Shown one piece after another: positions 1 through 64,000 of a DNA stretch of 64,000 nucleotides (position 1 is the stretch's first letter; every line of letters begins with the position of its first letter). The DNA lies in NCBI GenBank assembly GCA_020849475.1, contig JADLGE010000064.1:62001-126000 (forward strand), given 5' to 3'. The DNA comes from Gammaproteobacteria bacterium (GTDB lineage: Bacteria > Pseudomonadota > Gammaproteobacteria > Ga0077536). The position numbers and the translations under genes were made by a program. The notes under the pieces were generated by a model. The model made no database searches. It was not told where the DNA came from and was given only the letters and a program-made list of their open reading frames with translations.

Positions 1-29
1 TCAACCAGGCCATCGCCAAGGCGGCCTGA
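1..29 (+). CDS. 3' end of an unidentified gene (partial)
   Basis: An open frame enters from the left edge and ends at TGA 27-29. The last residues read NQAIAKAA. Eight residues are too few to assign a family. The next gene starts 63 bases downstream on the same strand, so the two may share a transcript. Confidence 0.4.
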
Positions 30-92
30 GCCCCCAATGTGCAGGCGCCGTCGTCAACGGCGGCGCTTACTTTCAGTATTTGGAGTCCTGCA

Positions 93-1106
93 ATGAGCAA
101 CAAGCGTCTGCGTTTTGGCCTGTGGTACGACTTTCGCAATCCACCGCAATGGCAGCGTGACAATACCGAGCTCTACCACGCGTGTTTTGATCAGATGGTG
201 CGCGCCGAAGAGGCGGGCTTCGATGACATCTGGCTGTCGGAACACCACTTCCTCGATGACTGCTATTCACCGTCGATGCTGCCCATTGGCTGCGCCATCG
301 CGGCGCGCACCAAGCGCGTGCACATCGGCACCAGTGTGCTGCTGCTGCCGTTGCACGATCCGGTGCGCGTGGCCGAAGACGCGGCAACCCTCGACGTGAT
401 CTCGGGCGGCCGACTCGAGCTCGGCCTTGGTGTCGGCTACAAGGTCGAAGAGCTCGCGGCGTGGGGCGTCGATCCCAAGAGTCGCGGACAGCGCATGGAC
501 GAAGGCATCGAGATCATTCAACGCCTGTTTGCCGGTGAGCGCTTCAGCTATCACGGCAAGTATCACCAGTACGAAGACATCCAGCTGCGGCCGATGCCGG
601 TGCAGAAGAATCCGCGCCTGTGGATAGCCGGCTTCAGCAACGTTGCGGTCAAGCGCGCGGCGCGGGTCGGCGCGGGCTATATCGCGGTGGGCCCGGTAGG
701 GCCGTTCACCAAGGTCTACCGTGACGAACTGGCGGCCTGCGGGCGCAATCCCGAGGATTACGAAGTGGCGGCCGGCTATGCGTGGCTGCATGTCACACGC
801 GATCCCAAGAAGCGCTGGGATGAGGCGGTCAAGCATCTCGCCTACCAGCAGAACTGCTACGGCGAGTGGTTCTCCAAGGCCGGCATGGGCTTCATCAAGC
901 CGGTGGACGCCACGCGCGAATCGATCGAAAGCAATGACTGCTACATCGTCACGCCCGAGCAGGCCATCGCCATGATCAAGGACTACGTGGCCAAGACCGG
1001 CACCAACCGCTTCTACACCTGGGCCGTGCCACCGGGCCTGCATCCGAGCTGGAGTGACGAGCACATCGAGCTCATGAGCCGCGAAGTGATGCCGGCCTTC
1101 CGTTGA
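93..1106 (+). CDS. LLM class flavin-dependent oxidoreductase
   Basis: A 337-residue bacterial-luciferase-like monooxygenase with the single (beta/alpha)8 domain expected of the family. Family features visible are the N-terminal FGLWYDF strand, the SEHHF segment around residues 50-54, and the ISGGRLELGLGVGYK motif around residue 105, which binds flavin phosphate in this superfamily. ATG 93 is chosen over an in-frame ATG at 39 because the family fold begins at MSNKRLRFG and a GGAG lies just upstream. Such enzymes use reduced FMN (sometimes F420) to oxygenate or reduce small organics; the substrate cannot be read from sequence. A second LLM gene follows 37 bases downstream, probably in the same operon. 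Confidence 0.85.
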   Translation: MSNKRLRFGLWYDFRNPPQWQRDNTELYHACFDQMVRAEEAGFDDIWLSEHHFLDDCYSPSMLPIGCAIAARTKRVHIGTSVLLLPLHDPVRVAEDAATLDVISGGRLELGLGVGYKVEELAAWGVDPKSRGQRMDEGIEIIQRLFAGERFSYHGKYHQYEDIQLRPMPVQKNPRLWIAGFSNVAVKRAARVGAGYIAVGPVGPFTKVYRDELAACGRNPEDYEVAAGYAWLHVTRDPKKRWDEAVKHLAYQQNCYGEWFSKAGMGFIKPVDATRESIESNDCYIVTPEQAIAMIKDYVAKTGTNRFYTWAVPPGLHPSWSDEHIELMSREVMPAFR

Positions 1107-1143
1107 GCGCCGCCCGCCAGTTCGACCACGCAGGAGAGCGACC

Positions 1144-2040
1144 ATGAACGCACCGCTGGGTTTATTGCAATGGACCGAAGGCACCAGCGGGGCGACGCTC
1201 GTCAAGCACGTGCAGCGTCTCGAAAGTCTCGGCTACCACGAGCTGTGGCTGCCGGAGATCGCTGGCCGTGAACCGTTCGCGACCTGCGGCTACCTGTTGG
1301 CCAAGACCGCGCGCATCAAGATCTCGAGCGGCATCGCGAATGTTTATGCGCACGACGCCGATTCATCCGCGCAGGCCGCCAACACCCTGGCGGAGTTTTC
1401 AGGCGGGCGATTCAGCCTCGGCCTCGGTGTGTCCCATCCGGTGCTGGTTGAACCGCGCGGCCATCAATGGGTGCGGCCGGTGCCGAAGATGCGCAGCTAC
1501 CTTGAACGGCTGCGTGTGGCGCCGATAGAAAGCCCGCGCGCCGCGCAGGCCGCGCCGGTGATCGTGGCCGGTCACGGTCCTGGTCTGCTCAAAGTCGCGA
1601 GTGAACTCGCCGATGGCGCCTTCCTGTTCCTGCAGCCGCTCGAAGCCTTGCGCCACGCGCGTGAACTTTTGCAGCCGTCGCAGCAGTTGCACGTGGTAGT
1701 GCGCTGCGTGCTGGAGAAAGACGCCGACAAGGCGCGTGCCTTGGCGCGCCGCGCCTGTGCGTTCTACCTGTCGCTGCCGCCCTACCATGAAGCCTGGGGA
1801 CGGCTCGGTTTCGAACCGTCCGACTGGGCCAATGGCGGCAGCGATCGCCTCATCGATGCCATCTGCGCATGGGGCGATGCCGACACCATTCGCGCGCGGC
1901 TCACCAAGTATTACGCCGCCGGCGCCACGCACGTGGTGCTCTATCCGTGCAATCCCGACGAAGGCTATTCGCCGGGCAGCGCGATGTCGACGCACTGGCA
2001 CTGGCCACTGCTGGAGGCCTTGGCGCCCGCCCGGAGCTGA
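1144..2040 (+). CDS. LLM class flavin-dependent oxidoreductase (short form)
   Basis: A 298-residue luciferase-like protein. The GYHELWLPE segment near the N-terminus and FSGGRFSLGLGVSHP near residue 85 are the family signature. The protein is shorter than its neighbour, mainly in the loops between barrel strands. Start ATG 1144 has an AGGAGA ribosome site seven bases upstream. It follows the previous LLM gene closely, so the two may act in one pathway or form a hetero-oligomer, as luciferase alpha and beta do; that last point is inference. Confidence 0.8.
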   Translation: MNAPLGLLQWTEGTSGATLVKHVQRLESLGYHELWLPEIAGREPFATCGYLLAKTARIKISSGIANVYAHDADSSAQAANTLAEFSGGRFSLGLGVSHPVLVEPRGHQWVRPVPKMRSYLERLRVAPIESPRAAQAAPVIVAGHGPGLLKVASELADGAFLFLQPLEALRHARELLQPSQQLHVVVRCVLEKDADKARALARRACAFYLSLPPYHEAWGRLGFEPSDWANGGSDRLIDAICAWGDADTIRARLTKYYAAGATHVVLYPCNPDEGYSPGSAMSTHWHWPLLEALAPARS

Positions 2041-2084
2041 TCTCCTTGCTTCGCGACCTGGCACGCAAATGTGCATAGTCCGCG

Positions 2085-2150
2085 TTGTTGAATGATGTTT
2101 CGCTTGCCATGCTGTGGCTGACAGCATCGGCTGTCGTACGCATTCAACAA
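2085..2150. repeat. Nested inverted repeats upstream of the protease gene
   Basis: Perfect 10-base arms TTGTTGAATG (2085-2094) and CATTCAACAA (2141-2150) enclose a second perfect hairpin, ATGCTGT (2109-2115) and ACAGCAT (2121-2127), with a five-base loop. The block sits between the LLM stop at 2040 and the protease start at 2182. It could end the LLM transcript, serve as an operator, or form a 5' leader structure for the protease/inhibitor pair. The arms themselves are certain; the role is not known. Confidence 0.6.
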
Positions 2151-2181
2151 TGACAAGGACGCCAGGCGTCGAGGAGGCATC

Positions 2182-2997
2182 ATGGCTCGCAGTAAAAGCC
2201 GTTCGTCACACAAATCCACCACGCGCATTCTGAACCTGGTCAAATCGCGCGGCGTCGAAAAAGATTGGAACTATGACGTCGCGGTGCAGGCGGCGGCGGT
2301 CAAGCCGGTGGCCAGTCCGCCGGCCGCGGTCGATCTGCGCGCGGCATGGTGGGCGGTCGGCGATCAGGAAGATACCGGCTCCTGCGTCGGCTGGGCCTCG
2401 ACCGACGGCGTGATGCGCTACCACCTGGTCAAGGCCGGCAAGATTGCTCAAGGCGAATTGCTGTCGCCGCGCTTCACATGGATGGCGTCGAAAGAAACCG
2501 ATCAATTCGTGTCGCGTCCCGAAACCATGATTGAAGGCGTGGGCACCAGTCTCAAGGCGGCCATGGATATCTGTCGCAAATACGGCGTGGTGCCGGACAA
2601 ACTCCTGCCGTTCCACGTCAACACCAAGATGTATACCGGTGACGAAGACAAATTCTTCGCCCAGGCCGCGCAGCGCAAGGCGGCGTCCTACTACAACCTC
2701 GGCAAGGATCTCCCTAAGTGGCGTAGCTGGCTGGCTTCCCACGGCCCTTTGCTGGTCGGCCTCGACGTCGACGCGACATGGATGAATGCCAGCGCCGCCA
2801 AGAGCAAGCTCGATACTTACCAGGCCAAGACCGCCAGCGGTGGTCACGCCGTGTGCGTGGTCGGCTACACCAAGGACAAGCGTTTCATCATCCGCAACAG
2901 TTGGGGCACGGGCTGGGGCGACAAGGGCTTCGTCTACGCCAGCGAGGCGTATATCAAGGCCGGCTTTTTCAATGAGAGCTATGGCGTCACCCTCTGA
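2182..2997 (+). CDS. Papain-like (C1 family) cysteine protease
   Basis: A 271-residue C1A-type peptidase. Catalytic residues are all visible: the oxyanion Gln62 and nucleophile Cys68 in GDQEDTGSCVGWA, His222 in SGGHAVCVVGY, and Asn239 in IIRNSWGTGWGDKGF. There is no signal peptide: the N-terminus is MARSKSRSSHKSTTR, so the protein looks cytoplasmic. There is also no long propeptide, only about 50 residues before the first catalytic segment. A strong AGGAGG ribosome site precedes ATG 2182. The next gene, an I42-type inhibitor, starts three bases after the stop, which suggests that the cell protects itself from this protease by co-producing its inhibitor. Confidence 0.88.
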   Translation: MARSKSRSSHKSTTRILNLVKSRGVEKDWNYDVAVQAAAVKPVASPPAAVDLRAAWWAVGDQEDTGSCVGWASTDGVMRYHLVKAGKIAQGELLSPRFTWMASKETDQFVSRPETMIEGVGTSLKAAMDICRKYGVVPDKLLPFHVNTKMYTGDEDKFFAQAAQRKAASYYNLGKDLPKWRSWLASHGPLLVGLDVDATWMNASAAKSKLDTYQAKTASGGHAVCVVGYTKDKRFIIRNSWGTGWGDKGFVYASEAYIKAGFFNESYGVTL

Positions 2998-3000
2998 GCA

Positions 3001-3357
3001 ATGAACGCCAGCGATGCCACGCCGCGCGAATTGAGCGTCAGTGAAGACGATGACGGTCGCCGCCTTGAACTCATGCTGGGCGCTGTGCTGCGCGTGTCGC
3101 TTTACGAGGCGCCGGCCACTGGCTATCGCTGGCAGTGGCAGTGGCAGGGCGAGCCGGGCGGCGCCCTGCAGATGATCGACAGCGGCTACCAGGCCTCATC
3201 GAGCGCGACAGGCAGCGGCGGCCACGCGTGGTGGCGATTGCGCGGCGTGTCGCCCGGGGTCACGGCGCTGCATGCGCGCCGTGCACGGGCCTGGCAAGAC
3301 GGGCCGGCCAATGCCGAGTTCACGATCACGGTGGTGTGCAAGGCCGCGCACGACTGA
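3001..3357 (+). CDS. Chagasin-type (I42) cysteine protease inhibitor
   Basis: A 118-residue protein with the three loops by which chagasin fills the active cleft of papain-like proteases: APATGYRW (residues 37-44, family NPTTGYxW), GSGGHAWWRL (71-80), and ARAWQDG (95-101, where the family usually has RPW). The length is normal for the family. No signal peptide is present, matching the upstream protease. ATG 3001 lies three bases after the protease stop, so the two are probably translationally coupled. That arrangement parallels staphopain/staphostatin pairs, but with an unrelated inhibitor fold. The Pro-to-Ala change in the third loop may tune specificity. Confidence 0.8.
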   Translation: MNASDATPRELSVSEDDDGRRLELMLGAVLRVSLYEAPATGYRWQWQWQGEPGGALQMIDSGYQASSSATGSGGHAWWRLRGVSPGVTALHARRARAWQDGPANAEFTITVVCKAAHD

Positions 3358-3367
3358 GCTCGCGTCA

Positions 3368-3393
3368 GCGGGCGCACCGCCCATGGCGCCCGC
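3368..3393 (+). terminator. Hairpin after the protease/inhibitor pair
   Basis: Perfect arms GCGGGCGC (3368-3375) and GCGCCCGC (3386-3393) with a ten-base loop, 10 bases after the inhibitor stop. No T tract follows. It is likely a transcript end or an RNA 3' stabilising structure. Confidence 0.4.
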
Positions 3394-3696
3394 ATCACTG
3401 CTCCCTCGAAATGTGAATTGCGCACACAACGGCGGTGCCGCCCGCCGCAGTGATGCTGCCCCTATGCGGTCTATGGTTCGTCCATGCAGCCTGTCGCGCC
3501 CGAAAACAAAAGAGGGCCGGCTTTAGAAGTGTGCAGAAGGATCTGCCGGCAGGGACGGCGCAGCACGGTGAGCCTCGACACGGATTACGCAGGATCACTT
3601 CGCGCTTCCTCCAGACCGCCAGCTCTCCTCGGGCCCGACAGGCGCAGGGACCAATACAAAGCCCGTGCATGCAGCGTGGGTAGAGCGAGGGTGAGC
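3394..3696. other. Intergenic stretch without a recognisable gene
   Basis: About 300 bases between the inhibitor hairpin and the next gene. Open frames exist here in several phases, including an in-frame extension of the downstream gene back to 3484. Their translations are rich in Arg, Pro and Ala and show no domain. I see no convincing promoter or RNA gene. Confidence 0.4.
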
Positions 3697-4239
3697 ATGA
3701 CTGAGCAATCGGATCCGAGCCTGGCGAGTGGCGCCACCAATACCGGCAGCGAGCCGCTGACACCCACCATCCGCCGCAGCTGGCCCTTGCTGCCGGTGGC
3801 AATGTGGCCCTTGAGCGGCAGCTATGCCGGCACCGGCGACGACTATCGCGTGGAGGTGATGCTCGATATCGACACCTTGCGCTCCCATGCACTGCTGACG
3901 GTCGACTTCTACGCACTGGACGGCGAGCTCGGCACCCATATCGGCGCCGGCCTGCTGCGTTCATCGACCATCGCCAATCACAGCGACCACACCGTGATTC
4001 GCGGCGTTGGCCGCTTCACCTTCGGCGCAGCGGCGCCACTCATGGAAGTGCATATTGCGCGACATAATGTCTTGCAGAGGCGCGCGCCCATGAGCCTGCG
4101 TTTTCTGTCCATGGCATTGGGGCCGGGCGCCGTGTACACCTGCCAGTATCGCAGTCACGCGCACCTCGCCAGCGGCTTTGAAGCGAGTCCGATGGCGACC
4201 GTGCTACCGTTCGAGCGTCCCTTCCTCGGCCAGGCCTGA
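3697..4239 (+). CDS. Hypothetical protein
   Basis: A 180-residue protein that I do not recognise. ATG 3697 is preferred over upstream in-frame starts because of the purine-rich GCGAGGGTGAGC just before it and because conserved-looking sequence begins there. After a Ser/Thr-rich first 30 residues comes a beta-strand pattern (LSGSYAGTGDDYRVEVMLDID, then LLTVDFYALDG), which could be a small beta-sandwich. There is no signal peptide, membrane helix or cysteine cluster. It converges with the DUF3047 gene, whose stop is 22 bases beyond. Confidence 0.55.
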   Translation: MTEQSDPSLASGATNTGSEPLTPTIRRSWPLLPVAMWPLSGSYAGTGDDYRVEVMLDIDTLRSHALLTVDFYALDGELGTHIGAGLLRSSTIANHSDHTVIRGVGRFTFGAAAPLMEVHIARHNVLQRRAPMSLRFLSMALGPGAVYTCQYRSHAHLASGFEASPMATVLPFERPFLGQA

Positions 4240-4261
4240 AGGCCGCGCGGCGCGACGCGCG

Positions 4262-5344
4262 CTAGAGCACGCTCAGGCCGCGCGCGCCGTCGCGTAAGTG
4301 AATGTCCTCGAAGCTCGCACGCGCGGTGCCGTGCTGAAAGCTCGCAACGCAAATCAACCACACCGCCACGATGCGCGCCGGCGGCGGACCCATGGTCGCG
4401 TCGACGTCGGCCCACACTGGGCGCGATTCTTCGCACCAGCGCCCGGCATCGTCGAAACCCGAACGCAGCACGTAATGGGTTTCACGCGCCGACCACGCTT
4501 TGATTGGACACGCGAACCAGTGTCCAACCGGCAGGCAGCTGCTCCACAGCCAGGTGAGATCGCGGCCGTTGTCGAATTCAGCGGCGACCGATACGTAGTC
4601 GTGGCTGATATTGCTGTCTTCGGCAATGCGACTCGGATGCGCGTCCAGCCGCCAGCGCCAGTTCAAGGTGGTGCCCGGCGTCAAAGGCCAGTCGACTTCC
4701 TTGCGCAAAATGCCCTGGTCGTCATTGGCAGCGAGACAGATACGCGCGGGGCCAGCGTCTGAACAATCGCGATAGATGTCGCTGGTGCCGGTCTCGATGA
4801 GGTAATGCCAGTCGCGCGGCAGGGCGACGGCCTGACCCAAGCGCGCCAACTCCGTGGCCAGCGGCGCTGCCGGACACAGCGTGTTGAGGGCAGTAAGTCC
4901 GGTGGCACTGTCTTCGCGCCATGTAAGCACCAGCACGCTCAAACCACCGCGCAGGCGCGCATAGGCAAAGGCTGGCGTGTCGAGTCGCCCATAGGCGTCG
5001 CGCCACATGCCGAGATAGATGCCGAGTTCGAGCTCGCCCGTGCAATCCGCGATGAAGGACGTGCCATCGCGGGTGAGATTGACGATGCGTCCGCCGGGAC
5101 TGACACGCGCCCATAGATGAAAGCCCGCGCCAGCGTGCAGATGCGGCACACGTTCAGACCAGGCGATGCGACCTTCGGCCAGCAGCGTGTAGTGCTGTCC
5201 CGCCGTCAGATGAATGCCGGTCGCTCGCCAGGGCGGCTGCTGCGCGGGCATGAACAGCGCGGTGCTGTCGACCAGCCCCGCACACGCGCATGAAGCTATC
5301 TGCGCGGCCAGTGCCGGCAAGCTGTGTAGTGTTGTCGATGTCAT
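4262..5344 (-). CDS. DUF3047 domain protein
   Basis: A 360-residue protein on the minus strand. The C-terminal two thirds matches DUF3047: NWRWRLDAHP, then ISHDYVSVAAEFDNG, SCLPVGHWFACPI, RETHYVLRSG and PPARIVAVWLICV. In this family the WRW segment and a late acidic stretch form a beta-rich ligand domain of unknown function. The first 200 residues form another beta-rich region (GQHYTLLAEGRIAW, GELELGIYLGMW) like lectin/LecA-type sugar-binding modules; that is inference. Start ATG 5344 is the best guess; in-frame ATGs at 5380 and 5383 are alternatives and none has a clear ribosome site. An open frame continues much further upstream but only as antisense of the GST gene. Confidence 0.6.
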   Translation of the reverse strand: MTSTTLHSLPALAAQIASCACAGLVDSTALFMPAQQPPWRATGIHLTAGQHYTLLAEGRIAWSERVPHLHAGAGFHLWARVSPGGRIVNLTRDGTSFIADCTGELELGIYLGMWRDAYGRLDTPAFAYARLRGGLSVLVLTWREDSATGLTALNTLCPAAPLATELARLGQAVALPRDWHYLIETGTSDIYRDCSDAGPARICLAANDDQGILRKEVDWPLTPGTTLNWRWRLDAHPSRIAEDSNISHDYVSVAAEFDNGRDLTWLWSSCLPVGHWFACPIKAWSARETHYVLRSGFDDAGRWCEESRPVWADVDATMGPPPARIVAVWLICVASFQHGTARASFEDIHLRDGARGLSVL

Positions 5345-5437
5345 TGTCGCGCGCAGTGTGGGTCGCGTGATTGCGACCATCATCGTAGGATAGCAAAGCC
5401 ATGGCGCGAACCTGCGCGCCGTCGAAAAGGGGAAGTC

Positions 5438-6202
5438 ATGAAGTTCTTGAGCGTCGCGGAATTGATCAAACGGCCAGGCTTGCGCCTGGTGCTGGTGCAA
5501 GGCGCGCCGAGCCCGTGGGGCCAGGCGGTGAAAGCGATGATGGAATACAAGGGGCTCGAATTCGCGGTCGCGCCGCAGATCCCCGGCGCCGAAAACTCTG
5601 AGTTGGTGGCCTGGGCCGGCGTCAACAGTGGCCCGGTGGTGGCATGGAATGACGGTCGCCCCATGAATCGCTGGAACGACATTCTCTTTCTGCTCGAACG
5701 TCTCGCGCCGCAGCGGCCGCTGGTGCCCGATGGCGCCGCCGAGCGCGTGCAATTGCTCGGCTTGAGCCATGAGCTGTGCGGTGAACTCGGCCTCGGCTGG
5801 AATCGCCGCCTGTGCCTGTTCAAGCCGGCCATGCAATCGGGCCAGGCGCCGGCCGGCATCAGCGCCATGAGTCGCAAGTACGGCTATAACGAAAGCGATG
5901 TGGCGGCCTCCAATCAGCGTCAGATTGCGATGCTCAATCTGCTGACATCGACCTTGGAAGCACAGCGCGCCAAGGGCCGCGAGTGCTTCGTCGGCAAGGC
6001 ACTGTCGGCGGTGGATTTCTACTGGGCGGCGTTCTCGGTGATCATGGACATCCTGCCCGACGCGCTGTGCCCGGTGGCGGCCGGGCCGCGCGCCATGTTC
6101 GAGAACATCGACGCCAGTGTAAAAGCCGCTATTTCCCCCATCCTGCTCGAACATCGCGACCGCATCCTTGGCGCGCACTTCAAGCTGCCGATGGAATTCT
6201 GA
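5438..6202 (+). CDS. Glutathione S-transferase-like protein
   Basis: A 254-residue protein with a thioredoxin-like N-terminal half (LRLVLVQGAPSPWGQAVKAMM, residues 15-35, then GPVVAWNDGRPMNRWNDILFLLERLAP) and an all-helical C-terminal half. The usual catalytic Ser/Cys position is occupied by the APSPWG segment. AGGGGAAG precedes ATG 5438, and a TAGGAT hexamer at 5386-5391 could be its -10. It is followed 36 bases later by an LLM gene, so the pair may act on the same xenobiotic or CoA-linked substrate. Whether it binds glutathione is not certain. Confidence 0.65.
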   Translation: MKFLSVAELIKRPGLRLVLVQGAPSPWGQAVKAMMEYKGLEFAVAPQIPGAENSELVAWAGVNSGPVVAWNDGRPMNRWNDILFLLERLAPQRPLVPDGAAERVQLLGLSHELCGELGLGWNRRLCLFKPAMQSGQAPAGISAMSRKYGYNESDVAASNQRQIAMLNLLTSTLEAQRAKGRECFVGKALSAVDFYWAAFSVIMDILPDALCPVAAGPRAMFENIDASVKAAISPILLEHRDRILGAHFKLPMEF

Positions 6203-6238
6203 GCGGGCCGACCCAAGCTGTAAGACGCGAGACACATC

Positions 6239-7165
6239 ATGGCAATACGCATAGGCTTCGGCCTCCTCAATTATCCCTTTGACAACGGCCGCGCTTTTTT
6301 CCGTTGGGTGGAACTGCTGGAAAAGAGCCGCGTCGACTCGGTGTGGCAGTCGGACCGCCTGATCTCGACCGACAACTATCTCGAATCATTGAGCGCGCTG
6401 GCGTCGCTGGCGGGCTGCACCGAAAAGATCAAATTCGGCATGAACGCGATAGTCATGCCGCTGCGCGATCCACTGGTGCTGGCCAAGCAGTGCGCGACCA
6501 TCGACTACCTGTCCAACGGTCGCCTGCTGCCGATGTTCGGCGTCGGCTATCCGCAGGCCGCGGAGTGGGCGGCCACCGGCCGCAGTTCAGAACATCGCGG
6601 CTCGATGGCCAATGAGATGTTCGAACTCATCGCGCGCCTGTGGAGTGAGGAATCGGTGACTTTCGAAGGGCGCTTCTTTCAATACAAGAACGCCACCATC
6701 GCGCCGCGCCCGGTACAGCAGCCGCTGCCGTTATGGATAGGCGGCACCAGCGACGCGGCGGTCAAACGCACCGCCAAGCTCGGCACCGGCTGGATAGGCG
6801 GCATCGCCAGCGTGGAAGACGTGCGTGCGACCATCGCCGGCATCAAGAGTGAAGCGCTGAAATACGGGCGCCATATCGACGACGACCATTACGGCACCTC
6901 GCTGGCATTTCGCATCGGCAGCGCCGACGACGCGGCGGTGCGCAATTCGCCGTTCGTCAAACGCACCGGCATCGGTGAGAACATCGACGTCAATCCGCTG
7001 TTCTGCATTGGCAGCACGGCTGATCTCACGGCGCGGCTGCGCGAATACGTGGCGGTCGGCGCCTCGAAATTCGTGCTGTTCCCGATAGCCGAGAACGAAC
7101 AGGACATGCTCACGCAGACGCGTCTCGTGATCGATGAGGTCAAGCCCGTCATAGAAGATCGCTGA
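6239..7165 (+). CDS. LLM class flavin/F420-dependent oxidoreductase
   Basis: A 308-residue luciferase-like enzyme: IRIGFGLLNYPFD at the N-terminus, VWQSDRL near residue 35, YLSNGRLLPMFGVGYP near residue 92, and PLPLWIGGTSDAAVKR near residue 160, all typical. It is the third of five LLM paralogues in the window. Start ATG 6239 follows the GST-like gene by 36 bases. A perfect hairpin at 7171-7196 begins five bases after its stop. The substrate is unknown. Confidence 0.82.
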   Translation: MAIRIGFGLLNYPFDNGRAFFRWVELLEKSRVDSVWQSDRLISTDNYLESLSALASLAGCTEKIKFGMNAIVMPLRDPLVLAKQCATIDYLSNGRLLPMFGVGYPQAAEWAATGRSSEHRGSMANEMFELIARLWSEESVTFEGRFFQYKNATIAPRPVQQPLPLWIGGTSDAAVKRTAKLGTGWIGGIASVEDVRATIAGIKSEALKYGRHIDDDHYGTSLAFRIGSADDAAVRNSPFVKRTGIGENIDVNPLFCIGSTADLTARLREYVAVGASKFVLFPIAENEQDMLTQTRLVIDEVKPVIEDR

Positions 7166-7170
7166 GCGCT

Positions 7171-7196
7171 CTCCACCGTCGTGCGTGACGGTGGAG
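7171..7196. terminator. Perfect hairpin between convergent genes
   Basis: Arms CTCCACCGTC (7171-7180) and GACGGTGGAG (7187-7196) pair perfectly around a six-base loop. The hairpin lies between the LLM stop at 7165 and the stop of the oppositely transcribed RRM gene at 7259, so it can work in both directions. No T run follows on either strand. Confidence 0.6.
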
Positions 7197-7258
7197 GGGC
7201 GTATGACGCGTGACGACCGGGCGCACGGTGCCGGGGCACCGCGGTGCCAGGCGGGCTG

Positions 7259-7522
7259 TCAGCGACGCGGCGGACGCGCTTCGCGCGGACGGGCTTCGTT
7301 GACGCGGGCGGTGCGGCCCTTGAGCATGGCGCCGTTCAATTCGGAGATGGCCGCGGCCCCTTCCGACTCGTTGGGCATTTCAACGAAACCGAAACCCTTG
7401 GAGCGGCCCGTCTCGCGGTCGCTGACGATTTTGGCGCTGGTCACTTCACCGTGCTGTTCGAACGCTTCGCGCAGCTCTTCGGCGGAGATGTCATAGGAAA
7501 GATTGCCAACGTAGATATCCAT
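7259..7522 (-). CDS. RRM-domain RNA-binding protein
   Basis: An 87-residue protein made of one RNA recognition motif. RNP2 is IYVGNL (residues 3-8) and RNP1 is KGFGFVEM (residues 42-49), both with the aromatic residues that stack on RNA bases. An Arg/Pro tail (EARPREARPPRR) follows. This is the standard bacterial RRM protein, often cold- or growth-regulated in proteobacteria and cyanobacteria. A GAGG lies 13 bases before the ATG. The gene is preceded by a long non-coding region (7523-8077) that may hold its promoter and leader. Confidence 0.9.
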   Translation of the reverse strand: MDIYVGNLSYDISAEELREAFEQHGEVTSAKIVSDRETGRSKGFGFVEMPNESEGAAAISELNGAMLKGRTARVNEARPREARPPRR

Positions 7523-8077
7523 ACTTCATTGCCTCATGGAACATGCCGCACAGGGTCGTTATGGTCTCCTGCCGACGGCATGGGAGCAGGGGACATTATC
7601 AATGCGGAAAAAACCGTCAGCGGCCGCGCGATCGCAAGCGCGGCGTTGGCAAGCATGGAAGGCTGACAGTTCAGCAACGGACGCGCTCCGGCGTGTTGCT
7701 TCGGCAATCACAACGCGCACCACGGGCGGCGCGGCAGGCAAGACAGTCGAGGTAGGGTCTACGGTTCAAAACGAAGCTGTACGTCTACGATAGCTGGTCT
7801 GGTCGGCTCGCTTGAAGATGGGATGCGGCGCCTGGCTTACATCCGCCGGGCGATACACCTTCGGCATTCCCTTGCGAGCTCTGGTATTCAGCACGAACCC
7901 CTCGGTCAAACAATCAACGCTTTGCGCGTCTTAAATCCATCATAGACGGGCAAAAACCCGACATCAACGAAAAATTGCGTGACGTGGCGCACCGCTGTGG
8001 GCGAGCCCATGACCACTTGCGGCGGCACTGACCAGACCCCGGCCGCGGCCGGGATGGTTAGAAGAGAAGGGGTGGGA
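7523..8077. other. Long non-coding interval upstream of the RRM gene
   Basis: 555 bases between the RRM gene start and the FAH stop, lower in G+C than its surroundings. It should contain the RRM promoter and leader. No tRNA or other structured RNA was recognised. Part of it (7766-8010) has protein-like reading in two minus-strand frames, listed separately. Confidence 0.5.
7766..8010 (-). pseudogene. Possible frame-broken coding remnant
   Basis: Reading the minus strand from ATG 8010 gives a 34-residue peptide with FFVDVGFLPVYDG, ending at a TGA at 7906-7908. From the same spot the adjacent frame continues with LTEGFVLNTRARKGMPKV and QAPHPIFKRADQTSYR to a stop at 7766-7768. The composition of both parts looks protein-like rather than random, so they could be one small gene split by a frameshift, or a decayed fragment. 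I cannot name a family. This may also be chance. Confidence 0.2.
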
Positions 8078-8938
8078 TCAGATGCGGTCGGGGTCGGCTG
8101 GTTCGGCGACCACCGCGTTCTCGATGTGACCGAGCTTGGCGATTTCGATGCGCACCACGTCGCCGGCCTTCAGGAAGCGTTTCGGATCGAAGCCGATGCC
8201 GACGCCGCTCGGCGTGCCGGTCAACACCAGGTCGCCGGGCTCGAGGGTGAAGGCGGCGGTCAGGGTTTCAATCTGCTCATAGCAGTCGAACACCAGGTGG
8301 CGGGTGTTGGAGTTCTGGCGCAGTTCGCCGTTGACCCAGGTCTTGAGATCGAGGTCGTGCGGGTCGCCGACTTCATCGCTGGTGACGATATACGGACCAA
8401 ACGGCGCGTGGGTGTCGAAGGATTTGCCGAGTGTGAAGGTCTGCGCACGCATCTGCCAGTCACGCACGCTGACGTCGTTGCACACCGTGAAGCCGGCGAT
8501 CACTTCATGGGCACGGGCGCGCGGCACATGGCGGCAGCGACGTCCGATGATGAAGCCGAGTTCGCCTTCGTAGTCGAGCTTGTCCGACACGCGCGGCAGG
8601 TGAAACGGCGTGTAAGGACCGTGCGCGGCGGTCGACTGCTTGTTGAAGAACATCGGGAACTTGGGCGTGTCGAGCCCGGTTTCCTCGATGTGGTCTTTAT
8701 AGTTGAGGCCGACCGCGAGGATCTTCGGCGGCCTCGCCACAGGCGCGCACAGCGTGACCTCGGCCAGCGGCACGCTGGCGCCATTGGCGGCGGCGGCGCG
8801 CTGCATGAGTTCGGCGCCGCCTTCCAGAAAGCTCAGCATGTCTGCGGGCAGTCCGGCGGCGGTGAGATCGAGCATGCGGTCGCCATCCACGCGGCCGATG
8901 CGCGTGCGTCCGCCGTGGGTGAAGGTTGCGAGTTTCAT
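8078..8938 (-). CDS. Fumarylacetoacetate hydrolase (FAH) family protein
   Basis: A 286-residue FAH-fold enzyme. The family core is visible: ILAVGLNYKDHIEETG (residues 72-87), the metal-binding acidic set around DYEGELGFIIGR, GKSFDTHAPFGPYIV, and the C-terminal LEPGDLVLTGTPSGVGIG. Members hydrolyse, decarboxylate or isomerise beta-diketo or 2-oxo acids with Mg/Mn bound by two Glu and one Asp. AAGGAAAG precedes ATG 8938, 25 bases after the stop of the Acx-beta-like gene, so it is the last gene of that operon. A hydrolase acting on a beta-keto acid would fit as the step after ketone carboxylation; this is inference. Confidence 0.85.
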   Translation of the reverse strand: MKLATFTHGGRTRIGRVDGDRMLDLTAAGLPADMLSFLEGGAELMQRAAAANGASVPLAEVTLCAPVARPPKILAVGLNYKDHIEETGLDTPKFPMFFNKQSTAAHGPYTPFHLPRVSDKLDYEGELGFIIGRRCRHVPRARAHEVIAGFTVCNDVSVRDWQMRAQTFTLGKSFDTHAPFGPYIVTSDEVGDPHDLDLKTWVNGELRQNSNTRHLVFDCYEQIETLTAAFTLEPGDLVLTGTPSGVGIGFDPKRFLKAGDVVRIEIAKLGHIENAVVAEPADPDRI

Positions 8939-8963
8939 GGGGCTTTCCTTGTGTTCCTGAATA

Positions 8964-11132
8964 TCACCGATAGTGCAGAATCTTGTAGGCGTCCATCCAC
9001 ATTTCGCGCGCCGGCGGAATGACCACCGTGGTCATCGGGTCGCGAATGATGGCGGGGCCGGCAATCACATTGCCCGGCTCGAGCTCCACCATCTCGTAGA
9101 TCTTGAACGGCAGCCAGCCGTCCTTGTGAAAAACATCGCGCGTCCCCACATAGGCCGCGGCACTCGGGGTGGCGTCGGCCAGCGGGTACTGGCGCAGCTT
9201 GGGCTGTGGTTTCGGTGCGATGGCTTCGAGGTTGACGGTGGTGAGCGAGTAGCCGGCGCTACTGAACTTGGCGCCTTCGGGATAGACCTTGGAGTACATG
9301 GTCTCGAAAGCATCGATCATGCGCTGGATGTCGGCCGGGCCATTCATCTCGCCATTGCTCAAGGCGGTCTCAAAGCTTTCAATCTGGCCGATGTAACGCG
9401 CCGACACGCCGTAGCGGAAAACCACCGTCGCCGGGTCCACGCCTTCGTCGGCCATTTCGCGCCGCGCCTCGGCTTCGAGTTCGCGCCACGCGCGGTCGAT
9501 TTCGAGGGCGGTGGCTCGCTTGTCGGCCTCGCTGGCATTGGCCGGGATCAGCACGCGCAGGCCGCGGTCATAGCGGTGCATGTATTCGGCGCAGGCCGCG
9601 CCGAAGGCCGAGAAGCCGGCCGCCCACGGCAGGGTGATGACGTCCTTGAATTCGATGCCTTCGGCGAAGCCATACATGTGCACCGGACCCGCGCCACCGT
9701 AATAGAGCATGGTGAAATCATGGGTGTCATAGCCCTTGGACGCGACCATGGTGCGCAGAAGGTCGTTCATCTCGCCATTGATGATGCCGAGCACGCCGGC
9801 GCCGGCTGCGTAGACGTCGAGGCCCAGCGGCTCGGCGATGGTTTCGCGCAGCGCATTCAAGGCACGCTCGCGCGAGAGCTTGATCTGTCCGCCGAGGAAA
9901 TAATCCGGGTCGACATAGCCCAAGGCGACGTTGATGTCGGTGACGGTCAGGCGGTCGTACTGATAGCAGATGCCGACCTTGGCGCCGGCCGATTCCGGGC
10001 CGACATGCAGGCGCTTGTATTCATCGAGCCATACCACGCTGCCGGCGCCGTTGCCGGCCGAATCGAGCTGCACCATCGGCAGCGCCAATCGATGACCGGC
10101 GATGTCGGCGCTCTTGGCAATGCCGATGCGACCGTCGACCAACAGGCCCACATCGAAACTGGTGCCGCCCATGTCGGCGGTGACGATATTGGTCAGGCCA
10201 AGCTCGTGGGCAATGAACTGTGCGCCGATGAGGCCGCCGATGGGCCCTGAGATCATGGTCTCGTACAGGCGCGGGTAATCCATATTGACCGCGCCGCCAT
10301 AGGACAGCAGCGTCAGCAGGCGGCCATTGAAGCCGCTGGCCTGCGCTTCGCGCTCGACGTCGAGCAAGGCGCCGCGCACTTGCTCGGCCGCGAAGCACTG
10401 GAACAACAGGCTCTTGAGCCGGCTGTTCTCCTTGGCGACCGGCGCGACGTCGGCCGAGCACACCACCGGCACGTCGAGGCCGCGCTCGGCGACGATGGCC
10501 GCCACGATGTCGCGCGCCTGGTGTTCATGGCGTGGGTCGACGAAGGAAAACAGGAACAGGATGCCGATGACTTCGCAGCCGGCGTCGAGCAATTTACTGG
10601 CGCCTTCGCGCACCTGGCGTTCATTGACCGGAATCAGCGTGTGGCCAGCCGGCAGATGGATATTGCCCTGGTAGCAACCGCCGCCCATGCGCTCGCTGAC
10701 CGTCACCACGTTGCGCGGGTCGACCAGCGGCCGCGTGTGCTTGTGCAATTGCTGGTGCAGACCTTCGGCCTGACTCTGGCCGAGGTAGGTGAGCCCGCCT
10801 TCCATGACGGTGATGTCATCGAAACCGCGCGTCACCATCAAGCCGACCTTGCGCCCGGTGCCGGTCAGGATGGTGTTCAGCATGCCGGTGCCGCAATAGA
10901 TATCGGCGCCGCACTGGCGATGCACGGCCGCGCTGTCGAGACCGAGCGCCTGCGCGGCGTCGGCCACCGATTCGCGATAGGACAACGCCTGGTCTTCCTT
11001 GCGGCTGATGGATTTACCGACGGTGAACGTGCCGTCCGGCTTGACCAGGATGGCGTCGGTCATGGTGCCGCCGGCATCGAGCGCGAGAATGAAGTCGCGC
11101 GCGCCAGCGACCGTGGCAGCGGTGCTGCTCAT
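8964..11132 (-). CDS. acxA: Acetone carboxylase-type beta subunit (hydantoinase/oxoprolinase A family)
   Basis: A 722-residue ATP-binding subunit of the HyuA family. The nucleotide-binding motifs are ALDAGGTMTD (residues 18-27), TADMGGTSFDV and LYYGGAGPVHMYGFAEG, as in ASKHA-fold kinases. By memory it follows Xanthobacter acetone carboxylase beta closely from residue 280 onward, including PWAAGFSAFGAA. It should phosphorylate bicarbonate and/or the ketone enol for carboxylation. An AGGGGAG site precedes ATG 11132. It lies 144 bases downstream of the gamma-like gene, separated by two REP-like palindromes. Acetone, acetophenone or another ketone are all possible substrates. Confidence 0.82.
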   Translation of the reverse strand: MSSTAATVAGARDFILALDAGGTMTDAILVKPDGTFTVGKSISRKEDQALSYRESVADAAQALGLDSAAVHRQCGADIYCGTGMLNTILTGTGRKVGLMVTRGFDDITVMEGGLTYLGQSQAEGLHQQLHKHTRPLVDPRNVVTVSERMGGGCYQGNIHLPAGHTLIPVNERQVREGASKLLDAGCEVIGILFLFSFVDPRHEHQARDIVAAIVAERGLDVPVVCSADVAPVAKENSRLKSLLFQCFAAEQVRGALLDVEREAQASGFNGRLLTLLSYGGAVNMDYPRLYETMISGPIGGLIGAQFIAHELGLTNIVTADMGGTSFDVGLLVDGRIGIAKSADIAGHRLALPMVQLDSAGNGAGSVVWLDEYKRLHVGPESAGAKVGICYQYDRLTVTDINVALGYVDPDYFLGGQIKLSRERALNALRETIAEPLGLDVYAAGAGVLGIINGEMNDLLRTMVASKGYDTHDFTMLYYGGAGPVHMYGFAEGIEFKDVITLPWAAGFSAFGAACAEYMHRYDRGLRVLIPANASEADKRATALEIDRAWRELEAEARREMADEGVDPATVVFRYGVSARYIGQIESFETALSNGEMNGPADIQRMIDAFETMYSKVYPEGAKFSSAGYSLTTVNLEAIAPKPQPKLRQYPLADATPSAAAYVGTRDVFHKDGWLPFKIYEMVELEPGNVIAGPAIIRDPMTTVVIPPAREMWMDAYKILHYR

Positions 11133-11160
11133 GCTTGTCTCCCCTTGAATCTCTTTCTTC

Positions 11161-11250
11161 TGTGGGTCCGACCTCAGTCGGACATTCGGTTTACGGCCAG
11201 GCTAAACATCGCCGTTTGGTTCTCAGTATCCGACTGAAGTTGGACCCGCA
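11161..11250. repeat. Pair of inverted REP-like palindromes
   Basis: At 11161-11183 a TGTGGG head is followed by the hairpin GTCCGAC-CTCA-GTCGGAC. At 11229-11250 a second copy lies in opposite orientation (TCCGAC-TGAA-GTTGGA, then the reverse complement of the GGG head). The two copies match at 17 of 19 core positions. Related single copies occur at 15359-15381 and 24929-24963. A GTRG tetranucleotide before a short palindrome is typical of REP elements mobilised by RAYT transposases, and two inverted copies resemble a BIME. Confidence 0.65.
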
Positions 11251-11276
11251 ATTACCAATCAATGCTCGTGCGTAGC

Positions 11277-11840
11277 TCACACCCAGCGCGCCGTGACCTC
11301 CGGCGTCCGGTCCTGGTACCACTCCGGCGATTCATCGGCCAGCGGCTGACCGAGATACTCGCGATAGAACTTGTCGAGGTCCGGCAACAGTTCCATCACC
11401 ACCGGGTAACCGGGCGCGACCACTTCCACCGCGTGCTGGGTTGCACACTCGGGGCAGAAGAATTCGCGCACCTCCTGCCAACCCGGTTCCGGCACGGCGG
11501 GGGCGGGATCGAAGACCTGTGACATGGCCTCGAGCGTCTTGCGCGAACGAATGCGGCAGCCGAGCTTCCAGTTGTGGCGGTAGTCGCCGAACTCGTGTCC
11601 GCAGTCGCATTTCACGACGCGCTCACCCTGCGCTTTGGCCACGATGTAAAGATGATCGCCGATGCGCAGCAGGATGCGCTGCGGCCATTGCACGCGCTCT
11701 TGCAGAACGGCGATGTAGTTGAAGAAGCGCGCCTTGTCCTTGCGCGGCATCTTCAACAGGCGCTCGGTGTTGTCCTGGTCGATGGTGCCATCGACCAGCT
11801 GGCCGATGAGTTCGCGGCTGACGGCGTAGTCGTTACTCAT
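11277..11840 (-). CDS. acxC: Acetone carboxylase-type gamma subunit
   Basis: A 187-residue small subunit. Its order of motifs is that of AcxC: LVDGTIDQDN at the start, LQERVQWPQRI, a first zinc pair in CDCGHEFGDYRHNWKLG, a second in REFFCPECATQH, and PDLDKFYREYLGQPL near the end. Four cysteines in two CxC/CxxC pairs should bind zinc. It is slightly longer than the roughly 168 residues of the Xanthobacter protein. Its ATG lies three bases after the alpha-subunit stop, with GGGGAGGAA inside the end of the alpha gene, so translation is coupled. This subunit is what separates acetone-carboxylase-type enzymes from plain hydantoinases. Confidence 0.85.
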   Translation of the reverse strand: MSNDYAVSRELIGQLVDGTIDQDNTERLLKMPRKDKARFFNYIAVLQERVQWPQRILLRIGDHLYIVAKAQGERVVKCDCGHEFGDYRHNWKLGCRIRSRKTLEAMSQVFDPAPAVPEPGWQEVREFFCPECATQHAVEVVAPGYPVVMELLPDLDKFYREYLGQPLADESPEWYQDRTPEVTARWV

Positions 11841-11843
11841 CGC

Positions 11844-14084
11844 TCATTCCTCCCCGCAGGAAAAGTCGGCAGGAAGCTGCCAGAAGCGCGTGAATTCATC
11901 ACGGAACTTCGGAAACGACAGGCTCTGGCCGTACATCTCGGTGACTTCCGGCACGAAGTCGCGCGCTTCGACTGCACGACGTTCTTCGCGCCACCATTGT
12001 TCAGCGGGGATCGATTCGGCGAGGCGCTGACGGCGGAGGTCCGCGCGCTTGGCAAGCGTTGCCTCACGGTCGAGCTGCCACTGTCCTGCGCCGTCCTGCA
12101 TCGCCACCACGCCGTGCATGGCGTGCACGAAGTCATAGTTCGGACAGGTGCCGTCGTTGAGATCGGCAATCACCGCCAGCGGATCGCGATCAAGCGGGTC
12201 GCCCCAGCCGCCCGAAGAGCCGGCCGCATCGACGAACAGATCGTTGTTCTTGAGCGCGAGCTCCGGGCAGTCGGTTTTCCAGATCTCGAGGTTGTCGACC
12301 GTCAAGCGACCGTCGTCGACCATCTCCAGGAGTTCGCGCGCATCGCGCGGCGTTTCGCCCTCGGCTATCAAGGCATCGAGATTGGTATCGCGCGCCGAGA
12401 TCATGAAGCTGCCGGGACCGGGATAGGCGCCGCTCATGCCAAGGCCAACGGACGGCGTGCAGGACAGCCCACCGTTAGGGCGCGTGAGACCGATATGCTT
12501 GCCGGGCTGCACGCACCAGTGCACCGCCGAGTTTCCGGGGCCACCCCGATATTTGCCATAGCCGAAATAACCCGGCAGCAGCTTGCGGCCGAGGTAGAAC
12601 AAGGGCGGGATGGTGCTCTCGAATTCCTCGGCGTCGCCTATCGTCGCCATCTGCGACCACGCCGCCCACACCAGGGGTTCACCATCCTTGTAACACCAGG
12701 CGCCGCGGCCGGTGCCGCCCAGCCATTCGAAATTGGTGAAGCCATAGGTGGTGCCGTCGTCGGTTGTGCCCTGGCCCTGGAACGCGCCCCAGTTGCCGTC
12801 CACCGTAAACGCTTCTTCGAGATAACCGCGCGCGAACATCGCGCGGCTCACGGCGCCGAAGCCGATGCTGTTCAGCGCCACGGTCTGCGCCCACAGGTTG
12901 GCGTTGCTGGTGAATTCGTTGTCGGGGTTGTAGATGCTGCCCTTGGGATAATGGCGCTGCACGGCGAGATCAATCCCGGCCGTGACCTTGGTGTTGTGCG
13001 AGAAGGAATTGATCATGCCTAAGAACACCGCGCAGTCGACGCCGCCCGGCGTGGCGTTATAGGAGTGATAGCCCCACTTGGAACTGCCCTCGGCGTCGAG
13101 CATCAAGCCTTTCTCGTTGGGCTCGATACTGCCGCGCACATGGATGAGCGTGTTCTTGTCGGCATGGGACCACACGTGCTGCAGGCCCTTGTATTTCACA
13201 AGACGAAAGGCGCAGCCGTTATAGGTGCCGGGCACCATGGTGTCGCGCATGTTGTCGACCACCATGCGCCGCGATTCCTCGATGACTTCACGAATGGCGC
13301 GCTTGTAATAGTCGATGCCGAATTCTTCAATCAGCGCGTGGGTGGCGGCATGCACCATGGCGCAGCCGGCGAGGCGCATCTTGTCGTCGAGGATGTTCAT
13401 GGTTGCAGCGCGGGTGCGACGCTCCCAGATGGCGCGCCACCAGCTTTCCTGTTTGAGATTGCGACCGGTGCGCATGGGCGGGCAGACGAGACCGTCCATG
13501 AAAGTATCGACCGCGAACGTCGCCCACGAGCCCGCCACCGGCGCGCCGTTTTCCATCAGGTGATTGATGCCGATGGCCCACGCCACGATTTCACCGTCGA
13601 CGCAGATCGGCACGAAGGAATAAAAATCGCCGGGGTGCGGCACGCCGCCGGTCAAACCGTCGCTGACGGCGTACACATCACCATCGTCGATGCCGTCGTT
13701 GACGTCGTAGTCATGCTCGGCCATGTAGCGCACCGAGACCGGGAAGATGACAGTGTGGGACAGAAAGCCCAGCGACACCGCCAGCGTATCGCCTTCCGGT
13801 GTGGCGATGCCCCACAGGCATTCGCCCATTTCGCGCGAGCCGGGGCTGGCGGCGACAAAGCGCGCCGATTCACGCGCGGCCAGCACCGCGCTGTGCAACT
13901 TGGCGTAGAAACGTTCGTACTTGATCGGATCGGCGTCGCGCAGCGTGAGTTCGGTGACGCCGCAGTAGTGGCCGGTCTCGGCTGTCAGTCGATCGCGTTC
14001 AGCGATCATCTGGCGCAGGGTGGGGCGCGCAGCTGCGCGGGCGGTCTTGCTGGATGCGACAACGTCGCGAGCGATGGTAGCCAT
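11844..14084 (-). CDS. acxB: Acetone carboxylase-type alpha subunit (hydantoinase B family)
   Basis: A 746-residue HyuB-family subunit, the large one of acetone-carboxylase-type enzymes and the site of the metal-dependent carboxylation chemistry in that family. Visible family segments include GECLWGIATPEGDTLAVSLG, GGVPHPGDFYSFVPI, AINHLMENGAP-like GINHLMENG, and the late GGWGDPLDRDP. ATG 14084 is chosen because GGGGAG lies seven bases before it; an open frame runs to 14219 but has no family sequence. It is the first gene of the minus-strand operon alpha-gamma-beta-FAH and is transcribed divergently from an LLM gene at 14304. No AcxR-type activator gene is seen beside it. Confidence 0.83.
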   Translation of the reverse strand: MATIARDVVASSKTARAAARPTLRQMIAERDRLTAETGHYCGVTELTLRDADPIKYERFYAKLHSAVLAARESARFVAASPGSREMGECLWGIATPEGDTLAVSLGFLSHTVIFPVSVRYMAEHDYDVNDGIDDGDVYAVSDGLTGGVPHPGDFYSFVPICVDGEIVAWAIGINHLMENGAPVAGSWATFAVDTFMDGLVCPPMRTGRNLKQESWWRAIWERRTRAATMNILDDKMRLAGCAMVHAATHALIEEFGIDYYKRAIREVIEESRRMVVDNMRDTMVPGTYNGCAFRLVKYKGLQHVWSHADKNTLIHVRGSIEPNEKGLMLDAEGSSKWGYHSYNATPGGVDCAVFLGMINSFSHNTKVTAGIDLAVQRHYPKGSIYNPDNEFTSNANLWAQTVALNSIGFGAVSRAMFARGYLEEAFTVDGNWGAFQGQGTTDDGTTYGFTNFEWLGGTGRGAWCYKDGEPLVWAAWSQMATIGDAEEFESTIPPLFYLGRKLLPGYFGYGKYRGGPGNSAVHWCVQPGKHIGLTRPNGGLSCTPSVGLGMSGAYPGPGSFMISARDTNLDALIAEGETPRDARELLEMVDDGRLTVDNLEIWKTDCPELALKNNDLFVDAAGSSGGWGDPLDRDPLAVIADLNDGTCPNYDFVHAMHGVVAMQDGAGQWQLDREATLAKRADLRRQRLAESIPAEQWWREERRAVEARDFVPEVTEMYGQSLSFPKFRDEFTRFWQLPADFSCGEE

Positions 14085-14244
14085 ATACGTTCTCCCCGGT
14101 GATGGCTGTAGTGCACGTGCGCCGGCGTTGGCGCGGACCGTCCTGTGCGCAAGCTGTGGACGGCCGGGTGACTCTACTGCCAGTCGTCCGGACTGACAAT
14201 CGCCGCCCGTCACGCACAAGGCGCGACGACGCCAATGCCTCGGT

Positions 14245-14250
14245 TACAAT
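14245..14250 (+). promoter_or_regulatory. Candidate -10 box in the divergent acx/LLM region
   Basis: TACAAT preceded by GGT, ending 53 bases before ATG 14304. The 219-base region 14085-14303 must also hold the promoter of the minus-strand carboxylase operon. No matching -35 is seen at 17 bases. Confidence 0.3.
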
Positions 14251-14303
14251 CCTGCCCGGCGGGAGCCTCTCGCTGTTTCCATTCCGACGGAGCCACACCG
14301 ACC

Positions 14304-15326
14304 ATGAAAATCGCTTTCATGCCTGACACCCATTTCGGTGTCTACGATCAGACCACCCAGCCCAAGCCCGACGATGTCGCCGACGCCATGGACCATTGCA
14401 TTGCCGAAGGCGTGCTGGCCGAGAAAGTCGGCTTCGATGGCCTGTGGGTGCCCGAACGTCATCAGCGTCCCGAGACCTGGTGGCCGAATGCGACCTCGCT
14501 CATGATGGTGCTGGCCGCGCAAACCAAACACGTGCAGATCGCCAGCACCGTCATCCAGCCGACCTTCCATCACCCGATACATCTCGCCGAGACCCTGTCG
14601 GCCATCGACAACTTGAGCCGCGGCCGCCTGGTATTCGGCGCCGGTGTCGGTTACCACCAGGATTATTTCCGTTGTTTCGGTGTGCCCTTTGAAGGGCGCG
14701 GAGCGCGCTTCGAGGAAGTGATGGATTGCATCGTCGGCGCCTGGACGCAGGAAGAGTTCAACTACCACGGCAAGTATTTCCAGTACGAAGGCGTGCGCCT
14801 GACGCCCCATCCGTATCAGAAGCCGCGCCCGCCGATCTGGATCGGTGCTTTCGCGCCCAAGGCCATGCAGCGTGCGCTCGACTATGAAGGCTGGTGCCTG
14901 TGGTTCCCGCCGGGCTTCAATGAACTGGAGCCAGCGGTGAAAGACATGCGCGAACGCGCGGCGGCGCGCGGCAAGCATGACTTCCAGGTCACCATTGGTT
15001 TTGAGGGCTGGCTCAGCAGCGACAAGGACGTGCGCGCCAAGCACGGCCATCGCTGGGTGCGCGAGTGGAGTTTCTACGCGGAGAAGGGCCTGTCGCCCGA
15101 CGCCGAAGCGACCGACATGCTCGACACCATCGAGAACATGTTCCTGTGTCTGGGCAACAAACAGAAATGGGTCGACCGTCTTGGCGAGATGAAAGACAAG
15201 GTCAATCCCGACTGGCTGTGCATACGCACGCGCAATCCGGTGAATCCGGGGCAGCATTACCCGTCGCGCACGGAATGCCTGGAGGTGATCGAGGCGTTTG
15301 GGGAAATTTTGAAAGACGTGCGTTAG
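14304..15326 (+). CDS. LLM class flavin-dependent oxidoreductase
   Basis: A 340-residue luciferase-like protein (MKIAFMPDTHFGVYD, GLWVPERHQRPETWWP, NLSRGRLVFGAGVGYHQDYF, PRPPIWIGAFAPKAM). It is the fourth LLM paralogue. ATG 14304 is preferred over an upstream in-frame start because the fold begins there. Divergent arrangement with the carboxylase operon suggests that it may process a ketone precursor or product, for example as a monooxygenase; this is inference. A hairpin overlaps its stop codon. Confidence 0.82.
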   Translation: MKIAFMPDTHFGVYDQTTQPKPDDVADAMDHCIAEGVLAEKVGFDGLWVPERHQRPETWWPNATSLMMVLAAQTKHVQIASTVIQPTFHHPIHLAETLSAIDNLSRGRLVFGAGVGYHQDYFRCFGVPFEGRGARFEEVMDCIVGAWTQEEFNYHGKYFQYEGVRLTPHPYQKPRPPIWIGAFAPKAMQRALDYEGWCLWFPPGFNELEPAVKDMRERAAARGKHDFQVTIGFEGWLSSDKDVRAKHGHRWVREWSFYAEKGLSPDAEATDMLDTIENMFLCLGNKQKWVDRLGEMKDKVNPDWLCIRTRNPVNPGQHYPSRTECLEVIEAFGEILKDVR

Positions 15327-15342
15327 GCGCCAGGGGGCGCCT
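15325..15342 (+). terminator. Hairpin overlapping the LLM stop codon
   Basis: Arms AGGCGCC (15325-15331) and GGCGCCT (15336-15342) around loop AGGG, starting inside the TAG stop. A GGTTTTAATG stretch follows ten bases later. Confidence 0.45.
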
Positions 15343-15358
15343 GCGTTGCGGTTTTAAT

Positions 15359-15381
15359 GTCCGATGGAAATCGGACCTACA
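15359..15381 (-). repeat. Single REP-like palindrome
   Basis: GTCCGAT (15359-15365), loop GGAA, ATCGGAC (15370-15376), followed by CTACA. Read on the minus strand this gives a TGTAGG head and the same hairpin as at 11161. It sits between two LLM genes. Confidence 0.6.
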
Positions 15382-15414
15382 GCGGTCGGCGATAACAGGT
15401 CGAGGGGCGATGCG

Positions 15415-16455
15415 ATGAAACTGGGGATGGTGCTCGGGTATTCAGGCGCGCAGGTCAAACTGCCGATGGACTTGGTGTTCGAGGCCGAGCGCCTCGGCTT
15501 TGATTCGGTGTGGAGCGCCGAGGCCTGGGGCGCCGACGCGGTGTCGCCAGTGGCCTGGGTGTTGGCCCAGACCACGCGTATCAAGGCCGGCACGGCGGTG
15601 ATGCAGATGGCGGCGCGCACGCCGTCCATGACCGCCATGACGGCCATGACCCTCGACCAGTTGTCCGGTGGCCGCTTCATGCTCGGCATCGGGCCGTCGG
15701 GCCCGCAGGTCATCGAGGGCTGGTACGGCCAGCCCTACGGCAAGCCGCTGCTGCGCACACGCGAATATATTTCCATCATCCGCCAGATCTTCGAACGCAA
15801 GGCGCCGCTCACGCACCAGGGCGAGCATTACCAGATCCCCTATAGCGGGCCGGGCGCGATGGGCCTTGGCAAACCCTTGAAGAGCATTCTGCACGGCAAT
15901 CCGAACATTCCCATTTACATGGGCGTGGCGACCGAGAAAGGCATCAACACCGCCGCTGAGATCGCCGACGGCTGTTTCATGATCTGGGCCAATCCCGACC
16001 GCGCCAATATGTTTGCGCTGCCGCTCGATGCCGGCTTCGAAGCGGCCGGTGGTGGCAAGAGCCTCAAGAGTTTCGATTTCGCGCCCTTCGTGCGCATGGC
16101 CATGGGCCCGGATCTGCAGGCTTGCCGCGACAAGCTCAAGCATCACTTCGCGCTCTACATTGGCGGCATGGGCGCGCGCGAAAAGAATTTCTACAACGAC
16201 TACACGCGGCGACTCGGTTACGTCGACGCGGCAGTCAAGATTCAGGACTTGTACCTCGCCGGGCGCAAGGAAGAAGCGCAAGCGGCGGTGCCCGATGCCT
16301 ATATCGACGAGTGCTGCCTGGTCGGACCGCCGGAACACATCCGTGAGCAGTTGGCGCGCTGGAAAGCGGCAGGCTCACGCGGCGACATCGGCACCATGGT
16401 GCTGTCGGTGAGCAGCGCGGAAGAGCTGCGCGTGGTGGCCGAGGCGATGCTGTAG
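15415..16455 (+). CDS. LLM class F420-dependent-like oxidoreductase
   Basis: A 346-residue enzyme of the F420-type branch: MKLGMVLGYSGAQ, LGFDSVWSAEAWGADAVSP, QLSGGRFMLGIGPSGPQVIEGW (the last part is characteristic of LLM F420 oxidoreductases), and NPNIPIYMGVATEKG. GAGGGG precedes ATG 15415. It is the first gene of a five-gene unit continuing with enoyl-CoA hydratase, acyl-CoA dehydrogenase, a thiolase-like protein and DUF35. Whether the host makes F420 cannot be seen here; the protein could use FMN. Confidence 0.8.
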   Translation: MKLGMVLGYSGAQVKLPMDLVFEAERLGFDSVWSAEAWGADAVSPVAWVLAQTTRIKAGTAVMQMAARTPSMTAMTAMTLDQLSGGRFMLGIGPSGPQVIEGWYGQPYGKPLLRTREYISIIRQIFERKAPLTHQGEHYQIPYSGPGAMGLGKPLKSILHGNPNIPIYMGVATEKGINTAAEIADGCFMIWANPDRANMFALPLDAGFEAAGGGKSLKSFDFAPFVRMAMGPDLQACRDKLKHHFALYIGGMGAREKNFYNDYTRRLGYVDAAVKIQDLYLAGRKEEAQAAVPDAYIDECCLVGPPEHIREQLARWKAAGSRGDIGTMVLSVSSAEELRVVAEAML

Positions 16456-16472
16456 AGGCGGGGAGCGACACC

Positions 16473-17234
16473 ATGTCGGAAGTATTGGTGGAGGTGGCGG
16501 ACGGCCTGGTGGTGATCACCATTAACCGTCCCGAGGCGCGCAATGCCATCAACCGTGCGGTGTCGGTCGGCGTGTGCGAGGCGGTCGACATGCTCGATGC
16601 GCGCGATGATCTCAGGGTCGGCATCCTGACCGGCGCCGGCGGTGTGTTCTGCGCGGGCATGGATCTGAAAGCCTTCCTGCGCGGTGAACAGATTCGCATC
16701 GAAGGGCGCGGCATTCTCGGCATCGCCTTCACGCCGCCCACGAAGCCGCTGATTGCCGCGGTCGAAGGCTATGCGCTGGCCGGTGGCTGCGAAGCGATGC
16801 TGGCCTGCGATCTGGCCGTCGCCGCGCGCAATGCGCAATTCGGTATTCCGGAAGTAAAGCGCGGCCTCGCTGCCGGCGCCGGCGGCCTGCTGCGGCTGCC
16901 GCGCCTGATCCCGCCGCGCATTGCCATGGAGCTGGCCCTGACCGGCGACATGATCGACGCCGAGCGCGCCGCCGCGCTGGGCCTGGTCAACACGCTCACC
17001 GAACCGGGCGCGGCGCTCGACGAAGCGCGACGCCTGGCCGCGCGCATCATCGCCAATGCGCCGCTGTCGGTGGCGGCCAGCAAGCGCGTGATTGTCGAAC
17101 AGCGCGACTGGCCCCTGGAAGAAATGTTCGCGCGTCAGCAGGCCATCACCGGCCCCGTGATCGCATCCGCCGATGCGCGCGAAGGCGCCGCGGCCTTCGC
17201 CGAGAAGCGCAAGCCGAACTGGCAGGGACGCTGA
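16473..17234 (+). CDS. Enoyl-CoA hydratase/isomerase family protein
   Basis: A 253-residue crotonase-fold protein. The CoA-binding and oxyanion segments are ILTGAGGVFCAGMDLKAF (residues 51-68) and VEGYALAGGCEAMLACDLA (residues 95-113). The second motif carries Glu in GGCEAMLACD where one of the two hydratase glutamates sits; the other position (PEVKRGLAAGAGG, residues 125-137) lacks the usual Glu of a true hydratase. It may therefore be an isomerase or another crotonase-type enzyme. It starts 17 bases after the LLM gene and precedes the acyl-CoA dehydrogenase by four bases. Confidence 0.85.
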   Translation: MSEVLVEVADGLVVITINRPEARNAINRAVSVGVCEAVDMLDARDDLRVGILTGAGGVFCAGMDLKAFLRGEQIRIEGRGILGIAFTPPTKPLIAAVEGYALAGGCEAMLACDLAVAARNAQFGIPEVKRGLAAGAGGLLRLPRLIPPRIAMELALTGDMIDAERAAALGLVNTLTEPGAALDEARRLAARIIANAPLSVAASKRVIVEQRDWPLEEMFARQQAITGPVIASADAREGAAAFAEKRKPNWQGR

Positions 17235-17238
17235 GGCC

Positions 17239-18414
17239 ATGATTCCGCGCACGCTGTTCAGCGCCGAGCACGATTTGTTCCGCGCCACGGTGCAGCGTTT
17301 CATTGCCGAGCACGTCACGCCCTTCCACGCCGCATGGGAACACGCGGGCCAGGTGCCGCGTGCGCTGTGGACCCGTGCCGGTGAACTCGGTCTGTTGTGT
17401 TGCAATGTGCCGGAAGCCTACGGCGGCATGGGCGGCGACTTCCTGCACAGCACCATCCTGGTCGAGGAGTTCGCCGCGGCCGGCGCCACCGGCCCGACGT
17501 TTTACCTGCAGTCCGACATCATCGCGCCTTACCTCGTCGACTTCGGCAGTGAAGAGCAGAAACAGCGCTGGCTGCCGCGCATGGCGAGTGGCGAAGTGGT
17601 GGCGGCGCTCGGCATGAGCGAGCCCTCGGGTGGCAGCGACGTGCAGGCCATGCGCACCCAGGCGGTGCGCGATGGCGACGACTACGTGATCAATGGCCAG
17701 AAGGTCTTCATCACCAATGGCCACAGTGCCGATCTGCTGCTGCTGGCGTGCAAGACCGACCCCAGGGCGCGCGCCAAGGGCGTCAGCCTGCTCCTCGTCG
17801 AGACCGACAGGCCCGGCTTCACGCGCGGTCGCAAGCTCGAAAAAATCGGCTGCAAGGCGCAGGACACCGCCGAGCTTTTCTTCAGCGACCTGCGCGTGCC
17901 GATGACGAACGTGCTGGGCGTGGAGGGCAATGGTTTTGCCATGCTCATGACGCAGCTTGCGCAGGAGCGTTTGATCCAGGCCATCCGCGCCATTGCGAGC
18001 GCGGAGGCGGCGTTGCGCTGGACCTTGGATTACGTCGTGCAGCGCGAGATGTTCGGCCAGACCCTCGCGGATTTTCAGAACACGCGCTTCGAGCTCGCGG
18101 CCATGCATGCCGAGATCCTCATGCAACGTGTGTTCGTCGATCGCTGCGTGGAATTGCACCTGCGCCATGAACTCGATGCCACCGATGCGGCCGCCGCCAA
18201 GCTGGTCAGCACCGAGATGCAAGGGCGGGTGATGGACCGCTGCCTGCAGCTGTTTGGCGGCTGGGGCTATATGAGCGAGTTTCCGATTGCGCGGGCCTTT
18301 GTCGATGCGCGTATGTGCCGCATCGGCGGTGGCTCGGTCGAGACCATGAAGCAGATCATCGGCAACGCCCTGTTGCCGCGCGCGCCGAAGCGCGATGGCA
18401 AGGCGAGCGGCTGA
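17239..18414 (+). CDS. Acyl-CoA dehydrogenase
   Basis: A 391-residue FAD enzyme with the three-part acyl-CoA dehydrogenase fold: helical N-terminus, beta middle (ALGMSEPSGGSDVQAMRT, INGQKVFITNGHSADLLL), helical C-terminus (FGGWGYMSEFPIARAFVDAR, IGGGSVETMKQIIG). Glu in GGGSVETMK is at the usual catalytic-base position. It introduces the 2,3 double bond into an acyl-CoA and passes electrons to ETF. ATG 17239 lies four bases after the upstream stop and the thiolase-like gene begins one base after its own stop, so it is embedded in an operon. Confidence 0.9.
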   Translation: MIPRTLFSAEHDLFRATVQRFIAEHVTPFHAAWEHAGQVPRALWTRAGELGLLCCNVPEAYGGMGGDFLHSTILVEEFAAAGATGPTFYLQSDIIAPYLVDFGSEEQKQRWLPRMASGEVVAALGMSEPSGGSDVQAMRTQAVRDGDDYVINGQKVFITNGHSADLLLLACKTDPRARAKGVSLLLVETDRPGFTRGRKLEKIGCKAQDTAELFFSDLRVPMTNVLGVEGNGFAMLMTQLAQERLIQAIRAIASAEAALRWTLDYVVQREMFGQTLADFQNTRFELAAMHAEILMQRVFVDRCVELHLRHELDATDAAAAKLVSTEMQGRVMDRCLQLFGGWGYMSEFPIARAFVDARMCRIGGGSVETMKQIIGNALLPRAPKRDGKASG

Positions 18415-18415
18415 C

Positions 18416-19570
18416 ATGGGTTTGAAAGACGCAGCCTGCGTGACCGGCATCGGCGAAACCGCCTATGTGCGCGGCTCCCGCAAGAGCGCGTTTGAATTGC
18501 AGGTGGAAGCCTCATTGAAAGCCATCAACGACGCCGGCATCCACCCGTCGGACATCGATGGCGTGATCCCCATCGGCATCGTCAGCGGCATCGCCGAGGA
18601 TTTCGTCGACAACTTCGGCATTCGCGATCTGCGCTACTCGGCGCTCATTCCTCATGGCGGCGCCAGCCCGGTAATGGCCTTGCAGGCGGCCGCCACGGTG
18701 CTCGCCACCGGCGTGTGCCGCCATGTGCTGATTACTTTCGGGCGCAATGTCAGCGCCGGCAGCAACAAGGCCGGCGCGCGCATTCACAACATGCCGCAGT
18801 TTCATTACGTCACGGAATTCGAGCATCCGCTCGGCAACAGCGCGCCGGCGCAGATCTACGCACCCATGGCGCGCCGGCACATGGAGCTCTATGGCACCAC
18901 TGTCGAGCACTTCGGCGCGGTGGCGGTGGCCTGTCGCGCGCATGCCGCGCTCAACGACAACGCCATCATGCGTACACCCATCACCCTCGAAGATCATCGC
19001 AACTCGCGCATGATTGCCGATCCGTTCCGGCTTCTGGACTGCAGTCTTGAGAGCGACGGCGGCGCGGCGGTGGTGGTGAGCGCGGCCGATGTCGCGGCCG
19101 ATGGCAGGCATCGCCGCGTGTTCATCGCGGGTGTGGCGGTCGGCCATCCCGATTCGCCGGTCTCCATCACCCAGCGCCCCGACATGACCAGTCTCGGCAT
19201 TGCCAAGGCCGCGCCGCGCGCCTTCGCCATGGCTGGCGTGACGCCGGCCGACATCCAGGTCGCGGAGATCTACGACTGCTTTACCTACGCCGTGATTCGG
19301 CAGCTGGAAGACCTGGGTTTCTGCAAGAAAGGCGAGGGCGGCCCGTTCGTCGCCGACGGCCGTCTGCGTCTCGGCGGCGCCTTGCCAACCAATACCCACG
19401 GCGGCCTGTTGTCGCAGGCCCATGTGTGGGGGCTCAATCACATCGTCGAACTGGTGCGGCAGTTGCGCGGCGACGGTGGCCGCGCGCAGGTGGCGGGTGC
19501 TGAACTCGGCCTCGTCACCGGCTATGGCGATCTCGGCGACGGTGCGCTCGCCATCATGCGGCGCGCATGA
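18416..19570 (+). CDS. Cysteine-less thiolase-like protein (lipid-transfer/aldolase type)
   Basis: A 384-residue thiolase-fold protein. Where true thiolases have the nucleophilic Cys (NxCATG), this one reads IPHGGASPVMALQ (residues 78-90) and has no Cys. The usual GHPxGATG near the C-terminus is replaced by TNTHGGLLSQAH (residues 325-336), and EIYDCFTYAV (284-293) carries a Tyr. This matches Ltp2-like retro-aldolases of steroid side-chain degradation, which also lack Cys and need a DUF35 partner. The next gene is such a DUF35 protein. Likely role: C-C bond cleavage of a hydroxyacyl-CoA made by the upstream dehydrogenase and hydratase. The substrate is unknown. Confidence 0.8.
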   Translation: MGLKDAACVTGIGETAYVRGSRKSAFELQVEASLKAINDAGIHPSDIDGVIPIGIVSGIAEDFVDNFGIRDLRYSALIPHGGASPVMALQAAATVLATGVCRHVLITFGRNVSAGSNKAGARIHNMPQFHYVTEFEHPLGNSAPAQIYAPMARRHMELYGTTVEHFGAVAVACRAHAALNDNAIMRTPITLEDHRNSRMIADPFRLLDCSLESDGGAAVVVSAADVAADGRHRRVFIAGVAVGHPDSPVSITQRPDMTSLGIAKAAPRAFAMAGVTPADIQVAEIYDCFTYAVIRQLEDLGFCKKGEGGPFVADGRLRLGGALPTNTHGGLLSQAHVWGLNHIVELVRQLRGDGGRAQVAGAELGLVTGYGDLGDGALAIMRRA

Positions 19571-19574
19571 AGCG

Positions 19575-19985
19575 ATGAGCGAGCGGGCTGCGAAACCGGA
19601 AGTGGTGGAGAGTGCGCTCTCGGCAACCTACTGGCAGGGCTTGCGCGAAGGCCGGCTGCTGCTGCAGGCCTGCGGCGTGTGCGGCGCGCTGCGTCATTAT
19701 CCGCGCTTGTTGTGCACGGCTTGCTTCAGCGACGTCGTGACGTGGCGCGCGGCCAGCGGTCGCGGTCACATCCATAGCTGGACGGTGGCCCACCACGCCT
19801 TCCACGTCGGCTTTCGCGATGAACTGCCTTACACCTTGGTGACGGTCGATCTCGAAGAAGGGCCGCGCGCGCTCGGGCGCTGGCAGGGCGAGACGCCGCG
19901 CATCGGCATGGCGGTGCGAGCGCGGTTCGAAACGGCGCCAGCGGCCGTCGAGCTCTGGTTCGAGCAGGACGGCCTGGCGCGATGA
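19575..19985 (+). CDS. Zn-ribbon/OB-fold (DUF35) protein, thiolase partner
   Basis: A 136-residue protein with a rubredoxin-like zinc ribbon (C33, C36, C47, C50 in ACGVCGALRHYP and LLCTAC) followed by an OB fold (GRGHIHSWTVAHHAF, LPYTLVTVDLEEGPRALGRW). DUF35 proteins of this size form complexes with thiolase-fold enzymes, shaping the CoA channel in archaeal HMG-CoA synthase/thiolase and in Ltp2-ChsH2 aldolases. ATG 19575 is four bases after the thiolase-like stop. Its stop is one base from the stop of the convergent chemoreceptor gene. Confidence 0.85.
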   Translation: MSERAAKPEVVESALSATYWQGLREGRLLLQACGVCGALRHYPRLLCTACFSDVVTWRAASGRGHIHSWTVAHHAFHVGFRDELPYTLVTVDLEEGPRALGRWQGETPRIGMAVRARFETAPAAVELWFEQDGLAR

Positions 19986-19986
19986 C

Positions 19987-22900
19987 TCAGGCGACCGCCG
20001 AGTCGATATAAGACTCGAGGCTGCCACGCGCCGCCGCGGCGCTGGCGCGGCCGGTGGTTTTCACCGTCGCACCACCCTCGAGGCGGAAGAACGCCACCTG
20101 CTTCTGCATTTCCATCGCGTCATTGCGCAGCGCTTCGCTGGCGGCCGCGATCTCTTCGACCAAGGCAGTGTTCTGCTGGGTGATGGTGTCGAGACCGATG
20201 ACCGCGCCGTTGATTTCCGACAGGCCGGCGGCCTGTTCGTTGGCGGCGCCCGCCATCTCCGAGATGATGGTCGACAGATTGGTGATGTCCTTGACGATGG
20301 TCTGGAAGCGGTTGCCCGATTCGTCAACCAGCTGCGCGCCGCCGTTGACCTGCGTGACGCTGTCCTTGATCAGTATCTTGATCTCCTTGGCCGCACCGGC
20401 GCTGCGCTGGGCGAGGGCGCGCACTTCGGAAGCGACCACCGCGAAGCCGCGGCCCTGTTCACCGGCGCGGGCCGCTTCGACCGCCGCGTTCAGTGCCAGC
20501 AGATTGGTCTGGAAGGCGATTTCGTCAATCACACCGATGATGTCGGCAATCTTGTTGCTGGAATGCTGGATGTCGCCCATCGAGGTCACGGCCTGCGCGA
20601 CCACCGTGCTACCGGTGGCGGCGCGATCGGACGTCGCCTCGGTGATCGAGCGCGCCTGACCGGCGTTCTCGGCATTGGCGGTGACAGTCGAAGTCAGTTC
20701 TTCCATGGCCGAGGCGGTGCGTTGCAGGGACAGCGCCTGGTCTTCAGTGCGACGTGACAGCTCGCCGTTGCCGGTCGCTATTTCCTGGGCGTTGCCGGCC
20801 ACGCGGCCGATGGAGGCCTGGATGCCGGCGATGGTGCTGCGCAGATTGTCGATGCAGGTATTGACGGCCTCGGCCAGGCGCGCGAATTCGCCCTGGTACT
20901 GGCCGGCGATGTCGCGCGTGAGATCGCCAGCGGCGACGGCCTGCATGACTTTGTTGGTTTCCTTGATCGGCACACTCACGGTGTCGAGCAGGCCGTTCAT
21001 GGACTCGGCTATCCAGCCAGTGAAGCCGCTGAAGCCGCGTGCTTCGATGCGGTCATCGAGCTGACCGGCGTTGGCCGCCGTGAGCAAGGTCTTGATGGCG
21101 TCCTCCGCGTGACGCTGCTCGGACAAATCCGTCCATTCCAGCACATAGCCGGCATGGCGACCCTCGAGGTTGTTGACGGGGTTGGACGCCACGCCGAACA
21201 CGCTGCGCTCGAAGCGCACTTCGACTTCGGCATGCTGCTGGCCGCTGACCAGCTTCTTGAGGTCCGGCGCGCGCGCGCACAGTGCGGCGAAATCGAGATG
21301 CGCACCCTTGCGCACCAGCGCCTGGGGATGCTGCCCGGCCAGGCTGTGCATGCGCGGATTGGCGTAGGACACAACGCCTTCCAAATCGAGCAGCACGATG
21401 GCGGTGCCGGCGCTTTCCAGCGCCTGGTTGAGACGCGCGGCTTCTTCCTTTTCCTTCTGCACCGAGGCCGCCAACTGCTCGGCGGCGTCTTTCTGACGGC
21501 CCGCTTCTTCGCCGGCGCGCAGTGCTTGTTCCTTCTGCACGCTGGCCTCGGCGCTCATGCGTTGCGCTTCTTCCTTCTCGGCCATGATCTGTACGAACAA
21601 CACGCTCTGCATGCGCTCGAGGGCGCCGAGCAGTTCGCCGACTTCGTCACGGCTGTCGACCTTGATGGTGTTTTCGAAGTTGCCATGGGCAATGTTGTCG
21701 GCAATTGCCGCGGCGCCACGCACGCGGCGCGCAATGCCACTGGCGAGCAGCAGGGCGAAGCCTGCAATCAACAGGCCCGTGATGGCGGCGCAGAGCAGGG
21801 CCGCGTGTTGTTGCTGACTGACCGCGGCCAACGCCTCTTCACTGTCGATTTCAGCGAGCAGGGCCCATTTCACGCCGTCTATCTTGAGCGGGGTGTAGGA
21901 CGACAGCACATCGACGCCACGGTAGTCGGGCATGCGCTTTTCACCGGCGCCAGTGCTGAAGGCGGCAGTCACGGCGGCGGTGTCTATCTTGCGCTCGAGC
22001 AGGGTGTTTTCCTTGGCGAATCGCGACTGCGAGCGCATGAGCTGATCGCTGCCGACCAGATAGGTCTCACCCGATTCGCCGAGACCGGCACGCTGTGACA
22101 TGAGGGCGTTGATTTCACCGACCGGCATCTGGAACATGAGCACGCCAATCTTTTCGCGGCCGTCGTAGATGGGGGCGGCGATGAAAGACGCGGCGCCTTC
22201 ATAGGAGGGCAGATAAGCCGCGAAATCCTCGAGCTTGCTCTCCTCGCTGTTCGCCGCGAGGGCACTGCGATAGGCGCGGCCGAGGGCGGTATCTTTGTAC
22301 TGGCCCTTGTTCAGATTGGTGCTGAAGTCGAGCTCTTTGAACGTGGTGTAGACCACGTCGCCGCTCTTCGCATCGACCAGGAAGATGTCGTAGTAGCCGA
22401 AGCGTTTCAGGAAACTGCGCAAGCGCGGGTGAAAACGCGCGTGGGCGCGGCTGTAGCGGCTGTCGTCCTCGTGCGCTTTCAGCTCGTCCTTGCTGCCGAG
22501 TGGATTCGGGTTGTCGGCGATATAGAGATATTGCGCGAGCAATGACGAAGGGCTCTGCGGCAGCAGCGCGCTGGCATCGACGCTCTTGCCGGTCTGTTCC
22601 TTGTAGTGGGAGGCAAACTGCTGCTGGTAGTAGGCGTCGACCTTGGCGCGGTAGCTCGCCAGGTGGGCGTCGTCCGACGGCAGGTCTTGCGGCAGGGCCT
22701 CGAAGCCGTCGCGCAGTTCACGCAAGGCATCGACCGTCATGGTGCTTTCCGCCAGTTCCCGCACCTGTTGATGCAACAAATTGAAGTACTGCTCGACCTG
22801 TGACTTTTTGACTTCGCGCAGCGATTCGAGCTGCTTGAAGGCGGCTGACTGCAGCGCCGCCGATGATTTCTCGGTGACCATATAGGTGGTCACGGCGAGG

Positions 22901-22989
22901 GGCAGCAGGCCGGCTATCAACATGGCCATCAGCAGCTTGTTCCGCAGGCGGAGATCTGACCAGATCTTAGTCATTGTGCGAGCATCCAT
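19987..22989 (-). CDS. Methyl-accepting chemotaxis protein with Cache, HAMP and PAS modules
   Basis: A 1000-residue chemoreceptor. Order: N-terminal membrane helix ([20 protein letters not shown]), large periplasmic sensor of the double-Cache kind (residues about 45-390), second membrane helix ([21 protein letters not shown]), HAMP, coiled coil rich in KEEA/EQAL, a PAS domain ([20 protein letters not shown]), a second HAMP-like piece ([18 protein letters not shown]), and the signalling hairpin with [21 protein letters not shown] second in-frame ATG at 22974 is possible. It is longer than usual because of the inserted PAS and may sense both an external ligand and an internal redox or energy cue. 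Confidence 0.88.
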
Positions 22990-23098
22990 GAGGTAAGAGC
23001 CCGGTTAGCGGCCCATTACCCTGAACACTTTATGCTTTTACGATTTGAACCATGAGACACTCGCCGGCGGCCGCCCACCGCATGCCGGACCCATCGCC

Positions 23099-24346
23099 AT
23101 GACCACCACCATCGACCACACCCTACGCTACCTGCTGCTGATCCGGCTGGTGGTGATCGGCGGTCAGATAGTCGCGCTGGCGGCCATGGACGCGTGGTTC
23201 GGCGTGGCTGTGCCGTGGCCGCGGGTGAGCCTGGTGCTGGTGTTGCTGGCGGCCTTCACGCTTTACAGCTGGACGCGCCTCGCGCGCGATGCCGCCCGCC
23301 GCGACGAACGTCATTACCTCTTGCAGTCGCTGGCCGACATCGCCGCGCTGTCGGCCCTCATCTACCTGACCGGTGGCGCCTTCAACCCGTTCGTTTCCCT
23401 GTTCCTGCTGCCCATCGTATTCGCCGCCGCGGCCATGCCCTTGGCCTATATGACGGGCATCGCGCTGACCGCCATCGGCGCCTATACCGCCCTCATGCTG
23501 CTGGCCTTGCCGGAGCGCCATGCCCATGCCGTGGCCGGGCGCTTCGACCTCCATGTGTGGGGCATGTGGTACGGCTTCATCCTGAGCGCGCTGTGCGTGG
23601 GCCTGTTCGTGGCGCGCCTGTCGCGGCGCCTGCGTCGTCGCGATCGCGAGCTCGCCGCGCTGCGCGAGGAAGCCTTGGCCGCCGAGCGCCTGATGGCGCT
23701 CGGCACGCTGGCCGCCGCCACTGCCCACGAGCTCGGCACGCCGCTGGCGACCATCGCCTTGGTCAGCGGTGAACTGCAGCACCTGGTGACCGATGAGGAA
23801 GCGCGTAGCGAGCTCGCACGGCTGCGCGAACAGGTGGCGCGCTGTCGCGAGATCCTGGCGCGCATGAGCGCCGATGCCGGCGCGCTGCAGGCCGACAGCG
23901 GTCATCGCGTCAGGCTCGATGATTATCTCGACAGTGTGGTCAACGACTGGCGGCAGCGGCGCCCCGAGGTGCAGGTGCGTTTCGTGCGGCACGGCGCTGC
24001 GCCGGCGCCCGCCATCATCGCCGACCGTGTCATCACCCAGGCCATCGTCAACGTGCTCGACAACGCCGCCGACGCCGCCGCGCGCCGCATCGACATCGAC
24101 GGCGCATGGGACGCCGAGCACCTGCAATTGGACATCCGTGACGATGGCGCCGGCATCGCACCGGAGCTGCGCGCACGCCTTGGGCACGAAGCGGTCACGA
24201 CCAAACGTGAGGGCATGGGCATCGGCCTGTTGCTGTCGCATTCAATCCTCGAACGGCTGGGCGGCGTGCTTAAGCTCGACGCGTTGGCGCCACGCGGCAC
24301 CCACGCGCACATCCGTCTGCCGTTGACGTCGCTGGTGGTGCCATGA
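23099..24346 (+). CDS. regB: RegB/PrrB-family redox sensor histidine kinase
   Basis: A 415-residue kinase with about six membrane helices, then a HisKA box (TAHELGTPLATI, His210) and an HATPase domain (NVLDNAADAA, DDGAGIAPELRARLG, GMGIGLLLSHSILERLGG). Two RegB hallmarks are present: GGAFNPF (residues 92-98), the quinone-sensing loop, and Cys249 in QVARCREIL, the position of the redox-active Cys of Rhodobacter RegB. ATG 23099 is chosen; an in-frame TTG at 23045 is an alternative. A TACGAT hexamer at 23039-23044 could be a -10. It overlaps regA by four bases and is divergent from the chemoreceptor. Confidence 0.88.
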   Translation: MTTTIDHTLRYLLLIRLVVIGGQIVALAAMDAWFGVAVPWPRVSLVLVLLAAFTLYSWTRLARDAARRDERHYLLQSLADIAALSALIYLTGGAFNPFVSLFLLPIVFAAAAMPLAYMTGIALTAIGAYTALMLLALPERHAHAVAGRFDLHVWGMWYGFILSALCVGLFVARLSRRLRRRDRELAALREEALAAERLMALGTLAAATAHELGTPLATIALVSGELQHLVTDEEARSELARLREQVARCREILARMSADAGALQADSGHRVRLDDYLDSVVNDWRQRRPEVQVRFVRHGAAPAPAIIADRVITQAIVNVLDNAADAAARRIDIDGAWDAEHLQLDIRDDGAGIAPELRARLGHEAVTTKREGMGIGLLLSHSILERLGGVLKLDALAPRGTHAHIRLPLTSLVVP

Positions 24347-24879
24347 ACGAACGCCATTGCCTGGTGGTCGATGACGACGCGGATTTTCGCGCGGTCTTGA
24401 GCCGCGCGCTGACGCGGCGTGGCTACCGTGTGAGTGCAGTGGCGGATATCGCCGCCGGCCTCGCCCTGGCCGCTGACGATGCGCCGCAGGACGTGGTGCT
24501 CGACCTGCGCCTCGGCGAGGACTCGGGACTGGAATTCATCGTGCCGCTGCTGGCCCTGTGCCCGGCGGCGCGCATCGTGGTGTTGACCGGCTTTGCCAGC
24601 ATCGCGACCGCGGTGCAGGCCATCAAGCTCGGCGCCGTGCACTACCTGACCAAGCCCGCCGACGCCGATGAAATCGTGGCGGCCTTCGCGCGCCAGGCCG
24701 GTGACGCCAGCGTCGAAGTGGCGAGCCGGCCGACGCCGCTCGAGCACCTCGAATGGGAGCACATCCAGAACACGCTTTTAGCTTGCGACGGCAATATCTC
24801 GGAGGCGGCCAAGCGGCTGGGCTTGCATCGGCGCACCTTGCAACGGAAGTTGCAGAAGCGGCCGTCGGGGATGGGCTGA
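24343..24879 (+). CDS. regA: RegA/PrrA-family response regulator
   Basis: A 178-residue regulator. The receiver domain has the DDD acidic pocket (VVDDDADF), the phosphorylated Asp in VVLDLRLGEDSG, Thr in VVLTGFAS, and Lys in YLTKPADA. The C-terminal Fis-type helix-turn-helix reads GNISEAAKRLGLHRRTLQRKL, nearly diagnostic for RegA/ActR/PrrA. There is no sigma-54 AAA domain. It overlaps the kinase by ATGA and should control redox-responsive genes (respiration, carbon use). Length is normal for the family. Confidence 0.9.
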   Translation: MNERHCLVVDDDADFRAVLSRALTRRGYRVSAVADIAAGLALAADDAPQDVVLDLRLGEDSGLEFIVPLLALCPAARIVVLTGFASIATAVQAIKLGAVHYLTKPADADEIVAAFARQAGDASVEVASRPTPLEHLEWEHIQNTLLACDGNISEAAKRLGLHRRTLQRKLQKRPSGMG

Positions 24880-24880
24880 G

Positions 24881-24967
24881 GGTCTGTCTGCATCGCTGCT
24901 GCGCACCGCCGATGCAGGCCTCGGCTTGTGCGGCTTCAATCGGCGATTGAAATCGCACCCACAGACC
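24881..24967. terminator. Nested palindromes between convergent regA and ATPase genes
   Basis: Outer arms GGTCTGT (24881-24887) and ACAGACC (24961-24967). Inside are CTGCATCG/CGATGCAG (24888-24895 and 24910-24917) and TTCAATC-GGC-GATTGAA (24935-24951). The right part (24929-24963), read on the minus strand, begins TGTGGGTGCGAT, so a divergent REP-like element forms part of this structure. It begins one base after the regA stop codon and ends 18 bases before the ATPase stop, so it can terminate both. Confidence 0.55.
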
Positions 24968-24984
24968 AAGACTGGCCAAGGTGT

Positions 24985-27654
24985 TTACAGCACGGCGGCC
25001 CAGCGCCGTCGGATGAGGAGGTCGGCGAAGAAGAACAGCGGTGCGCCCGTCACTGCGGCCAGCAACCATGGACCGTCCAAGGGCGCCGTGCCCAGCGCAT
25101 TCATCAATGGCGGCCAGGCCACCACCGCCCACACGAATACAAGTTCGAGGGCGATGCCGGCCATGCACAGGCGATTGGCCAGCAAGCCGGCATCGAGGCC
25201 GCCGCGCGTGGCGTGACGGCGGCCGACCAGGTTGGCGACCTGCATGAAGACGATGCTGACCAGGGTCAGGGTGGTCGCGCCGCGATAGAGCATATGGTCG
25301 GCCGCGAGCGGCGCGCCGTAGACCCAGCCACCGCGCTTGAGATAGGCAAAGAACAGCGCCATCGCCCACAGCGCCTGCATGAGTCCCAGCACCAGGTAGC
25401 TGTGCAGCATCAGCCGCAGGGACAACAGACGTTCGCGTCGACCGCGTGGTTTACGCCGCATGGCTTCGCCGTCGGGTTGCTCCTGGCCGAGGCCGATGGC
25501 CGGTAACATGTCGGTGCCGAGATCGATGGCCAGGATCTGCAGCACGCTCAAGGCCAGCGGCACGGGCAGTGCGACATAGAGCAGGAAGGGCACCAATTCC
25601 GGCACATTGCTCGCCAGCACATAGCGCGTGAATTTCTGCACGTTGGCAAATACCGTGCGGCCTTCTTCGACGCCCGTCACTATCGACGCGAAGTTGTCGT
25701 CGAGCAGCACCACCTGCGCCGCTTCGCGCGCGACCTCGGTGCCGGACAGGCCCATCGCCACGCCGACGTCGGCGGCGCGCAGCGCGGGTGCGTCGTTGAC
25801 GCCGTCGCCGGTCATCGCCACCACCTTGCCCATGTGTTTCAGCGCGGCGACTATCTTGAGCTTCTGCTCGGGCGTGGTGCGCGCGAATATGCGCGTGCCG
25901 GCCTGCAGGTGCGCGACGAGATCGCGTTCGCGCAGCGCTTCGAGTTGCTCGCCGCGCATCACTGTCTGCGCCGCGGCGTCCGGCTCGATCAGGCCGGCGC
26001 GCACCGCGATGGCGTGGGCGGTGTCGGGATGATCGCCTGTGATGAGGACCACCGCGATGCCGGCCGCGCGGCAACGCGCCAGCGCGTCAGGCACTTCCGG
26101 CCGCAGGGGATCGTCGCAGGCGAGGAAGCCAAGCAGCAGCAGGCCGCTCTCGAGTTCGGTCAGGCTGCCGTGCTGGGCGGTGGCGTCCAAAGTGCGCACG
26201 GCGACCGCGATCACGCGCGCGCCGGCGGCGGCGAGTTGCCGGACAGTGGCGTCGATGCGTAGCAGCACGGCGGAATCGGCCGCGCGTTGAGCATCGCCGT
26301 CCATGAAGGTCGTGACTTCGTCGCGCACCGCCTCCCAGGCGCCCTTGCTGGCAAAACTCACGCGGCCCTGCCAGGGCCCGATGCCGGCGGCGCGGCGGCG
26401 CTGCACATCAAAGGCGATATGGCGGGTGACGGTGGCGTTGACGGCGAGTGCGTCGCCGCCCTCGGCCTGCAACATGCGTGCGATCGCGACGTCCAGCGGG
26501 TCTCCCGAGAGCTGTGCCTGCGCACCGTGGATTTCGCAGGCCAGCATCGCCGCTTCCAGCAGCGCAAGCCGGTGCGCCGCCGCGAGGGGCGTGGCGCCGA
26601 GCGGTGCGACGACCTGGGCGATGGCCAGGCGGTTTTCCGTCAGCGTACCGGTCTTGTCGGTGCAGATCACTTCCACCGCGCCGAGCGCCTCGACCGCGTT
26701 CAAGGATCGGCACAACACGTTCTTGCGCGCCAGGCGCACACTGCCCATGGCCAGTGCCAGGGTCAGGGTCGGCAACAGGCCTTCGGGCACATTGGCGACG
26801 ATGATGCCGAGCATGAAGACCACGTTCAGCCACAGCGGTCGTCCCATCGCAAGGCCGTAGGCGAAGAACAGCACGCCCATGGTGAGCGCGATGGCGGTCA
26901 GCACACGCACGGTGCGCGCCACTTCCTGCTCGAGCGGCGTCGGCGGCCGGCGCACATGGGTGCTGAGCAACGCAATCTTGCCGAACTCGGTGCGTGGGCC
27001 GGTCGCATAGACCAGCGCGAGGCCACTGCCGCGCACCACGCTCGCGCCGGCGAACAACAGATTGCCGGCATCGCTCAAGCGGCCATCGATAACCGCCTCG
27101 GCACGCAGATGGACATGCCGGGACTCGCCGCTCAGGGGCGCGTTGTTGACCAGCAGATCGCTCGCCGCGACGATGCGCGCGTCGCAGGACATGCGCTCGC
27201 CCTCGCTGACGCGCAGCACATCGCCCGGCACGAGGCTCGCCGCCAGCACGCTGCGCTCAACGCCGTCCCTCAGCACCGTGGCGCTCGCCGGCAGCAGCTC
27301 GCGCAACGCCGCCATGGCGCGCTCGGCGCGCATTTCCTGGGCGAAGGTGAACAGCGCGTTGAGCAGCGCCACCACCAGCAGCGCCACGCCTAGCGGCCGC
27401 ATGTCGGCGCCGCCATCCAGATGCGCAGCGATGAAACACAGGAGCGCGGCGAGATTGAGCAGCAGACTGAACAGGTTGGTGAACTGCTTGAACAGCGTGC
27501 GCAGCCAGTGCAGGCGCGGTGCGTCGGCCAGCGCGTTGGCGCCGAATTCGGCGAGTCGGCGCGCGGCCTCGGTCTCGGCAAGCCCCGCCGGCGAACTGCG
27601 CAGCAGGCCGAAACAATCGTCGACCTCGAGGTTGTGGATCTGGCGCTGGCTCAA
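24985..27654 (-). CDS. Cation-transporting P-type ATPase
   Basis: An 889-residue P2-type ATPase. Motifs: N-terminal cation-ATPase domain, PLSGES (173-178) in the actuator, NVPEGLLPTLTLALAMG (288-304) in helix M4, phosphorylated Asp333 in CTDKTGTLTEN, and TGDGVNDAPALRAADVGVAMG in the P domain. PEGLL in M4 and DMLPAIGLGQEQPD in the C-terminal part resemble the Na/K-ATPase-related branch more than classical Ca pumps. The start is TTG 27654, overlapping the stop of the universal stress gene by four bases; no in-frame ATG occurs for over 100 codons. The ion is not certain (Na, K or Ca). Confidence 0.88.
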   Translation of the reverse strand: MSQRQIHNLEVDDCFGLLRSSPAGLAETEAARRLAEFGANALADAPRLHWLRTLFKQFTNLFSLLLNLAALLCFIAAHLDGGADMRPLGVALLVVALLNALFTFAQEMRAERAMAALRELLPASATVLRDGVERSVLAASLVPGDVLRVSEGERMSCDARIVAASDLLVNNAPLSGESRHVHLRAEAVIDGRLSDAGNLLFAGASVVRGSGLALVYATGPRTEFGKIALLSTHVRRPPTPLEQEVARTVRVLTAIALTMGVLFFAYGLAMGRPLWLNVVFMLGIIVANVPEGLLPTLTLALAMGSVRLARKNVLCRSLNAVEALGAVEVICTDKTGTLTENRLAIAQVVAPLGATPLAAAHRLALLEAAMLACEIHGAQAQLSGDPLDVAIARMLQAEGGDALAVNATVTRHIAFDVQRRRAAGIGPWQGRVSFASKGAWEAVRDEVTTFMDGDAQRAADSAVLLRIDATVRQLAAAGARVIAVAVRTLDATAQHGSLTELESGLLLLGFLACDDPLRPEVPDALARCRAAGIAVVLITGDHPDTAHAIAVRAGLIEPDAAAQTVMRGEQLEALRERDLVAHLQAGTRIFARTTPEQKLKIVAALKHMGKVVAMTGDGVNDAPALRAADVGVAMGLSGTEVAREAAQVVLLDDNFASIVTGVEEGRTVFANVQKFTRYVLASNVPELVPFLLYVALPVPLALSVLQILAIDLGTDMLPAIGLGQEQPDGEAMRRKPRGRRERLLSLRLMLHSYLVLGLMQALWAMALFFAYLKRGGWVYGAPLAADHMLYRGATTLTLVSIVFMQVANLVGRRHATRGGLDAGLLANRLCMAGIALELVFVWAVVAWPPLMNALGTAPLDGPWLLAAVTGAPLFFFADLLIRRRWAAVL

Positions 27655-28484
27655 AGCGCGGCCCGGTAGAGCACCACGTCACTGCCGCTGTCGCGCAGCA
27701 GCTGTTCGATGGGATGGCCATAACCGGGAGACAGCGGCAGCGCACTGGCGTCGAGGCCTAGCAGGCGGCTGCGCAGACGACCGGCCAGCGCCAGGATTTC
27801 CTTGACGGCATCGTCCGACACCACGGCGCTGACATCGAGACGGCAGCGGCCCGCGAGCAAGGCCTCGCGCAACTGCGCCTCGATGGCGTTGGCGCGCGCC
27901 AGTGCGCCATCGATCAGACGCCGCGCGCCGCGCGTCCCGAGCAGGCGAAAGCGCAGACGTGAAACTTCCTGCACCACCAGCACATGCAGTTCCTTCAGTT
28001 CGGGCGCGAGCAACTGCACGAGTGGCAGGGCGGCGCGCGACGGTGGTCGCGCCATGCTGAAAGGCAGCAGCACGCGTCCGGGCTGGCCAAGCATGGCGGG
28101 ATGCGCGACATGCAGCGCCAGCACCGCACAGGGCGCGCGCGCCAGCAGTTCAGCGGCCACCGTGCCGGCCAGATAGCTCAGGTTGCGCGGCCGCGCGCGG
28201 GTGCCGGTGATGAGCACGCTGTCGGGCGTGGCGGCGAGCAGACTCAGCACACCGTCGGCGACGCTGCCGTCGCCGCTGTCGCGTATGCTCGTGACCAGCG
28301 TCACGCCGAGGCGCTGACATTCCTCGGCGATGCGTGCGATGCGTCCCGCCAGCTCCGGCGCCGGGGCGCGCTCGTGCACATGGGCCAGATGCAACTCGCG
28401 ACGCGCGGTGGCGAGCGCGAAGCGCGCCGCATAATGCGCTATCCAATCGCCATTCAGACTGCCGTCGTAGGCAAATACCAGCAT
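27651..28484 (-). CDS. Tandem universal stress protein (UspA family)
   Basis: A 277-residue protein with two Usp-like halves: MLVFAYDGSLNGDWIAHYAARFA at the start, with GTRARPRNLSYLAGTVAAELLARAPCAVLAL closing the first half, and a weaker second copy ending in LRDSGSDVVLYRAAL. The G-2x-G-9x-G(S/T) ATP motif is only partly kept in each half. ATG 28484 is preferred over upstream in-frame codons that translate to low-complexity sequence. It is the first gene of a two-gene unit with the P-type ATPase; paired stress protein and pump genes are common and suggest stress-linked ion homeostasis. Confidence 0.78.
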   Translation of the reverse strand: MLVFAYDGSLNGDWIAHYAARFALATARRELHLAHVHERAPAPELAGRIARIAEECQRLGVTLVTSIRDSGDGSVADGVLSLLAATPDSVLITGTRARPRNLSYLAGTVAAELLARAPCAVLALHVAHPAMLGQPGRVLLPFSMARPPSRAALPLVQLLAPELKELHVLVVQEVSRLRFRLLGTRGARRLIDGALARANAIEAQLREALLAGRCRLDVSAVVSDDAVKEILALAGRLRSRLLGLDASALPLSPGYGHPIEQLLRDSGSDVVLYRAAL

Positions 28485-28668
28485 GGGACAACCTTGCAAC
28501 AAAGCCACAGCAGTATAGGAGCGCTGGCGCGCACCGGGCTTGATCCGAGGCTGTATGAGTTTACTGTCTGTCCCCGAGTGCAAGTGCGCGCCGCCGTTTG
28601 ACATCACGCAGTACGCGTGTCGCTCGAACGCGTAGCCTGAATAGATAGCGCATGGCGCGAGGTCAAAC

Positions 28669-29742
28669 ATGATATCCAGGCAAGGCCGATGGCTGCTGCG
28701 GCTGGGCGCGCTCGCGCTGGCGGCGCTGCTCGCCCTGTGGGCGTGGCGCAATTTCAAAGCCGATGACAGCCTGCGCGGGATCACCAGCGGCAATGGCCGC
28801 ATCGAAGCGGTGGAAGTCGATGTCGCCGCGAAAGTGCCCGGTCGTGTCGATGAGATGCTGGTCGACGAAGGAGATTTCGTCAGCCGCGGTCAGGCGCTGG
28901 CGCACATCGACGCCACGGCTCTCGACGCCCAGGTGCGACAGGCCCAGGCCCAGCTGCAGCAGGCCGTCAGCACCGTCGCCGCCGCGCGCAGCCTGCTCGA
29001 GCAACGTGCGCGCGAACAGCAGGCGGCGCAAGCGGCGGTCGCGCAGCGTGTGGCCGAGTACAAAGCGCTCGACGTGCAGTGGACACGTTCGAAGTCGATG
29101 GCCGAGCGCGGCTATCTATCGACCCAGGCCCTGGATGACATGCGAGCCCGTCGCGACAGCAGCAAGGCGGCGGTGGAGGCAGCGCGCGCGCAGGTGGCGG
29201 CCGTCGCCGCAGCGGTGGTCAGCGCCGCTGCGCAGGTGGAAGCCGCGCAGTCGGCCGCCGGCGCGGCGCAGGCCAACATCGACAAACTGCGCGCCGACGC
29301 CGCCGACTGCCTGTTGCGCTCGCCCATCGATGGACGCGTGCAATACCGCGTGGCGGAAAGCGGCGAAGTGGTGGCGGCTGGCGGCAAGGTGCTCAATCTC
29401 ATCGACCTCAGCGATGTGCACATGACCTTTTTCGTGCCGACCGCAGTGGCCGGCAAACTCGAGATGGGCGCCGAGGTGCGCATCGTGCTGGATGACGCTC
29501 CCCAGTATGTGATCCCTGCCACGCTGAGCTTTGTCGCCGCCGAGGCTCAATTCACGCCCAAGACGGTCGAGACCGCGAGCGAGCGCGAGAAACTCATGTT
29601 CCGCGTCAGGGCGCAACTGCCGCCGCCACTGCTCAGACAACACATCAAGCGGGTCAAGTCCGGTCTGCCGGGCACCGCCTACGTGCGCACTGATGGCAGC
29701 ATGCCGTGGCCGGCGAAGCTCGACATCAAGCTGCCACAATGA
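28669..29742 (+). CDS. HlyD-family membrane fusion (periplasmic adaptor) protein
   Basis: A 357-residue adaptor: one N-terminal membrane anchor ([18 protein letters not shown]), a split biotinyl-lipoyl domain ([18 protein letters not shown] and [24 protein letters not shown]), a long Ala/Gln/Arg-rich coiled-coil hairpin between them, and a beta-barrel. It corresponds to YhiI in enterobacteria. It overlaps the RbbA-like ATPase by ATGA and should link the inner-membrane transporter to an outer-membrane channel. TTGACA occurs at 28598-28603 but no convincing -10 follows. Confidence 0.87.
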
Positions 29743-32513
29743 GCACGCAGGCCGCGCCGCACGGGCCGGCGGGCGCGGTCGCCACTGTGAACGCGGTTGC
29801 CCACCGTTACGGCAACAGCGTCGCGCTCGAGAGTGTCACACTGAGCGTGCCTGGCGCCTGCATGGTGGGTCTGATTGGCCCCGATGGGGTCGGCAAATCA
29901 ACGCTGTTGTCGCTGCTCGCCGGCGCGCGCAGCCTTCAGTCGGGACAGCTCGGCGTGCTCGGCGGCGACATGCGCGACGCCGGGCACAGACGCGCAGTGT
30001 GTCCACGCATCGCCTACATGCCGCAGGGCTTGGGGCGCAATCTCTACGCCAGCCTGTCGGTGCGCGAGAACATCGAATTCTTCGCCCGCCTGTTCGGTCA
30101 TGGCCCGGCCGCGCGTCAACGCCGCATCGACGATTTGTTGCAGGCCACGCAACTCGCGCCGTTCGCGGCACGAGCTGCGGGCAAGCTGTCGGGCGGCATG
30201 CGGCAAAAACTCGGGCTGTGCTGCGCCCTGATCCACGACCCCGAGGTGCTCATCCTCGATGAACCGACGACCGGCGTCGACCCGCTGTCGCGCCGTCAGT
30301 TCTGGGAGCTGATTGCACACATCCGCGCCGACAGCCCCGCCATGAGTGTGCTGGTCGCGACCGCCGACATGGACGAGGCGGCGCAGTTCGACTGGCTGGT
30401 CGCCATGAGTGCCGGTCGCGTGCTGGCGACCGGCACGGCCGCCGAGCTGACCGCCCGGACCGACACCACGACGCTCGAGGACGCCTTCATCGCGCTCCTG
30501 CCGCAGGCGCAGCGCGCGGGGCATCATCGCGTGGTGCTGACCCCGCGCGCGCCCGTCGCGGCGCCGGTCATCGCCATCGAGGCGCGCGCGCTCGCGCTGC
30601 GCTTCGGCGATTTCACCGCCGTCGACGACGTCAGCTTTCGCATCGAGCGGGGCGAGATCTTCGGCTTCCTGGGATCCAATGGTTGCGGCAAGACCACAAC
30701 CATGAAAATGCTGACGGGGTTGTTGCCCGCGAGCGCCGGCGAGGCGCTGTTGTTCGGCCATCCGGTGGCGCCGGGCGATCTCGAGACGCGGCGGCGCGTA
30801 GGCTATATGACGCAGTCGTTCTCGCTCTACGGTGAACTGACAGTCAGACAGAACCTCGTGCTCCATGGCCGCATCTTCGGCCTCGACGCGGCGCGTAGCG
30901 CGCAGCGCATCGATGAACTCGCCGCGCGCTTCGACTTGACGGCGGTGCTGGACGAACTGCCCGAGGGGCATCCTGTCGGTGTGCGGCAGCGCATGTCGCT
31001 GGCGGTCGCGCTGCTGCACGAACCCGAGATCCTGATCCTCGACGAGCCGACCTCGGGCGTGGACCCGCTGGCGCGTGATGCCTTCTGGCGCATGATGCTC
31101 GATATCGCGCGACGCGACGAGGTGACCATCTTCATCTCCACCCATTACATGGCCGAGGCGGTGCGCTGCGATCGCATTTCGCTCATGCACGCCGGCCGCG
31201 TACTGACCACCGATACCCCGGCGGCCATCATCGCCGCGCACGGCGTGGCCACGCTGGAAGAAGCGTTCATCGCCTGCCTCGAACGAGCCGGTGGCACGAC
31301 GCGGCCGGACGCCGCCACCAACGCGGCGCGCGATACCGCGACGTGCAGCCCGGTGCCTGGCGCCCCGGCCGCGCCGGCATCGCCGCTGCGAGGTTCGCTG
31401 CGGCGCATGCTCAGTTTCGCCTGGCGCGAGGCCCTGGAACTGCGGCGCGATCCCATCCGCCAGGCACTCGCCCTCATCGGCAGCGGCGTGTTGATGCTGG
31501 TGCTCGGCTACGGCATCACCATGGACGTCGAGAACCTGTCCTTCGCGGTGCTCGACCGCGACCAGACCACCGTCAGTCGCGACTACGCGCTGAACCTGGC
31601 CGGCTCGCGCTATTTTCGCGAGCAGCCGCCGCTACGCGACCATGCCGATCTCGACCGCCGCATGCGCGCCGGCGCCTTGACCCTGGCCATCGAGATCCCG
31701 CCCGACTTCGCCCGCGACCTCGCGCGCGGCAGACCGGTGGCGATTGCGGCCTGGGTGGATGGCGCGATGCCGTCCCGCGCCGAGACCCTGCGCGGCTATG
31801 CGCTCGGCATGCATCTGCACTGGCTGGCGACGCGCGCGCGGCGTGGCGAAGGCGGCGCGGCGCCCAACCCCTTCAGCATCGAGACGCGCTTTCGCTACAA
31901 CCCCGATGTCAGGAGCGTGCCCGCCATCGTGCCGGCGGTGATGCCACTGCTGCTGATGTTGATCCCGGCCATCCTGACGGCGGTCGCCGTGGTGCGCGAG
32001 AAAGAGCTCGGCTCCATCGTCAATCTGTACGTGACGCCCGCCACGCGTCTCGAATTCCTGCTCGGCAAGCAACTGCCCTACGTGGTGCTGGCGATGGCGA
32101 GCTTCCTGCTGCTGATGCTGCTGGCGTTGCTGTGGTTCAAGATCCCCCTGACCGGCAGCTTCCTGACGCTGGGTGCGGCGGCGCTTCTCTATGTGACGGC
32201 CGCCACTGCCATCGGCCTCGTGATGTCGGCCTTCATGCGCAGCCAGACCGCCGCGCTGTTCGGTACGGCGGTGCTGACCATCCTGCCGGCGGTGCAGTTC
32301 TCCGGCATGCTGGACCCGGTCTCGTCGCTGGAGGGCGTCGGTGCGCTGATTGGACGCATCTACCCGACCACGCATTTCCTGACCATCGCGCGCGGCACCT
32401 TTGCCAAGGGCCTGGGCCTGGCCGATCTGCAGCTGCCGCTGCTCTACCTGGCCCTGGCGGTGCCGCTGCTGACCCTGGCCGCCACGCTGTTACTGCGCAA
32501 GCAGGCGCGCTGA
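29739..32513 (+). CDS. rbbA: RbbA-like fused double ABC ATPase and permease
   Basis: A 924-residue fusion. First ATPase: Walker [10 protein letters not shown], signature LSGGMRQK, Walker [14 protein letters not shown]. Second: [10 protein letters not shown], a degenerate signature [24 protein letters not shown]. Then an ABC-2 permease with about six helices ([48 protein letters not shown]). The weak second signature is also found in RbbA/YhiH. The order HlyD-RbbA-permease equals yhiI-rbbA-yhhJ of Escherichia coli. It probably exports drugs or lipophilic compounds; RbbA of E. coli was also reported ribosome-associated. Confidence 0.87.
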
Positions 32514-32514
32514 C

Positions 32515-33639
32515 ATGCGCGCGGCGACGGTCTGGCACCTCGGCGTCAAGGAATTCCGCAGCCTCGCGCGCGACCGCATGATGCTGGTCCTGATCGGCTA
32601 CGCCTTCAGTGTCGCCATCTATATCGCCGGCACGGTCATGCCGGAGATCCTGCACAAGGCACCGATAGCGATCGTCGATGAAGACCGTTCGCCGCTCTCG
32701 GCGCGCATCGTCGATGCCTTCTATCCACCGATGTTCATGCCGCCCGAACTCATCAGCGCGGCCGCCATGGACCGCCGCATGGATCTCGGCCTGGACACTT
32801 TCGCGCTGGACATCCCGCCCGATTTCCAGCGCGACCTGCTCGCTGGCCGCGGCCCGGCACTGCAATTGAATGTCGATGCCACCCGCATCAGCCAGGCCTT
32901 TGCCGGCAGCGGCTACATCCAGATCATGATCACCGATGAAGTAATGAAGTATGCGCGCGGGCAGGGCGCGCAGAGCGCGGTCGGTGAGGTCGACCTCGAG
33001 TTGCGCAACCGCTTCAACCCGGAACTCGACAAGAGCTGGTTCGGGGCGGTGATGGAAGTCGTCAACAACATCACCATGCTGTCCATCGTGCTGACCGGCG
33101 CCGCCCTGATCCGCGAGCGCGAGCACGGCACGGTCGAACATCTGCTGGTGATGCCAGTCACGCCCGCCGAGATCATGGCGAGCAAAGTGTGGAGCATGGG
33201 CGTGGTGGTGCTGTGCGCGACGGCCTTGTCGCTGCGCTATGTCGTGCAGGGCTGGCTGGCGGTGCCCGTCGAGGGATCGCTGGTGCTGTTTCTGGTCGGC
33301 GCCGGGCTGCATCTCTACGCCACCACGTCGATGGGCATCTTTCTCGCCACGGTCGCGCGCTCGATGCCACAGTTTGGTCTGTTGCTGTTACTGGTGCTGC
33401 TGCCGCTCGAGATTCTGTCGGGCGGACTGACGCCGCGGGAAAGCATGCCGTTCGTGGTGCGCAACCTGATGCTGGCCGCGCCCACCACCCATTTCGTGAT
33501 GCTTGCCCAGGCGGTGCTCTATCGCGGCGCGGGGCTGGCCATCGTGTGGCCGCAGCTGCTCGGCCTGTTCGTCATCGGCTCCGTGCTTTTCGGTTTCGCG
33601 CTGGCGCGCTTTCGCCGAACGCTGGCGGCAATGGTGTGA
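32515..33639 (+). CDS. ABC-2 transporter permease (YhhJ-like)
   Basis: A 374-residue inner-membrane protein: one N-terminal helix (MLVLIGYAFSVAIYIAGTVMP), a large periplasmic domain to about residue 180, then five helices with TMLSIVLTGAALIREREHGTVEHLLVMPV, the conserved loop of ABC-2 permeases. It starts one base after the RbbA-like stop. It should form a heterodimer with the permease half of RbbA. A 13-bp hairpin follows its stop. Confidence 0.87.
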   Translation: MRAATVWHLGVKEFRSLARDRMMLVLIGYAFSVAIYIAGTVMPEILHKAPIAIVDEDRSPLSARIVDAFYPPMFMPPELISAAAMDRRMDLGLDTFALDIPPDFQRDLLAGRGPALQLNVDATRISQAFAGSGYIQIMITDEVMKYARGQGAQSAVGEVDLELRNRFNPELDKSWFGAVMEVVNNITMLSIVLTGAALIREREHGTVEHLLVMPVTPAEIMASKVWSMGVVVLCATALSLRYVVQGWLAVPVEGSLVLFLVGAGLHLYATTSMGIFLATVARSMPQFGLLLLLVLLPLEILSGGLTPRESMPFVVRNLMLAAPTTHFVMLAQAVLYRGAGLAIVWPQLLGLFVIGSVLFGFALARFRRTLAAMV

Positions 33640-33650
33640 ACAATGAAGAT

Positions 33651-33680
33651 GATGGTGGCGGCGGGGTCGCCGCCACTATC
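33651..33680. terminator. Long hairpin between convergent permease and amidase genes
   Basis: Thirteen pairs (one G-T) between 33651-33663 and 33668-33680 around loop GGGT. It lies 12 bases after the permease stop and 10 bases before the amidase stop, so it is well placed as a two-way terminator. Confidence 0.65.
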
Positions 33681-33690
33681 GGTGCAGGAC

Positions 33691-35130
33691 TCAGGCGTAG
33701 TTGGCCGGCTTGCGAGCGCTCCACGGCAAGGCCTGCTCCAACTGCCCGGCCAGGCTGTAGAGCGTTTCTTCATCGCCAAGGCGGCCGACGAACTGCATGG
33801 CGAGCGGCAGACCGGACTTGGCCTGCCACAGCGGCAGCATCACCGCCGGCTGGCCGGTGGTGTTGAACAAGGCCGTGAACGCCGAGTAGTTCTGGATGAT
33901 GTGGTTCCACCAGCCCATCATGTCGAGGTCCTTGGCGTTCTGATCGAGTTCGCCGAGTTTCGCCACGTCGCGCGCGAGGCCCGGCGTCAACAGCACGTCG
34001 TATTTGCGCATCACCGCGCCCACCGCGCGGCTGACGGCGTTCTGCTGAATCATGGCCTTTTCCATTTCCAGTGCCTTCAGCGACTGCGCGAACCTGTAGA
34101 CCTCGAGGGTCACCGCTTCGCAGGTCTTGGGGCCAATCTTGCGGCCGGTGGCGGCGGCGAATTCATCCATGAAGTAACCGAGGGTGACTGCCCACAGGCG
34201 GACGCTCGATTCATTGAAAGCCTCCATGTCGTAGTCGATTTTCACCGGCTCGACGATGTGACCCAGATCTTCGAGCAGCTTGCGCGTGTCGTTGAGGCGC
34301 GCCTTCTGTTCGGGCGCGGTAGTGCGCGAACCGGGCAGCTTGTCGACCACGCCGATACGCAACTGGCCGGGCGGCGTCATGGCCGCGGCGAGGAAGCTGC
34401 GCTTGGGCGGTTCGGCGTGATAGAAGTAACCGTCATCAGGACCATGCAGGGCGTCGAGCAGGGCGGCGGAATCGCGCACGCTGCGCGTTTCGGCGAATTC
34501 AATCGCCATGCCCCACAGGAAGATGCCCATGTCGGGCCCGGTAGGTGTGCGGCCACGGCTCGGCTTCATGCCGACCACGCCATTGCAGGCGCCGGGAATG
34601 CGAATCGAGCCGCCGCCGTCGTTGGCATGGGCTATCGGCACCATGCCCGAACCGACCGCCGCGCCGGCGCCACCGGATGAACCACCCACCGAGTAATCAA
34701 GATTCCAGGGATTGCGCGTCGGTCCGTAGACCAGCGCTTCGGAGTTGGCGTTGAAGGCCATTTCGGGCGTGGTGGTGGTGCCGATGGTGACCAGGCCCGC
34801 GGCGTTGCAGCGACGCATGAGCTCTGAATCACTGTCGAACTTGATGCCGGCCGCGAGCCGCGAACCGGCCGAGGTCACCATGCCTTTGAAGTGCATGCCG
34901 AACTCTTTGACCAGAAACGGCACGCCGCGGAACGGCCCGTAGGGCAGGCCGCGTTTGACCTGCGCACGGCCATGCTGGGGCAGTTGCTGCACGACGCAGT
35001 TGATCTTGGGGTTGAGTCGCGCGATGGCGTCGATGGCGCTGTCGATGAGATCGTTGGGCGAGACTTCGCCACGGCGCACCAGTTCAGCCAGACCCAGGCC
35101 GTCGTACTTGCTGTATTCAGAAAAAATCAT
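33691..35130 (-). CDS. Amidase (amidase-signature family)
   Basis: A 479-residue amidase. The Ser-cisSer-Lys triad is visible: Lys in VPFLVKEFG (residues about 80-88), cis-Ser and nucleophile Ser in SVGGSSGGAGAAVGSGMVPIAHANDGGGSIRIPG (about 150-183, Gly/Ser-rich signature). It hydrolyses C-N amide bonds; related members act on aryl amides, nylon oligomers or fatty acid amides. ATG 35130 is chosen because GGAGG precedes it by six bases; an upstream ATG at 35160 lacks a site. It stands alone on the minus strand, divergent from the LpxD-like gene. Confidence 0.88.
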   Translation of the reverse strand: MIFSEYSKYDGLGLAELVRRGEVSPNDLIDSAIDAIARLNPKINCVVQQLPQHGRAQVKRGLPYGPFRGVPFLVKEFGMHFKGMVTSAGSRLAAGIKFDSDSELMRRCNAAGLVTIGTTTTPEMAFNANSEALVYGPTRNPWNLDYSVGGSSGGAGAAVGSGMVPIAHANDGGGSIRIPGACNGVVGMKPSRGRTPTGPDMGIFLWGMAIEFAETRSVRDSAALLDALHGPDDGYFYHAEPPKRSFLAAAMTPPGQLRIGVVDKLPGSRTTAPEQKARLNDTRKLLEDLGHIVEPVKIDYDMEAFNESSVRLWAVTLGYFMDEFAAATGRKIGPKTCEAVTLEVYRFAQSLKALEMEKAMIQQNAVSRAVGAVMRKYDVLLTPGLARDVAKLGELDQNAKDLDMMGWWNHIIQNYSAFTALFNTTGQPAVMLPLWQAKSGLPLAMQFVGRLGDEETLYSLAGQLEQALPWSARKPANYA

Positions 35131-35256
35131 GAACGTCCTCCACGGAATTGATGTCGTCACCGCGGCGTTGCGATGCCCCCTCGTCAGGGCCCGAGTATAG
35201 AGGCGCGCGCGCGTTTCGCGTAACGTCCGTTGGCAAGCTCAGCCACGCATCGCCCC

Positions 35257-36192
35257 ATGACGGACACCGCAATGCCAGAAATCGTCGACATCCTTTCCTT
35301 CCTGCGTGAGCAGCGACTGCTAGCGCGGCACATCGACGGCGCCGCGGCGCCACCCATCACCGGCGTGGCGCGCGATCACGAGGCGGGGGCAGGCCAACTC
35401 GCATGGATATCGCGCAAGAATCTCGAGCGCGATGCCAGCCGCTGGCGCCACTTTGGCGGCAGCCTGCTGCTGCTGCCGGACAGCGCGCGCATCGATGGGC
35501 AAACCGATTTCAGCGTGGCGGTGTGCCGCGATCCCAAGCTCGCCTTCATTCGCGTGGTGGGGCATTTTTTCGCGGCCTTGAGTGACATAGCGCTGCCGCG
35601 TCAGGGGCAGTCGCCGATAGCCGCCGACGCCGTCCTCGGTCGCGATGTCACGCTCGGCCATGGCGCGGTGATCGGGCCCAAGGTGCGCTTGGGTGATGGG
35701 GTGTGCATCGGCGCCAACACTGTCATCGCCAATGCACAGATAGCCGCCGGCGTGCGCATCGGCTGCAATTGCACCATCGGTCTGCCGGGCTTCGGCTACG
35801 AGAAAGACGACAGCGGCGCCTACTGGCGCTTCCCTCACCTGGGCGGCGTGCGCATCGAGGCCGATGTCGAAATCGGCTCCAACACCTGCATCGATCGCGG
35901 CTCGCTCGGCGATACCGTGATCGGCCAGGGCAGCAAGATAGACAACCTCGTGCACGTCGCGCACAACGTCGTGCTCGGTCGCAATACCGTCGTCATCGCC
36001 AATACCATGCTCGGCGGCAGCGTGTCCGTCGGTGACGGTGCGTGGCTCGCACCCAGTGTTACCATCATGAACCAGGCCAGCATCGGCGTTGGCGCGACCT
36101 TGGGTCTCGGCACGGTGGTGTTGAAAGACGTCGCCCCGGGGCAGGTCATCGTCGGCAATCCGGGCAAGGTGCTCGCCAAGAAGCCCACGTAG
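35257..36192 (+). CDS. LpxD-like acyltransferase (hexapeptide repeat)
   Basis: A 311-residue left-handed beta-helix acyltransferase. Hexapeptide repeats run from about residue 105 ([26 protein letters not shown]) to the end. [22 protein letters not shown] and [14 protein letters not shown] are LpxD landmarks, and His in HVAHNV is the catalytic base. The N-terminal uridine-binding domain is shortened and divergent. LpxD adds the N-linked acyl chain in lipid A synthesis, but this copy is outside any bam-lpx cluster, so it may be a paralogue working on another sugar nucleotide. Starts at 35257 or 35272 are both possible. Confidence 0.75.
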
Positions 36193-36230
36193 AGATGCAC
36201 TCAAGCACAACAACGCCCAAGTAGAGAAAC

Positions 36231-36875
36231 ATGATCTCAGTATTGAATGGCGTACAGCGCGCGCTGGTGCTGTGCGCCCACACCGACGATGAATTCGGCT
36301 GTGCGGGCACCATGCTGCGTCTGACCGAAATCGGCGTGACGGTGCGCTACCTGGCCTTGAGCCGCTGCGAGGCCTCGGTGCCCGCCGGCTTGCCCGCCGA
36401 TGTGCTCGAGCACGAGTGTCGCGCCTGTGTCGCGGCCATCGGCGTGGCGCCGGATGCGGTCGAGGTCGACAGCTTTCCGGTGCGCTACTTTCCCGAGCAT
36501 CGCCAGGCCATCCTCGAGCGCTTCTATCAACTGAACAAGGATTACCAGCCGGACGTCGTGTTCCTGTCGAGCTCCTTCGACAACCACCAGGACCATGCCA
36601 CGGTCTACGCCGAGGGCTTTCGTGCCTTCAAGCGCTCGACCCTGCTCGGCTACGAGCTGCCGCAGAACGTGACCTCGTTCGAGAACTCGGCCTTCGTGTG
36701 TCTGAGCGAGGCGCAGCTCAAGGGCAAGATCGAAGCGCTCGCCCATTACCGCTCGCAGGGCTTTCGCAGTTACGCCGCGCCCGAATATATCGAGGGCCTG
36801 GCGCGGGTGCGCGGCGTGCAGTGCGGCAGCCTGTTCGCCGAAGCGTTTGAAGCGATACGGGTGATCATTCGCTGA
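36231..36875 (+). CDS. PIG-L family deacetylase
   Basis: A 214-residue zinc-dependent N-deacetylase. The metal and catalytic motif AHTDDE (residues 16-21, family AHPDDE) and the third metal ligand in NHQDHATVY are present. It removes an N-acetyl group from an amino sugar. It begins 38 bases after the LpxD-like acyltransferase. The pair, deacetylase plus N-acyltransferase, could exchange the acetyl group of a sugar for a longer acyl chain, as in lipid A or a surface glycan; that link is inference. Confidence 0.85.
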   Translation: MISVLNGVQRALVLCAHTDDEFGCAGTMLRLTEIGVTVRYLALSRCEASVPAGLPADVLEHECRACVAAIGVAPDAVEVDSFPVRYFPEHRQAILERFYQLNKDYQPDVVFLSSSFDNHQDHATVYAEGFRAFKRSTLLGYELPQNVTSFENSAFVCLSEAQLKGKIEALAHYRSQGFRSYAAPEYIEGLARVRGVQCGSLFAEAFEAIRVIIR

Positions 36876-37084
36876 GGGGCCAGGGCGACCAATGTGAAAA
36901 TCCGTGACGATGTCGCAAAGCGCGAACCAGTTCCGCAAAGATCTCGCGCAAATCACAAAAGGCAGCTCATTTCATATTTCGAATAAGGCACTCCACCCCG
37001 GAGCATCGCCCCTCACCCGCGCGTCGTCGCCCGAGCATGCTTGGGCCTGCGCGCCATAAAGAATCTGGACCAGGGAGTTTTCAA

Positions 37085-37849
37085 TTGAATAACAACATCA
37101 AAACACTGTGCCTGCTCGCTGCCGGCGCGTTGGGCATGGCCAGTCAGGCCCAGGCCGCGCTCTACAGCGGCGAAGTGGCCAATCTGCGCAACGCCGCCGG
37201 CGCGGTGGCCGGCGACAACGACGCCGACGCGTCGGGTAATGCGTGGGCCGCGACCGGCGGTTCGGCGGCCAACAAGGGGGTGCGCCTGAGCTATACGGTC
37301 GACCAGGTGAGCGCCAACGACTGGGCCTATTCCTACACCTTCACCGCCGGCTCGACCGCACAGAAGCAGGTGGCGCGTTTCAGTCTTGAAGTCGGCAGCA
37401 ACTTCACGGCCGGCTCGCTGTTGAGCGCGACCTGCAGCATCGCGGCGGACTGCGCATCGCCGGCGGCGGGTCTCAGCGCCCCCGGCCAGCTGAGCGAAGA
37501 TGTCGGTCTGGTCAGTGCGCCGCAGACGCTGAGTCTGTTCGGTCTGCGCTGGGTGTTCCCGCTGAACAATTTCTCCTTCACCGTGACCCTGCATTCGAAT
37601 CTGGGCCCGGTGTGGGGCGACTTCATCGTCAAGTCCAGTGAAACGACGCAAAATCCGCCGACCTTCCTCGCCGCCTGGAACCATGGCTTCGGCACCGATG
37701 TGGCGACGCCCATCGTGACGGGTAACGACGCCGCGGGTTACGTGCTGGTGCCCGGCGCCCCGGCGCCGGTGCCACTGCCGGCGTCCTTGCCGATGCTGCT
37801 CGGCGCCTGCGCGGCGCTCGGTTGGGCGCGGCGCCGCAAAGCGGCCTGA
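37085..37849 (+). CDS. Secreted VPLPA-CTERM (PEP-CTERM-type) protein
   Basis: A 254-residue exported protein. It starts at TTG 37085: an AGGGAG site (37072-37077) sits seven bases upstream and a perfect signal peptide follows (NNNIKTLCLLAAGALGMASQAQA). The C-terminus has the sorting signal: VPLPASLPMLLG, a hydrophobic stretch (ACAALGWA) and the basic tail RRRKAA. In exosortase systems this tail is cut by a membrane exosortase and the protein is released or anchored, often in biofilm or exopolysaccharide. The middle is low in Cys and beta-rich with no named domain. A near-palindrome, CCGAGCATGCTTGG (37031-37044), lies in the leader. Confidence 0.8.
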   Translation: MNNNIKTLCLLAAGALGMASQAQAALYSGEVANLRNAAGAVAGDNDADASGNAWAATGGSAANKGVRLSYTVDQVSANDWAYSYTFTAGSTAQKQVARFSLEVGSNFTAGSLLSATCSIAADCASPAAGLSAPGQLSEDVGLVSAPQTLSLFGLRWVFPLNNFSFTVTLHSNLGPVWGDFIVKSSETTQNPPTFLAAWNHGFGTDVATPIVTGNDAAGYVLVPGAPAPVPLPASLPMLLGACAALGWARRRKAA

Positions 37850-37872
37850 GTTCACGCCTGCCTTTCATGTCG

Positions 37873-37903
37873 ACACGCCCCGCTCTGCGGGGCGTGTTCG
37901 TTT
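37873..37903 (+). terminator. Intrinsic terminator after the VPLPA-CTERM gene
   Basis: Perfect 11-base arms ACACGCCCCGC (37873-37883) and GCGGGGCGTGT (37887-37897), loop TCT, followed by TCGTTT. It begins 23 bases after the stop. It is the clearest classical terminator in the window. Confidence 0.8.
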
Positions 37904-37947
37904 CAGGCCTCCGCGAACGGGGGGTAGGTGGTCGCGCGTGGCTTGGT

Positions 37948-37953
37948 TACACT
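37948..37953 (+). promoter_or_regulatory. Candidate -10 box for the CoA-transferase gene
   Basis: TACACT preceded by GGT, ending 50 bases before ATG 38004 and lying after the terminator at 37873. No clear -35 is seen 17 bases upstream. Confidence 0.35.
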
Positions 37954-38003
37954 CCCGCAGCCGGCGTCAGCGCGCCGGCTCATTCCACCAGCGGCGAGCT
38001 GAC

Positions 38004-39188
38004 ATGACCCAAGCCAATGTTCTTAGCGGCGTGCGCGTGCTCGATTTTTCGCGCTATATCGCCGGCCCCTATTGCGCGGCCCTGCTGGGCTTCCTCGGCG
38101 CCGATGTCATCCGCATCGAAAAGCCCGGCGGCGGCGAAGACCGCTTTGTCGGCCCTTTGAGCCCGACCGCCAGCGCCATCTTCATGGAGACCGGCGTCAA
38201 CAAGCGCAGCATGACGCTGGACTTGAAGCATCCCGAGTCGGCGGCGGTGGTGGCGCAACTGGTGCGCGGCGCCGATGTGGTCATCGCCAACATGCCGCCC
38301 AAGGTCTTGAAGCGCATGGGCCTCGATTTCGACACCTTGCGCGCCATCAAGCCCGACATCATTCTCACCACCCAGACCGCTTTCGGTCATCGCGGGCCGT
38401 GGGCGGACAGAGGCGGCTTCGATGGTCTCGGCCAGGTGATGTCGGGCTCGGCCTTCATGTCCGGCACGCCGGGCCAGCCGGCGCGCAGCGCCACGCCCTT
38501 CGTCGATTACAGCACCGCGGTGCTGGGCGCCTTCGGCACCTTGGCGGCGCTCTACCATCGCCGCACCTCGGGCGAAGGCCAGCATGTGCAGGCGTCTTTG
38601 CTCGGCAGCGGCGTGGCATCTTTCAGTCCGCTGCTCATCGAGCAGGCGATCCTCGGGCTCAATCGCCAACCGACCGGCACGCGCGGCCAGACCAGCGGTC
38701 CGACCGATATCTTCAAGACCCGCGACGGCCATGTGATCACCCAGGTGCTGGGCAGTGGCCTGTTCGCCAACGTCGCGCGCGCGCTTGGCACTGAACATTG
38801 GCTGTCGAATCCGGATTACGCCACCGATGAATTGCGCGGCGAACATCGCGATGAACTGTGCGAGGTGGTGGCGGCGTGGTGCGCGACGCGCGGCAGTGAA
38901 GAAATCATCGACATCATGGCCAAGGCCGGTGTGCCCTGCGGGCCGGTGCTGGACATGGAGGGCGCCATGGCCCATCCGCAGATCAAGGCCATGGGCTTTC
39001 TCAGGCCGGTGGAATTTCCTGAATTCAGCAAGCCGGCGCCGGTGCCGCGCCTGCCGCTCGATTTCTCAAGTATTGATCCACCGCAAGTGCGCCCGCCGCT
39101 GGTTGGCGAGCATACCGACGCGGTGCTCGCCGAGTTCGGTTACGACGCGGCAGGCATCGCGCGGCTGCGTGCCGCGGGCGTGGTGTGA
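38004..39188 (+). CDS. CaiB/BaiF (family III) CoA-transferase
   Basis: A 394-residue CoA-transferase. Family segments: VLDFSRYIAGPYCAALLGFLGADVIRIEKPGGGEDRF at the N-terminus, then VNKRSMTLDLKHPE, GGFDGLGQVMSG, and the catalytic Asp in TPFVDYSTA. These enzymes form interlocked dimers and move CoA between acids through an aspartyl-CoA thioester. It is the first gene of the second acyl-CoA block and probably activates the substrate acid. ATG 38004 begins the conserved sequence; an upstream in-frame extension does not align. Confidence 0.88.
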   Translation: MTQANVLSGVRVLDFSRYIAGPYCAALLGFLGADVIRIEKPGGGEDRFVGPLSPTASAIFMETGVNKRSMTLDLKHPESAAVVAQLVRGADVVIANMPPKVLKRMGLDFDTLRAIKPDIILTTQTAFGHRGPWADRGGFDGLGQVMSGSAFMSGTPGQPARSATPFVDYSTAVLGAFGTLAALYHRRTSGEGQHVQASLLGSGVASFSPLLIEQAILGLNRQPTGTRGQTSGPTDIFKTRDGHVITQVLGSGLFANVARALGTEHWLSNPDYATDELRGEHRDELCEVVAAWCATRGSEEIIDIMAKAGVPCGPVLDMEGAMAHPQIKAMGFLRPVEFPEFSKPAPVPRLPLDFSSIDPPQVRPPLVGEHTDAVLAEFGYDAAGIARLRAAGVV

Positions 39189-39210
39189 GCGCCGGCGCCC
39201 GCGCTTTTAG

Positions 39211-39216
39211 TACACT
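39211..39216 (+). promoter_or_regulatory. Candidate -10 box for the HMGS-like gene
   Basis: TACACT, ending 45 bases before ATG 39262, in the short gap after the CoA-transferase. It repeats the hexamer seen at 37948. No -35 match. Confidence 0.3.
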
Positions 39217-39261
39217 CGAGCATCCGTCTTTCATCCCAACGTTCAAAGAGCAGACCCACGC

Positions 39262-40689
39262 ATGAGCTACGGCATACTTTCCTTTGGCGCCTACATCCCG
39301 CCCTTACGCCTGTCGCGTCAGGCCATCCTGAGTGCCGTCGGCTGGGCGGTGCCGTCCTTGCGCGGCCTCGCGGCCGGTGAACGCTCGGTCGCCAATTGGG
39401 ATGAAGATGCCCTGACCATGGCGGTCGAAGCCGGCCGTGACTGCCTGCGCGACATCGGCGTGGTGCCGCCGCACGTGGCGCTGGCCTCGACCACGTTGCC
39501 GTTCGCCGATCGCAGCAACAGTGGCGTCATCGCCGATGCCTTGAATCTCGACAACCGCGTGGCGACCGAAGACCTGGCTGGCAGCCGCCGCGCCGCCACC
39601 AGTGCGCTGGCGCGCATGGCCCATGGCGGTCAGACCTCCTTGCTGCTGGCGAGCGACTGTCGCGAGACGCGCCCGGGCAGCGCGCAGGACATGCTCTACG
39701 GCCACGGCGCCGCTGCCTTGCTGGTCGGCGAGGGCAGGCCGGTGGCGGTGTTCCTCGGCAGCGCGTCTCGCCATGAAGACCTGGTCGATCAATATCGCGC
39801 GTCCGACGCCGATTTCGACTACAGCCTCGAAGAGCGCTGGGTGCGCGAAGAGGGCTATCTCAAAATCGTGCCGGAAGTCATCGAGGAAGTGGCGAAGGGA
39901 GCCGGTGTGTCGCTGTCGGACATCGACCACGTGGTGTTACACGGTTCGATAGACACCGCGCGCGCGCTGGCCAAGCGCCTCGGCATCGACATCAAGCGTT
40001 TCGCCGACACGCTGGGTGGCAAGGTCGGTGATTGTGGCGTGGCGCAGCCGATGATCATGCTGTCGAAAGTGCTGGCCGAGGCCGGCGTCAATGAACGCAT
40101 CCTGGTGGTGGGCTTCGGTCAGGGCGCCGATGCGGTGCTGCTTGAGACCACGCCGCTGCTGTCGACCATGCAGGCCGGCCGCGGTCCGCAGCACTACCTC
40201 GACCACGGCCGCGTGAGTGACAACTACACCTATTTCCTGTCGCTGCGCGGACAGATAGACATCGACTTCGGGCTGCGCTCGGAGCGCGATAACCGCACCG
40301 CGCTGTCGGCCTATTACCGCAAGCGTCGCGACATCAATTCCATGCTGGGTGGGCGCTGCCGGGTGTGCAACACCTTGCAGTTTCCGCGTTCGCTGGTGTG
40401 CGTGAAGTGCGCCTCATCCGATTCCCAGGATGGCGAGAGCTTGTCCAATCTGCTTGGTCGCGTGAAGTCCTTCACCGAAGACTGGCTGGCCTACACGCCG
40501 TCGCCGCCCTACATCTACGGCAATGTCGAATTCGCCGACGGCGCCAACATCATGCTTGAGTTCACCGATTTCACCGCCGGCCAGGTCAAGGTTGGCGACT
40601 CGGTGCGGATGGTGTTCCGCATCAAGGATTTCGATCACAAGCGCAACTTCCGCCGCTATTTCTGGAAACCCGCGCCGCTGCTGGGCTGA
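39262..40689 (+). CDS. HMG-CoA-synthase-like protein fused to a DUF35 domain
   Basis: A 475-residue fusion. Residues 1-340 have the thiolase fold of archaeal-type HMG-CoA synthase; residues 345-475 are a DUF35 module with zinc ribbon Cys366, Cys369, Cys380, Cys383 and an OB fold (LGRVKSFTEDWLAYTPSPPY). Aligned by eye to archaeal HMG-CoA synthase, the catalytic Cys (FACKAGT) is Gly107 (EDLAGSRRAAT), the general-base Glu becomes Thr, the Asn near GNTYSG becomes Asp257, and only His227 (VLHGS) is kept. It therefore probably does not run the normal acyl-enzyme reaction. A catalytically complete thiolase follows 47 bases later, recalling the archaeal thiolase/HMGS/DUF35 complex. Confidence 0.82.
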   Translation: MSYGILSFGAYIPPLRLSRQAILSAVGWAVPSLRGLAAGERSVANWDEDALTMAVEAGRDCLRDIGVVPPHVALASTTLPFADRSNSGVIADALNLDNRVATEDLAGSRRAATSALARMAHGGQTSLLLASDCRETRPGSAQDMLYGHGAAALLVGEGRPVAVFLGSASRHEDLVDQYRASDADFDYSLEERWVREEGYLKIVPEVIEEVAKGAGVSLSDIDHVVLHGSIDTARALAKRLGIDIKRFADTLGGKVGDCGVAQPMIMLSKVLAEAGVNERILVVGFGQGADAVLLETTPLLSTMQAGRGPQHYLDHGRVSDNYTYFLSLRGQIDIDFGLRSERDNRTALSAYYRKRRDINSMLGGRCRVCNTLQFPRSLVCVKCASSDSQDGESLSNLLGRVKSFTEDWLAYTPSPPYIYGNVEFADGANIMLEFTDFTAGQVKVGDSVRMVFRIKDFDHKRNFRRYFWKPAPLLG

Positions 40690-40736
40690 GCCCCACCCGT
40701 CGCCCCACCAGCACCGCAAGCTTCAGGAGAATACAC

Positions 40737-41939
40737 ATGGCCAAAGGCATCAAAGACAGGGTCGCGATCATCGGCATGGGCTGCTCGCGTTTCGGCGAGC
40801 GCTGGGACTGCGGTCCCGAAGAGTTGATAGTCGAAGCATTCACCGAGGCCTTGGCGGATGCCAAGATCGATCGCGAGCAGATTGAAATGGCGTGGCTGGG
40901 CCTGTTCTTCCAGGAACAGAGCGCCGGCAAGTCGGCGCTGCCCCTCAGCATGTCCTTGCGCCTGCCGAACATCCCGGTCACGCGCGTCGAGAACCTGTGC
41001 GCCACCGGCACCGAAGCACTGCGCGGCGCGGTCTACGCGGTGGCGGCCGGCGCCTGCGATTTCGCACTCGCGGTCGGCGTCGAAAAATTGAAGGACACCG
41101 GCTACGGCGGTCTGCCGGAACGCACCAAGGGCAGCTTTGACGATTTGTGGCTGCCGAATGCGACCGCGCCCGGCGCGTTCGCGCAGCTGGCCAGCGCCTA
41201 CACCGCCAAGCACGGCTGCGATCCGAAGGATCTCAAGCGCGCCATGGCGCACATCTCCTACAAGAGCCATCAGAACGGCGTCTTGAACCCCAAGGCCCAT
41301 CTGCAGAAAGCCATCACCGAAGACCAGGCCTTGAACGCGCCGATGATCGCCTATCCTCTCGGTCTCTATGACTGCTGCGGTGTCAGCGACGGCGCGGCCT
41401 GTGCCATCGTCACCAGCGTCGAGAAGGCACGCGAGATGGGCATCAAGGACATGGTGACGGTCAAAGCCATGCAGCTCGCGCCGAGCAACGGCCTCGAAAT
41501 GTCCAATACCGCGTGGGACGGCAGCTATCTGCTGACCACCCGCATCGCCGCCGAGCGCGCCTACAAGGAAGCAGGCGTGACCAACCCCGTCGCGCAGCTG
41601 GACATGACCGAGGTGCATGACTGTTTCTCCGTCACTGAACTGGTGGTGATGGAAGATCTCGGTCTGTCGGTGCCGGGCGGGGCGATCAAGGACGTGCTGG
41701 ACGGCAAGTTCGACGCCGACGGCCAGGTGCCGTGTCAGATTGACGGTGGCCTGAAATGTTTCGGTCATCCCATCGGCGCCACCGGCCTGCGCATGGCCTA
41801 CGAGATGTATTTGCAGCTGCTCGGCCGCGCCGGCAAGCGTCAGCTCAAGTCGCCGAGCCTCGGGCTCACCCATAATCTCGGTGGGCATCCGTTCCGCAAC
41901 GTCGCGAGCGTGTCGATCTTCGGCCTGCATTCCGCCTGA
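40737..41939 (+). CDS. Thiolase (acetyl-CoA C-acetyltransferase family)
   Basis: A 400-residue thiolase of the SCP2/archaeal branch. Catalytic residues are intact: nucleophile Cys88 in VENLCATGTEAL, His294 in EVHDCFS, and His344 in KCFGHPIGATGLRM. AGGAGA precedes the ATG by six bases. It should catalyse thiolytic cleavage or Claisen condensation of a 3-ketoacyl-CoA. Its neighbour carries a DUF35 domain, so complex formation is likely. A strong hairpin follows its stop. Confidence 0.9.
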   Translation: MAKGIKDRVAIIGMGCSRFGERWDCGPEELIVEAFTEALADAKIDREQIEMAWLGLFFQEQSAGKSALPLSMSLRLPNIPVTRVENLCATGTEALRGAVYAVAAGACDFALAVGVEKLKDTGYGGLPERTKGSFDDLWLPNATAPGAFAQLASAYTAKHGCDPKDLKRAMAHISYKSHQNGVLNPKAHLQKAITEDQALNAPMIAYPLGLYDCCGVSDGAACAIVTSVEKAREMGIKDMVTVKAMQLAPSNGLEMSNTAWDGSYLLTTRIAAERAYKEAGVTNPVAQLDMTEVHDCFSVTELVVMEDLGLSVPGGAIKDVLDGKFDADGQVPCQIDGGLKCFGHPIGATGLRMAYEMYLQLLGRAGKRQLKSPSLGLTHNLGGHPFRNVASVSIFGLHSA

Positions 41940-41950
41940 GTTTGCCCACG

Positions 41951-41986
41951 GCCACCGCAATGCCGCCGCGGGCGGCATGCGGTGGC
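41951..41986 (+). terminator. Long G+C-rich hairpin after the thiolase
   Basis: GCCACCGCAATGCCGCC (41951-41967) pairs with GGCGGCATGCGGTGGC (41971-41986): 16 pairs with one bulged A and a three-base loop. It begins 11 bases after the stop. No T run follows. Confidence 0.7.
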
Positions 41987-42104
41987 GCGCTGAACCGTCG
42001 GCCGCTGGCGCGCGTAGCTGGCTGCACCATCTCTCGTGATGCACCTGCGGCCATGCATTTCGGTGCATGAGCCGCCAATCGCTTTTGTTTATCGGAGCCT
42101 CGCC

Positions 42105-43250
<1,146 letters not shown>

Positions 43251-43268
43251 GCGAGGGCGCGAATACCT

Positions 43269-44804
43269 ATGACCGACATGAGCGACAACGCCAATCTTTA
43301 CGCCCGCCTGGCGGCGGGCTTCGACCATGGCGCCGATTTTCTCGAACTGCAGGACGGCACGCGCTACACCTATGGCGACGCCGAGCGTGCCAGCGCGCAG
43401 GTCGCCCATGCCCTGGGCGCGCTGGGTTTGAAAACCGGCGACTGCGCGGCGGTCGTCGCTGAAAAAAGCGTGGCGCTGGTGTGGCTGTATCTCGGCTGCC
43501 TGCGCGCCGGCGTCATCTACCAGCCCTTGAACAGCTCCTACAGCGAGCGTGAGCTGGCGTTCTTCATCGGCAACTCCGGCGCGCGCCTGGTGGTGCACGA
43601 CCCGCAACTCGAGGGGCGCATCGAAGCGGCCTGTGCGCAGTGCGCCAGCGCGCCGCGACGCATGACGCTCGATGCCCACGGCGAAGGTGAGATAGCGGCC
43701 GCCTGGGCGGCGGCGGACACCCAGTTCGAGACCCATCACGCCAGCGGCGATGGCGTCGCCGCACTGCTGTATTCCTCGGGCACCACCGGCACGCCCAAGG
43801 GCATTCCCATCACCCACGACAACCTGTTCCGCAATGCCGTGGCGCTGCGCGACACGTGGGGTTTCGTGCGTGAAGACGTGTTGCTGCACGCGCTGCCCTT
43901 CTACCACGTGCATGGCTTGTTCATTACCTTGCACCCGGCCATGCTGGCTGGTATGCGGCTGCGCTTTCACGCACGCTTCGAGGCCGAGGAAGTGCTGCAA
44001 GGGCTGGCGGGTGCGAGCCTGTTTGCCGGCGTGCCGACGTACTACACGCGCCTGCTCAGCCTGGCTGGCTTCAATCGCGACGCCTGCGCGTCGGTGCGCT
44101 TGTTCATTTCGGGCTCGGCGCCGCTGCTGGAATCGACCTTCCATGAATTCAGCGCGCGCACCGGCCAGGTAATCCTCGAACGCTATGGCATGACGGAAAC
44201 CGGCATCAACACCTCCAATCCCCTGCACGGCGAACGTCGCGCCGGTTCAGTGGGGCTGCCGCTGGCCGGCACCGATGTGCGCATTGTGAGCGAGCAGGGC
44301 GCGCCGCTCGCACAGGGCGAGATTGGTGAAATCGAAGTGCGCGGGCCGAATGTGTTCCGTGGTTACTGGCGTCTGCCAGAGCAGAGCGCCTCGGCATTCA
44401 GCGCCGATGGCTTCTTTCGCACTGGTGACCAAGGGCGCTTCGATGAAGACGGCTATCTATTCATCGTCGGTCGCAGCAAGGACATGATCATCAGCGGCGG
44501 CCTCAACGTCTATCCCAAGGAAATCGAAAGCGAGCTCGACGAACTGCCGAACGTGGTCGAATCGGCAGTGTTCGGCGTGCCCCATCCCGACTTCGGCGAA
44601 GCGGTGATGGCGGCGGTCATCCCACGTGGTGAGTTTGACGAAGCAGCGGTGCTCGCCCATCTGCGCGCGCGCCTGGCCGGCTTCAAGCTGCCCAAGCGCA
44701 TCGTCATCGTGAGCGACCTGCCGCGCAACACCATGGGCAAGGTGCAGAAGAGCCGGTTGCGCGACAGCTACGCCGACGCATTCATCGCCAACGCGCGCGG
44801 CTGA
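43269..44804 (+). CDS. matB: Malonyl-CoA synthetase-like acyl-CoA ligase (MatB type)
   Basis: A 511-residue ANL-superfamily ligase. P-loop SSGTTGTPKG (169-178), adenylation core ERYGMTETGINTSNP, and the hinge and catalytic-Lys segments GRSKDMIISGGLNVYPKEIESE and LPRNTMGKVQKSRLR. The MTETxxNTSNP and NTMGKVQK wording is the same as in Rhizobium MatB, which activates malonate with ATP and CoA. No malonyl-CoA decarboxylase (MatA) is beside it, so the malonyl-CoA, or a methylmalonyl homologue, would go elsewhere. Other short dicarboxylates are possible. Confidence 0.8.
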   Translation: MTDMSDNANLYARLAAGFDHGADFLELQDGTRYTYGDAERASAQVAHALGALGLKTGDCAAVVAEKSVALVWLYLGCLRAGVIYQPLNSSYSERELAFFIGNSGARLVVHDPQLEGRIEAACAQCASAPRRMTLDAHGEGEIAAAWAAADTQFETHHASGDGVAALLYSSGTTGTPKGIPITHDNLFRNAVALRDTWGFVREDVLLHALPFYHVHGLFITLHPAMLAGMRLRFHARFEAEEVLQGLAGASLFAGVPTYYTRLLSLAGFNRDACASVRLFISGSAPLLESTFHEFSARTGQVILERYGMTETGINTSNPLHGERRAGSVGLPLAGTDVRIVSEQGAPLAQGEIGEIEVRGPNVFRGYWRLPEQSASAFSADGFFRTGDQGRFDEDGYLFIVGRSKDMIISGGLNVYPKEIESELDELPNVVESAVFGVPHPDFGEAVMAAVIPRGEFDEAAVLAHLRARLAGFKLPKRIVIVSDLPRNTMGKVQKSRLRDSYADAFIANARG

Positions 44805-44808
44805 GCGC

Positions 44809-46395
44809 ATGACCTCGGCCGCCGACCGTCGAAAGCCAGCGACGGTCGGTATTGGCTGGGCCTTGCCGCTCGGCGTGGTCAGCGCCGCGCTGCTGTTATG
44901 GGTGGCGGTCAAACCGACGCTGGCCGGCATCAATTCCGATGCCGCGGTGTACGTGCTGCTGGCCGACTGGCTGTCGCCCTGGCACGGCAGCGACATCGAC
45001 TTTGGCGCGCGCCTGTTCCAACACTATCCCTTTCCGCCGCTCTATCCGCTCTTGATGGCGGCGCTCGGTATCGGTAGCGGCACACCGGTGCAGGCTTATG
45101 CGCTCAATGCGCTGCTGCAGGCCTGGGCGGTGGTGGCCGCCGGCTGTTGGGCGCGGCGCGCAGGCTGCGATGTGGTCGGCGCGACGCTCGCCGCCGCGAC
45201 ACTGGCCCTGACGCCGATTGCCCTGTTCACCGCCATGGGTTTGTTCAGCGAACCCTTGTACCTCGCCTTTTCCATGACCGCGCTGGCCCTGCTGGCGTCA
45301 CCGCGAGCCGACACGCGCGAGTGGTACGGCGCCGGGCTGTTGTTAGGCGCCGCGGCCGTCACGCGCGGGGTCGGGTGGTTCGCGGTCGCCGCGCTGCTCG
45401 CATGCTGGCTGTGGCGCACGCGCGCGCGTGACGCACGCCTGACGCCGCTGCTCGCGCTCAGCGCACCGCTGGCGTGGATGGCGGTGAAAGCGCTTACGGG
45501 CTGGGGCGGCAGCTATACGCACAATCTGTTCGGCCAAGGCATCGCGCCGGTGCTGCTGGCGCTCGTCGAACAAGTGCCGACCAATCTGCGCGCCTTGGCC
45601 TATCACTTCGTGCGCTGCTTCGATTTTCTGGGCGGACGCCACAGCGCCATCCTGCTCACACTGTTGCTGGCGCCCGCCGGACTCATCTTGATTGAGCGAC
45701 TGCGCGCGGCTGCGCTCGACGCCTGGTATGGCCTGCTGTATTTCGGCGTCATCGTGATGTGGCCCTATCCCAATCATTTCGCGCGCTTTCTGCTGATTCT
45801 GCTGCCGCTGTTCGCGGCCTACGCAGCGCTCGGCCTGGTGCGCGTGGGGCGCATGCATGGCCCTGCCGCGTGGGCGCGCGCCGCGCCGGTCGTGGCCGCG
45901 GCGCTGCTGGCGCTGGTGGTGGCGCCGAGCGTGTTGCAGATAACGCTCGGCATCGCGAACGCCAGTGGTGACGATGAAAAAATCACGGCGCGCATGAGCA
46001 GTTGGTACGGCCACGACAGCCTGCGCGCAGCGCGCAGCGCCAGCGCCTTCTCGCTGCGCGTGCTGCAGGTGATGGGTGAACTCGGGGGACGGCTGCCCAA
46101 GGATGCCTGCGTCAGTTCAACCATGGCCGAGATGTTCATGTTGCATGGTCGCCGCTACAGCCGGCCACCGCCGAGTCAGCGTGATTCCCTCTCGACCTTG
46201 CGCGAGGCGCTCGGCGCGTGTCCCTATGTGCTCATGCTTGGCGCGACGGCCTTTCCCGCCGCCGATTTCCCGGCCTATTACCCGGCGAACCGGGTGCCAG
46301 ATGAACTCGAGGCGCTGCTCAAGGTGCCGCGCGATGCGACCCGTGCCGAAGGCCCGGCGCTGGCCGTCCTCGCGCGCTATCGCGCCCGCGAATAA
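44809..46395 (+). CDS. Polytopic membrane protein, GT-C glycosyltransferase-like
   Basis: A 528-residue integral membrane protein with roughly ten hydrophobic helices (for example WALPLGVVSAALLLWVAVK, VVAAGCWARRAG, LLFGVIVMWPYPNHFARFLLILLPLFAAYAALGL-like stretches). A conserved acidic residue in the first outer loop (INSDAAVYVLLADWL) and a soluble C-terminal domain fit the GT-C/ArnT-PMT plan, in which polyprenyl-phosphate sugars are used outside the membrane. It starts four bases after matB, which is odd for a metabolic cluster. It may be carried by read-through only. Confidence 0.55.
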   Translation: MTSAADRRKPATVGIGWALPLGVVSAALLLWVAVKPTLAGINSDAAVYVLLADWLSPWHGSDIDFGARLFQHYPFPPLYPLLMAALGIGSGTPVQAYALNALLQAWAVVAAGCWARRAGCDVVGATLAAATLALTPIALFTAMGLFSEPLYLAFSMTALALLASPRADTREWYGAGLLLGAAAVTRGVGWFAVAALLACWLWRTRARDARLTPLLALSAPLAWMAVKALTGWGGSYTHNLFGQGIAPVLLALVEQVPTNLRALAYHFVRCFDFLGGRHSAILLTLLLAPAGLILIERLRAAALDAWYGLLYFGVIVMWPYPNHFARFLLILLPLFAAYAALGLVRVGRMHGPAAWARAAPVVAAALLALVVAPSVLQITLGIANASGDDEKITARMSSWYGHDSLRAARSASAFSLRVLQVMGELGGRLPKDACVSSTMAEMFMLHGRRYSRPPPSQRDSLSTLREALGACPYVLMLGATAFPAADFPAYYPANRVPDELEALLKVPRDATRAEGPALAVLARYRARE

Positions 46396-46410
46396 TCGTG
46401 AGCGCGGCTC

Positions 46411-46416
46411 TATAAT
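46411..46416 (+). promoter_or_regulatory. Candidate -10 box (TATAAT) for the MaoC/CoA-lyase pair
   Basis: A perfect TATAAT in the 63-base gap after the membrane-protein gene, ending 42 bases before ATG 46459. The -35 position (46388-46393) is not a match, so this may need an activator. Confidence 0.45.
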
Positions 46417-46458
46417 GCGCGCACATTCACCAGCACTTTCAAACGAGGGGACGACAGC

Positions 46459-46914
46459 ATGGCGGGTCTTTATTTCGAAGAATTTCAGGTCGGACAGATT
46501 TTCAAGCACGCGATCCATCGCACGCTCACCGAGACCGACAACGTGCTGTTCACGGCAATGACCCACAATCCGGCGCGCCTGCATCTGGACGAAGAGTATT
46601 GCCGTAACGAGACCGAGTTCGGTCAGCGCATCGTCAACAGTGCCTTCACGCTGGCACTCATGGTCGGCATCAGTGTGCACGACACCACGCTCGGCACCAC
46701 CGTCGCCAATCTCGGCTGGGATGAAGTGCGTTTCCCGGCGCCGCTGTTTCACGGCGACACCATCCGCGTCGAATCGGAAGTGCTGGAACTGCGCGAAAGC
46801 AAATCCCGCCCGCAGAACGGCGTGGTGATATTTGCGCACCGCGCCTACAACCAGAAGAACCAGTTGGTGGCGGTGTGCAAGCGCTCCGGCCTCATGCTGA
46901 GGAAGCCGAAATGA
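46459..46914 (+). CDS. MaoC-family (hot-dog) enoyl-CoA hydratase
   Basis: A 151-residue hot-dog protein. GLYFEEFQVGQIFKHAIHRTLTETDNVLFTAMTHNPARLHLDEEYCR carries the hydratase-2 motif: Asp in TETDN, Asn/Pro in THNPARLH and His before the long helix. The gene overlaps the CoA-ester lyase by ATGA. The pairing of a MaoC hydratase with a CitE/Mcl-like lyase is seen in the ethylmalonyl-CoA and methylaspartate pathways (mesaconyl-CoA hydratase plus beta-methylmalyl-CoA lyase) and in itaconate catabolism, so one of those roles is plausible. Confidence 0.85.
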   Translation: MAGLYFEEFQVGQIFKHAIHRTLTETDNVLFTAMTHNPARLHLDEEYCRNETEFGQRIVNSAFTLALMVGISVHDTTLGTTVANLGWDEVRFPAPLFHGDTIRVESEVLELRESKSRPQNGVVIFAHRAYNQKNQLVAVCKRSGLMLRKPK

Positions 46915-47792
46915 GCCTGCGTTCGCTGCTGTTCGCGCCCGGCGACAGCGATAAAAAAATGGCCAAGGCGTCGGACAGCGGCGCCGACTGCGTGATTCTC
47001 GATCTGGAAGACTCGGTGGCCGCCAGCCGCAAGCCCATCGCGCGCGAGATGGTGCGTGAGTTTCTGAAAGCCGGCACCAATCCCAATGTCGAGTTCTGGG
47101 TGCGCTGCAATCCGCTCGACGGCCCCTATGTCCTGCACGACATCGCGGCGGTCGCGGCGGCCGCGCCCAAGGGCATCATCCTGCCCAAGACCAATGGTGC
47201 GGAAGACATCGTCACGGTCGCGCGTTTTCTCGACGTGCTCGAAGCGGAGCACGGCCTTGCCGCCGGCAGCATCGGCATCCTGCCGGTAGCCACCGAGACC
47301 GCCGCCGCGCCTTTTGGCCTCGGCAGTTACAACAAGCACACGCCGCGCCTGCGCGGTCTGACCTGGGGCGCTGAAGATCTGGGCGCAGCCGTGGGCGCGA
47401 GTTCCAATCTCGAAGCCAATGGTCAATGGACCTCGCCGTTCGTGTTGGTGCGTGCGCTGTGCCTGTTCGCGGCCCACGCCGCGGGAGTGCAGGCGGTCGA
47501 CACGGTGATGGCGGACTTCCGCGATCTGGCCGGTCTCGAGCGCGTGTGCAATGAAGCGCGTCGCGATGGCTTCACCGGCAAGATTGCCATTCATCCGGCC
47601 CAGGTGCCGGTCATCAACCAGGCCTTCAGCCCGAGCGACGCCGAAGTGGCGCATGCACGCGCGGTGCTTGACCTGTTTGCCGCCAATCCCGATGCCGGCA
47701 CACTGCAACTCGATGGCAAGATGATAGACAAGCCCCATGAAGTGCAGGCCCAGCGCATCATCGCCATGGCCGAGCGCCTCAAGGCACGCTGA
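46911..47792 (+). CDS. CoA-ester lyase (HpcH/HpaI, citrate lyase beta family)
   Basis: A 293-residue Mg-dependent lyase: SLRSLLFAPGDSDKKMAKASDSGADCVILDLEDSVAASRKPIAR, then the Glu-Asp metal ligands in GLTWGAEDLGAAVG, and the C-terminal IHPAQVPVINQAF segment. Members cleave malyl-CoA, beta-methylmalyl-CoA or citramalyl-CoA into an acyl-CoA and glyoxylate or pyruvate. Translation is coupled to the MaoC gene. With a likely mesaconyl-type hydratase beside it, (beta-methyl)malyl-CoA or citramalyl-CoA are the best guesses. Confidence 0.85.
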   Translation: MSLRSLLFAPGDSDKKMAKASDSGADCVILDLEDSVAASRKPIAREMVREFLKAGTNPNVEFWVRCNPLDGPYVLHDIAAVAAAAPKGIILPKTNGAEDIVTVARFLDVLEAEHGLAAGSIGILPVATETAAAPFGLGSYNKHTPRLRGLTWGAEDLGAAVGASSNLEANGQWTSPFVLVRALCLFAAHAAGVQAVDTVMADFRDLAGLERVCNEARRDGFTGKIAIHPAQVPVINQAFSPSDAEVAHARAVLDLFAANPDAGTLQLDGKMIDKPHEVQAQRIIAMAERLKAR

Positions 47793-47877
47793 GCACGCTG
47801 CGCGGGTTGCGATGAAGCAGCCCGCGCCCGCCGTGCGTCATGCATCCACCCCCCCTGCGTCAGCGGAGCATCACCCC

Positions 47878-48750
47878 ATGAACAGTTGGTCCCAGCAAAA
47901 AAAATTCGTCACTGTTGACGGTCGGCGTATGGCCTACGTCGAAATGGGCAGTGGCCGTCCCATCGTGTTCCAGCATGGCAACCCGACTTCGTCCTATCTG
48001 TGGCGCAACATCCTGCCCAAGTTGGCGGACCTTGGTCGCTGCATCGCCATCGATCTGATTGGCATGGGCGACTCGGACAAGCTGCCGGACTCCGGTCCCG
48101 GGCGCTATACGTTCGCCGAGCAGAGCCATTATCTCGACGGCGCATTTCAAGCTATCGGCATCGAACGCGACGTGGTGTTGGTGCTGCACGACTGGGGTTC
48201 GGCGCTGGGCTTCGACTGGATGCGCCGTCATGCGGGTGCGGCCGCCGCGGTCGCGCACATGGAAGGCATCGTCAAACCGCTGCGTTGGGACGAATGGCCG
48301 GCGGCCGCCACCGAAATCTTTCGCGCGTTCCGTTCGGAGGCGGGCGAGGATCTGGTGCTGGCCAAGAACGTGTTCGTTGAAAACGTGCTGCCGAAGTCCA
48401 TCCTGCGCCCCTTGAGCGAAGAAGAGATGGACGCCTATCGCGCACCGTTTCGCAACGCTGGCGAAGATCGCCGGCCGACGCTCACCTGGCCGCGCCAGAT
48501 CCCGCTCGCCAATCAGCCGGCCGAGGTCTGCGCGCTGGTCGATGCCTATGGCGCGTATCTCAAGACTGCAACGATGCCCAAGCTTTTCATCAGCGCCACA
48601 CCCGGCATGATCATGAACGGCGCACCGGCCGAGGTCGCGCGCAGTTGGCCGAACACCACCGAGGTGACGGTCAAGGGCCTGCACTTCATCCAGGAAGATT
48701 CTCCGGACGACATCGCCACCGCGTTACGCGATTGGCTGAAGACGTTCTGA
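47878..48750 (+). CDS. Haloalkane dehalogenase (LinB/HLD-II-like)
   Basis: A 290-residue alpha/beta hydrolase that follows LinB of Sphingobium almost step by step. All five functional residues are present: Asn35 (FQHGNPTSSYLWRN) and Trp106 for halide binding, nucleophile Asp105 (LHDWGSALGFDW), acid Glu129 (AHMEGIV) and base His269 (GLHFIQEDSP). It should replace a halogen on an alkane carbon with hydroxyl. ATG 47878 is preferred; upstream in-frame sequence has no homology. No signal peptide. Next gene: a FlK-like thioesterase 25 bases downstream. Confidence 0.9.
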   Translation: MNSWSQQKKFVTVDGRRMAYVEMGSGRPIVFQHGNPTSSYLWRNILPKLADLGRCIAIDLIGMGDSDKLPDSGPGRYTFAEQSHYLDGAFQAIGIERDVVLVLHDWGSALGFDWMRRHAGAAAAVAHMEGIVKPLRWDEWPAAATEIFRAFRSEAGEDLVLAKNVFVENVLPKSILRPLSEEEMDAYRAPFRNAGEDRRPTLTWPRQIPLANQPAEVCALVDAYGAYLKTATMPKLFISATPGMIMNGAPAEVARSWPNTTEVTVKGLHFIQEDSPDDIATALRDWLKTF

Positions 48751-48775
48751 CCCACATTCGCGACCCAAGGCCACC

Positions 48776-49195
48776 ATGGATTTAACCACGCTCATCCCGC
48801 TCTCCACCGAAGCCCGCCGCGAGGTCGTGGTCAGTTTTGAATTGACGGTGGCCCATGCCTATCCGAGTCTGCCGGCGGTCTACGCCTCGCCGCAGATGAT
48901 CATGCTCATGGAAATGGCCTGCGCCGACGCCATCGCGCCGCTGCTGCCGGCCGGCTGGGTGTCGGTTGGCACGCATGTCGACGTCAAACATCTGGCGGCC
49001 ACACCGGTGGGCATGACGGTGACCGCCACCGCGCGGGTCATCGAAGTCAGCGCGCGCAGTGTGCGCTTCGCGGTCAGCGCCCATGACGGCATGGACTTGA
49101 TAGGCGAAGGTTTTCACGAGCGTGCGCCGGTGGCCTTGAGCCGCTTTGAAGAAGGCGTCGCGCGCAAGACCGCCAAGCTTGGAGGACAGCCATGA
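48776..49195 (+). CDS. Hot-dog thioesterase, fluoroacetyl-CoA thioesterase (FlK)-like
   Basis: A 139-residue hot-dog thioesterase. From memory it parallels Streptomyces cattleya FlK: YASPQMIMLMEMACADAI, GTHVDVKHLAATPVGMTVT, VSAHDGMDLIGEGFHER. The FlK triad Thr42-Glu50-His76 appears as Ser38-Glu46-His72. It overlaps panB by ATGA. Many bacterial FlK homologues act on ordinary acyl-CoAs, so fluoro-specificity is not implied, but it is adjacent to a dehalogenase gene. Confidence 0.78.
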   Translation: MDLTTLIPLSTEARREVVVSFELTVAHAYPSLPAVYASPQMIMLMEMACADAIAPLLPAGWVSVGTHVDVKHLAATPVGMTVTATARVIEVSARSVRFAVSAHDGMDLIGEGFHERAPVALSRFEEGVARKTAKLGGQP

Positions 49196-50010
49196 GTCAG
49201 CATCACGAAGTGGCGGGACACGTCACGACCCGCAGCCTGCGCCAGATGAAAGTCGATGGCGAAAAGATCGCAAGCCTCACCGCCTACGACGCTTCGTTTG
49301 CGCGGGTGCTCGATGAAGCCGGTATCGATTTCATCCTGGTCGGCGACTCGCTGGGCATGGTCGTGCAGGGGCACACCACCACCATCCCGGTCACCATGGA
49401 CGAAATGGTCTATCACACGCGCCTGGTGTCACGCGGCATCAAGCGCGCGTTGTTGATGGCGGACATGCCGTTCATGAGTTACGCCTCGGGCGAAGCCTGT
49501 TTACGCAATGCCGCGCGGCTCATGAAGGAAGGCGGCGCGGAGATGGTCAAGCTCGAGTGGGGAGAACTCGAAATCGACATGGTCGCGCGCCTCACTGAAT
49601 GCGGCATCCCGGTGTGCGCGCATCTCGGCCTGACGCCGCAGGCCGTACACAAGTTTGGCGGCTACCGCGTGCAAGGCCGCGAAGAAGCGGCAGCGCGCAA
49701 GATGAAGGAAGACGCACTGGCGCTCGAGCAGGCGGGCGCCGACGTGCTGTTGCTGGAATGCGTGCCGACCGCGCTCGCCGCCGAGATCACCGCCGCCGCC
49801 GCGGTGCCGGTGATCGGCATCGGCGCCGGGCCGCAGGTGGACGGGCAGATCCTGGTGCTCTACGACATCCTCGACATCGCGCCCGGCAAGCGCACGCGCT
49901 TTTCCAAGAACTACATGGTTGGCGCCGATTCCATCCACGTCGCCATCGGCAACTACGTGCGTGAGGTGAAGACGGTGAGTTTTCCCGCCGCCGAACACGC
50001 TTTCACCTGA
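49192..50010 (+). CDS. panB: 3-methyl-2-oxobutanoate hydroxymethyltransferase
   Basis: A 272-residue PanB, first committed step to pantothenate (and so CoA): ketopantoate from 2-oxoisovalerate and methylenetetrahydrofolate. Visible landmarks: LTAYDASFARVLDEAGIDFILVGDSLGMVVQGH (metal-binding Asp), MADMPFMSY, GLTPQAVHKFGGYRVQG, and VIGIGAGPQVDGQILVLYDI. Length is normal. It overlaps the thioesterase. No panC or panD is beside it. It sits here with CoA-thioester genes, perhaps as a second, pathway-linked copy. Confidence 0.93.
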   Translation: MSQHHEVAGHVTTRSLRQMKVDGEKIASLTAYDASFARVLDEAGIDFILVGDSLGMVVQGHTTTIPVTMDEMVYHTRLVSRGIKRALLMADMPFMSYASGEACLRNAARLMKEGGAEMVKLEWGELEIDMVARLTECGIPVCAHLGLTPQAVHKFGGYRVQGREEAAARKMKEDALALEQAGADVLLLECVPTALAAEITAAAAVPVIGIGAGPQVDGQILVLYDILDIAPGKRTRFSKNYMVGADSIHVAIGNYVREVKTVSFPAAEHAFT

Positions 50011-50019
50011 GCGCCAGGC

Positions 50020-50874
50020 ATGGATCCCGCACTCACGCGCCTGGTGCAAGGCCTCGCCCTCGAACGACTCGAAGAAAATCTCTTTCGCGGCGCCGTCAGC
50101 GACACGCATCTGAAGCGGGTCTACGGCGGCAAGGTGCTGGGCGAAGCCATCAAGGCCGCGCAGTCGACGGTCGACGGCCGCGACGTGCATTCCATCCATT
50201 GCTATTTTCTGCGTGAGGCCGATTCGCAGAATCCGGTCATCTATGAAGTCGAGCGCAGCCGTGATGGCCGTGCGTTCGCCGCGCGACGTGTGACCGCGAT
50301 TCAATACGGGCGGCCGATATTTACGCTCGAAGCGTCTTTCCAGGTGCGCGAAGACGGCATTGAATACCAGGCCGCCGCGCCTGTCGTGCCGCGACCGGAA
50401 GAACTGGCGCGCGTGTCATTCGACGAACTGAACATGCAGGGCGCATCGCCCAAGGTGCAGCGCATTGCCAACATCGCCGCGCCGTTTGAACTGCGCCCCA
50501 TCGATGCCTATTTCAGCGACCCGGCCAAGGGCACGCCACCATTGCGGCGCGTGTGGCTGCGCACGGTCGCGGCCTTGCCGGACGATCCGCAACTGCATCG
50601 CGCCATCCTGGCCTATCTGTCCGACTACGGGCTCATCACCACCTTGCTCATGCCACAAGGGTTGCGCGTGCTGACCGAAAATATTTTTCTTGCCAGTCTC
50701 GACCATGCGATGTGGTTTCATCGCGCTTTCAAGATGGACCAGTGGTTGCTGTATGTCTGCGAGGGTGTGACTTCGTCGGGCGCGCGCGGTCTGGCGCGCG
50801 GCAGCTTCTACGATCTCGACGGCCGGCTGGTGGTCTCGGTCGCGCAGGAAGGTCTGATTCGCGTGATCTCGTGA
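50020..50874 (+). CDS. tesB: Acyl-CoA thioesterase II
   Basis: A 284-residue double hot-dog thioesterase. YGGKVLGEAIKAAQSTV and VHSIHCYFLREADSQNPVIYEVERSRDGRAFAARRV make up the first domain; the second ends with LDHAMWFHRAFKMDQWLLYVCEGVTSSGARGLARGSFYDLDGRLVVSVAQEGLIR, with the Asp-Gln-Ser/Thr active-site residues near DHAMWFH and the QEGL end. It hydrolyses medium and long acyl-CoAs. It starts nine bases after panB. Confidence 0.92.
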   Translation: MDPALTRLVQGLALERLEENLFRGAVSDTHLKRVYGGKVLGEAIKAAQSTVDGRDVHSIHCYFLREADSQNPVIYEVERSRDGRAFAARRVTAIQYGRPIFTLEASFQVREDGIEYQAAAPVVPRPEELARVSFDELNMQGASPKVQRIANIAAPFELRPIDAYFSDPAKGTPPLRRVWLRTVAALPDDPQLHRAILAYLSDYGLITTLLMPQGLRVLTENIFLASLDHAMWFHRAFKMDQWLLYVCEGVTSSGARGLARGSFYDLDGRLVVSVAQEGLIRVIS

Positions 50875-50921
50875 CTGCGTGAAGATCGCTCTATTCGCTT
50901 TCGATCTGGAGAAACTCGACC

Positions 50922-51263
50922 ATGAGTGCTTTACCACCCTGTCCCCAATGCAATTCCGAATTCAGCTATCAAGACGGCAATAATCTCGTGTGCCCCGAAT
51001 GTGCACACGAGTGGTCACCCGATGCACCAACGTCAAGCAGCGACGAGGTGCGCGTATTCAAGGATGCCTTCGGCAATACGCTGGTCGACGGCGACGCGGT
51101 GACGGTCATCAAGGATTTGAAAGTGAAGGGCTCGTCGTCGGTCGTGAAAGTTGGCACCAAGGTCAGGAACATCCGCCTGGTCGATGGCGATCACGATATC
51201 GACTGCAAGATAGACGGTATCGGTGCGATGAAATTGAAAAGTGAGTTCGTCAAGAAGGCTTGA
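50922..51263 (+). CDS. yjdM: YjdM/PhnA-family zinc-ribbon protein
   Basis: A 113-residue protein: an N-terminal zinc ribbon ([16 protein letters not shown]) and the conserved PhnA domain ([63 protein letters not shown]). Function in the cell is not firmly known; the old link to phosphonoacetate hydrolysis is not supported for this family. Its A+T content is higher than that of its neighbours. It is probably a housekeeping gene. Confidence 0.92.
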
Positions 51264-51601
51264 CCGCTAGATCCGCTCACATGCTCGCCGCAGCGTTGAC
51301 ACATTTTTTTGCGCAGCCGATCACACGCACACTCCGCGCGTCAGAGCTCCCACGCGTTTTGTGACCCACGCACGCCGCGAATTTTGCGTGGCGTCGAGAT
51401 CCCGACCATTTCGCCACGCTTCGTGTCAAAGCTGTGACACACGCCCAGAAAGGGGTAGGGGCTGCCGTGCCGGCCGTACCGTGCCCTTTGCTATAGTCGA
51501 CCTCAGGTAGAAGAGCGGTAAAAAAAGTCGCTCTGAAGCTGAAACGCGGCTCAGGAAGTTACCGCGCTGTTTGTTGATTAGTGTTTGTAAGGATGATGGT
51601 T
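51264..51601. promoter_or_regulatory. Regulatory region upstream of the second VPLPA-CTERM gene
   Basis: 338 bases without a gene. It contains a perfect inverted repeat GTGTCA (51423-51428) / TGACAC (51435-51440), a TATAGT hexamer (51492-51497) that could be a -10, and in the leader a hairpin AGAGCG (51512-51517) / CGCTCT (51529-51534) with an A-rich loop. The leader would be about 100 bases. No sigma-54 box fits the required spacing. Confidence 0.45.
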
Positions 51602-52063
51602 ATGAAACTTTTAAGTAAGTACTCGATGATCAGTGCGCTGCTGGTGCTGCTGACCTTCAGCATGGGCTCTCAAGCCCAGGTTGTGGACAGCGGTTTCAAG
51701 GCGGGTAGCTGGGCTGACAGCGGCAATATCACGCTGGCTGCAGGCAACTACACCCTTGAATTGCTGGCAGTGGCATTTTCCGATCCGGCTGGTCCGTTCG
51801 TGTTCGGTCTGAAGGGTGCCTCGGAGCCGCTCTACAAGGTGACTTTGGCCACCGAAGGGTTCGTCTCCCAGGTGTTCTCCCTGGCCGGCGGCACTTACCA
51901 CTGGCTGGTCGGTGGCAATGGTGGCGACTTCGGCACGGGCTTCACCGCTTCGGTGAATGCCGCGCCGGTGCCGCTGCCGTCGTCGGTCATCATGATTGGT
52001 AGCGCGCTGGCCGCCATGGTCAGCATCGGTCGTCGCGGCGCAAGCCGTCGCGCCCGTGGCTAA
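51602..52063 (+). CDS. Small secreted VPLPA-CTERM-type protein
   Basis: A 153-residue exported protein: signal peptide MKLLSKYSMISALLVLLTFSMGSQAQ, a beta-rich body with a GNYTLELLAVAFSD segment, and a C-terminal sorting signal VPLPSSVIMIG, hydrophobic stretch SALAAMVSIG and basic tail RRGASRRARG. ATG 51602 with AAGGA about eight bases upstream is chosen over ATGs at 51593 and 51596. It is the second exosortase-type substrate in the window, so the genome must carry an exosortase elsewhere. A lower G+C upstream region and a long leader suggest strong regulation. Confidence 0.8.
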   Translation: MKLLSKYSMISALLVLLTFSMGSQAQVVDSGFKAGSWADSGNITLAAGNYTLELLAVAFSDPAGPFVFGLKGASEPLYKVTLATEGFVSQVFSLAGGTYHWLVGGNGGDFGTGFTASVNAAPVPLPSSVIMIGSALAAMVSIGRRGASRRARG

Positions 52064-52087
52064 GCAGTCAGACTGACTTGCCTTCTC

Positions 52088-52119
52088 GGCGTCGTCCGTT
52101 CCCCGGAATGGGCGGCGCC
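52088..52119. terminator. Hairpin between the VPLPA-CTERM gene and the convergent GGDEF/EAL gene
   Basis: GGCGTCGTCC (52088-52097) pairs with GGGCGGCGCC (52110-52119): ten pairs, two of them G-T, loop of 12. It lies 24 bases after one stop and 22 bases before the other. Confidence 0.5.
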
Positions 52120-52141
52120 GATTAACCCCGTCTCCCGCGCT

Positions 52142-54718
52142 TCACATCCCGTAGCGTTTCTCGAAGTCCCCGGCGGCCATCGGCCGCGCAAAGAAATAGC
52201 CCTGCGCGAGTTCGCAGCCGAGGTTGCGCAATAGCGCGGCTTGTCCCGCGCTTTCCACACCTTCCGCCACCACCGTCAGGTTCAACGCACGACCGAGAGC
52301 GATGATTGACTCGACCAGGCGCGCATCGCTGACGTTGCTCTCGATGTCGCCGACGAATGAGCGGTCGATTTTCAGCATCGTCACGGGAAAGCGCCGCAGG
52401 TAGCCCAGGGCTGAATAGCCGGTGCCGAAATCGTCGAGGGCGATGCCGATGCCAAGATCGCGGAACTCACGCAGGATCGCGCCGACCCGGCGGTCTTCGT
52501 CGATCAGCAGGGATTCGGTCATTTCGAATACCAGACGCTCGGCCGGGAACCCGCTCTCGGCCAGCACCTCCGCCACGAACGCGCCATCGAATCCACCCCA
52601 CAACTGGCGGCCGGAGACATTGACCGCAAGGCGCGGCAAGGCGCCGCCGTCGCGCGCGCACCAGGCAGCGGCGGTGCGGCACGCATGGCGCAGTGCCCAC
52701 GCGCCGATATCGACAATCAGGCGCGTCTCCTCGGCGACCGGAATGAACTCGCCGGGGGACACCGCACCGCGCTGCGGGTGACGCCAACGCAGCAAGGCTT
52801 CGGCGCCGGCCAAGGCGCCGTCGTCGAGGCGCACCACGGGCTGGTAATCGAAATCGAATTGCCGGCGGCTGAGGGCAAGGCGCAGATCCTTTTCGAGGGC
52901 GACGAAGTGCTCGGCGCGCGTGGTCATCTCGGCGGCGAAGAAGCGAAAGGTGTTGCGGCCGCGAGCCTTGGCGCGGTACATCGCCATGTCAGCGTTGCGC
53001 AGCAAGGTGTGGCCATCGGCGCCATCGACCGGGTAGAGCGTAATGCCGATGCTGGCGCCGGTATGCACCACCTGCTCGGCCAGTTCGAAGCCTTCGGTCA
53101 ACGCCTCGATCAAAGTTTCGGCGCAATGCGCGGCATTCATGGCGTTGTCGATGTCGCGCATGATGACCGTGAATTCGTCACCGCCGAAGCGCGCCACGGT
53201 GTCGCTGTGGCGCAGGCAGTCGGTCAGGCGCTTGCCAGCTTCGACCAGCAGCTTGTCGCCGACCGCGTGGCCCAGGGTGTCGTTGACGTTCTTGAAGCGA
53301 TCGAGGTCGACGAACAGCAGCGCGAACTGGCGCTGGTCGCGCTGCGATTCGGCGACGGTCTGGGCGAGTTGGTTCATGAAATTTTCGCGGTTCGGCAAGG
53401 CCGTCAGCGGATCGAAATAGGCGCGGTAGCGAATGTGTTCTTCGGCCGCGCGTATTTCCGTGACGTCGGTATACAGGCCGACCACGTAACCGTCGGCCGT
53501 GTGGTACTCGGAAATCGACACGGTGCGGCCGGCGCGCGTACGGACTTCCAGTGCGCCGCCAGGTGCGCGGTGTTGTTCCAGCCGCCGCGCTATCCAGTCT
53601 TCTCTTTTCTCGTCGCTGCCGACCACGCCGAGATTGGCCATGGCCTCGACCAGACTTTGAAACGGCATGCCGACCTGGATGACGCCGGCGAGCGCCGGCA
53701 ACATCTTCGGCAACTGCTGGTTGTAGACCTCGAGCCGGTCCTGCTGATTCCACAGCGCAAAGCCTTCCGCCAGCGCGTCGATGGCGTTGATCAAATCCTG
53801 GCGGCTGCGACGCAGGGCCTGCTCTGAGCGCTGCAGGGCCTCGAGCGCACTCATCTGTTCGCGTAAATGGCGGGCGCGGGATTGCAGCAGCGCTGCCAGC
53901 ACCGCCGCCAGGGCCAGTGCCGCGAGGCGCATCAACCACAGCGTCGGCGTGACGCCCGCCAGCCAACCGGCGCGGGGATGCGCAGCAATCACCCAGCGCC
54001 CTATCGGCAGATTGACGATGGTGCGTACGCTGTCGCGCGAAAACACCGTGGCATTCCCGTAGAACACCGGCTGTGCGGCGCCGTCGGGGATGTCGTCCGC
54101 GCGCACTGCGATATCGAGCGTGGTGCGCGCCGCGTCGAGGCCCACCACGCGGTACAGCTCGTCCTGCTTGATGACGGCCGCCACCAGGCCCCAGATGGCC
54201 GGTGGACCCGTTTCAGTGGGCAATATCACCGGTTCGCGTGCGACGAAGCCGCTGCCGCCCTGACGCAGCGCGATGGGGCCGGAGATCATCATGGTTCGAC
54301 GCAGGATGGTGTTGTTGACGGCCGCGCGCTGGGCCGGCATGGCCAGGTAGTCCATGCCCAGCAGCGCCTCGTTGCCGGCCAGCGGATAGACGAATCGAAT
54401 GGTGAGATTGGGGGCGGCCGCGACGTGACTCAAGGCCGTCGGTGTGCGTAGCAGCCGCTGCACGTAGGCATCGAAACCAGCCTGGTCGATGTCGGGCACG
54501 GCGGCGATATGGTTTGCCAGCGCGCGGACCACGTAGAGGTCGCGGTAAATGAGCTTCTCGACCCGCGCCCGCACACCGTTGAGAACGGCCAGGGTCTGTT
54601 CCTGTTCGCGGCGCAGTTCGTGCTGACGCACCAGCACTTCCACCGCGAATTCAACCGCCAACACCACCGTCAGAGTCAGGAGGATGACGAGACCGCTGCT
54701 CGGCAATCTCAGGCGCAT
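52142..54718 (-). CDS. CHASE-PAS-GGDEF-EAL cyclic-di-GMP enzyme
   Basis: An 858-residue membrane protein: helix 1 (LVILLTLTVVLAVEFAVEVLV), a CHASE-type periplasmic sensor (residues 40-255), helix 2 (LWLMRLAALALAAVLAALL), PAS (NAIDALAEGFALWNQQDRL), GGDEF with intact RFGGDEFTVIM and the DLDRFKNVNDTLGH start, and EAL with AGAEALLRWRHP and ALDDFGTGYSALGYLRRFP. Both catalytic signatures are complete, so it may make and break cyclic di-GMP, biofilm against motility. Start ATG 54718 is right before helix 1. Possible link: the VPLPA-CTERM matrix protein next door. Confidence 0.9.
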   Translation of the reverse strand: MRLRLPSSGLVILLTLTVVLAVEFAVEVLVRQHELRREQEQTLAVLNGVRARVEKLIYRDLYVVRALANHIAAVPDIDQAGFDAYVQRLLRTPTALSHVAAAPNLTIRFVYPLAGNEALLGMDYLAMPAQRAAVNNTILRRTMMISGPIALRQGGSGFVAREPVILPTETGPPAIWGLVAAVIKQDELYRVVGLDAARTTLDIAVRADDIPDGAAQPVFYGNATVFSRDSVRTIVNLPIGRWVIAAHPRAGWLAGVTPTLWLMRLAALALAAVLAALLQSRARHLREQMSALEALQRSEQALRRSRQDLINAIDALAEGFALWNQQDRLEVYNQQLPKMLPALAGVIQVGMPFQSLVEAMANLGVVGSDEKREDWIARRLEQHRAPGGALEVRTRAGRTVSISEYHTADGYVVGLYTDVTEIRAAEEHIRYRAYFDPLTALPNRENFMNQLAQTVAESQRDQRQFALLFVDLDRFKNVNDTLGHAVGDKLLVEAGKRLTDCLRHSDTVARFGGDEFTVIMRDIDNAMNAAHCAETLIEALTEGFELAEQVVHTGASIGITLYPVDGADGHTLLRNADMAMYRAKARGRNTFRFFAAEMTTRAEHFVALEKDLRLALSRRQFDFDYQPVVRLDDGALAGAEALLRWRHPQRGAVSPGEFIPVAEETRLIVDIGAWALRHACRTAAAWCARDGGALPRLAVNVSGRQLWGGFDGAFVAEVLAESGFPAERLVFEMTESLLIDEDRRVGAILREFRDLGIGIALDDFGTGYSALGYLRRFPVTMLKIDRSFVGDIESNVSDARLVESIIALGRALNLTVVAEGVESAGQAALLRNLGCELAQGYFFARPMAAGDFEKRYGM

Positions 54719-54900
54719 GGGCTGACGAGGGCTAACGATGTCAGGGCGGCGGGCTCATGCAGTAGCGCATTGACGGGATGCTACAGGAAGGCGATGGAGA
54801 CGATAACTCCCGCGCCGCGCGTGGCGGATTGTGGTGACCAATGGATAGCCCGCTCGATGGCATGCGCCCCATGGCGCCGCAGGGGCGGGTACTGGCCGCT

Positions 54901-54921
54901 ACTTGCTTGTTGCAAACAAGT
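54901..54921. promoter_or_regulatory. Palindromic candidate operator for the TetR gene
   Basis: CTTGTT (54906-54911) and AACAAG (54915-54920) form perfect arms around GCA, and a second overlapping pair ACTTG/CAAGT (54901-54905, 54917-54921) extends it. It ends 24 bases before the TetR start and lies in the divergent region with the GGDEF/EAL gene. The size and position fit an autoregulatory TetR operator. Confidence 0.45.
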
Positions 54922-54945
54922 AAGCCGCCGGGGAATAATCGACCC

Positions 54946-55608
54946 ATGGCCGCCACCGTCAAAATCGATCAGATCGAACGCCGCACCCAGGCCGAGCGCA
55001 CCGCCTTGTCGGATCAGCGCATGCTCGACGCGGCGGTCGCCCTGATCTGCGAGCGCGGCGCGGCCGGCACCACCTTGAAAGAAGTGGGAGAGCGCGCCGG
55101 CTACAGCCGCGGTCTGGCCAGCTATCGTTTCAGGAGCAAGGGCGGTCTGTCGGCGTTCATCATCCGCTCGATAGGCGAGTCCTGGCTGCGTGAGCTGCGC
55201 CGCGTGGTCAAGGACAAGGTTGGCGTCGATGCCATCGCTGCCGCCACCGACGCTCACTTCCGCTTCATCGTTGAAGGCAGCGATCACATCCGCGCCTTCT
55301 ACATGCTGTGGTTCGATTCCATCGGCCCGGACGCCGAAGTAAAACAAGTGGTGGCCAATATCCACGAGCGCCGTCGGCGCGACGTCGCGGCCTGGATCCA
55401 GACCGGCATCGACGCCGGCCGCATCGCGCCGGACGTCGATATCGCCGGCACCGCCGAACAGTTCTGCGCCGCCATCATCGGCATCGTCTACCAATGGCTG
55501 GTGACGCCCGACGCCCAGGACCACATTCAATTTCTGCACGAATCACTCAAGAGACAGACCGCGTTGGTGTTGAGTCCAGCGCATGAGCAAACGGGGAGCC
55601 CGACATGA
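54946..55608 (+). CDS. TetR/AcrR-family regulator
   Basis: A 220-residue regulator. N-terminal helix-turn-helix: [43 protein letters not shown], the usual TetR pattern. The C-terminal ligand domain is all-helical ([27 protein letters not shown]). ATG 54946 with GGGGAA is chosen. It overlaps icmF by ATGA, so it is the first gene of the mutase operon and probably represses it until an acyl-CoA ligand appears. The palindrome at 54901-54921 is the likely target. Confidence 0.88.
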
Positions 55609-58600
55609 ACACCAGAGCCAAGGATATAAGCGACAACGCGCCCGACAGCGCCGTTGCCACCACGCCCATGCGTTTCGTGACCGCCGCGTCACTGTTCGAC
55701 GGCCATGACGCCGCCATCAACGTCATGCGCCGTCTGATCCAGGGCGAGGGCGTGGAAGTGGTGCATCTCGGTCACAATCGTTCGGTCGCGGACGTGGTGC
55801 GCGCCGCCATCCAGGAAGACGCCGACGGCATCGCCATCAGTTCCTACCAGGGCGGGCACAACGAATATTTCCGCTACATGGTCGACATGCTGCGTGAAGC
55901 CGGCGCCGGTCATATCCGCGTGTTCGGCGGCGGCGGTGGCACCATCACCCCGGAAGAAATCGACGTGCTGCAGAAATATGGCGTCGAGCGCATCTACCAC
56001 CCCCATGACGGCATGCGCATGGGCCTGCTCGGCATGATTACCGATCTCGTGCAGCGCACCGAGGCGGCACGCGTCGCGAGCGCGGCGCCGGAAGCCGCCA
56101 GCAGTGATAACTACCTCGCCGTCGCACAGATGCTGTCGGCGCTGGAAGACGGCGTCATTGCCGGCAGCAAGCTCGACACCTTGCGCAAGCAATGGCAGCT
56201 CGCCGGCAAGCATGTGCCGGTGATCGGCATCACCGGCACCGGCGGCGCCGGCAAGAGTTCGGTGACGGACGAAATCCTGTCGCGCTTCTGCCAGTACTTC
56301 CCCGAGCGCAAGGTGGCCGTGCTGGCCGTCGATCCGACCCGCCGTCGCACCGGCGGCGCGCTGCTCGGCGATCGCATCCGCATGAACAGCCTGCGGCATG
56401 AGAATCTCTACATGCGCTCGATGGCCACCCGCCGTCAGCATCTGTCGACCAGCGCCATGCTTGGCGATTCCATCGCGTTCCTGAAGGCCGCGGGCTTTGG
56501 TCTCGTCATCGTCGAGACCGCCGGCATCGGCCAGAGCGACAGCGAAATTGTCGACCTGGTGGATTTGCCGATTTACGTGATGACCAGTGAATTCGGCGCG
56601 CCCAGCCAGCTCGAGAAGATCGACATGATCGACTTCGCCGAGCTCATCATCCTGAACAAGTTCGACAAGCGCGGCGCCGACGATGCGCTGCGCGACGTGC
56701 GCAAGCAGTGGAAGCGCAATCACAACCGCTTCGACATCGACGATGCCGACATCCCGGTCTATCCGACCATCGCCAGCCAGTTCAACGATCCGGGTCTGTC
56801 GTGGATGTTCGTCAACCTGTGTCAGCGCCTCGCCGAAAAGTTGTCGCTCGACACCCAGGCCTGGGTGCCGGTGCTCGACACCAGCCTGCGTGAGCCGCGC
56901 GCGACGGTGCTGATCCCCGGCAGCCGCACGCGTTATCTGGCCGAGATTGCCGAGCAGGGCCGCAGCATCAATGCCGGCGTCGAGAGCCTGTGCGAGGCCG
57001 CCAACCGCGCCCAGCATGTCTACGAGGCGCTGAAGTCGCTGGATGACAAGGAGCTGCCGGAAGCGTTGTCGCCCTACGCGCAGAGTGCGCTCACCGTCGC
57101 CGGTGATCGCAGCCTGGCGACGCTCCGTCAGCGCTACAACGCCGCGCTCGACGACCTCGGCGCCGAAGGCCGTCAGCTGTTGCTCGACTGGCCGGCGCGC
57201 CTGAAGGGCATCACCAGTCCGAAATTCAGCTACGAAGTGCGTGGCAAGGCGATTGAAGGCGACAACTACCGCACCAGCTTGAGCCACCAGAAGATTCCGA
57301 AGATTGCGCCGCCGAGGTTCGACGGGTGGGGCGATCAACTGCGATTCCTGATGCGTGAGAACCTGCCGGGCGCCTACCCCTACACCGGCGGCACTTTCCC
57401 CTATCGTCGCGAAGGCGAAGACCCGACCCGCATGTTCGCCGGTGAAGGTACGCCCGAGCGCACCAACCGCCGTTTCCATTACCTGTCGGCCGGGCAGCCG
57501 GCGGCGCGTCTGTCGACGGCCTTCGATTCGGTCACGCTGTACGGTGAAGACCCGCACGAGCGCCCGGACATCTTCGGCAAGGTCGGCAACTCGGGTGTGT
57601 CCATTGCGTCCGTCGACGATGCCAAGAAGCTCTATTCAGGCTTCGACCTCTGCGCACCGACCACTTCGGTGTCGATGACCATCAATGGCCCGGCGCCCAT
57701 CGTGCTGGCGTTCTTCATGAATGCCGCCATCGACCAGCAGGTCGAGAAGCATTTGAAGGACAGCGGTCAGTGGCCGGCGGCCGAAAAGAAGATTGCGAAA
57801 TACTTCGAAGGCCGTAACCGTCCGGTCTACAAGGGCGAACTGCCGGCCGGCAACAAAGGCCTGGGCCTGGGTCTGCTTGGTATTTCCGGCGACCAGGTGG
57901 TCGACGCCGAGACCTATGCCGCCATCAAGAAGCGCACGCTCGAATCGGTGCGCGGCACGGTGCAGGCGGACATCCTGAAGGAAGACCAGGCGCAGAACAC
58001 CTGCGTGTTTTCCACCGAGTTCGCCATGAAGATGATGGGCGACGTGCAGCAGTATTTTGTCGAGCACGCGGTGCGCAACTTCTACAGCGTGTCGATTTCC
58101 GGCTACCACATCGCCGAAGCCGGCGCGAACCCGATATCGCAGCTGGCATTCACGCTGTCCAATGGCTTCACCATCGTCGAGTATTACCTGGCGCGCGGCA
58201 TGAAGGTCGATGATTTCGCGCCCAACCTGTCGTTCTTCTTCTCCAATGGCATGGACCCGGAATACACCGTCATCGGTCGCGTTGCACGCCGCATCTGGGC
58301 GCGCGCCATGCGCGAGCGCTACGGCGCGAGCCCGCGCAGCCAGCAGTTGAAGTATCACATCCAGACTTCGGGCCGCAGCCTGCATGCCCAGGAGATCAAC
58401 TTCAACGATATCCGCACCACGCTGCAGGCGCTGTATGCCTTGTTCGACAACTGCAACAGCCTGCATACCAATGCCTATGACGAAGCCATCACCACGCCGA
58501 CCGAAGATTCGGTGCGGCGCGCGGTCGCCATCCAGCTCATCATCAATCGCGAGCTCGGTTTGAATTTCTGCGAAAACCCGTGGCAGGGCTCGTTCATCGT

Positions 58601-59054
58601 CAACGAACTGACCGACCTGGTCGAAGAGGCGGTATACAAGGAATTCGAAGCCATTTCCGAGCGCGGCGGCGTGCTGGGTGCGATGGACACCATGTACCAG
58701 CGCAGCAAGATTCAGGAAGAGAGTCTCTACTACGAGCACAAGAAGCACGATGGCAGCCTGCCGTTGATTGGCGTCAACACCTTCCTGCCCAAGGCCGGCG
58801 AGGAAGATCAGGTGACGACCATCGAGCTCATGCGTTCGACCGATGACGAGAAGCGCGACCAGATAAGCTCGGTGCGCAATTTCCAGTCCATCCACGAGGG
58901 TGAGCGCGCTGAGCGCCTCACGGCTCTGCAGGCGGTCGCGCGGCGTCGCGACAACTGCTTCGCCGAACTCATGGAAACGGTCAAGCATGCGTCTCTTGGG
59001 CAGATCTCCGGCGCGCTGTATCACGTCGGTGGTGAGTATCGGCGCAACATGTAA
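55605..59054 (+). CDS. icmF: Fused isobutyryl-CoA mutase with G-protein chaperone
   Basis: A 1149-residue fusion: B12-binding domain first ([12 protein letters not shown], lower ligand His34), then the MeaI-type GTPase (Walker [11 protein letters not shown], about 211-220; [23 protein letters not shown]), then the acyl-CoA mutase barrel. Residues that fix substrate choice, aligned by eye to methylmalonyl-CoA mutase Tyr89 and Arg207, are Phe598 ([11 protein letters not shown]) and Gln797 ([10 protein letters not shown]): the Phe/Gln pair of isobutyryl-CoA mutases, not Tyr/Arg. It interconverts isobutyryl-CoA and n-butyryl-CoA with adenosylcobalamin. It overlaps the TetR gene; GGGGAG precedes the ATG. 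Confidence 0.95.
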
Positions 59055-59072
59055 GCCGCGCGCGGCGCGAGC

Positions 59073-59903
59073 ATGCTGATGGACAGGGATGCACGGCTGG
59101 TCGATGCTCACGGCCAGCGGCACACGCGGGCGGCGCAAGGCGCCCGCATCGTGTCGCTGGTGCCGAGCATCACCGAGCTTCTGTTCGACATGGATCTCGG
59201 CGCGCAGGTGGTGGGCCGCACCGGGTTTTGCATACACCCGCGCGAGGCGCTGCGCAGCGTGCCCAAGCTCGGCGGCACCAAGGATGTCGACATTGAAGCA
59301 CTGCTGGCACTGGAACCCAGCCATGTGATCGTCAACATCGACGAGAACACGCGCGAGACCTTTGCCGCGCTGCAGGAGCGCGTGCCCCATGTGCTGGTCA
59401 CCCATCCCAACGGACCGCGCGACAACATCGCGCTTTATGCGCTCATGGGGGCGGTGTTCGATCGTGAGCAGCGCGCCCAAGAGCTGGTCGAAACGCTGGA
59501 AGTGGCGCTGGCGCGAGTCGCGCGTGCGGCGTCGGGCCTGGCGCCGCGCCGCGTGCTGTATCTCATCTGGCGCGAGCCATGGATGACGGTGGCGCGCGAT
59601 ACCTATATCTCCAACATGCTGGCCGTGCTCGGCTGGCAGACCGTGCCCACCCACAGCGCACTGCGCTATCCGGTGATCGCGAGCGAAGCGCTGGCCACGC
59701 TGGGCGCGGACTTGTGTCTCTTGAGCAGCGAACCCTACCCGTTTCGCGACAAGCACATCGCCGAATTGAAAGCCCTGCTGGGCGGCGCCACGCCGGTACA
59801 ACTCATCGATGGCGAGATGGTGTCCTGGTATGGCAGTCGCGCCATTGCCGGACTCGAGTATCTCGCCGACTATGCCGGCGCCCTCAACGCCAGCGCCGCC
59901 TGA
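59073..59903 (+). CDS. BtuF-like helical-backbone metal/cobalamin-binding protein without signal peptide
   Basis: A 276-residue BtuF/FhuD-fold protein: RIVSLVPSITELLFDMDLGAQVVGRTGFCIHP, ALEPSHVIVNIDENTRETFAALQ, a long linking helix around residue 140, then RVLYLIWREPWMTVARDTYISNML and LLSSEPYPFRDKH. Periplasmic binding proteins of this kind need a signal peptide, yet the N-terminus is MLMDRDARLVDAHGQRHTRA, with none, so the protein seems cytoplasmic. It lies 18 bases after icmF. A role in handling cobalamin for the mutase is attractive but unproven. Confidence 0.78.
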   Translation: MLMDRDARLVDAHGQRHTRAAQGARIVSLVPSITELLFDMDLGAQVVGRTGFCIHPREALRSVPKLGGTKDVDIEALLALEPSHVIVNIDENTRETFAALQERVPHVLVTHPNGPRDNIALYALMGAVFDREQRAQELVETLEVALARVARAASGLAPRRVLYLIWREPWMTVARDTYISNMLAVLGWQTVPTHSALRYPVIASEALATLGADLCLLSSEPYPFRDKHIAELKALLGGATPVQLIDGEMVSWYGSRAIAGLEYLADYAGALNASAA

Positions 59904-59912
59904 AAGAGCCCC

Positions 59913-60113
59913 ATGGATTCACCCTGCATCAGTCTCTGCATCCTCGACGAAGAGCACGGTGTATGCCGTGGCTGCTATCGCACGCTCGATGAAATCGGCG
60001 CGTGGAGCCAGTATTCGAGCGAGCAGCGTCGTCGCATCATGGCGGCGCTGGACACGCGCCGCGAGCGTTATCAACAAACACAACAAGACTCACAGAGTGG
60101 GAGGTCATCATGA
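59913..60113 (+). CDS. DUF1289 small cysteine-rich protein
   Basis: A 66-residue protein with the DUF1289 pattern: CISLC then CRGCYRTLDEIGAWSQYS, i.e. four cysteines that could bind iron-sulfur or zinc, followed by a basic helical tail (RRRIMAALDTRRERY). Function of the family is unknown. It overlaps the enoyl-CoA hydratase by ATGA and lies nine bases after the BtuF-like gene. Confidence 0.9.
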   Translation: MDSPCISLCILDEEHGVCRGCYRTLDEIGAWSQYSSEQRRRIMAALDTRRERYQQTQQDSQSGRSS

Positions 60114-60901
60114 ATTTTGAAACCATCAAGTTCGAGCGCGACGGCGCCGTCGCCATCATCACGCTCAATCGTCCGGACGCCGCCAACAGCCTCAACGTCA
60201 AGATGTCCGAGGAACTGGTCAAGGTCGCCACCCATTGCGATTCCAATGCTGATATCCGCGCGGTGGTGTTCACCGGCGCCGGCAAGATGTTTTCCGCCGG
60301 CGGCGACCTCGTGAGCTTTGCCGCGCAGGGTGACAACATGGGCGAATACATGCGCTATGCCACCACCGGCCTGCACGCCGCGATTTCGCGTTTCGCGCGC
60401 ATGAACGCGCCGTTCCTGGTGGCGGTGAACGGCGTCGCGGCCGGCGCCGGCTTCAGCATGGCCATCTGTGGCGACATGGTGTTCGCGGCCGAGTCCGCCA
60501 AGTTCACCATGGCCTATACCCGTGCCGGCGTGTCGCCCGACGGCAGCTCTACGTTCTTTCTGCCGCGCCTGGTCGGCCATGTGAAGGCCATGCAGCTCAT
60601 CCTCATGAACGACCTCTTGACCGCAGGCCAGGCGAAAGAATGGGGCCTCGTCAACGAAGTGGTGGCAGACGCTGAACTCATGGAGCGCGTGATGACCGTC
60701 GCGAAACAACTCGCCAATGGCGCGACCATGGCCTATGGCGAAGCCAAGCGACTCATTGCCGACAGCTTCTCCAACACGCTCGAGACCCAGATGGAACTCG
60801 AGACGCGCGCCATCTCCGGCCTCGCCCGTCATTCCGAAGATGCGCGCAACGCCATCCATGCCTTTGCCAACAAGCAGAAAGCGGAATTCAAGGGGCGTTG
60901 A
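60110..60901 (+). CDS. Enoyl-CoA hydratase/isomerase family protein
   Basis: A 263-residue crotonase. GAGKMFSAGGDLVSFAAQGDN (residues about 57-77) and VNGVAAGAGFSMAICGDMVFAA (104-125) provide the CoA pocket and oxyanion hole. Asp in SPDGSSTFFLPRLVG (144-158) replaces the second catalytic Glu, which suggests an isomerase such as PaaG rather than a plain hydratase. A strong GGGAGG precedes ATG 60110, which overlaps the DUF1289 stop. It is part of the icmF operon. Confidence 0.87.
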   Translation: MNFETIKFERDGAVAIITLNRPDAANSLNVKMSEELVKVATHCDSNADIRAVVFTGAGKMFSAGGDLVSFAAQGDNMGEYMRYATTGLHAAISRFARMNAPFLVAVNGVAAGAGFSMAICGDMVFAAESAKFTMAYTRAGVSPDGSSTFFLPRLVGHVKAMQLILMNDLLTAGQAKEWGLVNEVVADAELMERVMTVAKQLANGATMAYGEAKRLIADSFSNTLETQMELETRAISGLARHSEDARNAIHAFANKQKAEFKGR

Positions 60902-60905
60902 AACC

Positions 60906-61913
60906 ATGAAAGCACTCGTTCTGCGTGAACTCGGCGGGCCGGAAAAACTCGCCATCGAAGAGCTGCCCACCCCTGAGCCGGCAGCCGGCCAGGTGCGCGT
61001 CAAGGTCATCACCGCGGCGCTCAATCGGCGTGACGTATGGATCACGGTCGGCGCCTATCCGCGCATCAACTTTCCGGCCATCGCGGGCTCCGATGGCGCG
61101 GGCGTGGTCGATGCGGTCGGCGCCGGCGTCGATGCCGGCCTGGTGGGCCGCGAAGTGATCATCTACCCGGCGCTGGAGTGGGGCGACGATCCGCGCTGCG
61201 GCGGCGCCAACTTCCGCGTGCTCGGCATGCCCGATCAAGGCACCTTTGCCGAATACATCTGTGTGCCGGCGGATTCGGTGGTCGACAAGCCCGCGCACCT
61301 GTCGTGGGAAGAAGCAGCGGCGCTGCCGCTGGCGGGACTGACCGCATGGCGCGCCATCGTCACCCATGGCGAAGTGGCGCGCGGACAGAAAGTGCTGGTG
61401 ACCGGCATCGGTGGCGGCTGCGCGACCTTTGCGCTGGCCTGGGGGCTTGCCCATGGCGCCGAAGTTTTCGTCACCAGCAGCAGCGCCGACAAGATTGCCG
61501 AGGCCGTCAAGCTCGGCGCCAGCGCCGGCTTTGATTATCGCGATGCCGCTTGGGTGAAGCAGTTGAAGGCCGTGGCCGGTGGCATCGACATCGCCATCGA
61601 CAGCGCCGGCGGCGACGGCATGCACGACGTGCTCGACACCCTCAACAACGGCGGCCGTTACGTGTTCTTCGGCGCCACGCGCGGCAATGCAGAGAAGGGC
61701 CTCAACATGGCCAAGCTGTTTTTCCGCCAGGTGCGCATTCAAGGCACGACCATGGGCCGCCCGGAAGAATTCCGCGCCATGGTCGCGTGTGTGAACGCGC
61801 ACAAGCTCAAACCGGTGGTCGATCAGGTCTATCCCTTCGCCGAGGCGGTGGCCGCGCACAAGCGCATGCAGGACTCCGAGCAGATGGGCAAGCTGGTGTT
61901 GCGCATCGCTTGA
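60906..61913 (+). CDS. Medium-chain dehydrogenase/reductase (quinone oxidoreductase-like)
   Basis: A 335-residue MDR enzyme: MKALVLRELGGPEKLAIEELPTPEP, LNRRDVWITVGAYP, FPAIAGSDGAGVVDAVGAG, and the nucleotide-binding VTGIGGGCATFALAWGLAHGAEVFVTSSSADK. Catalytic-zinc ligands are missing or incomplete, as in quinone oxidoreductase and enoyl-reductase branches. It starts four bases after the hydratase stop. It could reduce an enoyl-CoA or enone made in the same pathway. A strong hairpin follows and ends the operon. Confidence 0.87.
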   Translation: MKALVLRELGGPEKLAIEELPTPEPAAGQVRVKVITAALNRRDVWITVGAYPRINFPAIAGSDGAGVVDAVGAGVDAGLVGREVIIYPALEWGDDPRCGGANFRVLGMPDQGTFAEYICVPADSVVDKPAHLSWEEAAALPLAGLTAWRAIVTHGEVARGQKVLVTGIGGGCATFALAWGLAHGAEVFVTSSSADKIAEAVKLGASAGFDYRDAAWVKQLKAVAGGIDIAIDSAGGDGMHDVLDTLNNGGRYVFFGATRGNAEKGLNMAKLFFRQVRIQGTTMGRPEEFRAMVACVNAHKLKPVVDQVYPFAEAVAAHKRMQDSEQMGKLVLRIA

Positions 61914-61920
61914 ACGCCGC

Positions 61921-61946
61921 GAGGCCGGGCGTCCGCGTCCGGCCTC
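61921..61946 (+). terminator. Strong hairpin ending the icmF operon
   Basis: Eleven pairs between 61921-61931 and 61936-61946 (one G-T), loop TCCG, starting seven bases after the stop of the last gene. No T tract. Confidence 0.65.
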
Positions 61947-62067
61947 GCTGTCGTCCTCGGCGCGCGTGTGCGCGAGTAACATTTGTTCACGGTCGCGGGT
62001 CATCGCGCACGGGTCTCTTTCATTGTGAATTTTTGCAGGAGCGCCGGGTCGGAACGGTGGCGCCTGC

Positions 62068-62096
62068 TTGTTGGTGCCGTCAGCAGCACAGATAAT
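62068..62096 (+). promoter_or_regulatory. Candidate sigma-70 promoter for the RTX gene
   Basis: TTGTTG (62068-62073), a 17-base spacer and GATAAT (62091-62096). It ends 26 bases before ATG 62123, with the CAGGAGAGG ribosome site in between. This is the only candidate in the window with both boxes at standard spacing. Confidence 0.5.
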
Positions 62097-62122
62097 CCCG
62101 ACTTCAGCGCCAGGAGAGGCCC

Positions 62123-63523
62123 ATGATCACGATTCGTTTTGGCCTCCAGGCCGATATGCGGAGCAAGGCCTTGACCAGCCCCGCACTCAATACCCTGCTC
62201 GGCGATATCGCCGGCATTCAAAGCAACGAACGCACCGAAGTCACCGCCGGCACGTCGAAAGGCGGCACGGTGGTGCTCACCGGCAAATTCAAATTCAGCA
62301 ACGAAAGTTCGCTGCGTGACAGCGATGTCACCGGCGTCGCGTTCTTCGACAAGTCACATCATCTTTTGATGTCGGTGGCGAACGTCGCCGACGTCTCGTT
62401 CTCCGATATCGGACGCCAGGAAAAAGTGCAGTTGATGGCGTCCTTCATGCTGCAGGACGTCGGCCTGGGTGTGGCGGTGCAGGGCAGTGCCTTCGGTGAT
62501 GTGCTGCTGGGCTACGCCGGCAGCGACAAACTGTTTGGTAACGCCGGCAATGACATTCTGCGCAGCGGCGCCGGCAATGATTTCCTGAACGGCGGTCTTG
62601 GCAAAGACCAGCTCGACGGCGGCCTGGGTAAAGACGCCATGACCGGTGGCGCCGGTGCGGATACCTACGTCATCGACAATGCTGCCGACACGGTGGTGGA
62701 GCTCGCCAGCGGCGGCAACGACAGCGCGCGCGCCAGCGTCACCTGGGTGATGGGTGCGAATCTCGAATCCCTGACCCTGACCGGCAAGAGCGCCATCAGT
62801 GCCACCGGCAATGCCAGCGACAACGTCATCTTTGGCAATGCTGCCGTGAACACCGTGCGTGGCCTCGGTGGCGACGATCGCCTGGTGGGCGGTTTGGGCA
62901 ACGACCGGCTCGAAGGTGGCGCCGGCAATGATCGTCTCGACGGCGGCACTGGCGCTGACCGCATGCTGGGCGGGCGCGGCAACGACCTGTACTTCGTCGA
63001 CAAAGGCGACGCAGTGGTGGAGCTGAGCGGTGAGGGCACCGACAGTGTGCGCTCGACCGTGAGCTACACGCTGCCCGCCAACGTTGAGCATCTCACCTTG
63101 CTCGGCAGCGCCGACATCAACGCCAGTGGCAACGGCCTCAACAACGTACTGACGGGTAACAGCGGCGACAATGTGCTGAACCCCGGGCATGGCGACGACA
63201 CGCTGATCGGCGGCGCAGGCGCGGATACGTTCACCGTGATCGGCGGCGTCGGCGACAGCCTGCATATTAGCGATCTGCTGTCGGGCACCGATCACCTGGC
63301 CATCACCCATGGGGCGGTCGCCAATATCGTCGCCTCGGGCGTGCTGGCGGCCAATGAATTGCGCGCCAGCAGCGACGACCCCAACGGCGCGCACCTGGTG
63401 TACAACGCCAATAATGGCGAACTGGTCTATGACGCCGCTGGCGATGGCCTGACGCTGACCACCTTGGCTATCCTGTCGAATCATCCCGCCACGCTGCTCG
63501 CCACCGACATCGTTATCCTGTAA
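62123..63523 (+). CDS. RTX-repeat calcium-binding secreted protein
   Basis: A 466-residue protein without a classical signal peptide. Residues 1-122 form a beta-rich unknown domain. RTX nonapeptides (GGxGxDxLx) occur in blocks at about 124-180, 232-290 and 340-380, e.g. FGNAGNDILRSGAGNDFL and GGLGNDRLEGGAGNDRLDG. Between them a 45-residue unit ending ANLESLTLTG / ANVEHLTLLG is repeated. The C-terminus ends in hydrophobic residues (ATDIVIL), as type I secretion signals do. It probably leaves the cell through a type I system encoded elsewhere and folds on calcium. No enzyme domain is seen. Confidence 0.85.
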   Translation: MITIRFGLQADMRSKALTSPALNTLLGDIAGIQSNERTEVTAGTSKGGTVVLTGKFKFSNESSLRDSDVTGVAFFDKSHHLLMSVANVADVSFSDIGRQEKVQLMASFMLQDVGLGVAVQGSAFGDVLLGYAGSDKLFGNAGNDILRSGAGNDFLNGGLGKDQLDGGLGKDAMTGGAGADTYVIDNAADTVVELASGGNDSARASVTWVMGANLESLTLTGKSAISATGNASDNVIFGNAAVNTVRGLGGDDRLVGGLGNDRLEGGAGNDRLDGGTGADRMLGGRGNDLYFVDKGDAVVELSGEGTDSVRSTVSYTLPANVEHLTLLGSADINASGNGLNNVLTGNSGDNVLNPGHGDDTLIGGAGADTFTVIGGVGDSLHISDLLSGTDHLAITHGAVANIVASGVLAANELRASSDDPNGAHLVYNANNGELVYDAAGDGLTLTTLAILSNHPATLLATDIVIL

Positions 63524-63536
63524 GCCTGAGCGTCAC

Positions 63537-63565
63537 GCTCTACACCCGCCTATCGGGTGTAGAGC
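63537..63565. terminator. Perfect 12-bp hairpin after the RTX gene
   Basis: GCTCTACACCCG (63537-63548) and CGGGTGTAGAGC (63554-63565) around loop CCTAT, 13 bases after the stop and 56 bases before the next start. No T run. Confidence 0.7.
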
Positions 63566-63621
63566 CGTGGCCCGGCGCTGCGCTATGGTCTTTGGCGTCA
63601 TTCAACGCCGGGACCATCACC

Positions 63622-64000
63622 ATGTCGCAGTCACACACGCGCAGCCATCGCCTCCTCATCATCGGCGCCGGCGGCGGCGGTCTGTGCATGGCCATGCAGC
63701 TCAAGCGCGCCGGCATCGACGATTTCCTCATCGTCGACAAGGCCGCCGGCCTCGGCGGCACTTGGTGGCACAACACTTATCCGGGCGCGGAATGCGACGT
63801 GCAGTCGCACCTGTATTCTTTCTCCTTCGAGCCCAAGAACGACTGGTCGCGGCCCTACGCCGGCCAGCAGGAGATTCTGGGCTACTTCCAGGACTGCGCC
63901 GACAAGTACGGCCTGGCGGCACACACGCGCTTCAATACCGCGGTCAAGGCGCTGCGCTGGGACGACGCGGCGAGCCTGTGGCAGGTCGAAACCGAGCAGG
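63622..64000 (+). CDS. Flavin-containing (Baeyer-Villiger-type) monooxygenase, 5' part
   Basis: The frame from ATG 63622 is open to the window edge (126 residues). It begins with a FAD-binding Rossmann motif (LLIIGAGGGGLCMAMQLKRAG, fingerprint GxGxxG) and contains GGTWWHNTYPGAECDVQSHLYSFSF, the GGTW..NxYPGxxCD segment of Baeyer-Villiger monooxygenases. These insert oxygen next to a ketone using NADPH. A TATGGT hexamer at 63584-63589 might be its -10. The remaining two thirds, including the FxGxxxHxxxW fingerprint, lie outside. Confidence 0.88.
   Translation, partial: MSQSHTRSHRLLIIGAGGGGLCMAMQLKRAGIDDFLIVDKAAGLGGTWWHNTYPGAECDVQSHLYSFSFEPKNDWSRPYAGQQEILGYFQDCADKYGLAAHTRFNTAVKALRWDDAASLWQVETEQ

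Follow-up and report, generated by a model that had tools for sequence, protein, structure and literature searches.

An HMG-CoA-synthase-like/DUF35 fusion without the catalytic cysteine is encoded beside an intact thiolase in bacterial catabolic gene clusters

The 2,4-diacetylphloroglucinol-type acyltransferases (PhlACB/PpATase and CsATase; structures 5M3K, 5MG5 and 9SKH) combine an HMG-CoA-synthase (HMGCS)-like subunit with a DUF35 protein and a thiolase, each encoded by its own gene. By 2010, the phl operon had been described as encoding a DUF35 protein together with an active and an inactive member of the thiolase superfamily, and DUF35 domains fused to thiolase-superfamily proteins had been noted in general (PMC2954200). 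The PhlA subunit lacks two key HMGCS residues, Cys and Glu; the acetyl group is carried on Cys88 of PhlC, only PhlC residues contact the product and act in acyl transfer, and assembly probably requires PhlA and PhlB (PMC6392133). An HMGCS-like part without its Cys beside an intact thiolase is thus already known, having been published for PhlA (PMC6392133) and described as the inactive member (PMC2954200).

The archaeal acetoacetyl-CoA thiolase/HMGCS/DUF35 complex (6ESQ, 6ET9) has the same three folds. It is encoded by three genes and serves the mevalonate pathway with an active HMGCS (Cys, Glu, His, and Asn). MucABC of Streptococcus macacae (9VBO, 9VBT) is a three-component acyltransferase with separate genes, and the Cys is missing from its HMGCS-like subunit too. 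The benzoylsuccinyl-CoA thiolase BbsAB (7PXP, 7PYT) pairs a DUF35 protein with an SCP2-type thiolase. BbsAB is catabolic, its bbs operon has CoA-transferase III and acyl-CoA dehydrogenase genes alongside, and it is not known to have an HMGCS-like part. DUF35 partners also accompany the steroid aldolases Ltp2 and Sal (in the Ltp2-ChsH2 and Sal-Shy pairs), which carry YDHF and YDCY motifs, respectively; in Sal, Gly replaces the Cys nucleophile (PMC12329534).

We analysed a 64,000-nucleotide stretch of gammaproteobacterial DNA (the window) in which an HMGCS-like part and a DUF35 module form a single protein (hereafter the fusion). As the earlier note on this DNA had stated, a catalytically complete thiolase follows in the same direction; the ORFs, their Pfam domains, and the residues Cys88, His294, and His344 are all present (Table 1), and 47 bases lie between the two genes. 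As in PhlACB, the DUF35 and thiolase parts are encoded together with an HMGCS-like part lacking Cys and Glu, but the equivalents of the A and B subunits are joined in one ORF. What is new here is that the two parts are fused, how widely the fusion occurs, and that it is found in catabolic settings. We found no published account of the fused pair in the openly accessible literature, which does not disprove that one exists. The pair is a fused, widespread, and biochemically unstudied variant of the known multicomponent thiolase architecture.

Table 1. Coordinates of the fusion-thiolase pair, selected codons, and neighbouring genes in the window.
Feature	Position	Strand	Basis and remarks
CoA-transferase family III (CaiB/BaiF), directly upstream of fusion	37998..39188	+	Pfam CoA_transf_3, 357 bits; synteny
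Fusion protein, 475 aa, ATG start	39262..40689	+	HMGCS-like ~1-315, linker, DUF35 zinc ribbon/OB fold ~350-475
Thr77 codon, position of archaeal HMGCS general-base Glu	39490..39492	+	Thr in 88/91 homologues
Arg109 codon, position of archaeal HMGCS nucleophile Cys	39586..39588	+	phmmer and MAFFT
Glu190-Glu191-Arg192 codons, EER of EERW motif	39829..39837	+	190 and 192 invariant, 91/91
His227 codon, position of HMGCS catalytic His	39940..39942	+	phmmer and MAFFT
Zinc-ribbon stretch, ligands Cys366, Cys369, Cys380, Cys383	40357..40410	+	All four Zn-ligand Cys present
Thiolase, 400 aa, PRK06157 family	40737..41939	+	Cys88, HDCF (294-297), His344 of GHPIG; Pfam thiolase N and C domains
Acyl-CoA dehydrogenase	42036..43250	+	Pfam, synteny; true start possibly further downstream, near 42105
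AMP-forming acyl-CoA ligase, malonyl-CoA synthase model	43269..44804	+	NF005702, 671.7 bits vs cut-off 558
MaoC-family enoyl-CoA hydratase	46459..46914	+	Pfam; stays with pair in several lineages
CitE/HpcH-family C-C lyase	46875..47792	+	Pfam; stays with pair in several lineages
Haloalkane-dehalogenase-family hydrolase	47737-48750	+	PRK03592, 404.6 bits vs cut-off 241; syntenic in five relatives

Pfam models place ACP_syn_III_C, the C-terminal part of the KAS III/HMGCS fold, at residues 214-289 of the fusion and OB_ChsH2_C at residues 399-453. The zf-ChsH2 match between them (residues 362-386) scored 22.1 bits, just below its 23.2-bit cut-off. Each of the four zinc-ligand Cys is present in 70/70 sequences of a 70-sequence set; among the 91 fused homologues, 82-87 have Cys in a given ligand column. 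A few of these 91 are without the full set in the alignment, which suggests either that some lineages have a DUF35 module without zinc or that the alignment is in error. The two NCBIfam equivalog models for archaeal HMGCS matched the fusion well, with scores nonetheless under their cut-offs (156.9 bits against a cut-off of 244, and 97.2 against 353.35). Its best PDB sequence matches by phmmer were CsATase-A (89.6 bits), PhlA (88.9), archaeal HMGCS (79.8), and MucA, whose similarity is low (53); the DUF35 half matched 6ESQ chain E and PhlB. An AlphaFold2 model built on a 70-sequence alignment had a pLDDT of 92.7 and a pTM of 0.93; its less confident parts lay chiefly at the linker (331-350) and at a loop near 171-190. 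The ten best PDB structure matches found for this model with Foldseek were all HMGCS-like subunits of multicomponent complexes, namely those of 9SKH, 6ESQ/6ET9, 5MG5/5M3K, and 9VBT/9VBO. A promoter scan gave no signal.

Residue columns of the synthase half were read from MAFFT alignments and from the phmmer match to archaeal HMGCS (6ESQ chain I), and counts refer to the 91 fused homologues. The earlier note had put Gly107 at the position of the catalytic Cys. Both methods place Arg109 there instead, while the loss of Cys itself stands: the column holds Gln in fifty-nine sequences, Leu in thirteen, Arg in twelve, Met, Ala, and Ser in two each, Pro in one, and Cys in none (0/91). None of Cys61, Cys133, or Cys258, each a candidate for a shifted nucleophile, falls in this column or is invariant, and no Cys outside the zinc ribbon is fully conserved in the 70-sequence set. 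The proposed replacements of the general-base Glu by Thr and of the archaeal Asn by Asp were upheld, with Thr77 and Asp257 aligned at those positions. The catalytic His is likewise kept in the window, as His227, but this is a local feature and not one of the family (Pro in 73/91, His in 6/91), which rules it out as a sign of retained catalysis. Asp49, Thr77, and Arg179 are near-invariant in the fused homologues, and Asp49, Arg179, and Arg192 are common to the fusion family and working archaeal HMGCS.

The Cys column holds Gly in PhlA and the CsATase A subunit and Glu in MucA; in each of these three subunits, the Glu column is occupied by Cys and the His column by Gln. As judged from these alignments, loss of the nucleophile and Glu is a property of the fusion family, alike in kind to that of the PhlA-type subunits. 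With Cys missing at position 109 throughout the homologues and Pro prevailing at the His227 column, the loss of Cys is a family trait and not a local lesion. Recent decay or sequencing error can be ruled out, because Cys is absent family-wide and the reading frame is open.

The thiolase is a member of PRK06157 (NF004810, ‘acetyl-CoA acetyltransferase’; 667.6 bits, cut-off 403), a model that supplies only a name and is silent on the fused partner. Cys88, the HDCF motif with His294, and His344-Pro345 are invariant in forty-one aligned thiolases with 48-100% identity to that of the window. A profile of these forty-one sequences scored 258 bits against 6ESQ_A (the archaeal thiolase subunit and nearest solved relative), 206 against the SCP2 thiolase, 182 against BbsB, 101 against the more distant PhlC, and 80 against Ltp2. 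The AlphaFold2 model (pLDDT 85.5, pTM 0.89) had the SCP2 thiolase, 6ESQ_A, and BbsB as its top Foldseek matches. The set of Cys, HDCF, and GH followed by Pro or Ala also occurs in 6ESQ_A (GHA) and the SCP2 thiolase (GHP), so that on sequence grounds the window thiolase carries the residue set of SCP2 and archaeal thiolases and not that of the aldolases. PhlACB is only a partial model for the pair, since the window thiolase is closer to the archaeal acetoacetyl-CoA thiolase and BbsB than to PhlC. Despite the resemblance to BbsAB, the window proteins fall far under its NCBIfam equivalog cut-offs (BbsB 136.4 vs 750 bits, BbsA 20.5 vs 250).

Fusion and thiolase travel together. In a class-level sample, strong matches to the fusion and matches to the thiolase fell in the same 8/274 genomes, with nine copies of each; in a phylum-level sample, both fell in the same 10/398 genomes, with eleven copies of each. 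Because the window genome was counted in both samples, these amount to seventeen genomes and nineteen pairs, with the two genes one-to-one in every sampled genome that had either. Seventeen of the nineteen pairs are adjacent, and the other two are split over different contigs. The two genes are also adjacent, from an 8-base overlap to 115 bases apart, in the retrieved named loci that hold both, except at L083 and L096 (2.4 and 1.8 kb apart). This strict co-occurrence and adjacency argues strongly that the two genes form a functional unit. The genome of the window itself contains a single fusion, together with ten other thiolase-like places.

A scan of genome contigs returned at least 564 relatives, of which 80, mainly from Pseudomonadota, were kept. 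The pair is carried by hundreds of mainly proteobacterial genomes and by some Rhodococcus plasmids, which have 30-33% homologues; such recurrence is more than chance. Niveispirillum cyanobacteriorum and Azoarcus sp. KH32C are examples of cultured carriers. In the tree, whose root is unsure because a distant fusion (L007) and two outgroups form long branches, the window lies within a starred clade of ten gammaproteobacterial rows. One sequence labelled Klebsiella pneumoniae (L031) groups inside this gammaproteobacterial MAG clade. The fusions of loci L035 and L037, whose records bear the titles ‘Candidatus Kuenenia’ and ‘Rhizobium sp. Q54’, are almost the same as each other (48% to the window), and the MAG label of one or both is probably wrong.

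We labelled the neighbouring genes of the relatives' loci by tblastn. In the window, Pfam and NCBIfam matches flanking the pair bear out the earlier note's cluster with a CoA-transferase III, an acyl-CoA dehydrogenase, and a ligase matching the malonyl-CoA synthase model. Five loci of the window's clade have the order fusion, thiolase, acyl-CoA dehydrogenase, ligase, MaoC, CitE, and haloalkane-dehalogenase-like hydrolase, and a CoA-transferase gene lies immediately upstream of the fusion in the window and three relatives. A homologue of this CoA-transferase (45-56%) is kept in the sister clade's operon too. A neighbouring lineage of twelve loci has another operon, with CoA-transferase (10/12), glutathione S-transferases, a Rieske oxygenase (12/12), fusion, thiolase, and SDR. 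On plasmids of Sphingobium and Sphingopyxis macrogoltabida, the fusion, thiolase, MaoC, CoA ester lyase, and acyl-CoA dehydrogenase genes are consecutive; a similar set is arranged divergently in Diaphorobacter. In Rhodococcus qingshengii and Variovorax SRS16, the pair adjoins two-subunit ring-hydroxylating oxygenases and enoyl-CoA hydratases. These gene settings are those of the catabolism of CoA thioesters. Itaconate itself is unsupported as the substrate, since the window's MaoC and CitE proteins fall well short of the itaconate-pathway cut-offs (135 vs 340 bits and 164 vs 375 bits). The lignin-ketone route (VceA/VceB) and the ibuprofen genes ipfDE were rejected as functional matches, as nothing shows that those proteins are this fusion.

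The reading we prefer, and consider likely, is that fusion and thiolase are a two-gene form of the thiolase/HMGCS-like/DUF35 complex within a catabolic operon, in which the thiolase is catalytic and the fusion a non-catalytic partner. The two proteins would be the products of one multicomponent thiolase-superfamily enzyme, comparable to archaeal AACT/HMGCS/DUF35, PhlCAB, and MucABC; strict pairing and the structural matches to the archaeal complex, PhlABC, and MucABC argue for the bacterial rearrangement of this complex that the earlier note had proposed. The active site would lie in the thiolase, as it does in PhlACB. Cys88 would bear the acyl group, with Cys296 and His294 of HDCF and His344 doing the acid-base and oxyanion work, in a reversible Claisen-type (thiolytic) cleavage or formation of a C-C bond on a CoA thioester; retro-Claisen chemistry by the thiolase is likely. 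The HMGCS-like domain, having lost its nucleophile and general base, may play a structural part, completing the pocket or the CoA site, and the fused DUF35 module may link the two halves. From what is directly observed, namely the sequences, the residues lost and retained, the matching fold, the strict pairing, and the conservation of the operons, we infer the physical complex, the non-catalytic role of the fusion, and the thiolytic chemistry and its direction. The window pair probably acts in the breakdown of a carboxylic acid that is branched or cyclic, together with the CoA-transferase/ligase, acyl-CoA dehydrogenase, MaoC hydratase, and CitE-type lyase. The gene settings suggest that it may cleave beta-ketoacyl-CoAs of branched or cyclic compounds, while the MaoC/CitE pair may handle positions where ordinary beta-oxidation is blocked.

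An HMGCS-like half that was itself catalytic through a re-built active site (e.g. decarboxylation, hydrolysis, or Cys-free C-C cleavage), coupled to the thiolase, would fit the invariant Glu190 and Arg192, the near-invariant residues named above, and the clean, confident predicted fold. The same residues count against our preferred reading, as they could mean residual catalysis or binding, although Asp49, Arg179, and Arg192 may be structural given their presence in working archaeal HMGCS. A re-built site is nevertheless unlikely when the only fully conserved Cys lie in the zinc ribbon, the His is mostly Pro, and the Cys-less relative PhlA gives no residue to the acyl-transfer step (PMC6392133). 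The altered chemistry once suggested for the synthase half fares poorly on the same grounds, with no nucleophile, no Glu, and a His mostly gone in the family, and a scaffold role, also raised in the earlier note, is the favoured alternative for it. More doubtful again is that the former HMGCS pocket became a second, non-Cys active site (Glu190/Arg192, Thr77, and Arg179) in tandem with the thiolase via a shared CoA site; such a fusion would be a two-step C-C-bond enzyme with chemistry unseen in characterised thiolase complexes.

We give little credence to retro-aldol cleavage by the pair in the manner of Ltp2-ChsH2 or Sal-Shy, although the DUF35 partner speaks for it, as do the catabolic settings, some of which include ring-hydroxylating oxygenases and MaoC hydratases. 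All forty-one thiolases have Cys88 and HDCF, against YDHF in Ltp2 and YDCY with Gly in Sal (PMC12329534), which makes the aldol step proposed earlier unlikely for the window thiolase, and Ltp2 scored far under 6ESQ_A and BbsB with the profile. No less improbable is a PhlACB-like C-acyltransferase that, without CoA, adds acyl groups to an aromatic or enol carbon or removes them from it. PhlA-type subunits are indeed the best sequence match of the fusion, and sister clades have aromatic-ring oxygenases, yet the thiolase stands much closer to thiolases that depend on CoA than to PhlC (258 vs 101 bits). PhlACB performs CoA-independent C-acyl transfer to phenols in antibiotic biosynthesis (Pseudomonas), unlike the catabolic setting here, and the CoA-transferase, ligase, and acyl-CoA dehydrogenase of the window's operon point to CoA thioester substrates. 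Two further points weigh against the two-gene complex with a catalytic thiolase: contact of the fusion with the thiolase is read from co-occurrence, and a 3-hydroxyacyl-CoA dehydrogenase, which would supply the beta-keto substrate, was not seen in the window's operon.

Current annotation masks the single unit under the names ‘3-oxoacyl-ACP synthase III C-terminal domain protein’ or ‘OB-fold domain-containing protein’ for the fusion and ‘acetyl-CoA acetyltransferase’ for the thiolase. Recognising the pair as a unit would correct the annotation of many catabolic clusters. It also offers a simple two-gene system for mutational tests of what a dead HMGCS-like subunit does, a role only inferred for PhlA.

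Elsewhere in the window, a second thiolase-fold gene (391 aa) is followed by a separate DUF35-like ORF (18395-19985, + strand). This second thiolase carries a YDCF motif, and the stretch expected to hold the nucleophile, HGGASPVMALQ, contains no Cys; together the two ORFs look like an SLP/Sal-type aldolase-like pair, unlike the intact thiolase at 40737. Directly upstream (14235-18414, + strand) lie two luciferase-like oxidoreductase ORFs (LLM-type by eye) and enoyl-CoA hydratase-like and acyl-CoA dehydrogenase-like ORFs, another acyl-CoA catabolic cluster. Two small exported-looking proteins with PEP-CTERM-like tails (VPLPASLPMLLGACAALGWARRRKAA; VPLPSSVIMIGSALAAMVSIGRRGASRRARG) are encoded at 37037-37849 and 51581-52063, both on the + strand.
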